DNA of 64,000 nt from Terebella lapidaria (lineage: Eukaryota > Annelida > Polychaeta > Terebellida > Terebellidae). The DNA lies in assembly GCA_949152475.1 (NCBI GenBank), contig OX424561.1:27398481-27462480 (forward strand). The letters run 5' to 3'. Of the stretch, positions 1-64,000 are shown one piece after another (positions within the stretch are counted from its first letter, which is position 1; every line of letters starts with the position of its first letter). The translations under genes were made by a program, and so were the position numbers. Below the pieces are notes generated by a model that was not told where the DNA came from, searched no databases, and saw nothing but the letters and a program-made list of their open reading frames with translations.

Positions 1-1177
1 ATATCGACGAAAATATTTGAATTTATAAACTCGGAACAGATAACAATGCGACTTTGACTGTCTCAATACTTTCATTCATAATCGATAAATATGCACCCCA
101 ACGAATAAGAGTGACATTTGTACTAGAAACGATGGTTATCTATAAAACCCTAGTCATTGATCGCTGGGCACTCATGAATGGTAGGTGCCGGATTATATAA
201 TTATATACAGAATTTGATAGGGACTGAAACAGCCAACCTAGCTCAATGTCTCAGTCAGCATGGCATGTATCTGACATGTTGCAGAAAGCATTTCATATTT
301 TTGGGTAGTACCAACTAGAGGGCACGTGTTAACAAATGATTAGCCAATCAGCGAATGACTAGTAAATCAGCAAGCGTTCAGCTCACTTTATAGGCCATGT
401 CTTTGGAATTCGGTGTGACATATCGCATCATTTTTTGTTGCTAGAGCTATATCCTTGGGTTATTCGGAGAAATTCTCCGAATAACATTCTCAATATGTCA
501 TGTGATTGGCGGAGCGCGCTGCGAGACTGACGTCATTATGGGAACCATAGGGGAATCTATGGAGGAGAGGGGAAAGGGGTTCACATTAACGGGTCCATGT
601 ACGTTTAATCGTGATATTTGTAAGGGGTGTTATATTTTTGTGATTGTGTTTGTATGCCAAAAGTGCTGCTTGTGTCGTAAATAGCACCTACAAAATGCAC
701 TGAGCGAAAAAAAAATCAGGCTGAAGCTAGTGGTAGATCACTAAACCCAGTAGATCATGAAGTGACCAGTAACCAGTGACAAGTGACCACCGTTTTATAG
801 ATAACCAGAAAGGTTTCTCAATAAAACTGTTCGACCCCCTGAAACCCCAAAATGTTGGCCCAAAGTAGTCCGGATTGCATGAATTGGCCTGCTCATAAAT
901 ATAGAGCCTACCCGGTCTGTTTTCAGTATGAACATACATCTATCATATAGTCTGCAATATTGAATTTGACATCCCACCAGTTTGAGTGTTCAAACTCAGG
1001 GTTACCTCTACTTCGAAATGTATAATCTTTGGATATAAACTCTCAAAGACAGAGCTTAGGATCGTTTAAATGATTAATAGATTTTGGAAGCGAGAACTTA
1101 CACGGCAAGCTACAACACTCTTGGTACAATGTTCTTTATTTATATTGACTGAATATGCACGACCTATTATTCAACAG
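1..1177. other. Upstream stretch without a recognised exon
   Basis: I see no open frame with recognisable protein features or convincing splice sites here. The earlier exons of the Fuseless-like gene that starts its visible part at 1178 must lie here unrecognised or, more likely, left of the window. Confidence 0.4.
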
Positions 1178-2060
1178 CCGGGGCTCACCTGGAGGTACAC
1201 CTTTGATTCGATCTTCAGTGTCGTGGTGGCTCAGACCTTAGCCGTTCTCCTCTGGCAAGTAGCGTTCGCCTTCATGGACATAGCATTCTCCAGTGTTGAG
1301 TACACGAAGTCCAACTTCATATGCCTAGGGATCGGGTACTGCCTGGTGCTGGCCCTCCAGGTTTCTGACCCAGTGTTCCTGCGGGTGACCAGATGGATAG
1401 CGTTTAGACACGACTCCTCGACGCCGTGGCGGAGACTTCTCGCACTGCTTGCCTGGGAGGACTTCCTCAATTTCATCGGCTTCTGGGTTCTTATTGTGTT
1501 CTGGAGGGGCGCATGGGGTTTGAACTCGCAGTTCGTTGTGCCCGACTTAAAAGTGGGCGGATGGGTGAACACGGTCGTGGGACAAGTGGGTATGTGGTTG
1601 CTGCAGGTGTGCTGCTATTTCGGGGTGCCTGGATGCGGGAAGGATGGCTGGATGGACGGCACCGAGGACAGAACATTCCAAACGCACTACAGCGAGTCAA
1701 TGTGGAAATTCCTCAAGCAATGCAAGGTATGTGTAGTTGGATGTGGTTTCAATACTTGACATTCTACATTTTTCTCCATCAAAACGAATTGAATGCCCAT
1801 ACAGATAGTCTCCCGAAGGATGGTAATAAATAATGCATCAGGAAATGTCTATTTCATCAACATGATCAATGGTATCTATAATTTGTGATGGTCATTTGCA
1901 GGCGTCAAGAATTGACACGATAAATCACAACAATTCAAAGGCCGTGCACAAAAGTGATTCCACCGCTGCTGTTATCACATCCTTGGACGACGGAGAGAGT
2001 TCCACAGGTGTGGTCAACACTGCTTTTGAGTACAACAACAATGACAATACAGTGTTTTAA
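1178..2060 (+). CDS. Fuseless-like multipass membrane protein, last two coding exons (partial)
   Basis: Two exons join in phase 0. Exon 1178-1726 follows an acceptor (AG at 1176-1177) and ends at a GT donor at 1727. Exon 1902-2060 follows an AG at 1900-1901 and ends in TAA. The first encodes 183 residues with about four hydrophobic spans and the motifs WEDFLNFIGFWVLIVFWRG and a conserved-looking WRGAWGL. From memory, this D-F...WRG-W pattern resembles the Fuseless family, eight-span presynaptic membrane proteins first described in Drosophila, where Fuseless helps concentrate calcium channels at synapses. The second exon is a hydrophilic Asn/Ser/Thr-rich C-terminal tail of 52 residues, probably cytoplasmic. 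The N-terminal half is missing from the window. An ATG at 1070 opens the same frame, but residues before 1178 look intronic. The family assignment is moderate; a multipass membrane protein is well supported. Confidence 0.65.
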
Positions 2061-5000
2061 GTAGTTCCGGATTTCAAGTAGTTCCGGATCACTTTTTACT
2101 TGAATTGCTCTTAGTGCACTGAGAATATACTTTATAATGAAAACTATTGTGTTTTTGGAAAGTAATGGGAGTTGTGGCTGACAATGCGCGAACCAAAAAA
2201 TTCAGTGTCGTTTCATTCTTTGCGTCACCCGATCGTAAAGATGACCCACCCACCAGTCCTCGTTGTCATCCGAATGTAAACAAAACAGTTCACCAAGGAA
2301 GGTTGTTCCATAGCTGCGGAAATTGCTGAGGCACAGTTTAAATTCATGTACCAAAATGAGCTCCTATTTCTCACTAAATGTACTGACAATATTTCTTCAT
2401 ATTGTAAATCATCATAACACGATTGACAAAATTCAAGTAGTTTTGGATTCCGCGCGCCATTGCTTGTTGTCAAACGTCACACAATCAACTCGCTGGTCAT
2501 GTGACTTTCAGGAGTTTGGGAACCCTGTCAAAATCTCAAAGGGAGTGGTTGTGAAAAAAAAATTATGGGCACATTATTCTTGTTTTTCGTAATTTTTACG
2601 CTTCACCTATAGGCCTACAGGTTAAATAAACTTTGCATATCATGGCATATTGGCAGTATTAATCAATGAAACCATAGGCCTATATTTACGCTACCTGCTT
2701 TACCCCGTGGCAAATTTTTAGGCATATAAATATTGAAAGGATCCCAATCTGGCGATCTACAGAATTACAGTAATGAACACCGCTAGCAGCGTATAATTCT
2801 GAAACATACAGCGCCCAAACTCCATGGTGCAATGTAGCACCCGACATCGTATACAACCGGCCTGAAAAAAGTGAAACTGACCAATTTCAAAGTACGGACA
2901 AAAGTGAAGTGGTGAAAGGTGAAATTGTTATGCCATGCATGCATGTTCGTACCACAACATTTTATATTTTTTTCCAAGGTGGAATCACTGAAATAAATTC
3001 ATAAGCAAAGGTGTTGAACTAAAATGAAAAAAATCATTTAAACATCGGGAAAATTTATTACTCAGTAGATGTACCCCATCTATAGTGTGGGTAGATTTAT
3101 ACGTTGTAGTATCAATATTTCTGATGCTATAAAATCTGTTTCTGTTTGCTGTTCCCAGTTGTCAAAAATGTTTGCTTCATCTCTTCTAGAATCAAGCGTG
3201 GTTGACGGGTTGCAGGAAATAAACACCAAAATCCTAGATCTGGATGTTTTGCGTGTCGTGGATGTAAAACAACACAACAACATTTTCTAATCTTTTAGTT
3301 TAAATATATTTTCCAAGCGTAATTTTTGCTGTCCTCGTCAGGATATTTTTGTTCAGCGGGTATATTGAGAGTGACATAAGATCAAAGATATATTTATTTC
3401 CCGTTACTACTGTAGTCAGTTACTAGTATTGACTAGCTGACAATTTTCTACGGTTTAACGCCTAATTTGACAAGAGTATGGCGACTGGACGCATCAAACC
3501 CCTTCTGAAGATTTGTATGTATTTTGCAAGAAAACTGGATTTAACAAGAAAACTAGAATATCATTATAACTAAACACAGTCAGTTACTTTGGAGATCAGA
3601 GGAATATTCACCACGAATTTGTTTAAGAAGAATTTTCGTTCAATTACTAATGTCGTACGCAATAACGCCGAATTCATACACGGAGGGTTATCAGAAGCAT
3701 GTACTAGACGGAGTATCTGGAAGTGTGTAATGCACAGGGCCGCTATTTGTCGAACAGGGAGTGCTGAGCGACTCACGGTAGTTGCATGAGCCCTCATGAA
3801 TATATCGACTTTTTGCCCAAAACATATTCAGTGATATTGTTATGGTATGATGAATTCAATCTGTCCCACCAGCGGAGGACACCTTTCAGGTGCGACAGAT
3901 ATTTTGTGGATCATTATGGTGAGCTTTGCCAAGTATTTTACCAAGGAACTTACGCTCTCTGATCATACGTACGAGTATATAATGGCTTCAGATAGTGTAT
4001 ACTATTTTACACTCTCTGATGACTTACATAGCGGAGAAATTGAATTTGGTTAATTTACTAGAATCACTGGCCAAATAATCGCATACGTGATACCAGGGAG
4101 TCTTTGGTGATACTACGCAATGTCATTGTGCAAGACATGGACTGGCTTTATAATGCTTGAACTGTAGTTCACTTAATTATCATCGATATCTGATCATAGG
4201 CAATACTATTTTGTATTAATTAACAAATTGACATGAAATTTGTTGAACGTTCATTGGCAACACATGCGAGCGATACACACGTAGGAAATGAAGTACACGT
4301 ATAAATGATACGATAATGCTAGAATATAATATGTTCTGATTGCACTGTTATTTTATACTACCTTAAGTAAGCAGATAGATGAGTTTATTCCATTATGCTA
4401 TATCGATAAACTTTAACGCACGTGCATATTCAGAATCATTTGGTCTGCTTATATACATGCCAAACAGAACAGCAAACAATTCAAGACACAATAATAAAAT
4501 AATAAATATATATGTAGTAACAATAAATTATTTACCAGCAGGAAACAAAAAATGATGATTTACAAATGGAATGTGAATAGGTGTCCTCATATCATCATAC
4601 CACTATGTATACATAGTCGTAGACTCATAGTGTACCCTCTTTGTAATATAATTGGTGAGGTGTTTTTTTTTTTGTTCAATATCCGTGCCAGATGAATATG
4701 TTTTATCGCCTACGAAAGTAAAACATAAATAGCACATAAATATATACATTGCAGATGCACATTACTTCATCAATATCATGATTACATGTACATTGGCAAC
4801 TTAAAGGTATATATATATTTCACGAGTAGAAAAAGTCGAATCCTCGATTCACAGAGGTCAGAATGCAAAAAAAGGCGAACTGAGGAATTTAAGGCGTAGA
4901 TGGGCAACTAGATGACCGTCCGTCGTCACGCGAGCATTTAAGAATGTGTGCCTCGGTAGGATATGTTAGCATCGACTTCGCCTGACAATTTGCATTCTGA

Positions 5001-6190
5001 ATGCAGGCCCGTTGGCGGTGACCTTCTGTGTGACTTGCATTGTATAGGCGAGTGCAATGATTTCTACAAGCGATTTTAATACCGTAGTTCAAGAGGGAAT
5101 GATAAACTTATGAGTGCAAAGTCATCCCAAAGATTTCATCAAATTACCTGATACCGAGGCAAACAAACTTTTCAATGGCACTGTTTTCTGTGTTTTGGTA
5201 AAGCCAGATGTCTACGAAGGCTAGCTGTTAGCCTACTCTCAAAAGTTTCCCATATCACCAATAGGTGATTCGATTCGTAGCTGTGGACAATGCATGGATG
5301 TACAATTTTTTAAAAATAACTGCCACTTAAGCTGAAACAAGTTGACAGCAAACTCATCAATTTTAGAATCAGGATTTTTTTTTCTAATTCACTTTCATGA
5401 ATGGATCATTTGGCCACAATAATACCCAACATTGACCCAATTGGCTTGAATGGATTTATCTCTGCGTATCAACAATCAATATTAACCATAACTTGCTATG
5501 ACCGACATGCATATATTGTTGTGTAAATATTTGCACGAATGCAGGCTTAAGTTCCGAAATTTAATATTCTTCAAAAATGACTTTCCGTCACGAACATTTC
5601 AAAATCGATTGCTTTTGATATGGTCCCTAACTTGAACCGCAACTACCGGTAGATGGCGCCCGATCCGGAACCACTTAAAGCGATCCGTTTCTACTTGAAT
5701 TTGTGCAAACAAACAAAGTTCTATTTCTCAGTTATTTGAAAGCACGAAATGCCACTTTTTGCAGGATTTATGCACAACTATTTTTCCACTCAGAAAAGGT
5801 CATCAAGTCGTTTCGTTACGACATGAGAACAATGGAAATGGACGTTCTTTTATGCGCGATCCGGAATTGCTTGAAATACTGTATATCCCCCAACATTCTT
5901 GTAATTCACTTGAAAATACCAGCATTTCTCGTAGGCCTATATGTATTAAACGAAAAATATTAGTGCTGAAAATTGTGTGTTCAAATATTTTGATTTATTA
6001 AGAAATATTGTGGTAATAAGTATTATATTTTGTCGCTATTGTTGGGACTGTTGAATGGTGCGGGATAAGAAATATACATTGTACCTCAAATAAAACATAA
6101 TGGTGCGAAACAAATACAGTCAGACTTTGATGATTCAAGATACAAACCTATTGTATCTGTATTGCTAGTACTTTACATGTGTTCACAGAA
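2061..6190. other. Intergenic stretch with scattered short repeats
   Basis: No convincing gene. A short motif related to GATCCGGAACTACTTGAA recurs. It lies in one orientation near 2065-2095 (twice in tandem) and 2437-2455, and in the other near 5662-5700 and 5855-5875. It may mark old inverted-repeat elements, but I could not define their ends. The remaining open frames here are short and lack recognisable features. Confidence 0.4.
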
Positions 6191-6191
6191 C

Positions 6192-8727
6192 ATTTGGTCC
6201 GATAACCTATCGCCGTGGTGTTGCGTCCGTCGTCATTGTCGTCGCCTGTCTACATTTTTATCCTTAAAGTTTACCGAATCTTTCTGAAATTTTGCACAAA
6301 AATGCCTAAACATATTTCGAGAGGTAGCTATTTTTTTTTTTTTTTTTCGCAATTCTTAAAAAATGGCAGCCATTTTCAACGAAAAACGGCCAATTTTGTA
6401 TTTGGACGGTAGTTTTCTCAAAATCTGTTCAGTAAGTTTTTAGGTTACCGGACCTATGGTCCGATAACCTATTGCCGTGGCGTTGCGTCCGTCGTCCGTC
6501 CGTCCGTCGTCGTCGTCGTCGTCCGTCCACATTTTTATCTTTAAAGTTTGCGGACCAATCTTTCTGAAAATTTGGGAAAAGATACCTTGAAATAATTTGA
6601 GAAGGAGGTATTTTTTAGTTTTTTGATTTTTTAATTTTTTTTCAAAATGGCGGCCGTTTTCGTCGAAAAATGGTCAATTTTGAACTTTGGCGGCCATTTT
6701 CTCGAAAACTGTCTGATCAGTTCTGAGATTTTTGTTTAAAAAGATTCCTCTTATATACCTCTTTGATGTGTATAAATTTTGTTGCCCTTGAATCGCCGAT
6801 CTCCGTGTGGCGGCCATTTTGAATTTTTGACGAGTCGGCGAAAAAAAAAATTTTCGCCCCAAATCGCATTACTATCCATTTTGGGCCAATTCTAGGCAAA
6901 AAAAATTTTTCACCCTTTGAAAAAAATTTTGGACTTAAAAAATTTTCGGCACTTTTTTCCTTCATCATGGGAGCTGTCAGGACTGTGCTCGTAGAACACT
7001 TGAAGATAGAGCTTAGAAATTGGCCCTTTCAAATGGGAAATCATATATGGCGATTTGTATGGTGACCTTAAATTTGACCTTGGATGACCTTGAAAGGTCA
7101 AAACAGCCATTTTGGTGTCAAAAAATGCCCAGATTTGCCTCTGTAGATGAAATGCTTTAGAGCTTATGTTTGCATTATGAACATATAGGAAGACATATAT
7201 GGCATAACTAATGATGACCTTAAACTTGACGTCAGATGACCTTGAGTGCCAAATGTCTATATATCATGAACATATAGAATATCAAATGCCGCACACATAC
7301 ATGTAATGGTGACATCGAAATTTACATGGATGACCTTGATTGGTAAATCTCTAATTTTTTCCTTATTGATACATAACATTGTGTAGTCCTGTGACGTGTA
7401 TACGCTTCGTTACCCCTGAATCGCTCGAAGTGGCCCATTTCGGGCCCAAACTCGACCCAAGTGGGACTTCCCCATGTTAAATTCTCCTATGCTTTACAAT
7501 GGGACACATTTTTCTAAATATCTCACTAAATATTGAGATTAGAGATCAGGAATCAACTGTGGACATGATATATGCTGAAGATTCTCGTGACCTTGAATTT
7601 GACCTTTGACCTCAATTTCAAGGTCAGAGCACAAAATGGCTAATGTCTCGCTTATTATCGACTTACAGCTTAGGAATCAATTGTGGATATATAGGAAATG
7701 ATATACGCCGAATTTTCTGACCTTCAAGTTGACCTTTGAACTTATTTTCAAAGTCATAACACAAAATGGCTAATATCTCGCTTATTATCGACTTCACAGC
7801 TTAGGAATCAATTGTGGACATATAGGAAATGATATATGCCGAATATTCTGATGACCTCGAACTTGACTTTTGGCCTTATTTTCAAGGTCATAGCACAAAA
7901 TGGCTAATATCTCGCTTATTATCCACTTTACAGCTTGGGACTGAGTTGTGGACGTATAGGAAATAATGTATTTTGATGACCTTGAATTTGGAGGTCAGAC
8001 ACAAAATGGCTAATATCTCGCTTATCATCGACTTTACAGGTTAGGAATCAATTGTACACATATAGGAAATGAAATATGCCGAACATTCTTGTGACCTTGA
8101 ATTTGACCTTCGACCTCATTTTCAAGGTCAGAGCACAAAATAGCTATTATTTCGTTTATTATCGACTTTACAACTTGAGAATGAATTGTTGACATATATG
8201 AAATGATATATGCTGAATATTGTCATGACCTTGAATTTGACCTTTGACTTCATTTTCAAAGTCACATGACAAAATGGCTAATATCTCGCTTATTATCGAC
8301 TTTACAGCTTAGGAATCAATTGTTGACATAAAGGAAATGATATATGCTGAATATTGGCGTGAACTTGAATTTGACCTTTGACCTCATTTTCAAGGTCTCA
8401 CAGGACAAAATGGCTGTCTTTTTTATTATCAACTTTGCAACTTAGGATTCAATTTTGGACATACAGCAAATGATATATGCTGAACATTCTGATGACCTTT
8501 AATTAGACTTTTGATTTCATTTTCAAGGTCACAGGACACAATGATTGTAGCTCTCTTATTATTGAATTTACAGCTTAGTAATCAATTGTGAGCTCATAGG
8601 AAATCATATACTAGCAAGCGGAATACTCTCGTGACTTTGAATTTGACCAGTGACCTTTTTTTTCAAGCCCACGGAACAAAATAGCTATTATATATTGTCC
8701 GGAACCTATCTTAGCCCTTGGGCTAAT
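6192..8727 (+). repeat. Family A repeat, copy 1, interrupted by a family B element
   Basis: The left part (6192-6440) matches the start of other family A copies: a palindromic GGTCCGATAACC end, a GTC/CGTC-rich stretch, then a T-rich segment with ATGGCAGCCATTTT. The body resumes at about 7355 and runs through at least eight degenerate units of about 134 bp, each with TGACCTTGAATTTGACC and TTCAAGGTCA-type motifs. It ends near 8700-8727 in CCCTTGGGCTAAT. The interruption is a related family B element. No protein-coding capacity typical of a transposase is visible. Confidence 0.75.
6441..7354 (+). repeat. Family B repeat nested in family A copy 1
   Basis: It begins with AGGTTACCGGACC and its near-palindromic partner, then (GTC)n. 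The interior differs from family A: a GACGAGTCGGCG motif followed by A-rich runs, a GGGAGCTGTCAGGACTG segment, and TGACCTTGAAAGGTCA. Related sequence occurs at 29935-30765, 34099-35042 and 36355-36800. It sits between two parts of family A that are contiguous in other copies, so it inserted later. Its 3' end is shortened compared with the copy ending near 35042. Confidence 0.65.
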
Positions 8728-9162
8728 TTTTTGCCTGGTAATGGCTGGAAACAGATAATGATTTCTGACAACAAAGTTTTTTCGTTGACCCATCAAAACA
8801 GAAAATTGACCGCCACGAACAGACTGGCGATTCAAGGGTTACGATATGTATACACGTCACTATGAAGGGAGGTACATAAGGGGCGTTCATTGAAAAAAAC
8901 ATCTGGAAACAGTCTTAAACAGTTTTTGAGAAATCGGCAGCCAAAGGCAGGATTCGTCGATTACAGTATATGTTTGATGCGCTTAGCATGTTTACTACGA
9001 TTATTATACAATTTCTGACACCCAATGTCAAAGACCTGTTCGACACACAATTTACTATTTATTGTTAACTACCTCAATATGCACGGGGGGGGGGGGGGGT
9101 AGGCGTTGCAGAATTTTGAAAGGAATCTTCAATTTTTCAATTAAATATATACGACGTGACAA

Positions 9163-10490
9163 TGATCAATAACAGAAAAGATCTCGATGTCATGATAACA
9201 CCATCCATTGGTACTGCAGTCCAGACATATTTTGGGAGGAGTCTCGCTTTCTCTGGTGCTCTGCTATACTGCATGTGATCAATATCATAATGCTTCATAA
9301 TCGGAAAGGGTTGAATACATAATTATGAATATTCCTCTTCTTATCGTCCAATATTTAAGGTCAATCACACCTACTGTCGTTTCGATCATAACGTGAGTTA
9401 AAACGATGCCTGCGAAGTGTAAAAGGTATTCACAACATGATACTTTACGGTATTTATTACTCTGTCAGTTCAATTATTTGGACAGTGTATTCATATTCTG
9501 GCCTGTAACCTACTAATGAATCTATTCAAATAAACATGCAAATTAACTTTCGACATGTTCCATGCTACCGAGTTCCGTAATATTAACATACAATCAACCC
9601 AATGGCAATGCATACGTCATGTACATACACCACAGTGATGTAAACATAAATGTAAACATGGTAAATAGGTATCACAGATCGGGGTTTTGTAAATCAGCAA
9701 TGTCCCACATATAATTGCCACACTTTCTAGGAAGCAGTTGATTCTGAAAGGAACTTGCAATTGTCCCCATATATATATATGTGTGTACAAACAATGCAAC
9801 ATGCTGCATCTCGACGAAGTCCATTGTTACATCACGCGAAAACGACCGATAACAGAAAAGATCATGAGGACACTATCCATACACGAGTTAAGATGTTCAA
9901 ATGATATTCGGTATTGAAACTCAACCAGTTACTGTAGTCCAGACATATCTGGGATGAGCCTCGCTTTTCCCGGTGCTCTACAGCTATACTACATGTGATC
10001 ATACGAGAATGTTTATATTCTTCTGCTTCCGAGTTCGATGTTTTAGGGCAGCCACACGCCCCGTCATATCGTTTCGATCATAACGTATGTTCAAGCCATG
10101 CCTGATAAGGGTACATGTAATTCATGACTTTCAAACGTATGCACAACATGAGACTATTATGATAATATTTTATCCTCTGTCAATTGTATTTATATTCCTG
10201 CCTGTAGCCTATTAACTAGCTGTAGCCTCAATGTATTCCAATAAATTATTTGAAAATAATGTCAGCATGATCTCTATTATACATGTATGCTACCGAAATC
10301 GGTAGCCCTATTAACATTGTTAACGTATGCTCAGCACAATGTATGCATACCCAACATATAGTTATTGAGAATGATGTAAAATAGAAACTAGGTAGAGTGT
10401 ATAGTAGAGTGTATAGTTGTAAATCAGCAATTCCCCACATATATATAATTGTCACATTTTTTTTAGGAATCAGCGGATTTCGGGAATGTT
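9163..10490. repeat. Diverged tandem duplication of the TIR-gene 3' flank
   Basis: Segment 9163-9770 aligns in order with 9845-10490. Shared landmarks are ATAACAGAAAAGATC, a TCCAGACATAT block, TTTCGATCATAACGT, a GCTACCGA block and TGTAAATCAGCAA. The second copy runs into the last codons of the TIR gene. The first also ends in a diverged version of those codons and the stop region (about 9735-9760). The first copy therefore looks like the 3' end and downstream flank of a lost TIR paralogue, or a partial duplication. Confidence 0.6.
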
Positions 10491-11368
10491 TCTGCAGTCA
10501 TCCTCTCCGCGGAATAGTCCTGTTGGCTTGATCGTCCGGACGAGGTACCTGGAGAATCATTCCTACCGTTACCATCACTCAGCAAAGGATTAGCCTCGGT
10601 ACACTGAACACTAGGACCTGATGGTGCCGGTGGTGAGCCTGATCCTGTTAAGCTATTAGCTCTGGTAAGGTGCTGCCTGGCAATGTCCAACTCCCGCATT
10701 CGTCCCTGAATCTTTTCCAACTCGTTGTCCAGTGTCGCCCTCGAATGTTCATCTTCGAGTTTCCGTTGTTCCTCGCGAACTCGCAGCTTGCGAATGACGG
10801 TTCTCTTCCTCTCTTTAAATGGACCTTTCTTCATGAATCCTGCCAGTTTTTCCATGAGCCTTGCGGCACGGTCACCTGGTTCAAATCCGTAGGGTTTCAT
10901 CATGCTTATGTATGACGGCAACAGGCGCGATTTACTCAATCCCGGTGGCATGAAAATGGAGATCAGTTGTACCTTGTCTTCCTTCCATTTCGACAGCCTC
11001 TTCTCAAGAACCATCTGGTAACTGAAAGCAGCCTTCTCATCTTTCACACTCTTGTATTTATCAGCTTTGAGAAACTGGTCCGTTATGATCGCAAGCACGA
11101 CCGAGGTTACATCTATGCCTTTATCTACGAGATCAAAATATCCGCCAGAGGACATATCCCCGGTCGCCTCCTCGATCAAATCAACGCGACATGGTTGGCC
11201 GTTGTTAGCCCGCTTCACATCATCCGAAGTCATAATTGCATCTAGTAACGCTTCTGCCTTTTCTTCATCCTCCCTGGAAGCCAGTATAACATAGTCAATA
11301 TACTCCTCTGGCTCTGGTAGTGCTTCACCATTGTCATTACCGCATTGATTGGCCGTTGCCATCGTCAT
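10463..11368 (-). CDS. TIR-domain protein, TICAM-like adaptor candidate
   Basis: A single uninterrupted frame of 301 residues. A TIR-like domain spans roughly residues 24-177. It opens with DYVILASREDEEKAEALLDAI (box 1-like strand and helix), continues with CRVDLIEE and SGGYFDLVDKGIDVTSVVLA, and then VQLISIFMPPG (a position comparable to box 2/3 strands). Residues 180-235 form a strongly basic, charged helical region (KERKRTVIRKLRVREEQRK) that could be a coiled coil. Residues 240-301 are a Ser/Pro/Gly-rich tail. TIR domains act in cytoplasmic innate immune signalling; the insert-rich TIR resembles TICAM/TRIF adaptors from memory, and no transmembrane span is visible. The ATG at 11368 is followed by a second Met two codons later. 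A CAG acceptor-like site lies just upstream, so a 5' UTR intron is possible. The adaptor role is inference. Confidence 0.65.
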   Translation of the reverse strand: MTMATANQCGNDNGEALPEPEEYIDYVILASREDEEKAEALLDAIMTSDDVKRANNGQPCRVDLIEEATGDMSSGGYFDLVDKGIDVTSVVLAIITDQFLKADKYKSVKDEKAAFSYQMVLEKRLSKWKEDKVQLISIFMPPGLSKSRLLPSYISMMKPYGFEPGDRAARLMEKLAGFMKKGPFKERKRTVIRKLRVREEQRKLEDEHSRATLDNELEKIQGRMRELDIARQHLTRANSLTGSGSPPAPSGPSVQCTEANPLLSDGNGRNDSPGTSSGRSSQQDYSAERMTAETFPKSADS

Positions 11369-11994
11369 TTCTGTTATTTACCACACTCATACGAGCATTA
11401 CAGTATAACAATTTCGGTCGATCTACTGATGTTGTGGAAAAGCAGTGAGAGTTAACGTTGACAAGCACGAGCTTTTGTAGTACTTCCAACTACTAGTATC
11501 AAGTTCGTATGCCCGGAAAAACAAACATGTAAAACCACCTCAGGGAAAACCCAAAGTACCGTACTATAGCGTATCGTGTAAGTATATTTATGTCTATGCA
11601 TACTGGCACGATTCGATTTTAGTGTGTGTATCAAGAGTGATCATTTCTAGTTCCATATGATAATAATTGATCTAAATTGTGAATTAAACATAGAATAATA
11701 CAATTCTGCAGATTAAAACACGATTCATGTTAGGGAAACTAATGTCCGTTCATTTAGTATATTCGCCAACATATTGGACTACACCGAAAAGAAGAAATAG
11801 TAAGCTGCGCTACATGGGCCGGGTCCCCAAGCCACTATAACTCATGACTGTTGACCATGACCATAATAGCTCATGCCCCGGTGAGACATAGCAAATACAC
11901 CGTCTGAAAATAATTTGGTAATGTATGCGGTTAAGGTATATATATATCAACGGAAGTCACCAAAGTCTGTGAAACGAAAGAGCCGAGTATATTT

Positions 11995-13440
11995 TTAGGT
12001 TACCGTACCTATGGTCCGATAACCTATTGGCATGGCGTTGCGTCCGTCGTCTGTCGTCTGTCGTCCGATGTCCGTCGTCGTCCGTCGTCGTCGTCGTCGT
12101 CCACATTTTTATCTTTTTTGTTTACGGGCGAATTCTTCTGAAATTTTGCACAAAAATACTTAAAAATAATTCAAGAAGGAGGTATTTTTTAGTTTTTTTA
12201 TTTTCGCATTTTTTTCAAAATGACGGCCGTTTTCGACGAAAAATGCCTGATTTTGGACTTTGGTGGGCATTTTCTCAAAATCTGTTCAGTAACTTTTTCT
12301 CTTTTTGATACATAACACTCCTCATATGTACTCCTATGATGTCTATAAATTTCGTTGCGCTTGAATCGCTCGAAGTGGGCCATTTTTACCCAAACTCGGC
12401 CCAATTGGGACTTTCCCATGTTAAATTCTCCTATGCTTTATAATGGGACACATTATGCCTAATATCTCACTTGATATTGAGATTAGAGACTAGGAATCAA
12501 TTGTGGACATATAGGAAATGATATATGCTGAATATTCTCGTGACCTTGAATTTGACCTCTGACCTCAGTTTCAAGGTCAGAGCACAAAATGGCTTATATC
12601 TCGCTTATTATCGATTCTACAGCTTAGGAATCAATTGTGGACATATAGGAAATGATATATGCTGAATATTCTCGTGACCTTGAATTTGACCTCTTACCTC
12701 AGTTTCAAGGTCAGAGCACAAAATGGCTAATATCTCGCTTATTATCGACTCTACAGCTTAGGAATCAATTGTGGACATATAGGATATGATATATGCTGAA
12801 TATTCTGATGACCTTGAATTCGACCTTCGACCTCATTTTCAAGGTCACAGGACAAAATGGCTAATATCTCGCTTGTTATTGACTTTACAGCTTAGCAATC
12901 AATTATGAACATATAGGAAATGATATATGCAGATTATTGTCATGACCTTGAATTTGACCTTTGACCTCTTTTTCAAAGTCACAGGACAGACAGGCTAATA
13001 TCTCACTTATTATCTATTTTACAGCTTAGGAATCGATTGTGGACATATAGGAAATGATATATGCTGAATATTCTCGTGACCTTGAATTTGACCTCTGACC
13101 TCATTTTCAAGGTCTAAGGACAAACTGGCTCATATCTTGCTCCTCCATTGACTGTATGGCTTGGGAATCAATTGTGGACATGATATAGAAAATGATATAC
13201 ATTGAATATTTTGATGACCTTGAATTTGACCTTTGCCCCTTCATTTTCAAGGCCACAGCACAAAATTGCTTATATCTATCTGATTATTGAATTTACAGCT
13301 TAGCAATCAACTGTGGACATGATATATGCTTAATGTTATATATGCTGAATATTCTCTTGACCTTGAATTCAACCAGTGACCTGGCTAACATCTAAAATAT
13401 TAAACATTGTCCGGTAACCTATCTTCGGCCCTTGGCCTAA
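11995..13440 (+). repeat. Family A repeat, complete copy
   Basis: This is the cleanest copy. It starts TTAGGTTACCGTACC, with the reverse partner GGTCCGATAACCT a few bases on (hairpin), then (GTCCGTC)n and a T-rich part with AAAATGACGGCCGTTTT. About seven tandem units follow; two consecutive ones start at 12626 and 12760, a 134-bp period. It ends GTCCGGTAACCTATC then GGCCCTTGGCCTAA, which is again able to fold. A perfect DR1 motif TGACCTTTGACCT lies at 12955-12967. It sits inside the 11739-14735 element. It is closely similar, inverted, to 17891-19316. Confidence 0.8.
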
Positions 13441-14692
13441 TTTGTTCTGGTGTTACAAATTCTGTCACATAGCATAGGAAAGGTACATGGATGTTGCTAT
13501 GAGCAGAGAGCTCTTTCCTATGGGTCGTGAGTCTGGTCAGACCTCCTGAAATGACAAATCGCGACAAAGCTCATTCAGTACATGTAACGGCTGTTCGTTC
13601 ATGTGCAATCAATCACCCAGCGGCCCGAAACATGGCTATGGCCTTCCCATGTTAAATTTCCATAAGAAAATGGAGAAATCGACTTCGTTTAAAAAATATT
13701 GTTCACCAATTAATTCAGCCTGCAAAATCAGTTTGGTTTTGATCTGGTTCTCACTTTAAAGTACTAGGAACATGAAAATATGATGTGAACTCAAATGATA
13801 GACCTGGTTTTGCTGAGTAAAATGCAGTTTACTGCATGCCAATATCTCTATTGGTTAAAAAGTTATGGCCATTTGAATGTCACATTTTGGCAGGTTATGA
13901 CATAGGCTGGATTGAACACTTCATGGATTTTATGAGCAGCTAATTAGTATGCAAATGAGGTATTCGTGACGTAGAAGGGGAATATTTTTAATTAGGCAAG
14001 TTTGAGTCTTAATATAATTGATCTGGTCAGAATTATTGCAAACCTAATCTTCAAACATTGATACGCATGGTCAATAATCAGTGTTGTTCAAAGTGTTACT
14101 GTTGCCATGGTTACTATTCACCTGCTGGAGTCCCTAGCAACCATTGGTTGCTATGGGTCCTAACTGCCAGAAATAGGGGTTTTGACATAATTTGATTATT
14201 GTATATTAATTATGCATGTTTAGTCAATCCATTTTCACCTTTGGTTTTGTTTGCTTATCGATACGACTGTGGATTTGGGCCATAGCAACCCTGGTTGCTA
14301 GGGGCCTTACATCAATACTGGTGACCTTGGCAACTGTCCGGATGTGAAATTCATTGACTATCATTTATGTAGAGCATGTGGAATGAACTTTGTTGAATAA
14401 TTGCAATTTCTTAAGACTTCAATAAGCCAATAAAACCATCTAATTAAAAATTGTTCCCCCTGTGACGTCATGCATACAAATTTGCATATTAATGAGCTAT
14501 ATGATTTTTCAAATTGTACTTTGGGCAATTTGAACTTTGAAACACTGTAACTTTTGAAGGAATCGAGATATTCACATGCTGTAAAAACCGTTCTGCTCAC
14601 ATGGTGCTTTAATCTGAGCTCATATCATATTTTCATGTTCCTACTACTTTAAATTTCATTGCAGACCACAACGTGTCTTATTCTTTTCTGTA
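13441..14692. other. Interior of the 43-bp-TIR element, no gene
   Basis: The longest frame (14361-14600 on the minus strand, 79 residues) has no recognisable motif. The stretch contains repeated GGTTGCTATGGG-type palindromes and an RFX X-box-like site GTTGCCATGGTTAC at 14101-14114. Confidence 0.5.
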
Positions 14693-14735
14693 TAGTCCAA
14701 TATGTTGGCGAATATACTAAATGAACGGACATTAG

Positions 14736-15435
14736 TAAAAAACAGTAAATACTACATACTCATGGACATCATCACAAAAGTAAGTCTCGGTTGGTGATCT
14801 ATATCATGTCGCCCCACTCTCCTGAAAGTTTCGCAACGGAGCATGTAAATGAAAGGATGATCGACCTCGTTATCTATCGGCGATGTTCAACTGTCTGTAT
14901 TCACTGCGTATTCGAACATTTACTAGGGTTGCAGCAGCTATGTCCAAAGTTTGGGATGAATTTCTGTTTATGTGGCGAAGTAAGCGATACACACATGAAG
15001 CAGTAGAAAATTGATATTCCTAACTGTCAGGCGATGCCCACCCTTAATATGTGCATACTAGTATTTATTATCGCCTAATTACCTATGAAAAGGAGAAATC
15101 ATAATCTTGAGGTCCATTCTAGGAGCATTATAAGGTGAAATAAATGCTTGCAATGGATTCACAATCCCAGAAAACCCTTAGTTTGACCATTCACGAAACA
15201 CTTTGATCAAAATTTTACATTTTCAATTTTCATCGATGAGGTTCCAGGAAGCCCAGCCTTGAGCAGCTCTCACAGAGTTAGCTACAGGAATTGAGTTCAA
15301 ACTAACTGATATATGTTAGTAGATGCTTTCATGAAAAAAAAACTTGTTTTTAGAGTAATTTTTTATGTAGATTTGTTTGAAAATTGATAATATTCCCTGA
15401 CTATGAACATTAAACTACTATTAAAGATAAAAGAT
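14736..15435. other. Intergenic stretch, nothing recognised
   Basis: No gene, RNA gene or clear repeat was recognised here. Confidence 0.4.
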
Positions 15436-15526
15436 AAAATATAGACGAACGACGCCGACGACGACGACAGACGCAACGGCATGGCAACAGGTTATCCGAC
15501 CAAAGGTTCGGCAACCCAACAATCGA
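15436..15526 (-). repeat. Family A/B terminal fragment
   Basis: Only the outer end remains: the GACGACGAC-rich tract, GACGCAACGGCATGGCAACA and the hairpin GGTTATCCGACC ... GGTTCGGCAACC, in reverse orientation. Nothing of the tandem-unit body is attached. Confidence 0.7.
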
Positions 15527-15594
15527 CTTCTCACCTTAAAAAGTGATGTCCCGATGGTTTATTTCCACTGTGAGGGTCCTATTGGGTCCTAGTA

Positions 15595-16110
15595 CTGCTA
15601 TCAAGTGTGTAAAAATATTTATCTCGCACGTACGACTTATATCTCGTACGTACGACTTAGTATCTCGTACGTACGAATTTACTTGTACATACAAGTTAAT
15701 AAGTCATACGTACGACTTAATAACTCGTATGTATGACTTATTAACTCGTATGTACGACTTATTACCTCGTACGTACGAGTTAGTAAGTTGTACTCATGAG
15801 ATACTAAGGCATATGTATGACTTAACAAGTCGTACATATGAGTTATTAAGTGGTACGTATGATTTAATAAGATGTATGTACGAGTTAATAAGTCGTTCGT
15901 ACGACTACAAGTCGTACATACGACTTAATAAGTCGTACATACGAGATAGAAGAAATACGTATGAGATACATTTTTTTGCACACTTGATAGCAATACGCTT
16001 CACTATGGAAGCGTATTGCTATCAAGTGTGTAAAATATCTTATCTTGTATGTATGAGTTACATCTCGAAGATACGACTTATCAAGTCAAGTTAATAAGTC
16101 GTACATATGA
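15595..16110. repeat. Palindromic satellite bounded by inverted ATCAAGTGTG termini
   Basis: The array is built from short self-complementary units around TCGTACGTACGACTTA, with variants such as TCGTATGTACGACTTATTA. It begins after CTATCAAGTGTGTAAAA near 15598 and ends with the inverted form near 15975-15990. At 15989-16016 the ends of two such elements face each other (CAATACGCTTC, five bases, GGAAGCGTATTG). An element of the same style starts at about 63905. The 183-codon open frame through it only reads the repeat (RTYDLL-type motifs) and is not a gene. Confidence 0.7.
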
Positions 16111-16129
16111 CTTAATAACGGGTCGGCGA

Positions 16130-16530
16130 AATTTTTTTTTTTGTCCCAAATCAAGTCACTATTCGTTTTGAGCCATTCCCAGCAAAAAAAAGAATTTTTT
16201 TTGGACTTACAAAATTTCACCCAATTTTCCTAGCTGTGCAGAGTAAACTCATAGAACACTTGAAGATAGAGCCTAAGTATTGGCACATTCAAATGGGAAA
16301 TCATATATTGCGGTTTGGGTGATGACCTTGAATTTGACCTTCAATGACCTTGAAAGGTCAAAACGACCTTTTTTGTCAAAAAATGGCCAATTTTAGATTT
16401 TTGATGGCCGTTTTCTCAAAAACTGTTTGATCAGTTTTGAGATTTTTGTTTTAAAACATTCCCCTCATGTACCTCTATGACGTGTATAACTTTCGTTGCC
16501 CTTGAATCGCCGGTCTGCGTGTGGCGGCCA
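16130..16530 (+). repeat. Family B fragment
   Basis: Forward-orientation family B interior: GGGTCGGCG followed by a T-run, then CACTTGAAGATAGAGCCTA and TGACCTTGAAAGGTCA. It ends in GTGTGGCGGCC where the reverse family A copy begins. The head-to-head junction suggests insertion or rearrangement. Confidence 0.6.
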
Positions 16531-17809
16531 AAAAGAGATATTAGCAATTTTTTGCTGTGGCCTTGAAAATGAAAGCAAAGGTCAAACTCAAGGTCATCAA
16601 AATATTCAGTGCATATCATTTTATGTGTCCACAATTGATTCCCAAGCCATACAGTCAATAGAGGAGCAAGATATGAGCCATTTCTCCTGTGACCTTGAAA
16701 ATGAGGTCAGAGGTCAAATTCAAGGTCACGAGAATATTCAGCATATATCATTTCCTATATATCCACAATTGATTCCTAAGCTGTAAAATCGATAATAAGT
16801 GAGATATTAGCCATTTTGTCCTGTGACCTTGAAAATGAGGTCAAAGGTCAAATTCAAGGTCATGACAATAATTTGCATATATCATTTCCTATATGTTCAT
16901 AATTGATTCCTAAGCTGTAAGGTCGATAAGCTGTAAGGTCGAGATATTAGCCATTTTGTCCTGTGACCTTGAAATTGAGGTCGAAGGTCAAATTCAAGGT
17001 CATCAGAATATTCAGCATATATCATTTCCTATATGTCCACAATTGATTCCTAAGCTGTAGAGTCGATAATAAGCGAGATATAAGCCATTTTGTGCTCTGA
17101 CCTTGAAACTGAGGTCAGAGGTCAAATTCAAGGTCACGAGAATATTCAGCATATATTATTTCCTATATGTCCACAATTGATTCCTAAGCTGTAGAGTCGA
17201 TAATAAGCGAGATATAGGCCATTTTGTGCTCTGACCTTGAAACTGAGGTCAGGGGTCAAATTCAAGGTCACGAGAATATTCAGCATATATCATTTCCTAT
17301 ATGTCCACAATTGATTCCTAGTCTCTAATCTCAATATCAAGTGAGATATTAGGCATAATGTGTCCCATTATAAAGCACAGGAGAATTTAACATGGGAAAG
17401 TCCCATTTGGGCCGAGTTTGGGCCAAAATGGCCCACTTCGAGCGATTCAAGCGCAACGAAATTTATAGACATCATAGGAGTACATATGAGGAGTCTTATG
17501 TATCAAAAAGAAAAAAAGTTACCGAACAGATTTTGAGAAAATGGCCGCCAAAGTCCAAAATCAGACATTTTTCGTCGAAAACGGCCGCCATTTTGAAAAA
17601 AATGCGAAAATCAAAAAACTAAAAAATACATCCTTCTTGAATTATTTTTAAGTATTTTTGTGCAAAATTTCAGAAAAATTCGCCCGTAAAAAAAAAAGAT
17701 AAAAATGTGGACGACGACGACGGACGACGACGGACGACGACGGACGACGACGGATGACGGACGCAACGCCATGCCAATAGGTTATCGGACCATAGGTCCG
17801 GTAACCTAA
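16531..17809 (-). repeat. Family A repeat, reverse copy
   Basis: It reads as family A on the minus strand: tandem units at 16531-17340, the unique T-rich part, the GACGAC tract, and the hairpin end AGGTTATCGGACC ... GGTCCGGTAACCT at about 17780-17807. The distal end with GGGCTAA is missing. It carries a perfect AGGTCAAAGGTCA at 16838-16850 and a 76-codon open frame (17392-17622, +) that is conserved among copies. Confidence 0.75.
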
Positions 17810-17810
17810 A

Positions 17811-17890
17811 AAAAGTTACAGACCCGGACGGACGACGGACGAAATACCACGACAATAGCTTTTCGGCCCAAATGGCCGGTAAGCTAAAAA
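17811..17890 (-). repeat. Terminal fragment of a related repeat family
   Basis: The order GACGGACGACGGACG, CCACGACAATAGCTTTTCGG and GGCCGGTAAGCT mirrors the end of family A with different bases. It therefore represents a diverged sister family. It lies exactly between two reverse family A copies. Confidence 0.55.
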
Positions 17891-19223
17891 TTAGGCCAAG
17901 GGCCGAAGATAGGTTACCGGACAATGTTTAATATTTTAGATGTTAGCCAGGTCACTGGTTGAATTCAGGGTCAAGAGAATATTCAGCATATATAACATTA
18001 AGCATATATCATGTCCACAATTGATTGCTAAGCTGTAAATTCAATAATCAGAGATATATTAGCAATTTTGTGCTGTGGCCTTGAAAATGAAGGGGCAAAG
18101 GTCAAATTCAAGGTCATCAAAATATTCAATGTATATCATTTTCTATATCATGTCCACAATTGATTCCCAAGCCATACAGTCAATAGAGGAGCAAGATATG
18201 AGTCAGTTTGTCCTTGGACCTTGAAAATGAGGTCAGAGGTCAAATTCAAGGTCACGAGAATATTCAGCATATATCATTCCTATATGTCCACAATTGATTC
18301 CTAAGCTGTAAAATCGATAATAAGTGAGATATTAGCCTGTTTGTCCTCTGACCTTGAAAATCAGGTCAAAGGTCAAATTCAAGGTCATATATCATTTCCT
18401 ATATGTTAATAATTGATTGCTAAGCTGTTAAGTCGATAACAAGCGAGATATTAGCCATTTTGTCCTGTGACCTTGAAAATGAGGTTGAAAGTCAAATTCA
18501 AGGTCATCAGAATATTCAGCATATATCATTTCCTATATGTCCACAACTGATTCCTAAGCTGTAGAGTCGATAATAAGCGAGATATAAGCCATTTTGTGCT
18601 CTGACCTTGAAACTGAGGTCAGAGGTCAAATTCAAGGTCACGAGAATATTCAGCATATATTATTTCCTATATGTCCACAATTGATTCCTAAGCTGTATAG
18701 TCGATAATAAGCGAGATATAAGCCATTTTGTGCTCTGACCTTGAAACTGAGGTCAGAGGTCAAATTCAAGGTCACGAGAATATTCAGCATATATCATTTC
18801 CTATATGTCCACAATTGATTCCTAGTCTCTAATCTCAATATCAAGTGAGATATTAGGCATAATGTGTCCCATTATAAAGCATAGGAGAATTTAACATGGG
18901 AAAGTCCCATTTGGGCCGAGTTTAGGCCAAAATGGCCCACTTCGAGCGATTCAAGCGCAACGAAATTTATAGACATCATAGGAGTACATATGAGGAGTGT
19001 TATGTATCAAAGAGAGAAAAAGTTACTGAACAGATTTTGAGAAAATGGCCGTCAAAGTCCAAAATCAGGCATTTTTCGTCGAAAACGGCCGCCATTTTGA
19101 AAAAAATGCGAAAATCAAAAAACTAAAAAATACCTCCTTCTTGAATAATTTTTAAGTATTTTTGTGCAAAATTTCAGAAAAATTCGCCCGTAAACAAAAA
19201 AGATAAAAATGTGGACGACGACG

Positions 19224-19261
<38 letters not shown>

Positions 19262-19316
19262 ACGACGGACGCAACGCCACGCCAATAGGTTATCGGACCA
19301 TAGGTACGGTAACCCA
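17891..19316 (-). repeat. Family A repeat, complete reverse copy
   Basis: The ends are TTAGGCCAAGGGCCGAAGAT on the left and the AGGTTATCGGACC hairpin on the right. It is a close reverse-complement match to 11995-13440, including the atypical terminal unit containing CCAGTGACCTGGC in that copy, so both belong to one recent subfamily. It contains a perfect DR1 at 18363-18375 and a conserved 64-codon open frame at 18932-19126 (+). Confidence 0.8.
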
Positions 19317-20465
19317 AAATACAATACAGTTGTGCAATATGCACAGGATATACCTGAGATGATTATCTTAACTCCCGTGTGAAGATTATTCAAATAAAGA
19401 GGTTTGTTTGTCTAGAGGTTTTTGAAAATGACACTGAAAGTCATTACCGTGTCAAATTCAGGGTAAATATTGACGGAAGAAACCTTTTTTCTGGGGAATA
19501 TCAACGTAAATGGGTAGTAATATCTCGGACATCGTATCCCCCCCCCCCCCAATTACGGTGTGTTGATCTTTTGTCCAAAATTTCTGAGCTCAAGTCGGTG
19601 ACAATAACATGACCTGACCCCTAGAGAAAAGAACTAGGCCAGTCACCGACTCAAGATAGGTTGCAGGGTGTGAATATCTATTACCTGCATTTGACTTTCA
19701 TGCCTTCGAACATTTCGAAGTCGGTAACATGATAATAGTTGACCACATCAAAGAGATAGCAACATTTTTGTATCTTGTTAGTATGTGGTTATAGTAAACA
19801 AAAACCTGAAAACAGTATGAAGACCATGACTTGTTTGATTCATTAGATTTTTTATTCTATTTTATGTTTTGCCATCGATGAGTACATTAATGACTTTATG
19901 CAATTATGTATTGCATGCGATGATTATTGTCCTATTGTTTCATGAAGCATTAGTACTGAGTCCAGTAAATACATTCGTGGATAATATATAGGTTCACATA
20001 TATATAGCAAAACATACATGTATAGATTCCCAATTATAATTACCGTTTCGACCTTTCAAGGTCATTGTCGAGTATACAAAAAAAAATGGTGATATTTTCA
20101 TCATCGTTTTGGGAATAACGCATAAATGAGAAAACAAGAAAATTACCTCGATTTTGATTTATAATTTTAGAATTCGACCTAAAGATAACAATGTGGACGG
20201 ACGACGAACGCAACGCCACGACGATAGGTTGTCGAACCATCATGACTGTTTTGTAGCATAAAAACAATGTAGGATGAACAAATTTATAATGCGTGTACAA
20301 ATATGTGGTAAAGTATGGTAAAAGTGCAAGACCAACAAACTGTGTGATTCTCCGTGCTAAATGTTGATGTCCATACATTTATGTGTATGACTCAAGCGGT
20401 GTTAACAGACCATAGACATCAGTTACTGAAGTGTTTGCTGTTCACTTGTGACAAGACTCTCTGAC
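19317..20465. other. Intergenic stretch with a short repeat core and a family A relic
   Basis: A C-run lies at 19540-19549. A core with AACATGACCTGACCCCTAG (about 19606-19624) is shared with 63823-63842. A minus-strand relic of a family A/B end sits at 20040-20245 (GACCTTTCAAGGTCA, GGACGGACGACGAACGCAAC). A minus-strand AATAAA at 19851-19856 could serve the gene that ends at 20466. Confidence 0.45.
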
Positions 20466-22016
20466 TTAGCAGGATCCCTCCGATATTTGCGCTTTACACG
20501 CTCTGTTCACTCTCGAGAGGATGACCCCGTAGCACGCGCTGACGGGTGCGATGGTCGTCATGAGAACGATCGCGACCACAAATGACACCAGGCCCAGGTC
20601 CCGCATCAGAGCTGGGTCGTCCCAAGACAAGGCTGGCTCCTCGGTTGTGTTCTTACCAGCCGAGTACACGTCCAAGCCGTTGATAATCAGCTGGGTCACT
20701 ATTCCGCCGAAACCCATCGTCAGGCCGAACTGGGTGTAGAACTGAGTATGAGAACATGTAATTGCATCAGTTTCGTTTCTCCTATTTTTTTTAGTAAACA
20801 TGGTATATTCGTTTTTTGGTTCTCCGTGTGAATCTGGTCAATAGCTACCGCTTTTTTTTACAAAGCTGCTGGACAATGCCATTTTTTTCAGTGCGTGCAC
20901 AAATTTGTCTAAGTTTGACATACAAAATCTGAATTTTAAAATAGTTTCTCACCGAATTCATACAGTTCCCATGTAATTATACAAAAATAGATATATAGGA
21001 AAATACACGGTCTAATAATACTGCTGTAAACTCGTGCATATGTGTTTTTTATAGTGATGAAACCCAAAATATTCCAATTCAGTCTTCTGTGTTACAAATT
21101 ACCACAATTGTCTTTGTCTATATTAGCGATGTGCACATCATCCGTTTTTGTGGATATATTCAATATCACTGCAAAGTCATGAGAGCGTAGCCTATACCTA
21201 CCAATGATGCTCTGTTGTGGTATGCCAGGATCGGCAGACACAGCAAGACCCCGAGGATCCCGGGGATGAGTGTCTGCAAAGAAACAGTTGTCGATACACT
21301 ATACAATTTTCTTTCTTTGATGATCAAAAGCTGAAAGTTTGCAGAATGTTGCTACTGTTCTTTTAACACGATTGTTACGTAACTATGTGGGGCTAAATGA
21401 GGCTGGATAATTCGAAACAACGTTTCAGATTTTTTATCGGAACCGGGAAAAAACCCTTGCCTCTGCCGAATAGTGGCGGTACTGTAGGCCGCAAACGTCT
21501 GTGTCTGTACTGGAGGCACATTCGCACGATAGGTGTAAGTGTGACCTCTAAAGTGTACGTTCCACGTGTAAGACTCTTACCGCTTCGATTTTGTCGCATT
21601 GCAGGGAGGAAATATGTATCCCGTCACGAGATTATCTTTGTTCGTTTTATTGAGACGTTGCTACAATTTGGAATCGTTCGATCACTTTCGGAAAGTGCAG
21701 GCATTAATAACAAAAATATCGAGAATACAAAATTTCCAGGAGGTCAGTGTTAGTTTCACTAGGAGGGTGGGGGTGTCAGAAACAATCCATTACCGGTATT
21801 TTTTCAAGGCCTAAAGGCTTCTTTGACATAGGCGATAGGCTACTCACGTATATTCCAACCCAGAGGCCGTAGCCAACTTCAATGTCATCGAAGCCAACAT
21901 TGTCCTTGACAAGGAGAACTGACCAGCACGCGATGGCAACAAGCGACGCTGCGATCTGAACTATGCTCGTGATAAGAAGCGCAAACCTGGCACCGGTCTC
22001 GTTTTCTATTGTCTCT
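20466..22016 (-). CDS. Four-transmembrane protein, last three exons (partial, 5' end missing)
   Basis: Three minus-strand exons join in frame: 22016-21848, 21273-21202 and 20741-20466 (stop). All have AG acceptors (on the minus strand) and GT donors, and the two visible introns are phase 0. They encode about 172 residues with four hydrophobic spans: ARFALLITSIVQIAASLVAI, IPGILGVLLCLPILAY, QFGLTMGFGGIVTQLII and VSFVVAIVLMTTIAPVSACY. A polar loop between the third and fourth has an N-glycosylation sequon (NTT). The layout recalls small tetraspan families such as MS4A/CD20-like or claudin-like proteins, but no signature decides. The first visible exon begins with the third base of a codon, so at least one upstream exon with the start Met is missing. 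A GT donor of matching phase at about 24678 is a weak candidate. Confidence 0.6.
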
Positions 22017-22149
22017 CTGTAATAAATAAATATAACGATAAGCAATTTGATATCACCATATCAAAGATCATGTTTCGTTGCTACTACAGGTTGGTGCTGC
22101 ATTCGATGTTTCTTTGCTGCCCGATTAATATTGAAAATCGATAAAATAG

Positions 22150-22485
22150 TTTGGCTAAAGTCAACGTCATTCAACTCTGACCCACTGCGATAATTTCTTC
22201 AATTTTTAAGTTATTCTTCTGAAATTTCAACAGCGTTCATCACGCTTAGCTGCCTAATTTGTTATACAATGCGGAAGAGTTTGGACAGCAAAAAAAAAAA
22301 AGGCCTATTTGGCATAATTCATGGTGAAATTTGGCCTTGGTTTATTGTCCTATCTTTCTGAAATTCCGTACCAAATTAGGCCACAAATAATAATGGAAGC
22401 TGTTCATGCAGCTATCTTAAAAATCAATTAAATAATCGCGAAAAAACAGTGGGTCAGAGTTCAATGACGCCAAGTTTAATGGAGG
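22150..22485. mobile_element. Foldback MITE-like element
   Basis: The arm at 22163-22185 (CGTCATTCAACTCTGACCCACTG-type, 23 bases) pairs with the inverse at about 22448-22470 with one mismatch, and similarity extends into TTTTTAAG and GCCTAATTTG on each side. The loop is non-coding. It lies immediately beside the next MITE and just upstream of the four-span gene's first visible exon. Confidence 0.55.
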
Positions 22486-23065
22486 ACTTCCTAACAAATT
22501 CAAACGCAATTTGGTAACAAATTATTTGAACACACATGAAGTATTCATTCGAATGATTTCAAAATCGAAGAAATCATATTTTTAAAACTACTATCGAATG
22601 TAAAATCGAGAAGAAACTAAACTCCCTCCAACTGGAGAGAATGAATGAGTAGCAACCGATGACGTCATTGTTTTGATGATGCCTCGGGCAACGGAGCACT
22701 TCCAGCATCTTTGGTTCCAGTGAAATGAGCCGCCTGTCGAGGCATCTCTCAAAACAATGACATCACAGAAATGTTTGACGTTTCTGTCAGCCATGCACTG
22801 CCGTGTGGCACATTAAGAAAAAAACTTGCGGATTTTCGGTATTTTTGATGTTATATCTCTCATGTGTTGGCCTTGGTGGTAATAGATTGATACTTACTTC
22901 CGTACGATTTGTTTGTACTGAACAAAAATATACTTATTTCATATGTGAACGAAGCTTAGAGTCTTCTCCATTCAAATGCATTGAAATATATTTGCTATAT
23001 GGAAGTTTAACCATAAAATCCTGGGTCGAAGCCAATACACATCGATAGGAAGTCCTCCTTTAATA
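22475..23065. mobile_element. MITE-like element with GGAGGACTTCCTA termini
   Basis: The left end TTAATGGAGGACTTCCTA (about 22476-22493) is matched by the inverse TAGGAAGTCCTCCTTTAA at about 23045-23062 with one mismatch. Inside is a second inverted repeat around 22660-22768 (TCATTGTTTTGA, GATGCCTCG and their inverses). There is no transposase. A one-unit relic of family A (GGAACTAATTGTGCACATA) follows at 23078-23140. Confidence 0.6.
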
Positions 23066-24700
23066 TAGCGCTTATTCGGCATAGGAACTAATTGTGCACA
23101 TACAGAAAATGATAATATATGCTGAATATTCTAGCTCTAGAAAATGGTAGATGAATATTTTCATGGTGACACCGGACACCACATAAATTATTAATGTTAA
23201 TGTATCAGAGCTAGACGATCGACTACATAATATCTTCAGTGATTCTGGCCTAAATTGAGTGCTTCTAGACCGTTCTGTATGCTCTTCATCTTTTTTGTTG
23301 GAAAATCGTACATTGAAGAACTGTTACAAGCACAAGTGACATGTATCATGCGTGTACATGTAACTGTCTTTCAAGGTTTTGTCGGATTGTCGCCGAGCCA
23401 GTAGGATCGGTTCAACAGATGAATACATAAAGAGTAGGACTATATGTTTAATATCCGGCACCGTACAGTATAATTATAACCATCATGTGCAACACATAAA
23501 TATTATACATAACCAACTACAACTCACCCCACTCTTGTATTTGCTGCCATGCACTGTTCGGGTGTACCGCACCTTTGACCCATTTTTACGTTCGGAAATG
23601 TGTTATTGAAGCTGAATATTACCGTAAAACGAACTATCCACTCGATCAGTGTGTTGAATTCTGACAATCCGCAGCACTATATAATCCTTTTTCCTCCCGA
23701 CAATCCATAACTGAACGGTTAGTACAATCACCATCACATGACAGGAAATCCCACCGAGTAAGTTATTCCATAGTTTGTTGTTTGTTACGCAACCGACGTG
23801 TTTGTGACGTAGGGTCGTAGTCACGTCACATGATATCTGCTTTTTGCCCACTTCTTCCCGACAAAAAAAACACCGGCTTGGATGAACCTGTGAAAAAAAA
23901 CCGTCTTAACCTGATGATATACTGTAGCGCTGTTATTTCGCCGCGAGGAGGGGGAGGGGCGGGCGGTGTCGGTGGCTGCTTTTTGGCGACACTGACATGG
24001 CTGCTTCGTTGGATCGATAATAACTATAACGACTATCGGTTGGCAATGTGTAGGCCTACCTGTCTTGTTCAGCGTAGGGGTCTAGTGATCCATGCTAGTG
24101 ATCCAGATTGCTCATGATCTTGATGAACAATATTTTCCATTAGGTATATACGGTGGCTGATATATGCCATCATTATCTTTCTCTTCGAACTCCTCGTAAA
24201 TCGGGCAAAAACGAAATTAATTATACTCAACAATGTTGATCGCGTTGGAGATTTTTTTCTACGCGTATAAAATTGTTCCGTACGCCTTCAAAACTTTTTA
24301 ATCGCGATCCAACTATTTCTTATGTGTATAAAATAGTTTCTGGTGCGTTTAGTATGCCATTTCTAAGTATGGACTCACTGGATAGTATCAGTGAGCATTA
24401 TTCTCTGCTTACATGTAGATGTATTTCTTTGATTTTTTTTCAGCCCTTGAGAGGGGAATGAAAAAGTGTGACACATTTCATACTGCATTACATTACCCCC
24501 GTCTTGATGTGTTGTACATATATATCATAATCCAGCGCAGAACTGGTAGCGAAATTGCCCCTGAATTATATGATGTTGATATGGCGGGTAGGAGTTAACT
24601 CAGCGTGCTGCCAGATAGTTTCCAGGTCATGCACAGAGATGAACCAAATTATACTAACAAATTCGCAAATAAACATACCTGTTGATACTGATGATGAGCC
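23066..24700. other. Intergenic stretch
   Basis: No supported gene. A G-rich run lies at about 23944-23970 on the plus strand. A GT donor on the minus strand at about 24678 (CAACAG before GTATGT), with an AG acceptor near 24855, outlines a possible non-coding or 5' exon through the microsatellite. Confidence 0.35.
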
Positions 24701-24737
24701 GATTTTGGAGGTCGATGAATTGCAGCAATGAAGTGAA

Positions 24738-24759
24738 TTATTATTATTATTATTATTGC

Positions 24760-24808
<49 letters not shown>
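24738..24808. repeat. (ATT)n microsatellite
   Basis: About 70 bases of ATT/TTA repeat with one interruption (GCT). Open frames through it translate as poly-Asn or poly-Ile and are not evidence of a gene. Confidence 0.95.
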
Positions 24809-24809
<1 letters not shown>

Positions 24810-24879
24810 GGTCTGAGCTCAGCCTCAACCGACCTGATGGTTTTGACCAGGTATCTGCAATCAAACAAAGATCCAGGTC

Positions 24880-25975
24880 ATGAGCATTGAAGCAAAGAAG
24901 TGTTTAGATTTATACCGAATCGAGCGTGACCTGATTCAAAGTATTGGGTATTGTTATCATGAAAACGTTCTCTGGGGAAGGTGCAAAGTACATCACTATG
25001 AAATCCATACAGTATTCATGGTCCCATATGAACCGTCACCTGGCCGTCCTGCGAGCCCTAGATGTCGCTCACGATGTTTGTCAAGGCCAAGCTCCTCTAA
25101 TCTCTGATGACAAGTGACTGAGGGGCTACACATATTGATTGCTGGTCGAAGTTCATGAAGCTGCGTGGCTGAATAGACTAAAAGTCCCGCCCGAGAGTCT
25201 GCTTTGTTTGATCCAGGTGAAAGTTATCACCCCTCCCCCCACCCTGATAATATTTTCTCTCCATTTAAGTGCAATTTTGAATAAATAAAAAAAATATCAG
25301 AATATCGTGAACAATTTTGATTGATGATCGCCACAATTGGCTCTCTCGTTGGTCTATGCGAGTTGCGATAACAGATGATTCACTCTCAGAATTTTTTAAT
25401 CTTCAATATTTGAGGATTAAAGCCATAGTAGCAAAAATACATAAAACCAATTGGTCTTACGTATTTCTGATAGTGGCGAGTACCATTATATTGTTTTATT
25501 CCGGTTCAGATAAAGATAATCTGGACATTTGGTGATAAAATAGACGTTCGAGTTGGTCTCTGATAACAGCGAAATGTATTCGAGTATATTGATACAGTTT
25601 CACGATCGCCTTCTCCATGCCAATGGAAAAATAGCTTCGGCACTTTCCGTAAATCGTGACATCAGTTGAGGCAGAATTTGCTTCGATGCCTAGCCGAAAA
25701 CGCAAGATACGTAATTTTGTGGCCAGCTCTGTATCAATATGTTATAATCGGTGAGCTAGTGGGCCTATTTCACGGTGGCTAGGCGTTACGCGTTATTCAG
25801 AGAGTGCCGCGTAAAATCATGAGTATTACGCATTATTCGTGAGGAAATGGCAGCCTCTGGTTGACCCCTAGCAGGAAATACATACAATTTCGCTAATTTT
25901 AACGTTTTGAAATGTCGGATTTGGTTTTGCACGGAACATTTCACATATTTATGATTGTTGTTGAGAGTTTAAAAT
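24880..25975. other. Intergenic stretch, nothing recognised
   Basis: No gene or defined element was seen. The last 200 bases may include the 5' untranslated part of the LINE that follows. Confidence 0.4.
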
Positions 25976-25985
25976 AAAGAAATAT

Positions 25986-28900
25986 ATAAATCGTATATAA
26001 ATGTACACTTTTTCACCTTCATCCCATCTCCTCCTGCCCAGGTTGACGTTCGCTGCGTGGGTCGCGGGTAGCGCGTGTATCCGTTGTCCCACGGGACTAC
26101 GTGGGTGTGGATAGCGTTACTCTGGACCGGGTGGTGAACGAACTCCAATTTGATTTTAGGCACCTATATGAAACTACCGACGCCGATTTAATAATAGATT
26201 CCAATCATGATAATCCGTACACGTTTCCTAATGAATGCAACTATACATCACCCAGTGACTTCAAAGAACTCATCGTTAGCGGACAGGTGAATAATAACAA
26301 CTCACTATCAGTGTTTTCACTCAACTGTCAGAGCGTGCACGGTCATTGGGACGAGTTCAAACATCTCGTAGCGGACTTGAGCAGTGACTTGTTTTCGTTC
26401 GACATTATTGGGCTAACAGAGACATTTCAAATCAAACATGACCTGGCACTCGACGGCTACCACACTTTTATTTTTAAAAACAGACCTGATGACGATGATC
26501 GGAGGGGAGGTGTTGGGATGTTTATCAAGAATCACATCGATTATAAAATCCGGAACGATCTTAGTATATTTATCCCGCACGTGGTTGAAACTTTATTCAT
26601 AGAGATCAGCATTCCCAACAAGAAACCAACAATTGTGGGAATAATATACCGCCCCAACACCCCACCGATGGCAGATCTAGATACATTCTCTAACCAAATA
26701 TTTGACATAATTGAACAAGTAAACCAAATGGGAAACACGCTTGTCCTCATGGGAGACTTTAACATCAATCTACTGAACTTTGACAGTCACAATAAAACTA
26801 ACGCATTCCTAAACGACATGATATCAAGTGGCTTAATTCCATTAATCACAAAACCGACCCGAATCACAGACCATTCCGCGACTCTAATTGATCACATATA
26901 CGCAAACAAAATAGCAGAAAATGATCGAATAATAAACGGAATAGTGATTACGGATGTCTCCGACCACTTCGGTACATTTTCTATCATTCAGCACAAGCAC
27001 TGCAAAACAAAGAGATTAACATACAAATACAGATGCTTCAATGCCACAAATATAGACAAATTTAAACAGGCACTTGCGACAACCGACTTCAGTGAAGTTC
27101 TTGCTTGCGCAACTGCACAAGAAACCTACTCAAAATTCATGCTGCTATATACAAGACTCTTCGAAGTATGTTTCCCTATGAAAAACAATAGAATTAAAAG
27201 TAAATACACTAAACATGAACCCTGGATGACAAGCGGTTTATTAATATCGGCAAAACGAAAAACAAAACTTTACAAACGTAAGCTAAAGAAACCAAGCCCG
27301 GAAAATATAAATATATATAGAAACTACAATAACGTATACAACAAATCAAGAAGATTGGCTAAACAAATGTATTTTCTAAACAAGCTAGACAGTTGCAAGA
27401 ACAACATCAAAGATACATGGAAAATACTGAAAAATGCAATTAATATGTCCAACTGTCAAAGTAACCCTCCAACATCTTTCTTGATTAATAATACCGAAGT
27501 AAAAGATCCATCCAAAATAGCCAATGAATTTAATAACTATTTCAACACTGTTGCAGAAAAATTGCGCGAGACTATACCTGACTCTCAGAAACTCCATACT
27601 GACTACATGAACCATATAACGAGAAATACAAAAAGCATTTTTCTTAGTCCGATTCTACCTGAGGATCTGGCTTCTGAAGTGCGGAAACTCAAACCTAAAT
27701 CGAGCCAGGGGTACGATGGCGTCTCAACTAACTTACTAAAAGCGTCTTTTGATGAAATAAAACATGTAATGACATTTATTTTCAACCTTAGCTTATCTAC
27801 TGGCTCTGTACCTGATGAATTAAAGATCGCTAAAATCATCCCAATATATAAATCTGGCAACCCGAACTCGGTTAAAAATTACAGACCCATTAGCTTACTT
27901 CCGGCCTTTTCAAAGCTACTAGAGAGAGTAATTTTCAATCAAGTTTACAAATTTCTCGAACAGAGTAATATTTTCTACAGACACCAATACGGATTCCGTC
28001 CTAACCATAGCACCATTCACCCAGTCCTACATTTACTAAAGAATATAACCGACGCCAATAATAAATCATCCAAAAATAAAACTCTCGGGGTTTTCCTCGA
28101 CTTAAGTAAGGCGTTCGACACTCTATCTCACGATATACTACTAAGTAAACTAGAACATTACGGAATCAGAGGGGTATGTCACTCTTGGTTCCAAAATTAT
28201 CTGTCCAACCGAAATCAGTATACTCAATTTAATGCCATTAACTCCACGTATCTCAAAATTAAACACGGAGTCCCACAAGGTTCTATTCTAGGCCCTCTAT
28301 TATTCTTACTCTATATAAATGATTTATCAAGTTCCACATCTCTTAATTTACTCTCCTTCGCCGATGATACATCTATCCACATCTCTGGGGAAAATATAAA
28401 AGACATCATTCAGACCACAAACAGAGAACTAATTAAAATCAATACATGGCTGAAAGCCAACAAACTCTCACTGAATATAAAAAAAACAAAAGCTATGATC
28501 TTCTCCACTAACAGTAAGTTTGAGATCCCCCCTAACCTGCAAATAACAATTGACGACACACCGATTGAATGTATTGACTCTAAATCGGATGACGAAATTA
28601 AGTTTTTAGGTCTCGTGCTCGACCCCAACCTGAAATGGCACAAACACATCAATCATTTACATTCAAAAATCTCAAGAATATTATACATGTTGAACAAAGC
28701 CAAAAACACCCTCCCCAACGCAGCATTAAATATACTATACTTCTCTCTAATCCAAAGCCAGCTTCTCTACGGGATTTTAGCATGGGGAAATAGTTCAAAC
28801 ATCGGGAAACTATTTAAACTACAAAAGCGTGCAATAAGGATTATCAACAACTCCGCATACAGAGCACATACTGAACCATTATTTAAGGTTAATCAAATCC

Positions 28901-29564
28901 TGAAACTCACTGACTTATACAAACACAGGGCAATGGTTTTTACACATTATATGGTGCATGGTCGTCTCCCACAATCCTTTAATAGCTACTACCCAAACCC
29001 CCAAACTAGTAATATGCGAACTCGCCAGCATGGAAATATTTACCTGCCTAGACCTAGAACCAACATTATAGCTTCCTCCGCGTACTACAGTATAGCTACT
29101 ACCTGGAACGCTTTTACCGATTCAATCAAAACTATGTCCTCAAAAAACTCCTTCAAAACCAAACTCAAATACTATTTTCTCAATAATTACTCTTACTCCG
29201 TTAATTGCGATAATTCTCACTGCCACCAGTGCAACCATACGTAGTGTGATCTCAAATCACCTGGAATCGTTCACTACCCCCCGGGCACTGCCGCCAGTCC
29301 CTGTGTCCTGGGGGGCTGGATCCCCGCGCTCGCCCTCGATCCCGTGGCCGAATTCAACCTGGGCCCCATCTTTCATCTCAACCTTCATCTTTTTCCTTCT
29401 TTCATTCTCTCTTTCTTTTTTTCATCCAAAATAATCACGGGCAACACAGGAAGACAGCGTTAGCTAGGTGTTGCCCCAGCAGTATCACCCTACATATTAT
29501 GCTGTATATTGTATTATATACCGGAATTGTTTATTGTTATACTTGATATTATGCTGCTGGAATA

Positions 29565-29600
<36 letters not shown>

Positions 29601-29601
29601 G
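25986..29601 (+). mobile_element. LINE of the CR1/Jockey group, nearly full length
   Basis: The element consists of a short 5' part, one long open frame, a C-rich 3' UTR (about 29245-29560) and a 3' tail of (ATT)n at 29567-29600. A microsatellite tail instead of poly(A) fits several CR1/Jockey-group LINEs. A tentative target duplication AAGAAATA occurs at about 25978-25985 and just after the tail, and sets the 5' boundary. No ORF1 is visible. Codon use is A-rich and unlike the neighbouring host exons. The long intact frame suggests recent insertion. Confidence 0.75.
26047..29244 (+). CDS. LINE polyprotein: AP-endonuclease and reverse transcriptase
   Basis: The frame is open from just after a TGA at 26044 to the TAG ending at 29244, over 1,050 codons. 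Numbering residues from the GTG at 26101, the endonuclease lies at about 68-300 with SLNCQS (Asn75), GLTETF (Glu107), GIIYRPN, MGDFNINL and DVSDHFGTF. The reverse transcriptase lies at about 530-800 with SSQGYDGVS, NYRPISLLP, FLDLSKAFD (residues 665-673), GVPQGSILGPLLF and FADD at 753-756, the catalytic motif. The C-terminus ends in CDNSHCHQCNHT, a small Cys/His cluster. It would nick target DNA and copy its RNA by target-primed reverse transcription. No in-frame ATG precedes residue 140 (26518), which lies inside the endonuclease, so the true start is non-AUG, a spliced or recoded start, or lost by 5' truncation. Confidence 0.9.
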   Translation, partial: RSLRGSRVARVSVVPRDYVGVDSVTLDRVVNELQFDFRHLYETTDADLIIDSNHDNPYTFPNECNYTSPSDFKELIVSGQVNNNNSLSVFSLNCQSVHGHWDEFKHLVADLSSDLFSFDIIGLTETFQIKHDLALDGYHTFIFKNRPDDDDRRGGVGMFIKNHIDYKIRNDLSIFIPHVVETLFIEISIPNKKPTIVGIIYRPNTPPMADLDTFSNQIFDIIEQVNQMGNTLVLMGDFNINLLNFDSHNKTNAFLNDMISSGLIPLITKPTRITDHSATLIDHIYANKIAENDRIINGIVITDVSDHFGTFSIIQHKHCKTKRLTYKYRCFNATNIDKFKQALATTDFSEVLACATAQETYSKFMLLYTRLFEVCFPMKNNRIKSKYTKHEPWMTSGLLISAKRKTKLYKRKLKKPSPENINIYRNYNNVYNKSRRLAKQMYFLNKLDSCKNNIKDTWKILKNAINMSNCQSNPPTSFLINNTEVKDPSKIANEFNNYFNTVAEKLRETIPDSQKLHTDYMNHITRNTKSIFLSPILPEDLASEVRKLKPKSSQGYDGVSTNLLKASFDEIKHVMTFIFNLSLSTGSVPDELKIAKIIPIYKSGNPNSVKNYRPISLLPAFSKLLERVIFNQVYKFLEQSNIFYRHQYGFRPNHSTIHPVLHLLKNITDANNKSSKNKTLGVFLDLSKAFDTLSHDILLSKLEHYGIRGVCHSWFQNYLSNRNQYTQFNAINSTYLKIKHGVPQGSILGPLLFLLYINDLSSSTSLNLLSFADDTSIHISGENIKDIIQTTNRELIKINTWLKANKLSLNIKKTKAMIFSTNSKFEIPPNLQITIDDTPIECIDSKSDDEIKFLGLVLDPNLKWHKHINHLHSKISRILYMLNKAKNTLPNAALNILYFSLIQSQLLYGILAWGNSSNIGKLFKLQKRAIRIINNSAYRAHTEPLFKVNQILKLTDLYKHRAMVFTHYMVHGRLPQSFNSYYPNPQTSNMRTRQHGNIYLPRPRTNIIASSAYYSIATTWNAFTDSIKTMSSKNSFKTKLKYYFLNNYSYSVNCDNSHCHQCNHT

Positions 29602-29934
29602 AAATAAACCAGTGTAGTGATACCTTCGGCTGCACAATATCTGTCAAGTTTGCTTCGACAGCCGCTCTCCTCGGTTGAAAATGTCATATATCCGCATTAT
29701 TGTACATAGAATGAGAGGTCTATGATATTGGTAGTATGGGCTTCACACGTGCCTGTCTTCAAAATGTCTCACAATGGTCGCAAGCGCCACGAATCTAGGT
29801 TGAATGTGTCATTTGTTTATATGAAATAGCTCCTTAACCTACTTTTTATGAAAAAAATTGGGATAAGGGGCTATTTTTGGGGATAAGGGGCTTGCTGGAG
29901 ATAGGAAATTTAACACGTGAAAAGCCCTTTAACC
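29602..29934. other. Intergenic stretch, nothing recognised
   Basis: No gene was recognised. A direct repeat GGGATAAGGGGCT occurs twice near 29868-29892. Confidence 0.4.
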
Positions 29935-30765
29935 TAAAATGTTGGGACGTCCGTCTGTCGTCCGGCGTCCGTCTGTCGTCCGGCGTCCGTCGTCCGTCCA
30001 CATCTTTGAAGTTTACGGTCGAATCTTTCTGAAATTTTGCACAAAAATAGCTAGAAATATTCCCAGGAAAGCTTTTTTTTCGTTTTTTTTATTCTCACAT
30101 TTTCCTCGAATTGGCGGCCATTTTCGTTGAAAAATGCCCAATTTTGGACTTTGACGGCCATTTTCTCAAAAACTGTTCAGACAGTTTTGAGATTTTTCTT
30201 TCAAAAAATTCCCCTTATGGACCTCTGTGATGTGTATAAGTTCGGCCATTTTGAATTTTTGATGAGTCGGTGAAAAAAAATTTTTTTCACCCCAAATCGC
30301 ATTTCTATCCATTTTGGGCCATTTCCAGGGGGAAAAGGAATTTCACCCTTTGAAAATTTTTTTGGCAATTTTGTCCTTCATAATGGGAGCTGCCAGAACT
30401 GTACTCATAGAACGCCTGAAGATAGAGCTTAGAAACTGGCACTTTAATGGGAAGTCATACATATATATGGCGACTTGTGTGGTGACCTTCGATGACCTTG
30501 AAAGGTCAAAACAGCCATTTCTGGGTAAAAAAATGTCCAGATTTGCCTCTATAGATGAAATGCTTGGAGATAAAGCTTATGTTTGCATTATGAACATATA
30601 GGAAGACATATATGGCACAACTAATGATGACCTTGAACTTGACCTCAGATGACCTTGAGTGCCAAATGTCTGACTCCGAATGTGTACATTGGCCTGAGCG
30701 GCCTATACAATTTCACCCAGACGTATCTTCGTATTGTGAACATATAGAAAATCAAATACCGCACC
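29935..30765 (+). repeat. Family B repeat copy
   Basis: It starts with CCTAAAATG and a CGTCCGTC tract that replaces the usual hairpin. The family B interior follows: GATGAGTCGGTG and an A/T-run, GGGAGCTGCCAGAACTG, TGACCTTGAAAGGTCA, and GAACATATAGGAAGACATATATGG. It passes into a different tandem array to the right. Confidence 0.6.
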
Positions 30766-31345
30766 GGTACATGTAATGGTGACATTGAAGTTCACATGGA
30801 TGACCATGATATTCGGAAAGGGTGCATCGTAGAGCGAAAATGGACATTATTTTCGGACTCATCGCCCTAGACAAACATGTTTGACAGGTATTATGGATGA
30901 ACTTTGACCTTGACCTGAAATTTTTTTGCCGAGTCAGCATTTTTCGTTTTCGTCGATATCTCGGAAGCGGTGTGTCGTAGAGCAAAACGGACGTTACTTT
31001 CGGACTCGTCGAACCAGATAAACATGTCTAATGTGGGGATGACCTTTGACCTGAAATTTGACCTTGACCTCAAATTCTTTTGCCGAGTCGACATTTTTTG
31101 TTTTCGTCGATATCTCTCAAACAGTGCGTCGTAGAGTGAATCCGACGTTATTTTCGGACTCCGCTCCAAACAAACATGTCTAAGGGGTATTATGGGTGAA
31201 CTTCGACCTTGACTGCAATTTTTTTATATCTTGGAAACGGTGCGTCGTAGAGCGAAACGGACGTTATTTCCGGACTCGTCACTCTAGACAAACATGTCTA
31301 AGGGATATTATGGATGAACTTTGTCTTGGCCTAATTTCAGTCGAA
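30766..31345. repeat. Tandem array of about 118-152-bp units (family C)
   Basis: Four units are marked by AAACATGT at 30873, 31020, 31172 and 31290. Each carries TTTTCGTCGATATCTC, GCGTCGTAGAG and GGACGTTATTT motifs. TTTGACCTTGACCTG occurs in two of them, giving abutting AGGTCA half-sites (DR0). No coding capacity was recognised. Confidence 0.65.
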
Positions 31346-32400
31346 ATGCCTCAAGGCATCTTTAGGCCTTGACGTCTAGGTTTTGTATTATTCCACACTC
31401 GTAGTGTGTAACCATAAGCTGTTAACGTGTCAGATGGTCCTGTATATCTTTTGCGTATGATATTGTCAGTTGCCCCACAGTCAACTTGAAATTTTACGGG
31501 CTTCCCCCAAACAATCATTTCAGCATGGATGATTTTTTTCTGCTTCTTTTTGTCCATTCACGGCCAATACGTACTCTGGACTGCTGTCATCACTTTCATA
31601 TTCCTGCACGATATTGACTTTCTTTGTAATCCAACACTGGATTATGTGTTTTCTGAATATGTGTTTTTCTCCACAAAACTTGTATTTCCTCAAGACTTAA
31701 TAATTTTGTGGATTTTTCTCTCCGACTGCCCTCGTCCAGAAGTTCCGTCCTGATATTGCTGTGTTGTTTTGGGTTTGCTGCCTACTTCATGCACCCAATT
31801 CTCTGTATGTCGAGGACTTTGAGTTGCGTGGATGACGTCTCTGCACTTCGGCCTTCGACAGTGTAGTCTACCAAAATTAGGTCAAAAAAGCCCACAAGGT
31901 AGACATTTGGGTGTCAAAGCTGAATTTTTGCACAGTGACTCTGTAGACCATATAGATAACCCACAAAAAAGTCCCGATCAATCCCATGGGGGGTTTTCCC
32001 AAAATTCCAAGATGGCCACCATTTATACGCGAAATAGCTTAAAATTGACCTAGCGAGTTATCTACTGCACATATTTTGGTGATTTTGGTGTCTACCCCCA
32101 TTTTTTTCTGATCCAAGGAATCTGATGATGAGTCTCTGTGACTGTTGGTTGTTTCAAAATCCAATATGGCTGCCACGAAAACCCGGGAAATTCGTAACAT
32201 CATGTTTCCAGTTGTATTTCAGCTGCTATGGCAGATACAAGCAAAATTTTGGTGTCTACCCCACGTTTTCTTACCTAAGGAATCCAATGGTGTTAGTTCT
32301 CGTGTTAGTTTTCGTTTCTGGAGAAGACGCTTTCTGATGTTATTGTCCCGAACGCCAACCACAAGGCGATCTCGGATAAGGCTGTCATGTAGACACTTAT
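31346..32400 (-). mobile_element. Gypsy-like LTR retrotransposon fossil (gag and protease remnants)
   Basis: On the minus strand, a protease-like segment at about 31350-31560 contains VKFQVDCGATDNII, resembling the retropepsin active-site region of Ty3/Gypsy elements. A gag-like segment at about 32310-32395 contains LIRDRLVVGVRDNNIRKRLL, a pattern seen in Gypsy gag proteins. The order gag then protease is correct for this strand. The two parts are separated by an unrelated repeat. No LTRs, reverse transcriptase or integrase were seen. The element is clearly broken and is a relic of moderate to old age. Confidence 0.5.
31860..32305. repeat. Unclassified repeat interrupting the Gypsy-like fossil
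   Basis: It contains a repeated theme (TTTTGGTGTCTACCCC twice, CCAAGATGGCC, CCAATATGGCTGCC) and lies between gag-like and protease-like parts of the fossil. The ends are not sharply defined. Confidence 0.4.
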
Positions 32401-34098
32401 CCGTCCGTCCGTCGTCCATCCACATTTTCATTTTTAAAGTTTACGGTCGAATCTTTCTGAAATTTTGCACAACAATAGCTAAAAATATTCCCGGGAAAGT
32501 TTGTTTCCGTTTTTAGGTTACCGGGCCTTTGGTCCGATAACCGATTGCAGTGGCATTGCGTCCGTAGTTCATCATCTTTTTGTCATCCGTCGTTCGTCAT
32601 TCACATTTTTATCTTTGTAGTTTACGGTCACATCTTTCTGAAAATCTGCAGGAAAAATACCTAAAAATATTTCCAGGAAAGTTTATTTCTAGTTTTCCGA
32701 TTTTCGCATTTTTTTCGAAATGGCGGCCGTTTTCGTCGAAAAATGCCTGATTTTGGAATTTGGCGGCCATTTTCTCAAACTCTGTTCAGTAACATTTTTT
32801 TCTTCTTGATACATAACATTCCTCATATGTACTCCTGTGATGTGTAGAAGTTTCGTTGCGCTTGAATCGCTCGAAGTGGGCCATTTTGGCCAAAACTTGG
32901 CCCAATCAGGACTTTCCCATGTTAAACTCTCCTGTGCTTTATAATGGGACACATTATTGTTAATATCTCACTTAATATTGCGATTAGAGACTAGGAATCA
33001 ATTGTGGACATATAGGAAATGATATATGCTGAATATTGTCATGACCTTGAACTTGACTTTTGACCTCATTTTCAAGGTCAGAGCACAAAATGGCTAGAAT
33101 CTCGCCTATGATCGAATTTACAGCTTACGCTTCAATTGAGGACATATAGGAAGTTATGCTGAATATTGTCATGACCTTGAACTTGACATTTGACCTCATT
33201 TTCAAAGTCAGAGCATAAAATGGCTAATATCTCGCTTAGTGTCGACTTTACAGCTTAGGAATCAATTGTGCACATATAGTAAACGATATATACTGAATAT
33301 TGTCATGACCTTGAATTTGACCTTTGACTTCATTTTCATGGTCAGAGCATAAAATGGCTAATATCTCGCTTATTATCAACTTTACAGCTTAGGAATCAAT
33401 TGTGAACAAATGATAAACGATATATGCTGAATAATGTCATGACCTTGAATTAACCTTTGACCTCATTTTCAAGGTCAAATCACGAAATGGCTAATATGTT
33501 GCTTATTATCGACTTTACAGCTTAGGAATCAATTGTGCACATATAGGAAATGATACATACTGAATCTTGTCATGAACTGGAACTTGACCTTTGACCTCAT
33601 TTTCAAGGTCATACCATAAAATGGCTAATATCTCTCTTATCAACTTATATTGCTTATTATCGACTTTGCAGGTTGGAAATCAATAGTGAACATATGCAGT
33701 TTAGGAATAAATAGTGAACATATGGGAAAGGATATATGCTGAATGTTGTCATGACCTTGAATTTGACCTTTGACCTCACTTTCAAAGTCAGAGCACAAAC
33801 ATTGCTAATATCTTGTTTATTATCAACTTTTAAGCTTAGCAACCAATTGTTGACATGTAGGAAGTGGTATATGCTGAATATTCTCCTGACCTTGGATTTG
33901 ACCTTCGATCTCATTTCCAATGTCAGAGCACGAAATGGTATTATCTTGCTCATTGTAGATTTTGCAGCTTAGGAATCAATTGTGGACATGAAATGATATA
34001 TGCTAAATATTCTTGTTGCATTGAATTTGACCTTTGACCTTGTTTTCAAGGTCACGGGACAAATTGGCTAATATCTAAGATGTAAAATATTGTCCGGT
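32395..34098 (+). repeat. Family A repeat, with a partial copy in front
   Basis: A short 5' fragment (32395-32513) is followed by a copy starting TTAGGTTACCGGGCC at about 32514. This has a hairpin partner, a GTC-poor spacer, the T-rich part, and about nine units of about 134 bp. Perfect DR1 motifs lie at 33585-33597, 33764-33776 and 34028-34040. The copy breaks off after TTGTCCGG at 34098, where a family B fragment begins. Confidence 0.75.
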
Positions 34099-35042
34099 TT
34101 TTTTATTGTCGCATTTTCCTTGAAATGGCGGCCATTTTCGTTGAAAAAATTCCTAATTTTGGACTTTGACAGCCATTTTCTCAAAAACTGTTCAGACAGC
34201 TTTGAAATTTTTGTTGCAAAAGATTCCCCTCATGTACCTCTGTGAGGTGTATAAGTTTGGTTGCCCTTGAATCGCTTGTCTCCGTGTGGCGGTCATTTTG
34301 AATTTTTGACGAGTCGGTGAAAAAACTTCGTGAGGTGACCTTGAATTAGACCTTTGATGACCTTGAAAGGTCAAAACAGCCATTTTTGGATAAAAAATGC
34401 CCAAACTTACCTCTACAGGTGAAATGCATGTAGATAGAGCTTAAGTTTGCATTATGAACATATAGGGAGTCATATATGTAACAACTAGTGATGACCTTGA
34501 TCTTGACCTTGGATGACCTTGAGTGCTAAATGTCTGACTTGAAATCTGTAAAGTGGTCTCTGAGATGAAATGCATGTAGATAGAGCTTTAATTTGCATTA
34601 TGAACATATAGGAAGTCATACCGGTATATGTAACATCAAATGATGACCTTGATCTTGACCTTGGATGGCCTTGAGTGCTAAATGTCTGACTTGAAATCTG
34701 TAAGTGGCCTCTGAGGCTTAAACACTTGCACATACAGGTTAGGATTTGTATAAGCCTATGAAAAGTCATGTATATGGCACATCTTTTGGTGACATTGAAC
34801 CTGACCTTAAATGACCTTGAAGGGCAAATCTCAAAATCTTGCCTGACCTGGCATGCGTAAATTTGCCTCTGCAGACAAAATACTTGCTGATAAAGCTTAT
34901 ATGTTTGTATTATGAATATATATGAAGTTTTATGCAGCATACCTAATGAAGACATTGAAATTCACAAATATGACCTCGACTGGTAAATCTCAGTCATATA
35001 AAATCAAAATTTCCGGGAACCTATCTCAACCCTTGGGCTAAT
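34099..35042 (+). repeat. Family B repeat lacking its 5' end
   Basis: The interior matches 6441-7354 (GCCATTTTCGTTGAAAAA, GACGAGTCGG, TTGCATTATGAACATATAGG repeated). It ends with CCGGGAACCTATC and CCCTTGGGCTAAT. The shared terminal sequence shows that families A and B use the same ends and probably the same mobility machinery. Confidence 0.65.
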
Positions 35043-35255
35043 TCTCTTTAAATATCAATACAGGAATTGTCGTATTGCCGCCGTCTCACCCGTTAACCTT
35101 TGTCAAAAAATACACGAGGGAATGAATGGACAACATGCAGTTTACCTCGTTGATTACCTTCAGTTCTGCTTCAAATGATGTCACCCGCCACATGACCCAA
35201 ACTAAAATCGTGAACTAAATCTTCGGCAATTTAAGGAAGGAGTGCCTATTTGATT

Positions 35256-36314
35256 CAATAGACGTGGAATCAATACCCAGTATTAAGTATTCCGAGCAAA
35301 CAAAACAAGGTCCGTTATCCAATCTCATAGTCCGGGGACAGAAAGTCATATCAGGCATACGAAGTGAGAGAAAACAAAAATGAACTATCATTTATGATAG
35401 TCAAAAATTATAGTTTTTTGACTATCTTAGGAATCAAAAGATATCTTAGGTATCAAAAGATATCAAAAAAAAATATCTTAGGACTATCTTATGAACTATC
35501 AAAAATGATATTTCGAATCAATTGATTGATTTGTAAAGAAAAACGTTCTAATTAACTGGAAACTATTCATAATAAACTAAATGAAAAGCAATTTCACTTT
35601 CCGATACATAGATGATGTATTGTCGCTGAATAATCCCAAGTTTGGTGATTATTTGGATGTCATATATCCTAAGGAACTTGAAATTAAGGATACTACAGAA
35701 TCCGCTAATCTTTCCAACTATCTAGACCTGAGGTTGGAGATTGATAATGATTCTAACCTGTCAACTAGATTATATGACAAACGTGATGATTTCAATTTTT
35801 CCATAGTCAATTTTCCTTTTCTAAGCAGCAACATTCCTATGTCGCCGGCATATGGTGTGTTTGTTTCTCAACTTATACGCTATTCCAGAGCTAGTTGCAA
35901 ATATGAGGACTTTGTCTATCGAAGTGCCCAGCTAGTCTCTAAACTGCTACGACAAGGATATGTTTTACCAAGACTTATAGCTGCGTTTAAGAAATTCTAT
36001 GGACGTCATCATGATCTGGTTGATAAATACAACAAATCCATGTCTGCCATGCAACTAGATCTATTTTCAGGTTAATTTTGGGGAATTCATGACGGGTGCC
36101 ACTAGTGGGGCAGGAAATGCTCACTATTTCCGGAACACCTGATTTCACCTCCTAATGGCCATTTACGGGGGTTCATGAGTTTCCCTGTCATTTTTGTTTT
36201 CTCTCACTTCGTATGCCTGATATGACTTTCTGTCCCCGGACTATGAGATGGGATAACGGACCCTGTTTTGTTTGCTCGGAATACTTAATACTGGGTATTG
36301 ATTCCACGTCTATT
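35256..36314 (+). mobile_element. Penelope-like retroelement fragment between inverted repeats
   Basis: An open frame at 35581-36075 (164 residues) has FRYIDDVLSLNN (catalytic YIDD) followed by ELEIKDTTES and YLDLRLEID, then KLYDKRDD-like and FYGRHHDLVDKY motifs. This is the C-terminal half of a reverse transcriptase that I recognise from invertebrate Penelope-like elements; a GIY-YIG nuclease is not visible. The frame lies between inverted repeats of about 127 bp (35256-35383 and 36188-36314) that differ at only a few positions. Inverted terminal copies are known for Penelope-like elements. The element is truncated. A DIRS-type origin is less likely, as no recombinase is seen. Confidence 0.6.
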
Positions 36315-36354
36315 TCATCAGTTTGCTACTTGGTCTTTAACTCAATTGGAAACG

Positions 36355-36800
36355 ATATTGGAGGTATTTTTAGTTTCTTGGTTTTCGCTTTTTTTCAAAA
36401 TGGTGGCCGATTTTAGACGAAAAACGCCCACTTTTGGAGTTTGGCAGACAGTTTTTGAGATTTTCATTTCAAAAGATTCTCCTTTATATACCTCTGTGAT
36501 GTGTAAGTTTCGATGCCTTTGATTCGATGGTCTTCGTGTGGCGGCCATTTTGATTTTCCGGCGGGTGGGCGCAAAAAAGTGTTTTGTCCCAAGGCAATAT
36601 TCGTTTTGAGTCATTTCCAGCGAAGAAAAACAAATTCTTGGCCTTTGAAAATTTTTTGGACCTAAGTTCAAAAATTTCACCCAATTTTGTCTAAAATGCT
36701 GAAACACTTCAAGATAGAGCCATTTCGATTTTTCGATGGCTTTGCGGAATAAGTTAGTTGTCCCAAATAAAGTCACTATTCATTCTGATCCATTTCCAGC
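36355..36800 (+). repeat. Family B fragment
   Basis: It shows the forward interior of family B: GGAGGTATTTTTAGTTT, AAAATGGTGGCCGATTTT, GTGTGGCGGCCATTTTGA, and CACTTCAAGATAGAGCC. The terminal hairpin and the distal end are absent. Confidence 0.6.
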
Positions 36801-36859
36801 CGGAAAAAAAATTCTTTTTTTTTAAACAAAATTTGCAGGAAAGATCAAAACGGCCACTT

Positions 36860-38090
36860 TTTGTTATCATTATAGTACACACGTATAGTGATATTTTAAT
36901 AACACATCGGAAATTGAACACTTTCAGAACGTATCGCCTGTAATCATAATGACCAGCGAACGTGCCAATATCCCGAGCATACGTATGGAATATACTCTAT
37001 TTTCCGTTCATGCAATCTGGTATGCATTGACTTGTCTTGAAATCCGCATTCAGTGTATATTGTACCGAACTATACCACTAAGCCCCTGTTTCTGTCATTG
37101 TCGGGTGATATATAAGGGTTAATTAATCTGGGGGATACTCAGCGCAAGTTAGATCAACGTTTTCATGATATTCTCAGCAAAACGTGGGACGTTTATCTGA
37201 ATTTATATAAACAACGATATTTATATTAACACTGGACGATTATAATAATATGTGGACAAAATAGCAACTATATATATTGTGTCACATACCTCAAGGTCGA
37301 ATACAACATATGCAACTTGATAAGTCGAAAATAATTGGAACAGCGTGGGTAAATATTATAGGGTCAGACTACCACAAGGCCAAACTGAATCGTGGCTTCG
37401 GAGTTCGCAGTTTTAGTTATCCTAGCATACAGAACTAGTCACACAAATTATATGCGTCACGCCCCGAATAAAATAAACCATACATAATCATGTGTCATAT
37501 TTTACAGTCCAAACATGCAGACAACATTCATATATAATTCCCCATGTATAATTCGTGAAATGGGTCTCATATGGAGAGCAAACTTGGGCTGGGGCCCTGT
37601 GGAACGAAGGAATGCTATACACAATATCAAACACTAAAATATTATAGGTGAATAGAGATTTATAGTATCATTCTTAACTGCTCATCTAATTTGAATCGCG
37701 CAGTTAAGTTTTTCCTTGTTCACTGAACATGCGGCAATCGTTACAAAATAAATATAAATAAGATGGTGCCCCGCAAGTAAGATGGTGTCCTTTTTTAATG
37801 TTTTCCAATACAGAGAACCGGAACCCAGCACAATTAGGCTAGAGAGAAAGTCCTCGGATGTCAAAGTCAAAGCTACAAGCACATGATTTCTGGCACCCAT
37901 CTAGAATTGTGTCATTTAACAATTATCTCACATCAACATTTCTGCATTCTGCAGTTCGACATTGGCAGGTTGAGAACGATAGCGACCCTTTTTTAGTTAC
38001 ATTAACATTCACAGATAATGTTCATGCACTAAATTTCACTGCATGAATTCTATGGGTCAGTGATATAACTTGCATTATACACTATGTTCG
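36860..38090. other. Intergenic stretch upstream of the LDLa cluster
   Basis: No gene was recognised. It may contain the promoter and 5' UTR exon of the first, decayed LDLa paralogue, but I could not place them. Confidence 0.35.
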
Positions 38091-38102
38091 TTCGTTTTGC
38101 AG

Positions 38103-38984
38103 ATGGTGGCAGCTAATTTTGCACAGTTGGCCTCATTATGTGTGACTCTAGTTGTTGTGGCGAGAACGACCTCATAACTCACTATTACTCATCCGTGTGA
38201 ACAAAGTTCTATTCATTATGTATATTAAATTTTATGAATTTTTCTAGGTCCCAGCGCGTACCCAATACATTAATTACTGTCATTGTAAAAAAATGGCATG
38301 ATGTCATAATAATTGCTTTGAAGTAATTAAATATTCTTGTCCTCTTCAGGTTGTGTGTGCACATAAATGCAAGCAAAACAAATTGGAAAATCTGAAGCTA
38401 TTACGAGTTCTGAAGCTATTACGAGTTGTGTTTGACGGGTGCCCCGAGTGGCGTTACACGTACAACGACGGTGAATGTGTCCCGTTAGACTACATCTGTG
38501 ACGGGGACAATGATTGTGGAGACGCAAGCGATGAGGAGGAAGGCCCGGATACACCAAGTCAGTGTTGGACATATGCACGGATGAATACTGGTTTATTTTT
38601 TTTTTAAAAATTATAAATTTGTTGGCGGATTCACCTATTTCATATGTAGGCTGTGAGGCGGGAGAGTTCCAATGTCCTAGCGGAGGGCCTTTCTATGAAT
38701 TTTTTATGAAAATTGGAGATGTGACGAACGAAATGACTGCGGAGATTACAGTGATGAAGAGGATTATCCTGGACAAGGTATAGTCTACAAATGTATACTC
38801 ATGGCAATACAACATGATAAGCATTGATGGTATTGATGGAAGGTGACTTTTTTAATTCCAGATGATTGCAGGCCTGCGTACTGTGAGTGCCCGGATGAAA
38901 GGTGTCTCCCAACCTTATTCAAGTGTGACGGCGGTGTAGTGGACTGCTCAGATCACAGCGATGAAGAGGACTGTCCTGTTCATG
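38103..38984 (+). pseudogene. Decayed LDLa-repeat secreted protein gene (first paralogue)
   Basis: A signal-peptide-like exon starts at the ATG of 38103 directly after a CAG acceptor (MVAANFAQLASLCVTLVVVA), as in the two better-preserved paralogues downstream, but a clear GT donor is lost. LDLa-like segments follow. About 38437-38570 keeps [13 protein letters not shown] but lacks the second and sixth cysteines and a normal donor. About 38650-38779 begins GCEAGEFQC and continues [16 protein letters not shown] only in another frame, so it holds a frameshift, and it has Tyr for the last Cys. 38862-38984 is an intact phase 1-1 LDLa exon (CDGGVVDCSDHSDEEDC) with good splice sites. No lysine-rich last exon was found before the repeats that start at 39225. 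The copy is probably non-functional. Confidence 0.65.
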
Positions 38985-39224
38985 GTGCGCAGACTAGCAT
39001 ATCAATTCATGCATGTAATGTGAAGTTAACATTTTTCAAGCGCTCTGCAAAAACTCATACATAATAGCTGCTGTCAATACTCGTATATAATTTCCTTTTC
39101 TCCGAAAAGTATGTCCAAATCAATATATTGATATATCATCAAATATGATAAGCCTAATTTGTGGATGATGATGCTTCATATTCACATATACTGAAACGGG
39201 TGTAGTGAATATGGTTAGATTTAG

Positions 39225-40250
39225 GTTACCGTAGCTTTGGTCCGATAACCTATTGCCTTGGTGCTGCGTCCGTCGTCGTCGTCGTCGTCCGCCCACATTT
39301 TCATCTTCAAAGTTTACAATCGAATCTCTCTGACATTTTGCACAAAAATGCCTAAAAATATTTTGAGATAGAGGTATTTTTTAGTTTTTTGAATTTAAAA
39401 ATTTTTTTTGAATGGCGGCCATTTTTGACGAAAAACAGCTAATTTTGGACTTCGACGGTCGTTTTCTCAAAATCTGTTCTGTAACTTTTTGATTTGCATT
39501 TCTTATTGATGCACAACACTCCTCACATATAACCCTGTGACATGTATAAGTTTCGTTGCCCTTCAATTGCTCGAAGTGGGCCATTTTGGGCGCAAACATG
39601 TTCCAAATAGGACTTTCCCATGTTAAATTCTCCTATGCTTTTTAATGGGGCACATTTGTCCAAATATCTCACTTAATATTGAGATTAGAGATCAGGAATC
39701 AATTATGGACATACAGGAAATGATATATGCTGAATACTCTCGTGACCTTGAATTCCACCTTTGTCCTCATTTTCAAAGTCACAGGACAAAATGGCTAATA
39801 CCTCGCTTATTATCAAGTTTACAGCTTAGGAATCAATTGTGAACATATAGGAAACGATATATTCAGAATATTGTCGTGACCTTGAATATGACCTATGACC
39901 TCATTTTCGAAGTAAAAGAACAAAATGGCTAACATCTGGCTCATTATCGACTTTACAGCTTAGGAATGAATTGCGAACATAGAGTAAATGATATATGCTG
40001 AATATTCTAATGAGCTTGAACTTGACCTTTGACCTCATGTTCAAGGTCAGATCATTAATGGGCTAATATCTCACTTATTATCGACTTTACAGCTTAGGAA
40101 TCAATCGTGGACATACTGGAAATGATATATGCTGAATATTTTCGTGAAGTTGAATTGACCAATGACCTTATTTTCAAGGTCACGGGACAAAAGGCTAATA
40201 TCTAAAATATATATTGTCCGGTAACCTTTCTTAGATCTTGGGCTAAATTT
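39225..40250 (+). repeat. Family A repeat copy, partly inside a tandem duplication
   Basis: It runs from AGGTTACCGTAGC and GGTCCGATAACC through a (GTC)n tract, the T-rich part and five units to GTCCGGTAACC and TTGGGCTAAAT. A perfect DR1 lies at 40023-40035. A second copy of everything from 39343 onward occurs 2,391 bases later, with DR1 at 42414-42426. A conserved minus-strand open frame lies at 39381-39599. Confidence 0.75.
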
Positions 40251-43200
40251 CCTACTACATTTTGGATATTAGATAGGTTTCCGGAGCTTCATTACTGATA
40301 TAGATGGTTTTATCGGCTTTTTGAACCCCTTCAATGCGGGGCTCAGTGAAATCGTCTGTGCGGAGGAAAATTAGCAAAATATGAAATATTCTCATATATT
40401 TCGAATATTTAAACAAAGAATTGGAATATTATTGTAAGAATTATATTAATTTGATACTAAACTTTATTCTCATTCATACAGCTGTAACGCCTATAAAAAT
40501 TGTTTGCTACGTAGCAGGTTACCATGGCAACGATCACATTTTAACAAAACAAAACATGCTTTTCACACGGCACAAAATTATTCCCATCAAACACAAACTT
40601 ATGTCTCTATTTCCATTGACCTGTTCAGATATATAATGTAAGAGCTAACTAAAATAGTTCACGATTGCTGAGCAACATGTTGCAATCATAACTGTCGAAA
40701 TGTACAGCATACAGATATTGTAAATCACATCTATAAATATCGTGTGTGCATACAAAAAAAATCGCATGTAGACAAAGTACATGACGGTTTTCAAATTCTT
40801 CTGCGGAAATTAATCTAATAGGGTACATATAAGTTTGAGATGACTGGCCAAATAGTGCTCACGGCGTTATCTTAGAGTGCCCATTCATGCTCGCCAAACT
40901 TCTGTAAAATATCATAACGATCCTGAAACTCCACACTAACTTACAAGCTTCAGAATAGTAGGAATGGAAAGTGTTAAGAATATGTAAGGAAATGTTTTGC
41001 TGGTTTTTTTTTTTTTATTTATGAATTAAATTAATATCTCGCCTATTATTCCCCAGTGCTCGAGTCTTTACTCCAGGTTTTTCACTCCAGTTTTTTTTAT
41101 GCGCATATGCCTATATCCTACTCCAAGTGCGATTCTAATATGATATTTGCGACCCCCTCTGTACCACACAAACATCCCTGACATCAGACATCGGACATTG
41201 TGAACTACAGTTCACGGCATCGTGAACGGGCGAAGCGCAACGTATGTCCACCGTGGAATCACTCCCTGCCCGTCACTGCGGGAGACCTCGCGAAACGGAA
41301 CCAGCTGAAATTAGTGCGTTTTTAGTATATCCGGGCCCAGGGCCCGGACAATCACATATTGTTCAGAGCCCGTGCCCTTCTCGGGCTATACGCAGTTCAA
41401 CGAAGGGGTTAATTGGCTGCCGTCGAAAATGTTAAAATCATGCTATAATCGCAACTCCTATTGCATGCAGAGTTATGATTTTAGTGTGTATTCTATGGAC
41501 ATGTCTATTCATGATTTTGTTTTCACAAACAGGTGAGGGACTCTGTAAAAATAAATGCATTCACACCTCAGTGTAACTGCATTCTTCAAGGTGGGATGTC
41601 AAACCATCCGGATCGGGAATTTGCATACTTGTCTGATTGCCTGCATTGTGAGCATTTGGGGGCTAATGCAATTCGATAGCATTATTCCTGTTTTCCTGCA
41701 TGGTGTGTTTAACGGTAAAAGACGGCAAGTCGGCAAAAATGCCTAAAAATATTTTGAGATAGAGGTATTTTTTAGTTTTTTGAATTTAAAAATTTTTTTT
41801 GAATGGCGGCCATTTTTGACGAAAAACAGCTAATTTTGGACTTCGACGGTCGTTTTCTCAAAATCTGTTCTGTAACTTTTTGATTTGCATTTCTTATTGA
41901 TGCACAACACTCCTCACATATAACCCTGTGACATGTATAAGTTTCGTTGCCCTTCAATTGCTCGAAGTGGGCCATTTTGGGCGCAAACATGTTCCAAATA
42001 GGACTTTCCCATGTTAAATTCTCCTATGCTTTTTAATGGGGCACATTTGTCCAAATATCTCACTTAATATTGAGATTAGAGATTAGGAATCAATTATGGA
42101 CATACAGGAAATGATATATGCTGAATACTCTCGTGACCTTGAATTCCACCTTTGTCCTCATTTTCAAAGTCACAGGACAAAATGGCTAATACCTCGCTTA
42201 TTATCAAGTTTACAGCTTAGGAATCAATTGTGAACATATAGGAAACGATATATTCAGAATATTGTCGTGACCTTGAATATGACCTATGACCTCATTTTCG
42301 AAGTAAAAGAACAAAATGGCTAACATCTGGCTCATTATCGACTTTACAGCTTAGGAATGAATTGCGAACATAGAGTAAATGATATATGCTGAATATTCTA
42401 ATGAGCTTGAACTTGACCTTTGACCTCATGTTCAAGGTCAGATCATTAATGGGCTAATATCTCACTTATTATCGACTTTACAGCTTAGGAATCAATCGTG
42501 GACATACTGGAAATGATATATGCTGAATATTTTCGTGAAGTTGAATTGACCAATGACCTTATTTTCAAGGTCACGGGACAAAAGGCTAATATCTAAAATA
42601 TATATTGTCCGGTAACCTTTCTTAGATCTTGGGCTAAATTTCCTACTACATTTTGGATATTAGATAGGTTTCCGGAGCTTCATTACTGATATAGATGGTT
42701 TTATCGGCTTTTTGAACCCCTTCAATGCGGGGCTCAGTGAAATCGTCTGTGCGGAGGAAAATTAGCAAAATATGAAATATTCTCATATATTTCGAATATT
42801 TAAACAAAGAATTGGAATATTATTGTAAGAATTATATTAATTTGATACTAAACTTTATTCTCATTCATACAGCTGTAACGCCTATAAAAATTGTTTGCTA
42901 CGTAGCAGGTTACCATGGCAACGATCACATTTTAACAAAACAAAACATGCTTTTCACACGGCACAAAATTATTCCCATCAAACACAAACTTATGTCTCTA
43001 TTTCCATTGACCTGTTCAGATATATAATGTAAGAGCTAACTAAAATAGTTCACGATTGCTGAGCAACATGTTGCAATCATAACTGTCGAAATGTACAGCA
43101 TACAGATATTGTAAATCACATCTATAAATATCGTGTGTGCATACAAAAAAAATCGCATGTAGACAAAGTACATGACGGTTTTCAAATTCTTCTGCGGAAA

Positions 43201-44124
43201 TTAATCTAATAGGGTACATATAAGTTTGAGATGACTGGCCAAATAGTGCTCACGGCGTTATCTTAGAGTGCCCATTCATGCTCGCCAAACTTCTGTAAAA
43301 TATCATAACGATCCTGAAACTCCACACTAACTTACAAGCTTCAGAATAGTAGGAATGGAAAGTGTTAAGAATATGTAAGGAAATGTTTTGCTGGTTTTTT
43401 TTTTTTTATTTATGAATTAAATTAATATCTCGCCTATTATTCCCCAGTGCTCGAGTCTTTACTCCAGGTTTTTCACTCCAGTTTTTTTTATGCGCATATG
43501 CCTATATCCTACTCCAAGTGCGATTCTAATATGATATTTGCGACCCCCTCTGTACCACACAAACATCCCTGACATCAGACATCGGACATTGTGAACTACA
43601 GTTCACGGCATCGTGAACGGGCGAAGCGCAACGTATGTCCACCGTGGAATCACTCCCTGCCCGTCACTGCGGGAGACCTCGCGAAACGGAACCAGCTGAA
43701 ATTAGTGCGTTTTTAGTATATCCGGGCCCAGGGCCCGGACAATCACATATTGTTCAGAGCCCGTGCCCTTCTCGGGCTATACGCAGTTCAACGAAGGGGT
43801 TAATTGGCTGCCGTCGAAAATGTTAAAATCATGCTATAATCGCAACTCCTATTGCATGCAGAGTTATGATTTTAGTGTGTATTCTATGGACATGTCTATT
43901 CATGATTTTGTTTTCACAAACAGGTGAGGGACTCTGTAAAAATAAATGCATTCACACCTCAGTGTAACTGCATTCTTCAAGGTGGGATGTCAAACCATCC
44001 GGATCGGGAATTTGCATACTTGTCTGATTGCCTGCATTGTGAGCATTTGGGGGCTAATGCAATTCGATAGCATTATTCCTGTTTTCCTGCATGGTGTGTT
44101 TAACGGTAAAAGACGGCAAGTCGG
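39343..44124. repeat. Tandem duplication, two units of 2,391 bp, nearly identical
   Basis: Unit 1 is 39343-41733 and unit 2 is 41734-44124. Every landmark I checked is offset by exactly 2,391, so there are no net indels. The only difference noticed is C at 39693 versus T at 42084. The left break lies in the family A repeat; the junction shares CAAAAATGCC. The unit holds most of the family A copy and about 1.4 kb of sequence with no recognised gene, including an X-box-like GTTACCATGGCAAC at 40518-40531 and 42909-42922. It may be a very recent duplication, a copy-number polymorphism or an assembly artefact. Confidence 0.9.
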
Positions 44125-44280
44125 TTATAAAATAACACAAAGATCAATTTTGATCGCATTATCTCAAACATTGACGGAAGCATTGCGGGGGAAAAACACA
44201 CCGTTCACTACAGTGGCTAATAAGTGACATTGTAAAATAGAGTTAGTAATACTGACTGATACCTATACCTGACTGATGTT

Positions 44281-44625
44281 AATTCCGCGTAAATAATGTT
44301 ATTTACGCGTAAATAATGTTATTTACGCATGATTAAAGTTATTTACGCGTGAGTAACGTTTTTTAAAAAAATGTGTGTGTATGTTATTTACGCATAAATA
44401 ATGTTATTTTCGTGTAAATAAACGTTTTTCCCGCGTAAACAAAGTTTTAATTCGCGGAAATAACATTATTTATTACTGCCGTGTGTGATATACTAACCAA
44501 ATACAGCCTGCACGTGCATTTATCTTTCCTTTGGTCGATGGGGTCAAATAACGTTTTTTCCGCATAAATATCGTTATTTCCGCGTAAATAACGTTATTCT
44601 GGCGGAAATAACGTTATTTCTTCAC
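44281..44625. repeat. Short palindromic tandem repeats
   Basis: Units around CGTAAATAACGTTATTTACG, with variants, are repeated in two blocks (about 44281-44478 and 44547-44622). Each unit is self-complementary, so the region can fold into many small hairpins or cruciforms. Confidence 0.75.
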
Positions 44626-44639
44626 AAATTATGTAACTT

Positions 44640-45145
44640 ATGAACAAGTCGAGATTACTCCCAATGATAAATAAGGTTTTTTTTTCGCAGTGCTACTTAT
44701 CAGCGACTGTAGTTCACAGAATGCAGACGATGACTCAAATACGTGACATTGCAACTGAGACAAAGGGTTTATCTTATCAAATGATCAACATTCGTAAATC
44801 AGCAAAACCCCAGCTCATGAAAGTGTCGGACTAAAATAGCGGACAGGGATAGGCATCCATTACAATTTTTGTAGCAATCTTCACATTATCACACGATTTT
44901 AGGTATGGAATCGCAATCTGTCGATGTTGAGAGGGATGGTCTAGAAACTAATCGTGTCTTGATCAAAATGTCACAGTCATTTGAGTTGATTATTCAAATA
45001 GACGAAACAATATAACTACACTATTAACTGAGATAATGACACCCTAACTTGAGATTTTTTTCTGCTCTGTAAATGTCATGGAGGCATTTATGTACTATTT
45101 TTCCATAGCGGTAAAAATTATAAATGCTTTGACAGTGTACTAAAC
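44640..45145. other. Intergenic stretch before the second LDLa gene
   Basis: No gene was recognised; it is the presumed promoter-proximal region of the gene starting at 45325. Confidence 0.35.
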
Positions 45146-45150
45146 AAGTG

Positions 45151-45158
45151 TATATATA
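45151..45158 (+). promoter_or_regulatory. Candidate TATA box of the second LDLa gene
   Basis: TATATATA lies 167 bases before the ATG-bearing exon, in a position comparable to the TATAAA of the third paralogue. A 5' UTR intron probably separates it from the ATG, because the ATG directly follows an acceptor. Confidence 0.4.
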
Positions 45159-45324
45159 GCCATATTCTAACCCTCATACATCATTCACACACAGACACAA
45201 GGTGACGTAGCTTCCCAAGGTTCAAAATCAACAGGATTATACTCTAACGTTACTCGCGTACGTTTGATTAAACGGTAATAACAAATTCACATATTCAGTT
45301 TGTTATGATTTTTTGATGATGCAG

Positions 45325-48300
45325 ATGGCGTTCACGCGAATTCTGGCGTCCGTCGCTGGCTGCTTGATGGTCGGAACCACTTTGGTGAGTACCCATCAAA
45401 ACATTTGAATGTGTATTCCGTCTGGACGTTATTTTCCTTCATCATAATGAGTCTAGATGTAATATCCTGAAGTCCAAATATATAGCTCAGAGGGTTACAT
45501 TGTCATGCATGTATACATGTATATTCTACCTCATGATCTCGCCGTCAGGTGTCGGCCAAATTTGCACATCGTCGGGATTACAGGAAGTACTGATATTACG
45601 AAACCCCCTTGATCACATAGCACGAACTGATAGCTACTAATGTGTTAATGCTTTAACCTGAGCTTTTAACATGATTTTATTTATTTATTCATTTATATCA
45701 CATTGTACACACATCTAAAAGTATAGTAACAGAAAGAGTAAACCATTAGTCATGTAGCACACAGCCCTAGGAGGCTCACACTGTCTCCAGCCTCGTGTGA
45801 CGGCTTCTCCTGTGACAACGGGGCCTGCATTATCGGATCCTGGCGGTGTGACGGGGATGACGACTGTGGGGATGGGAGTGATGAGGTTGACTGCCCAATC
45901 ATTCCTGGACAAGGCATGGACTGATGCGAATATTCATTGCTCTAAAGCTGTATTAATTGAAAATTATTCATTTCAATTATTCGAAATATGAGTATGCTGC
46001 GATATGTTGAGTTTGTTTTACCAAAAAATGAAACACTTATCCTGTAATAAGCTGTTAGTTACGTTATGATATTTATTGGTAATTAGATGCTATAGCACGG
46101 AGAAACGATCGTCATGAGAAATAATCACGAATAGTTACACCAATCGCATAATTCGCCAAAACGTCATGATGATATGCCAGCTTGCTAACTCATTCACTGC
46201 GTTCTGAACCCGTGCAACGAATGCATTCAAACTGATAAATTATTGGTGTAGGGAGCTGTTCTACCGGGAGATTTCAGTGTGACAATGGGAACTGCGTTCG
46301 GTTTACTTGGAGATGTGATGGCGATAACGACTGTGGCGATGGGAGTGACGAATTGTGTGGTAAAAAAACACGATATAATATTATTTGTACCTTATGACAA
46401 CTACTTCAGATGTATATCAACTGAAATTGACAATAATAAACCAAGCATGTGGAAGAGAATACCGAAACTTATATTACCTATGTATATATGCATATGACAT
46501 TAATTATAACATTGTGTAACATGAATATGTTCAATTCACGTGCATCCAAAAGTTACCCTGAACACAGGGTATAACCTAACACCAAACGGACCAATCTGAT
46601 TTCCGAAGGCATCTGGCTCTGCTGTGTTGAGCGCATATTGACAGTAAAATCATCCTAACTGTTGTCACATATTATGAAATATACCTATGAATTATATTGC
46701 CTATTGTTAACAACACAGTGTGCCCGGCTGACCGGTGGCAATGTGGCAACTACAACTGCATCAACGAGAACTACAAGTGTGACGGGGATAACGACTGTGG
46801 AGACTACAGTGACGAGGAGGACTGCCCTGTACTGTCAGGACAAGGTATGCCATTCACCAAGCCTCATGCTAGCCTGATATACTACTACAAGCAATAGAAT
46901 GAAGTAATGTATATATATACTGTGACATCGTATCGATGGTTGATATTTTGATAAAACATCTGTAAAACTCTTATGTTAAATTATCCAGTGCCTTTGTAAA
47001 TATTTGTGGCGTGAACACCTGAAAGTACAACATAGTGAGCAAATATGGATGTGTTTTCGGCTTCATGTTCATAGCGATCATGTCCACGAATAGACCAGGC
47101 AGCGCATTTCTTGTAAAAATGCAATGTACATATTTTCAGAAAAAAAAAATGCAAATCCAATTCAGTGATTCCCTCCTAAACAATACGCGTCTTTTTCTGG
47201 TTTTAATGGCAACAAGCTTTAAAAATTGAAGCCGATTGAGGGGCACGTTTACACAAATGTATGAACACGTTCCAAGCTAACAACGTTTTTTTGTGAATTC
47301 TCTGTTCGAGATGTTGACCCAAAATGTCAAAACAAATTCAAGAATTTGTCGTGCACTTAGTTCAATCCAGTGACAGTTCGAGCCTTGGAACGTTAGACAC
47401 ACTGATGAACGTGGAAGCGTCGATTGGCTAGCTGTAAAACCTCCATGCTGTCTCAATTCCATATGGATAATATTGTTATGTTTCCCTTGGCCGTTGTTTC
47501 CACATTATGCTAGATCTAACACACGTCTCAAACTTGACATATACGAACACAAGCATTCAGTGTTAGACGACAGTTGTCACAACGGCATCTTGTGTTACAG
47601 GAAGTTGCCGATATTTACACTGGGAGTGTGGCAACGGGAACTGTGTCCGTGCTGCGTACAGATGTGATGGAGACAACGACTGTGGAGATGGAAGTGACGA
47701 AATATGCGGTAAATGATGATGAGATATCCCCAACATCTTAATATTCCATACGCCTACTTAATATTATACGGTGATGTCCCACTAACAGGCCGGTATAGTC
47801 ATGAAATCTCGTTGGCTTTTAGACTGTCCAGCTGGAGAGTTCGCATGTTCCAATGCTGACTGTATCCCCGGGAACTGGCAGTGCGATGGTGATAATGACT
47901 GCGGAGATAGAAGTGATGAAGAAGGATGCCCTGTACAAGGTTATCTAATATTCTACTATATCTACTGATGCACAAAACTGTTCATATATGTATCAATTTC
48001 TTATGTAAGACTTTTTGTTATATGGTTATCAATTTCTTATGTAATACTTTGTGTTCTATTGTTGGATGCAAGAATACCATATATAACTAACTTGCTATTT
48101 TCAACGCTTGTCATTGTGGATTATCTTGAATTTATGGTGTGATTTGATTATAGTAGAAGAAAATCGTAGTCCACCGTTCTCTTTTTTGTCTTTTTGAAAG
48201 ACAAAAAGACAAAATTGAAAGAATACTACAAACATAGTTAAAAACCAGTATTTATCTTGTTCCAAACAATTTACTGTGAAATGCTTCTCAATCATGACAG

Positions 48301-48374
48301 ACAAACGTCACAATTACAAGCGTAACATGAAGGACAAGAAGGTCAAGAAGGAACTGAAGAAGAGACGCCACTAA
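45325..48374 (+). CDS. Secreted protein with five LDLa modules and a lysine-rich tail (second paralogue)
   Basis: Exons: 45325-45384, an uncertain short exon at about 45549-45570, 45791-45913, 46252-46359, 46719-46844, 47601-47708, 47823-47939 and 48301-48374. The product is about 245 residues. Exon 1 is a signal peptide ([20 protein letters not shown]). Each LDLa exon is phase 1-1 with six cysteines and the calcium-cage motif [13 protein letters not shown] ([13 protein letters not shown] in the first). Modules alternate between a longer type ending in PGQ/SGQ and a shorter type ending in E-hydrophobic-C. The last exon encodes [17 protein letters not shown], strongly basic. LDLa modules bind Ca2+ and basic ligands outside the cell. 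There is no transmembrane span. Oddities: the 45791-45913 exon is followed by GC rather than GT, and the second exon has only a weak GT donor. The overall gene is still open and probably functional. Confidence 0.75.
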
Positions 48375-48465
48375 ATGTGCGAGGCGACGGTTGATTTCTC
48401 CCAAACTTCAACAGCACACCGAATCACGCTCAAGGAACTGGACCGCGCCTTTGTACTTTGTACAT

Positions 48466-48471
48466 AATAAA
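48466..48471 (+). terminator. Poly(A) signal of the second LDLa gene
   Basis: AATAAA lies 92 bases after the stop codon, a normal distance for a short 3' UTR. Confidence 0.65.
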
Positions 48472-48479
48472 TCTGTTAG

Positions 48480-50190
48480 TTAGTGCATTTAAATGGCTGA
48501 GTGTTTTTTTTATGCGTATGACCCTACCCAGGACATCGAGTGTGCCAATTTATCATGGGGAGTCAGTGTGACACAAAGTCATCTCTATTTGCGTGGACCA
48601 AGATCACAGCCGAAAGGATAGAATGGGATATAATTTATTCGAACTTTAGCACATACGACTCTCATTACCATGCAATATATATTATACACAGCAAGTGATT
48701 GTTATAACGAAGCGGGAAGAGGGTGCGCACAGGATTTATTGCAGGGGGGTTGGGGTAGGAGGGGGGCGAGCTCAAACATCCTATTCCACGGCATTTTGTT
48801 CATTGTCGGATAATTTGTGAATTTCCGATGACTTACGCGAAAATTTAGGGAATCATTATGGAGGGGGATACCCCATTGTACAAGCCACTGATTGAACGTT
48901 TCACGGCAATCGTCATCAATACAACCACCAAAACCCCTTCATAACCTCAACAGAACAGTCAAGATAATGTTTCACAAGTTTTTCATTGACACAAAAGCTG
49001 TCATAAAATTATAATTTTATCAGAACTTATAGATTTTTGTGATCCGGTGCTTCAATTGGTGCAAGAATGTCATAGGCGATATATTATTATTAGATATATT
49101 GTATTATTAGATGAGTTGATCTGTGAATCGCTCTCGTTATACAGCGAATAGCAGAAAAAGTCACGCGGGTGACCGTCACGCGGGTGGCCGTCAGGACAGC
49201 AGGATATACACGTTCCGCTATATTATTATGAAATTAGTTTTCGCTTGAAAAAAATATGAATCCATATCAAAGACAAGCCATAAAATATGACAAAATTTAA
49301 TTACCGACACTATATTACCAATTTTGATATTCACTAGATGAAATTACTGTGCGAAAGTTTACAATACCGATTGTTTTCTATTTGAATGTCAAAATTCATA
49401 AAAGCGCATGTAAACTCATAACGTATTTGAAATCACCATTTATTGGATAAAGCAAATACACATATGCTGTTTTTTACACGATCCAAATATATTCATTCAT
49501 CTTTGGGCATTGTGTCAAATTTGTGTTATTTTATTACTGAATAATTCGAATCTCATTTATCTATTATAATCAGTATTCATGGCGTCACAGGTAGATATCA
49601 GTTTTGATTAGGTGCTATAAAAGCTTATTTTGGCACTTACATGTATGTGCATTTTATTGCAAGTTGATTTGTTGTTAGATTTGACAATATATAAAATATC
49701 ATAGTTATAAAAATACAATGACTATCTCCACTTGTACACTCCCTCATCCTGAGCTAGAACCTCTAAATATTCTGTTCACCATACAACATTTTCACATACC
49801 CTGGTCATGTTAATTCACAAACGCATAGATAATAAATTAAATCATGATATAGCGTTCTACACACACAGAGCATGTTGCTCACAATACGACTTTTGTGACC
49901 TGGGCAATCCGGCGGCTGGAAAAAAATACCCATTATGGAGGATGATATTATAACCAGTTGATATATGTGCAAATACATGCATGGCCACACTGTCTAGACA
50001 CAAAACATGCGGATACACGTGCACGAGTTTTGTAAACAAATAAATTTGTCAATTTACAAATTTGGATCATATAGTAGCATGTCCGGTTTAAATAGTAACA
50101 TGCTTCGATTGAGGGATCGTCCTTACATCCGTGTGAACCTTGAAAAACACCAATTAAGTGGAGATTTGTGTACGTGACTCCCTCAGTGTA
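48480..50190. other. Intergenic stretch between the second and third LDLa genes
   Basis: No gene was recognised. A small tandem repeat CACGCGGGTGACCGT occurs twice near 49153-49185. Confidence 0.4.
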
Positions 50191-50197
50191 TCAAGGG

Positions 50198-50203
50198 TAT
50201 AAA
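50198..50203 (+). promoter_or_regulatory. TATA box of the third LDLa gene
   Basis: TATAAA is followed by a stretch that ends at a strong donor (AAAAAG before GTAAGTG, 50313). The next acceptor abuts the ATG at 50409. This gives a short 5' UTR exon starting about 50230, an intron of 96 bases, then the coding start. Confidence 0.55.
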
Positions 50204-50408
50204 GTCACCGTAGTGAGATGCAAAGCGACGGACACACGGATTTGACCCATACCTTGGTGCTTCTTAACATTTAGCAGTAAAACTGTTCCCAGTTTTAGGC
50301 AGTCACGAAAAAGGTAAGTGATCACTCTTTTTATCAATCCACACACATAACTAATTTTTGTAGTTTGAATTATATTGGCGTTGTCAATATTATTACTTTA
50401 TGAAACAG

Positions 50409-53400
50409 ATGGGACCAGCGAAATCCTTGGTGCTCATCTCCGTTTGTTTGATGGTCACAGTGAGTTTTGTTGACATTTCACATTAAAAGTATTTCAATTT
50501 AGATCAATTTGAAGGTATTGATTTCGAATTCACTAAAATTTTGGGGCTACAGTTGTGGGCTACATGTCCAATTTCCTTCAACTGTAATTGTACGACAGCA
50601 GTTCGCTTGGTGTCAATCTAAATTTAGGACTATGTAACCAAGATGTTCGTATTTAATTTCAACAACAAAACGAACATGCTATTCTCCACAATAGTTTTGA
50701 TTAATGGAGATGCATTACTTTCTCTTTAGACTGTATTATAACGTATTTATTTCAATACCTTTATTTCCTGCTATACAGACATCAGCCAAAACTGTGGAAA
50801 ACCGCCAAGCCAGTACAGGTATGTGAATGTGCATTATATATACTCGCCGATATCTAATATGCCAATGTTTTTTTAGTTTCTTTTATTTTTTATATATATA
50901 TATTTTAATTCAATTAGGTAGTTATCGCTAATGGACTCTGTCTAGAATTGTAATCGTGATATTTTTCTCAAATTATTCTGTATATGAGTTAGCTACCAAA
51001 TTCAGTTAGCTAGATTATGACACCTAGCAGGAAAAACTGTTTACTAAATATGTTTGTATTCCTAAGGTTGCCCGCGTGGACGATGGCAATGTGATAATGG
51101 GCGCTGCATCAACGAGAACTACAAGTGTGACGGGGATAACGACTGTGGAGATCTGAGCGATGAGCGGGGATGTCCCACAGCTCCTGGACAAGGTATTTTC
51201 CTCAGCGTGTACTGTTGTTATTCCATTTCAACTTGTGTTTGTCGAAATTGGTAGTACTGTAAAAGTACTAATTTTCGCGCGGTACTTATTTCGCGTATTT
51301 CGCGGTAAGGGTAGATCCGCGAAATTAAATACCTCGCTTTTTTTTTGAGGTTTGTGGCCGTCCATAGCACAATACGCTGTTGCTAATCATAACGCGCAGA
51401 ATTACGTTAGTTACAGTGCCCAGATACCGGTCGCTAGCGTCTGCATGGCACGTGCTTGAACTTGGTACTGAAGACATCTGCACCAAGTTCAAGCTTCTGC
51501 AGACTAAGCATGACTTGTTTGACGTTTGTGTTTAAAATTTCAAATAAAATCTGATTTGATTTCCTGTGACTTTCCATTTCTCACACCAATTGCATTGATA
51601 TACTGTGATGTCCATCAACTGCAAATTCTTTATGCGATTACTGGCAATCACTGAACCGCGAAATTAAATCCCCGCGAAATTGCCTGGGGGTAAAATCCGC
51701 GAAATTTAATACCTGCGAAAAAAAGTGTTTTTACAGTATGTATCGACATGGCGTTAGGTGATGCAAAAACTGGCCTGCCGTAGCCTGATAGTCTGAGCTC
51801 GGACCTTCCAGTCTAATTTTTCAGTATAGGAATGAAAAGTTTAAATTACCAAAAAAATAACACCTCAACCGTCAAAAGGTGGAAACAAAAAGAAGTGAAA
51901 TGTGATATGACATACTTGGCCCTATCTGGAAAAAAAAAACATTGGCAAGCCAGTATTACTGGCACTTTATTGTAGTCCAGATCAAAGTACCCAAAATGGT
52001 GTTCTGAAATCCACTATTATCCCGGTTATATCGGTATTAGTCGCTACCGCAGGAGAAATTTGCACATTAATATTATGTTTCGAGCCACCGCGTGGCTTGC
52101 GTGGAGTATGGTGGCTGCCACACACGCTGGTAGAAACAAAAACAAGTCCTCTCTGAATATTGAGCTACACCTTTTTCACAGAGCCTTATTACATTCAAAT
52201 CATCTGAAGCAGCAAATTAACCATGCACGGTACATCTGAGGCACAATGTGTGTTTTTTTAATGAATTTACATGGTAACGTATATGCCTGTGATTGCATTT
52301 TACTACGGAAGCCCATAAGTGACATGCGCGGAAAATGAATTGGTGGGCTTTTTTTTGTAAAAAAAACCACTATCCCGTCCACACGTGCAAAGTTCAAGGC
52401 TACTACATTCACACACAGCAATTACCGCTTTAATGTTTGCATGGTAGCTTCTAGTTTCCTTAAATACTTCCTGGTATGCTTCCACGTGTTTAGAGGACAC
52501 CAACAGTTGTTTTTCTATGCATGTCATATATGGACTAGCGTATGTTCCCACAAGAGGCGCAAATATCACTAATTATATTAACTTTTGGGCTTCATTTCTA
52601 CAGGGAACTGCCCTGCCACTCGCTGGCAGTGCGCAAACGGCAGGTGCATCTACGCCAGGTGGGTGTGTGACGGCGACAACGACTGCGGAGATTCCAGTGA
52701 CGAGATCTGCGGTAAAATGGAAGTTCCAAATTGATAACATACTGTTCTATCTATGTATCTGAGGACTGTAAATAAAAAAAATCCAGTTGTAGTGACGTAG
52801 CATAATTATGACTATCATTATAACAAGTTACTGTATTATGCACTCATATACTTTTTCGTTATTTTTTTTTCTCCATATATTCTGATTGGATGTTCAAATT
52901 GACCGGCTCCTAAACCATTATTTAATAGATTGTAGGCCAGGACAATGGAAGTGTGACAACAATCGATGCATCAACGAGAACTACAAGTGTGACGGAGATA
53001 ACGATTGTGGAGATCTGAGCGACGAGCGGGGATGTCCCACAGCTCCTGGACAAGGTTGGTTTCCATAAATTTAACGCTCGCCCCTTAGCTTTAATCATTA
53101 TAGCTTCAGCTAATACCCCTTACATAGTCGACCTTGGGTGATAATATGAAAGTTTGGTCATATACCACTGGTCATATATCTAATGGTTAGCTATGATGGA
53201 CCAAATCAAGATTCCACTGGTCATCTGTAGAAATATGCAAATTTATGTGAGCGCACGTGATCATTTTTGATGGTAATCCAACTTTTCAATAAGGTAGAAT
53301 GTATGTAGGCAATCTTGCTCCCGTAGATTAGCTTGTTTGCTTACCTGTCCCACTGAAATGAAATTATCTGGAATGTGTATTCGCAGGAAACTGCCCTGCC

Positions 53401-56012
53401 AGACGCTGGGAGTGCGACAACGGAAACTGTGTCCGTGCTGCCTACAAATGTGATGGAGACAACGACTGCGGAGATGGAAGTGACGAGGAGGGATGTGGTA
53501 TGTTTCTAATCTACATTATCAATATTACATGATGACCAATCCATTCATGAACACTCAGCTAGAACATGATAATTAGAATCACATATGAAAATAATTACTT
53601 TTCTGAGATTGTCCAGTTACTAGAGGTTTGTGAATCAAATTAAATCTCGGACAGGAATAGGGATCTTCACACACGGAATACTCACTCTCTCCGTAGCACC
53701 GAAATTCAAAGAATTATGGGTTTAAAAAATTATTCGATTCGCATGACACTAGACATTTAGATTGTGTTACAGACATGATTGCTTGTAATGCCATTATGAC
53801 TTTTGAGTGGGTAATCCAGATGAAATTAAAGTGGAATAATCGGTTTCTGAAATTCGTTATCAATCAATTGGCTAGCATATATCAGATGATATAGCACCAT
53901 TACAACCCCCAAAATACGTCCGCATGATCTTGCAGTGGAGTTTGAACATACCGAAAAAAACACACGATGTGAAGGAATTGTTTACATCTGTGGCAACATA
54001 AACAAAGACATGAATTTTACTATATTGTCGTTATTTACAACACAATTCCGTCACTGTTATGTACCATACATATACGAGTCACAAGCCATAGGGCTGTACA
54101 CTTCTCTATATGTTTAGCTATTTTTGTTAATTTGGCATCACTGCATGGGAACCGTTTCGCGAGAAACCATTTCTAAAATCCGAATTTCAGTGTCAACTTT
54201 AGACGAATTCCTGTGCGCATTGGAACTTTCGCACTGTATACCTGCTCTTATGACAGCTATTGATCACTTTCAAGTGGAAAACCAAATACCGATTATTTCA
54301 CTTTGAATAACGAATTTCAATATGATTGATACATAATTTTAGGTGCTGGACGTGAATTTTGCGAATTTGCATGTAATATAATATATTAAGCATATATTGC
54401 AATTTAACGGCTGTACTCATTCGTAGCAACCAGATAGGCTTATGTAATCTTTGTACAGTTCAAAAATGTATCTATCCCTGTAGAATGTCCGAATGGGCAA
54501 TGGCAGTGTGACAACAATCGTTGCATCAACGAGAACTACAAGTGTGACGGAGATAATGACTGTGGAGACAGAAGTGATGAAAGAGGCTGTCCCACAGCCG
54601 CTGGACAAGGTATTGCATCATCCGGATTTACCACTGGCTTACATTGCAAAATTTATACATGTAGTGATTCAGATAATAAATTTGAGCATGTATCAGAGTA
54701 AAAAAGATACCAGATACATGTTCAAGCATACACCGTCAGGTGTTTTTCAGACTTATTATTTTGCCTAGTTTGATCACTTCTCACACAATTGCAGGAAACT
54801 GTCCAGCCAGACGCTGGCAGTGTGCCAACGGCCGATGTATTCGATTCTCCTACAGATGTGATGGAGATAACGATTGTGGAGATGGAAGTGACGAGATATG
54901 TGGTGAGATATTAATTTCAGACCATCGCATCCAACATATTCGCATGGGATTTGAAGCTAAATACTATTCTCTATCTTTTGCACAGATAATAAGTAACAGA
55001 GTCAATAATTCGTATCGTTGTTGATTTGGAGATACGTTTGGATGTCATGTTATATATTCCTTCTATTGAAAAGAATGTGATGAAGATGAGTGGCAATGTG
55101 TCAATGGTCGCTGCATCACCGGAAGGTACAGATGTGATGGAGACAATGACTGTGGAGATCACAGTGATGAAGTGGGATGTCCAGTTGGTCCAGGGCAAGG
55201 TGGGTGTCAACACGTCTGATAACTGGCAAATTGCCACAAATTGATAAGCTGACTAATGAAGTAGCAGTGTGATAAGAAAATGTAACTGTTCCCAAATTCA
55301 ACCCATACGGATAAAACATATGTCATGATCGAGTTTGAGTATAGGTAATACTGAGAATAAGCAATAAAATGAGGATGAAGATAGGCAAAAGTAAACAGAG
55401 TTTTACACACACCACCGTCCAAATTACATTACAAACCATACAAGCACTATATCGTGTTGCTTTGTGTTTAATAACTCGATTACAAAAATCAGTGCCACTA
55501 TTCTCTTTTGTAGGAGACTGCCCCAGTATGCACTGGGAGTGTGCTAACGGCAACTGTATCCGAGCGGCCTGGAGATGTGACGGAGACAACGATTGTGGAG
55601 ATGGAAGTGATGAGAATTGTCCGGGAAGAGGTGTGTTAAACCAAAAAAGCCATGCTATCAAATAAATACAAGTATGATGGATAGATTGTATGCATGGTAC
55701 GCTCAACTCTAGTACATCGTCGTGCCAGTGTTGAAAGTACCTCCGTGTTTGATAGCATAACATGTCTTGTCTATATAAATGTGTAATTGCTCAATATGAT
55801 AGAGTATATTGATCGCAATATAAAAAAAAAAAAAAAAAAACAAAAAACTAAAACAATGAGTGAATAGTAATAATATTTGTTATCAATGAATAAGAAATGA
55901 CCATGTTGTATGCCTCTCTACCCATTATGTATAACACTTTCTGATATTTTTGTTCATAGAAAAGAAGCAACTGAAAGAAAAGGAGGGCAAGAAGAAAATG
56001 ATCAAGATATAA
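50409..56012 (+). CDS. Secreted protein with eight LDLa modules and a lysine-rich tail (third paralogue)
   Basis: Eleven coding exons with GT-AG sites: 50409-50459, 50779-50818, 51067-51192, 52604-52711, 52929-53054, 53387-53497, 54484-54609, 54795-54902, 55074-55199, 55514-55630 and 55960-56012. They total 1,092 bases and give 363 residues. Exon 1 is a signal peptide ([17 protein letters not shown]) and exon 2 a short linker. Exons 3-10 are one LDLa each, phase 1-1, six cysteines. All carry [13 protein letters not shown] preceded by an aromatic residue and one more residue (YKC, WVC, YRC, WRC), the pattern known to hold calcium and clamp ligand lysines. They alternate long (126 bases, ending PGQ or AGQ) and short (108-117 bases). 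The last exon encodes [16 protein letters not shown]. No membrane anchor, EGF or propeller domain occurs, so this is not an LDL receptor. The role is unknown; extracellular scavenging or recognition is inferred. Confidence 0.85.
51255..51738. mobile_element. MITE in intron 3 of the third LDLa gene
   Basis: The left end TACTGTAAAAGTACTAATTT, then a CGCG-rich part, is inverted at the right end (TTTTTACAGTA at about 51728-51738). Subterminal motifs (TTTCGCGG and CCGCGAAAT) occur repeatedly inside both halves in opposite orientation. There is no coding sequence; the element is about 484 bp. Confidence 0.7.
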
Positions 56013-56137
56013 AATGAAAACTAACGGAACAAGTTGCAGCTCATTGTTGGTAGCCGACTCTAGGAATCCATTTCTTGAATATAACTGTTTTGAGTGCGAA
56101 CCAGTTTCACTGTCTGTTTCTTTACCCATTCGGTCGT

Positions 56138-56143
56138 AATAAA
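56138..56143 (+). terminator. Poly(A) signal of the third LDLa gene
   Basis: AATAAA lies 126 bases after the stop codon; no better signal occurs before it. Confidence 0.65.
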
Positions 56144-56353
56144 CGTCATTTGAGCATCTACGACTTTTTTCTAGTTTTTTTTAATCGCACCGACATACAG
56201 TATAACTTGAAATAATTATCATGATTATTATTAATGAATATCAACAACAATTAAACTTATCTCTACACCATGGAACTATTCCAAAAATCTATTTAGCTAA
56301 GAATATATATTCCGAACATTGGTCAAAACTTGTCAGGAAGAAACACTCGTGGG

Positions 56354-59250
56354 AAGTGTCACTATCACGAAGGTACTAATCACTAGTAGATATAGTATGT
56401 AGACTCATCCTGAGATAGTGTCACTCTCACGGAGGTACTACTCACTAGTAGATATAGTATGTAGACTCATCCTGAGATAGTGTCACTCTCACGGAGGTAC
56501 TACTCACTAGTAGATATAGTATGTAGAATAAGAGTAGAATATAATAAAATTTTATTCAACGTCGGATCAACAGAACATGATAAAACAATAGCCCAGGGAA
56601 TATTTACCGACAAAGATGATACAATATATGTACAATGATCCTAGTATCATACCATTAAAACATTGAATCCAGTAGAATATATTCCCACTTCTTCTGTAGA
56701 ATTTTGAAACTTTTATAATTCACTTCTCGCTTGATATTTTTCGGTAGTCCATTCCATAATTATGGTGGTTCCTTCATACCTTAGATTATGTTTACCATAT
56801 TTCACAGTGTTAAACTTCGGTGGCTGTAATCGCAAGAAGTCGTTTATGTCGTAACGTCCTGATTTCACCTCAAATGAGTTTTCTAAATACTGGGGAACAT
56901 TTGAAGACATGTTGCAATAAGCCTTAGCCTGTGTACATACAATGAAGGTTTACCACTTTTACTTCTCAGTTCTTCATATGGTGATTTGAAATCATTCATC
57001 ACATATCTCAGAGCACGTTCTTGTATTTTTTAATCTTTCTTGCATTAGCTATACTACACTAGTGCCATACCAGTGGACAGTAATTGAAATATGACAGTAT
57101 GAAGCTCTCTGGGAGTGTGAATTGTTCTTTCATTTCAAATGTATGAGCTAATCGAGCTATAGCATTTAGGTGACATCCTGCCTTTTTGCAATGATATTGA
57201 TATGTACATCAAAATCTAGCATGTGGTCAATATGAACCCCTAACAATTTGACATTTTTCTCAGGTTGTAGAGATATACCATTGACAGAGATTGGCTTTTC
57301 ACCTGTTTGCTTACCAAATACAATGTATTGAAACTTTGATGGATTTGCTTGCAATCCATTATTTTCAAACCATTCCATGATTACCTTTGCAGCATTTTCA
57401 GTATTGGACACAATATCAGCTACATTCTCCCTTGTACACACAAAGTATATTCATCAGCATAGATATATATATATATCACATACCTCCTGCATAGAGTACA
57501 TCAAGTCATTGCGAAGCACATTGTAAACAAATGGTCCAATTTTAGATCCTTGTGCTGTTCCTTTCTTCACATTCATCCAATCACCTTTTATACTATGCAT
57601 TTTCACTCTTTACTGTCTATCTTTGAAATAATTAGCAATCATCTTACATGCACCTTCATCAAATCCATAAGCATGCATTTTAGCAACAAGGAGGCCATGT
57701 GAGATACAATCAAATGCTTTAGATAGGTCAGTGAGGAGAGCTGCACAATGTTGGTGTGTATCAAGGGCTTGCTTACATTTATACATCATATTCAACAGTA
57801 CACTCTCACAGCTATATCCTTTCCTGAAGCCAGACAGATTGGGTGAAAACACTGATTCAAAGTAAGATGTCATTTGTTCCAGCAGAACACCTTTAAATAT
57901 TTTGGTAAAACAAGGCAAAACACTCACAGGTCTATAGTTTTCCTTATGCAGTCTATTATTCTTTTTTTTATACTGGTGTAACCTCAGTAAGCTTCAATTC
58001 TGTTGGAAACATAAATGTACTTATTGCCTTATTGATAACATGTTGTAAGGGCTGAGCTAGGTGCTGGGCCCCTATTCTTAGAAGCTTAGGCTGGGTATTA
58101 TCATGACCAGTTGATTTTTTAATATTCACATCTCAAAGCTTTTAAAATACATTTTCTTGAGTCACCTGTTTGAAACAAAATACATTTTGAGCAGACATTG
58201 ACTTGATACATTTGACAGCTGGATTTTCTTGATGCTTATTCACAATTTCATTGATATTTTCATGTGGAATGTCATCTGGGTACCCAATGTTATTTGCAAC
58301 ATTTACATAGTACTCATTCAATACATTACACACCTCCAGGCGATTGTTTGTGATACAGTTGTCTTCCATAAGTGTTATAACATCATTTGATTTTTTGTTA
58401 TTATGTGATATCAAGGGTTTGACATGTTTCCAAAACTCCTTACTATCCTTTACAATAGAACATTTATTTTGTAAATATGTTTTAACACTTTTTCCCGAAT
58501 CTTCACTTCCAGATCCCTATACTTTCTATATTGTTCCCAATTCTTGTTTTGTATTTATGATATCTACGCTTCATGTTGCGTACATTTATAGTTTTTCTTA
58601 GTTCAGCATTCATATATGGGACTTGATTATGCCTGATCACTTTGGTTTTCATTGGAGCATGCTCATCAATAATGTTCTGAAAGAGATTTTGACAGAACCA
58701 GTATGAATTATTTACATCATCAAATATATCAGAGACATGAAGACTCATGCTGAGGTAGTGTCACTATCACGGAGGTACTACTCCCTAGTAGATATAGTAT
58801 GTAGACCCATGCTGAGGTAGTGTCACTCTCACAGAGGTACTACTCACGAGTAGATATAGTATGTAGACCCATGCTGAGGTAGTGTCACTCTCACAGAGGT
58901 ACTACTCACGAGTAGATATAGTATGTAGACCCATGCTGAGGTAGTGTCACTCTCACAGAGGTACTACTCACTAGTAGATATAGTATGTGGACCCATGCTG
59001 AGGTAGTGTCACTCTCACGGAGGTACTACTCACTAGTAGATATAGTATGTAGACCCATGCTGAGGTAGTGTCACTATCACGGAGGTACTACTCACTAGTA
59101 GATATATTATGTAGACCCATGCTGAGGTAGTGTCACTATCACGGAGGTACTATTCACTAGTAGATATATTATGTAGACCCATGCTGAGGTAGTGTCACTA
59201 TCACGGAGGTACTATTCACTAGTAGATATGGTATGTAGACCCATACTTTA
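56354..59250. repeat. 62-bp minisatellite, split in two
   Basis: The unit contains GTAGTGTCACTCTCACGG and ACTAGTAGATATAGTATGTA. About three units lie at 56354-56527 and eight, spaced exactly 62 bases, from 58739 to about 59250. Both blocks have the same orientation and the unit phase continues across the intervening LINE fragment. Neighbouring units differ by only one or two bases, so the array is young or homogenised. Confidence 0.9.
56528..58738 (-). mobile_element. 5'-truncated, broken LINE (Rex1/CR1-like)
   Basis: Read on the minus strand, a linker segment (58748-58503: DEHAPMKTKVIR, NQVPYMNAELRK) leads to the reverse transcriptase: SVLPCFTKIFKGVLLEQ and LTDLSKAFDCISHGLL (about 57927-57610), then GTAQGSKIGPF, ADEYTLCV in the position of the F/YADD motif, and KNVKLLGVHIDHMLDFDVHI (57441-57166). 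The endonuclease is missing. The frames are interrupted several times by stops and shifts, and the catalytic second Asp appears changed to Glu. The 3' end is at the left, next to an AATAAAATTTTATT stretch. It is inactive and older than the LINE at 26 kb. Confidence 0.75.
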
Positions 59251-59309
59251 ATTGTAGTTTGTATGTTGATTGACAAGAACAAAGTTTTATTACACTTTAT
59301 ATAATTCAT

Positions 59310-60158
59310 AATTGTAGGTTTTTGTATGGTGCTTTTCAACGCTTCGTAACATTCCCAAAGCGCTTCACAATTATAACCCCCGATTTTATGGCCTGGAACC
59401 ACTTTCCTTTTTTTTTTTTTATTTATTTATTTTTTTTTTATTAAATATTTTTTTTGGGCGAACCCATTTTTGTGTTTATGCAGTGCAACTTAATTATGGG
59501 GTGTGATATATTTACAACTGTGGAGTTCCATTCCGGTTTGGGACTGCATGACAGGGCTATGTCACACGCTTCCTATCATACCGTTCATGGACCTGGCATG
59601 GGGGTGTCCCTACCAGACCATGAAGCTATCCTGGTGTTAACCAGGCCCGGTGAACATAGCACCTGCGGACCCTATGGTGTAATCATCCCCATTCCTGAGT
59701 CATACCACCAGGAAGTCCCCCAATATCGTACTCGTAGGTGAGTAACTCACGGCTGAGTGGTCAGCCTACCCATTGAGCCCACAGCACACCCATCCTGGGT
59801 GGGGATCGGCCATGATAAATCCCTCGGTCACCGATGGGATTCGAACTCACGACCTCCCGGCTTTGAATCCTGCAGCTTAACCACTGCGCTACAGGGACCA
59901 CTTTCCGATCATCGTCCATGGACAATAAAAATTATTGCAGCCACTGGCGCAAGGTGACTAGGTCAGACATACATTGTACAATACTAGGTCACACATACAT
60001 TATACAATAACAAACACTGTCAATCGGGTACTCATTTGTACGACTGAATGAACCGAGACACATTGTGATACACATCTGCCCAAGGGTGTTAGATAGTCAA
60101 CACAACAGCGCCAGCGCCACGGTTCGAACCTGCCGGTCACGAGGCGAGCGCCTTAAGG
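59310..60158 (-). mobile_element. tRNA-derived SINE, interrupted by another SINE
   Basis: On the minus strand the head shows AAGGCGCTCGCCTCG and a B box GGTTCGAACC (60121-60130). A block then reads TTGGGCAGATGTG, CACAATGTGTCTCGG and AAATGAGTACCCG, resembling a central domain common in marine-animal SINEs. The distal part, with AAGCGCTTTGGGAATG (about 59350-59365), lies beyond the inserted SINE. The A box is degenerate. A 26-bp direct repeat lies at about 59957-60010. Confidence 0.55.
59408..59896 (-). mobile_element. tRNA-derived SINE with 10-bp target duplication
   Basis: ACCACTTTCC flanks it at 59398-59407 and 59897-59906. On the minus strand it starts CCCTGTAGCGCAGTGG, with an A box TAGCGCAGTGG (59891-59881) and a B box GTTCGAATCC (59846-59837), giving RNA polymerase III promoter spacing. 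It ends in an A-rich tail (seen as T-runs at 59408-59453). The cloverleaf is imperfect, so it is a SINE head rather than a tRNA gene. It has inserted into an older SINE. Confidence 0.8.
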
Positions 60159-60159
60159 T

Positions 60160-61160
60160 TGTTCGAAACACCCGGGAAGGTGTTTTTATTGAGTAAAAAA
60201 TTATATTTCTTTATAGCTAGAAATGTGTTGGTTACAAAAAGCAGGAAAAAAATAGTAGGTCACCGTGTGATATTTTTTGCTATGATGCATTTTGTTGACC
60301 TCCTATCAGTCTTAAAAGTACCTCAGCAATAGCCACAATCCATTACATCATGACACACTATCTAACTGCATAGTTTTGCCTAAAACTCTATATTTATAGG
60401 ATTTATTAGTACAGAATTGTTGTATATGCAACGGTTCATTAAACTGATGAGACAAAAATCGCTAGCACTGAGTTTGATATGTTTCGTGGCAAGAGTAAGA
60501 ACATGTGTATATATTTCAGCACTAAATTTTACAGAAAAAGAGCAACTTTTCTTAATCCACACAACGTTGAGTATCACTGCTCGGTCAGTAATACAGTATT
60601 TTTACTATTTTTTACACATAGTTCTTCATTGATATTTTGGCTTTGTAAAAATAACTGTGAATAATAGACCTATCCAGGTTACTTTACGAGATATAAGCTT
60701 TAAAACATGAAAATTGTCATTTTATTGAACACAAAATCAATAATTTCATGAATTTGGAGTGCATTCTATGTAAAATTATTCGAATATTTGTGAGTATGAA
60801 TTGAAATTAGACTCACAAATGTATAAAAGGCTGGCATGGTTGATGTGATTATTAGCATGAACGATGTGGCCGCTAGAATGAACTAATAGATGTTGACTGG
60901 TCAATTGACTTAGATGAGATTATCTCCGGTCGCTAACTCAGTAGGCCTAATAGTTGAAATATCACCACCAAAATGACAAGTCAGTAGAACTCTAGAAATA
61001 AATTTCACCCAATTGGCTTGAGCAAGATGGCCGCCACATTTGGCACAGGATTTTGCGAAAACTTTGCATACGGACAACATGGTTGATAACGGATTTGACT
61101 GTGATGGCAACGCTGATCTATGCGCGGTGATTTTTGGAAATTATTTCATCTATAGGTCTA
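60160..61160. other. Intergenic stretch, nothing recognised
   Basis: No gene was recognised; the open frames are short and without motifs. Confidence 0.4.
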
Positions 61161-61164
61161 TTTC

Positions 61165-62257
61165 ATTTGCCACGGTCAAATTAAAAGTCACGACAATATT
61201 CAGCATATATAAATTCCTATCAGTCCACAATTGATTCTCAAGTTGTAAAGTCGATGATAAGCGGGATTTTAGTCATTTTCTTCTTTGACCTTGTAAATGA
61301 GGTCAAAGGTCAAACCAGGGTCATCAGAATATTTGAACAATATCATTTCCTATATGTCCACCATTGATTCCTAAGCTGTAAAGTCGAAAATGAGCGAGGT
61401 ATTAGCCATTTGTGCTCTTGATCTTGAAAATCATGTCAAAGGTCAAATTCAAGGTCATCACAATATTCAGCATATGTCATTTCCTATAGGTCCACAATTG
61501 ATTCCTAAGCTGTAAAGTGGATAATAAGCGATATATTAGCTGTTTTTTTCTTCGACCTGTTCTTTGATCAAGGTCATCGGAATATTCGGATTATATCATT
61601 TCCTATGTGCACAATTGATTCCTAAGCTGTAAAGTCGATAATAAGATGATATTAGCCATTTTGTGCTCTGACCTTGAAAATGAGGTCAAAGGTCGAATTC
61701 AAGGTCATTACAATAATCCGCATATATCATTTCCTATGTGTCCATAATTGATTCCTGGTCTGTGATCTCAATACTAAGTGAGCTGATCTCAATACTAATA
61801 TTAGGCATAATGTGTCCCACTATAAAGCATAGGAGAATTTAACATGAGAAAGTCTTATTTGGGACCCGTCAAGAAAATGAAAATGGCCGCTACACGCCGA
61901 CCGGCGATTCAGGGGCAACGAAACCTATACACGTCACAGAGGTATGTGAGAGCAATCTTTTGAAATAAAAATCTCAAAACTGCCGCACAGTTTTTGAGAA
62001 AATGGCCGCCAAGGTCAGAAATTGGCCATTTTTCGGCGAAAATGGTCGCCATTTTGGAAAAAATGCGAAAATCCAAAAAAAAAAACCCTCTTGAAATATT
62101 TTTAGGTATTTTTGTGCAAAATTTCAGAAAGATCTGATTGTAAACTTTAAAGATAAAAATGTGGACGGACGACGCCGACGCCGACGACGACGACGGACGA
62201 CGGACGCAACGCCATGCCAATAGGTTATCGGACCATAGGTACGGTAATCTAAAAAGT
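61165..62257 (-). repeat. Family A/B repeat, reverse copy
   Basis: About five tandem units (61165-61800) are followed by the A-rich inverse of the unique part, a GACGACGAC tract and the AGGTTATCGGACC hairpin end at about 62220-62250. The unique part resembles family B (CGACCGGCGATTCAGGGGCAACG), so the copy looks chimeric. A perfect DR1 lies at 61300-61312. Confidence 0.75.
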
Positions 62258-62259
62258 CA

Positions 62260-63050
62260 GCCCCATTCGGCTTAGATAGCGGAACGGGTATGGCAGACGA
62301 AACGTGTCAAAAACGACGGAGGTAACGGAAATTGGGCCCCGCGAAATCGAGCCTTATCACGCCGCCCAAGCAGACATCACAATGGTGTGCGGCACATCAT
62401 ATTGTGAGTAAAAAACCACGTCGGCACCTCACAATGTGTGTGGAGATCATCACAAGGTGTGTGCATTATTTTAGACAAAGTTTGTTCAGTGGATAACAGA
62501 TGAGAGACAAGTGTACTAGAGATGATAATTTTTTTTGGCATAAACTCCCCTGTGATCTATGTATTCGTCTTCCCTACTGGCAAGTGTCAAGAGTTGATAC
62601 AATGTGTGGAGTGCGCGATACAACGTGGTATGGGTGGCAAAAATGACAAACTCACTTACTTGAAATGCATATTTCCCCAAATAATTTACGTTTAACCAGT
62701 ACATATAAACAGCAGGAATACCGTGTTACATCACTCTTTCGTACGTACTATATTATATCTTCGAACATAATTATGAAGTGTTTACCCAGTCTCAATTTGT
62801 GGTACATTAGAAATATGAAAATGCTTACACAAATGGTATTGCGAAACATATCAGTACACGCCAAACTGAATATCTACCTACATGTATATCAAAAGGGATC
62901 AGCTCTATATATAACATGATCTTCTGTGGAACATAAAAAGATATTCTAGTGTCTAATTCTCTTCGAGAAAACTGTATTCTAACGGAATAAACGCAGACAC
63001 ATGTAGGTCGATGAACGCTTGGCGAACATTATGGCCTCTATTCACCATGA
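62260..63050. other. Intergenic stretch, nothing recognised
   Basis: No gene was recognised. CACAATGTGTGTGG-type repeats lie near 62380-62460. Confidence 0.4.
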
Positions 63051-63057
63051 ATGGACA

Positions 63058-63556
63058 GCAACACTGTATGAACTGGAGGTTTCAAATACTTCAAAATTCA
63101 ATTGTGAGCAATATAAAGGTCCAACGTCATGTAAATGGGGCTCTGATAACTTATTGTTGAATCGCCTGTGGCGTGTCAACGCTCTAAGGACATGGTGTAC
63201 GCTCTAAAGCTGCCTGGTCAAAGTTAACAGTCTGGATACTTGCAGTAATGAGTAGTCTTTGGGTGGAATATCCGAAACGGGTTCATTGAAACTTCACATA
63301 AAACGCTTCCGAAAATGATAATTGTTCATCAAAACAACCACAAGACATTCTCAATGGCTGTTTATACTTCCTGAAGAAGGTCTATGTAACTTTGACCAGG
63401 CAGCGTTAGAGCGTTGACCTTGTCCTTAGAGCGTTGACACGCCATAGGCATTACACTTATAAATTATGAGATCCCTATTTAGATGGCGTTGTGCCTTTAT
63501 ATTGCTCACAATTGAAGTTTAGAGTATTTGAAACCTCTAGTTCATACAGTGTTGTT
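63058..63556. repeat. Long inverted repeat, arms about 170 bp
   Basis: Arms 63058-63228 and 63385-63556 are reverse complements at roughly 85 percent by eye. Both contain GGCGTGTCAACGCTCTAAGG, ACACTGTATGAACT and CAATTGTGAGCAATATAAAG. The spacer is about 155 bp. It is probably a non-autonomous foldback element. A related AGAGCGTTGAC motif recurs at 63808-63820 and 63877-63886. Confidence 0.7.
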
Positions 63557-63904
63557 GTAGGTGGACCGTAAGAATCGGATACATTGCGATCAATCTTTGG
63601 ACACTACATATTTGTGGCCCACATCCGTGGGCGAGGGCCTATTTCTTAACAAATTAGATTCCAATGGATAATTGGACAGCACAGAATTGTACATTAGTAT
63701 CTCGCACACTGCATCGAAAACTTGTTCTAAAGTAACATGGTCAGTATTTTACAGAATCATTATTTTACTCACGATGTGTCGTAATCAGCTCAGGAAAAGT
63801 TAGCCTTAGAGCGTTGACAACAACATGACTTGACCCCTAACAAAAGAACTAGGTCGGTCAACGCTCTATGCCATTTGGCAGGGTGTTCATCTATGGCACT
63901 ACGG

Positions 63905-64000
63905 AAGCGTATTAGGGCCACATGACTTTTTTTCCAAATCAATTTGTCGACTTATTATCTCGATAAATCGAGATATTATCTCGATAAATCGACTTATTAT
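63905..64000 (+). repeat. Start of a palindromic satellite element, cut by the window end
   Basis: It begins GGAAGCGTATTAGGGCCACA, then self-complementary units around TTATCTCGATAAATCGA. The GGAAGCGTATT start matches the terminus at 16005-16016. Confidence 0.6.

What the first reader, a model, noticed from the sequence alone, without database searches (positions are those of the whole stretch)
38103..56012. Tandem family of small secreted LDLa-only proteins with a lysine-rich tail
Seen directly: three neighbouring same-strand genes. The two better-preserved ones share one architecture of TATA box, ATG immediately after an acceptor, signal peptide, phase 1-1 LDLa exons and a strongly basic last exon ([33 protein letters not shown]). 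There is no EGF, propeller, CUB or membrane anchor. LDLa-only secreted proteins with a polybasic end are not a family I can name. Copy number, module number (about 3, 5, 8) and decay of one copy suggest a fast-changing, lineage-specific, possibly immune or ligand-scavenging family. The function is inference.
Basis: partly seen in the sequence, partly recalled or inferred. Interest (0 to 1): 0.7.

Follow-up and report, generated by a model that had tools for sequence, protein, structure and literature searches.

The report
Worm LDLa-array proteins with basic tails
In what looks like an annelid worm genome, a cluster of genes appears to encode secreted proteins that are just a string of calcium-binding LDL-receptor modules ending in a lysine- and arginine-rich tail; the pattern recurs in related genes on the same chromosome and looks preserved by selection, but its function is still a guess.

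Summary
Gene C (50409-56012) splices to exactly 363 residues: signal-like exon, eight phase 1-1 LDLa exons, basic last exon, stop, AATAAA. Gene B (45325-48374) has five LDLa exons and a basic tail, but its second coding exon lacks the GT donor that its twin, on the other arm of an inverted duplication outside the window, keeps. Gene A (from 38103) is decayed, and its twin shares the decay. Extension: the same order (LDLa run, then a basic exon with stop) occurs in eight LDLa runs, in two clusters 3.3 Mb apart, with five tail types; 8 of 27 run-ending LDLa exons have such an exon within 400 nt (0.49 expected, post-hoc criteria), 0 of 131 others. LDLa modules are under purifying selection, and three related tails keep their basic residues except at one Q/K site. 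No LDLR-propeller match lies near (150 of 252 candidates scored). So these look like self-contained LDLa-only genes, not receptor fragments. Most modules of tailed genes keep the lysine-docking pocket. Best guess: the tail is a built-in ligand for these pockets, giving calcium-dependent self-association or autoinhibition. Untested.

The parts
38103..38974 (+). Gene A, decayed copy: signal-peptide-like exon starting at 38103, LDLa remnants at 38440-38538, 38708-38764 (frameshifted) and 38867-38974; no basic tail found within 400 nt
   Evidence: twin A' on the other arm (C7:27484657-27485535, minus) shares the lesions
45151..45156 (+). TATA motif of gene B (TATATA; another TATAAA at 45119)
45325..45384 (+). 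Gene B signal-peptide-like exon, ATG directly after AG
45549..45582 (+). Gene B second coding exon (extent taken from twin B'); GG where the twin has the GT donor
45791..47939 (+). Gene B five LDLa exons (45791-45913 with GC donor, 46252-46359, 46719-46844, 47601-47708, 47823-47939)
48301..48374 (+). Gene B last coding exon, basic tail [23 protein letters not shown] and stop; AATAAA at 48466
50198..50203 (+). TATA motif of gene C; same sequence in twin C'
50409..50818 (+). Gene C signal-peptide-like exon (50409-50459) and second coding exon (50779-50818)
51067..55630 (+). Gene C eight LDLa exons: 51067-51192, 52604-52711, 52929-53054, 53387-53497, 54484-54609, 54795-54902, 55074-55199, 55514-55630, all phase 1-1
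55960..56012 (+). Gene C last coding exon, basic tail (E)[16 protein letters not shown] and stop; AATAAA at 56138
36706..52443 (.). Arm of an inverted segmental duplication; the other arm is C7:27473346-27487139 outside the window, about 90-98% alike over most of its length (85% in the 173-bp end piece)

Best explanation
These are genes for small, probably secreted extracellular proteins made only of LDLa modules (3 to 8 in the modelled genes) followed by a last exon that encodes a basic tail. The genes expand as tandem and inverted copies on one chromosome of a probable annelid. Most likely mechanism: each LDLa module folds around one Ca2+ and offers the acidic-plus-aromatic pocket that, in LDLR-family receptors, docks a lysine of the ligand. 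The tail brings several lysines or arginines on a flexible end, so it acts as a tethered ligand that docks on modules of the same molecule (autoinhibition, a built-in RAP) or of neighbouring molecules (calcium- and salt-sensitive self-association in mucus, tube, cuticle or body fluid). Shown here by sequence: gene structure, recurrence of the tail, selection on modules and on one tail type, presence of the pocket residues. Inferred: splicing, secretion, calcium binding, docking and any tissue role.
For: Self-contained reading frames for C and C': signal-like exon, LDLa exons, basic exon, stop. Basic exon behind the last LDLa exon in 8 LDLa runs (B, B', C, C', P1-P4), 85-371 nt after it; AATAAA or ATTAAA within 500 nt in 6 of the 8, none found for B' and P3. 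Rate test: 8 of 27 run-ending exons against 0.49 expected, 0 of 131 others (post-hoc criteria, five tail types). Tails P1-P3: dN 0.05-0.06, dS 0.22-0.34; in the aligned codons K/R sites are the same in all three except one Q/K site of unknown direction. Pocket pattern [WYF]xCDxDxDC in distinct modules: B+B' 6 of 6, C 8 of 8, C' 2 of 3, P 19 of 22, against 19 of 73 from 11 loci on four other chromosomes and 3 of 33 in cluster U. The spacing fits the LRP1 pocket W994/D999/D1001 docked by RAP lysines in that paper's model (passages of PMC8239462); docking of two or more lysines into acidic pockets is given as the common mode (passage of PMC7609443). C's LDLa region has 34 K/R and 67 D/E; its tail 8 and 3.
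Against: No binding, expression or protein data. Many modules have tyrosine at the aromatic place (C: 6 Y, 2 W; P: 10 Y, 10 W, 2 not matched), whereas the RAP paper reports tryptophan and less often phenylalanine there. Array T keeps the pocket in 36 of 43 distinct modules, yet I found no basic tail after it, so pocket and tail do not always go together. Module copies share ancestry, so the pocket counts are not independent. B and B' tails differ by three residues, two of them K, and by an N/K change, so the exact number of lysines is not fixed. A tail rich in K with some E (gene C) may simply bind polyanions.
Confidence: 0.35

Rival explanations
1. The basic tail is an anchor: it holds the protein on polyanions (glycosaminoglycans, mucins, nucleic acid, bacterial surfaces) while the LDLa string captures other ligands, so the protein is a fixed scavenger or opsonin.
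For: Tails are hydrophilic and basic, with little shared sequence between the five tail types; this needs no specific docking.
Against: Does not by itself explain the high retention of the lysine-pocket residues, though LDLa binding of outside ligands would.
Confidence: 0.3
2. Structural extracellular-matrix or secretion protein: tail lysines are sites of covalent cross-linking (transglutaminase, lysyl oxidase or quinone), and the LDLa array is a calcium-dependent spacer.
For: TATA motifs upstream of B and C and multiple copies would fit gland products, weakly; limpet adhesive protein P-vulgata_3 carries five LDLa repeats (passages of PMC7333891).
Against: No expression data; no other repeat type in the product of gene C; the tails are only 15-46 residues.
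Confidence: 0.15
3. Immune or venom-type effector family under diversifying pressure.
For: Copy-number change, decay, changing tails. LDLa proteins occur in centipede and remipede venoms (passages of PMC5577568).
Against: LDLa modules compared show purifying, not diversifying, selection. The tails have little hydrophobicity for membrane attack. The passage says its authors knew LDLa proteins only from arthropod venoms.
Confidence: 0.12
4. Exons of a larger LDLR- or LRP-type receptor.
For: In solved structures the best matches are LRP2, LRP4, VLDLR and LDLR arrays.
Against: Complete short reading frames with a signal-like exon and stop for C and C' and a polyadenylation signal after C; none of the 93 listed propeller matches lies in C7:24.1-28.1 Mb (150 of 252 candidates were scored); no EGF-like pattern in 263,920 bases of the clusters, both strands (my own regular expression, not shown to find known EGF domains).
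Confidence: 0.05

Closest known systems
LDLR/LRP receptors, ligand-binding LDLa clusters (LDLR, VLDLR, LRP1, LRP2)
   Same: Strings of LDLa modules, Ca2+ cage, acidic-aromatic lysine pocket; phase 1-1 LDLa exons are also known from LDLR (recalled)
   Different: No propeller match or EGF-like pattern found nearby (with their limits) and no membrane anchor in the models of C and C'; a basic C-terminal exon instead
RAP (receptor-associated protein), the lysine-bearing chaperone of LDLR-family receptors
   Same: Works like it only in the proposed sense: lysines that dock on LDLa pockets
   Different: RAP is a separate protein; here the lysines would be part of the LDLa protein itself. Not a member
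Linker chains of annelid hexagonal-bilayer hemoglobin
   Same: Secreted annelid protein in which an LDLa module serves extracellular assembly (PMC6400237, passages)
   Different: The linkers carry an LDL-A-type cysteine-rich domain and belong to the globin complex; here 3-8 modules and a basic tail
LDLa proteins of arthropod venoms and the LDLa-bearing limpet adhesive protein P-vulgata_3
   Same: Secreted proteins with one to several LDLa modules
   Different: Remipede forms join LDLa to a serine protease, the limpet protein is SCO-spondin-like; the passages seen mention no basic tail

Membership tests
LDLa domain (PF00057) | Match above Pfam's gathering score, acidic Ca2+ cage | tested here: met
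   269.3 bits against a cut-off of 24.1, 8 stretches in gene C; Ca-cage pattern in 8 of 8 C and 6 of 6 B+B' distinct modules
LDLR/LRP receptor family | YWTD beta-propeller (PF00058) | tested here: not met
   93 genome matches listed, none in C7:24.1-28.1 Mb; the only ones on C7 are at 20.22 Mb (150 of 252 first-look candidates scored); none in gene C
LDLR/LRP receptor family | EGF-like domains beside the LDLa cluster | tested here: inconclusive
   0 hits of an unvalidated regular expression in 263,920 bases; the PF07645 genome search lists only 150 scored of 1545 candidates, none on C7
LDLR/LRP receptor family | Transmembrane segment and cytoplasmic tail | tested here: not met
   Spliced models of C and C' end in a hydrophilic basic exon and a stop; judged by eye, no transmembrane predictor at hand
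RAP (LRPAP1) | RAP domains and ER-retention signal | tested here: not met
   Pfam scan of gene C at E up to 1 gives LDLa and a weak DUF2850 only; tails end ..MIKI..KRRH..LGKH, not a KDEL/HNEL-type end (motif recalled)
Annelid hemoglobin linker | Linker-specific domain beside the LDLa module | tested here: inconclusive
   Pfam scan of gene C at E up to 1 shows no such domain, but the genome search with the linker model, whose accession I recalled, did not complete
Secreted (signal-peptide) proteins | Cleavable N-terminal signal | tested here: inconclusive
   Hydrophobic N-terminal exons after AG|ATG in A, B, C, their twins, and one each heading a P and a Q run; no signal-peptide predictor at hand

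The most novel reading that the evidence does not exclude
A hook-and-loop system. Short LDLa proteins carry their own lysine hooks, and the pockets of neighbours, including a giant LDLa array without a detected tail on the same chromosome (66 profile hits, 27.795-27.833 Mb), are the loops. Together they would build a calcium- and pH-reversible extracellular network, a use of the LDL-receptor pocket as a self-assembly joint rather than a receptor.
Probability: 0.12. Interest if true: 0.75.

Novelty: new variant of a known kind. Interest (0 to 1): 0.42.

Why it matters
LDLa modules are known mainly as ligand-binding parts of receptors. A secreted family that couples them to a selected basic tail gives a small, testable protein with pocket and possible ligand in one chain. 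It would show whether the LDL-receptor pocket has been turned into an assembly or self-regulation device. It also gives a case of tandem and inverted expansion with one intact, one damaged and one dead copy side by side.

Tried and rejected
Single-module AlphaFold2 job on window 52931-53053 without an alignment: mean pLDDT 57.2, uninformative, not used. Species name: searching papers for the assembly size gave 0 papers; only 'probable annelid' is claimed, from the mitochondrial gene order read off ORFs (that this order is the annelid pattern is recalled). ARAGORN found no tRNA in the mitochondrial contig, so tRNA order was not used. A module tree has only 32 columns and 5 starred of 66 inner branches; nothing rests on it. 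For it 103 modules were collected (cluster U, low-scoring and partial ones left out) and 80 kept, near-identical T units dropped. My donor-site scores rest on a poor matrix (a textbook donor scored -4.4) and are not used; the acceptor matrix (121 sites, picked by rule) served only as a filter. One search failed on a script error and was rerun. Tail criteria were set after seeing the tails; the 27 'run-ending' exons are those with more than 1500 nt to the next LDLa hit and so include some inside long introns; the background rate includes the positives; the 8 positives fall into 5 tail types, since B/B' and P1-P3 are copies. No basic tail passed the criteria in clusters T, Q, U or behind A and A'; a fourth serine/lysine tail lies behind a decaying Q gene. 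Full spliced models were made only for C and C'; P and Q genes are LDLa runs with flanking exons, and P3's last module looks damaged. The 73 control modules come from 11 loci that earlier searches had returned as best matches (C3, C12, C16, C17), and include a few partial strings. EGF_CA genome search is saturated. NCBIfam gave nothing. Paper searches for an LDLa family of this build listed no such family; 35 and 38 list only 12 of 515 and 12 of 126 papers. I saw passages of PMC7609443, PMC5577568, PMC7333891, PMC8239462, PMC7853314 and PMC6400237, the rest as search listings only.

Full report
What was checked. The window is C7:27398481-27462480 of a 761.6-Mb assembly. Its mitochondrial contig carries, all on one strand, nad4L-nad4-..-nad1-nad3-nad2-cox1-cox2-..-cox3-nad6-cob-atp6-nad5, read in code 5 (genes named by eye), which I recognise (recalled) as the annelid order. 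The organism is therefore probably an annelid; no name is claimed.

The three genes. Pfam finds eight LDLa stretches and nothing else above its cut-off. Gene B has a signal-like exon, five LDLa exons and a basic last exon. Against its twin, its second coding exon has lost the GT donor, and its first LDLa exon has a GC donor in both twins, so B as it stands in the window may be compromised. Gene A has lost cysteines and a reading frame, and its signal exon runs into GCGAGA where B and C read GTGAGT. Its twin shares these features, so A was probably already decaying when the segment was copied.

An inverted duplication. Window 36706-52443 is repeated in inverted order at C7:27473346-27487139, mostly about 90-98% alike. 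This gives twins A', B', C' and a direct test of constraint. Between B and B', the LDLa exons differ at 7 of 580 bases, and the rest of the aligned stretch outside the listed exons at 71 of 2530 (the short second coding exon is counted in the rest); over 167 LDLa codons dN is 0.0024 and dS 0.070. The first LDLa module of C and C' has five substitutions, none changing an amino acid. The 20-codon signal exon is looser (dN 0.097, dS 0.065). C' is a complete 166-residue reading frame with three LDLa modules and the tail RRRMSRKRTLDLGKH.

The family is larger. In the genome, all listed matches to the 363-residue protein with at least 70% identity lie on C7 (154 matches, list truncated), in clusters at 24.14-24.17, 24.30-24.33, 27.44-27.49 and 27.80-27.83 Mb; more distant ones are at 27.86 and 28.01-28.06 Mb. 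Cluster P (24.14-24.17 Mb, minus strand) contains four more basic last exons: three of the type KRSGMSKKSLKSTKTKKSLKSEKTKRSMKSDKKQHK and one KRSLRNFKKMHREKRH. A genome search with the first finds it at four places, all on C7; the fourth lies behind a decaying LDLa gene of cluster Q. Signal-like exons MAFRSCAVLALALLV and MAFRSCAVLALAMLM stand upstream of a P and a Q run and resemble B's MAFTRILAS...

Is the tail real? With criteria set after I had seen the tails (net charge at least 5, at least 0.3 per residue, a scored acceptor), 24 candidates occur in 527,840 strand-bases. Eight of 27 run-ending LDLa exons have one within 400 nt, where 0.49 would be expected; none of the 131 others do. The eight fall into five tail types. 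Selection gives a second line: between P1, P2 and P3 the tails have dN 0.048-0.063 and dS 0.22-0.34, and in the aligned codons the K and R sites agree in all three except one Q/K site whose direction is unknown. B and B' tails differ by three residues in frame (two of them K) and an N/K change, and stay strongly basic: 13 K/R of 23 and 12 of 20. So the basic character is kept while sequence and length drift.

What it is not. None of the 93 listed propeller matches of the genome lies near (150 of 252 candidates scored), no EGF-like pattern was found in the clusters (pattern not validated on known EGF domains), and the models of C and C' end in a stop after the tail. In solved structures the closest sequences are LRP2, LRP4, VLDLR and LDLR arrays, as one would expect of any LDLa string.

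How it may work. LDLR-family modules bind ligands by docking lysines into a pocket of Ca2+-cage acids and an aromatic residue; two or more lysines are used (passages of PMC7609443, and PMC8239462). The residues named there for LRP1 (W994, D999, D1001) have the spacing of the pattern [WYF]xCDxDxDC. That pattern is in 6 of 6 distinct B+B' modules, 8 of 8 of C, 2 of 3 of C', 19 of 22 of P, 9 of 12 of Q and 36 of 43 of T, but in 1 of 4 of the decayed A+A', 3 of 33 of cluster U and 19 of 73 modules from 11 loci on four other chromosomes. These modules are related by descent, so the counts are not independent, and many carry tyrosine where the paper stresses tryptophan. Still, a chain holding both pockets and a selected lysine-rich end suggests that the end is a ligand in cis or in trans. 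I give this about one in three. Anchoring on polyanions is nearly as likely.

Against my reading: array T keeps the pocket without a tail that I could find; no expression or binding data exist; the tail of gene C also holds three acidic residues. If T and the tailed genes are made together, T could be the multivalent partner, which is my boldest reading (0.12).

Verdict. By sequence, a self-contained family of LDLa-only genes with a basic last exon, sound in the window for gene C and repeated outside it; a new variant of a known kind. Lineage-specificity is untested.

Noticed in passing
C7:27795640-27833316 (L025-L029): A giant array of LDLa exons (66 profile hits, many in near-identical units spaced about 310 bp) on one strand; no basic tail found at its end and no convincing signal exon.
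   Followed up: partly
window 39343-41733 and 41734-44124: A 2391-bp stretch is duplicated in tandem with a single mismatch; both copies align to one stretch of the other arm of the inverted duplication, so the tandem copy is probably recent.
   Followed up: yes
C7:28011952-28063546 (L037-L040): A further LDLa subfamily with very similar modules on opposite strands (28.012 and 28.062 Mb), apparently another inverted duplication; the lysine pocket pattern is mostly absent there (3 of 33).
   Followed up: partly
C16:8356779-8360459 and C3:27081968-27085165: LDLa arrays in single long open frames (1250 and 1154 residues), unlike the one-module-per-exon genes here.
   Followed up: no
C417:44633-46450: A second COX1-like sequence in two pieces on another contig with in-frame TGA; could be a nuclear copy or another organism's mitochondrion.
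   Followed up: no
window 57610-57993 and 35581-36075: Reverse-transcriptase-like reading frames (judged by eye), retroelement remnants beside the LDLa genes.
   Followed up: no
window 44270-44630: A stretch with repeated GCGTAAATAACGTTATT-like units between genes A and B (seen).
   Followed up: no
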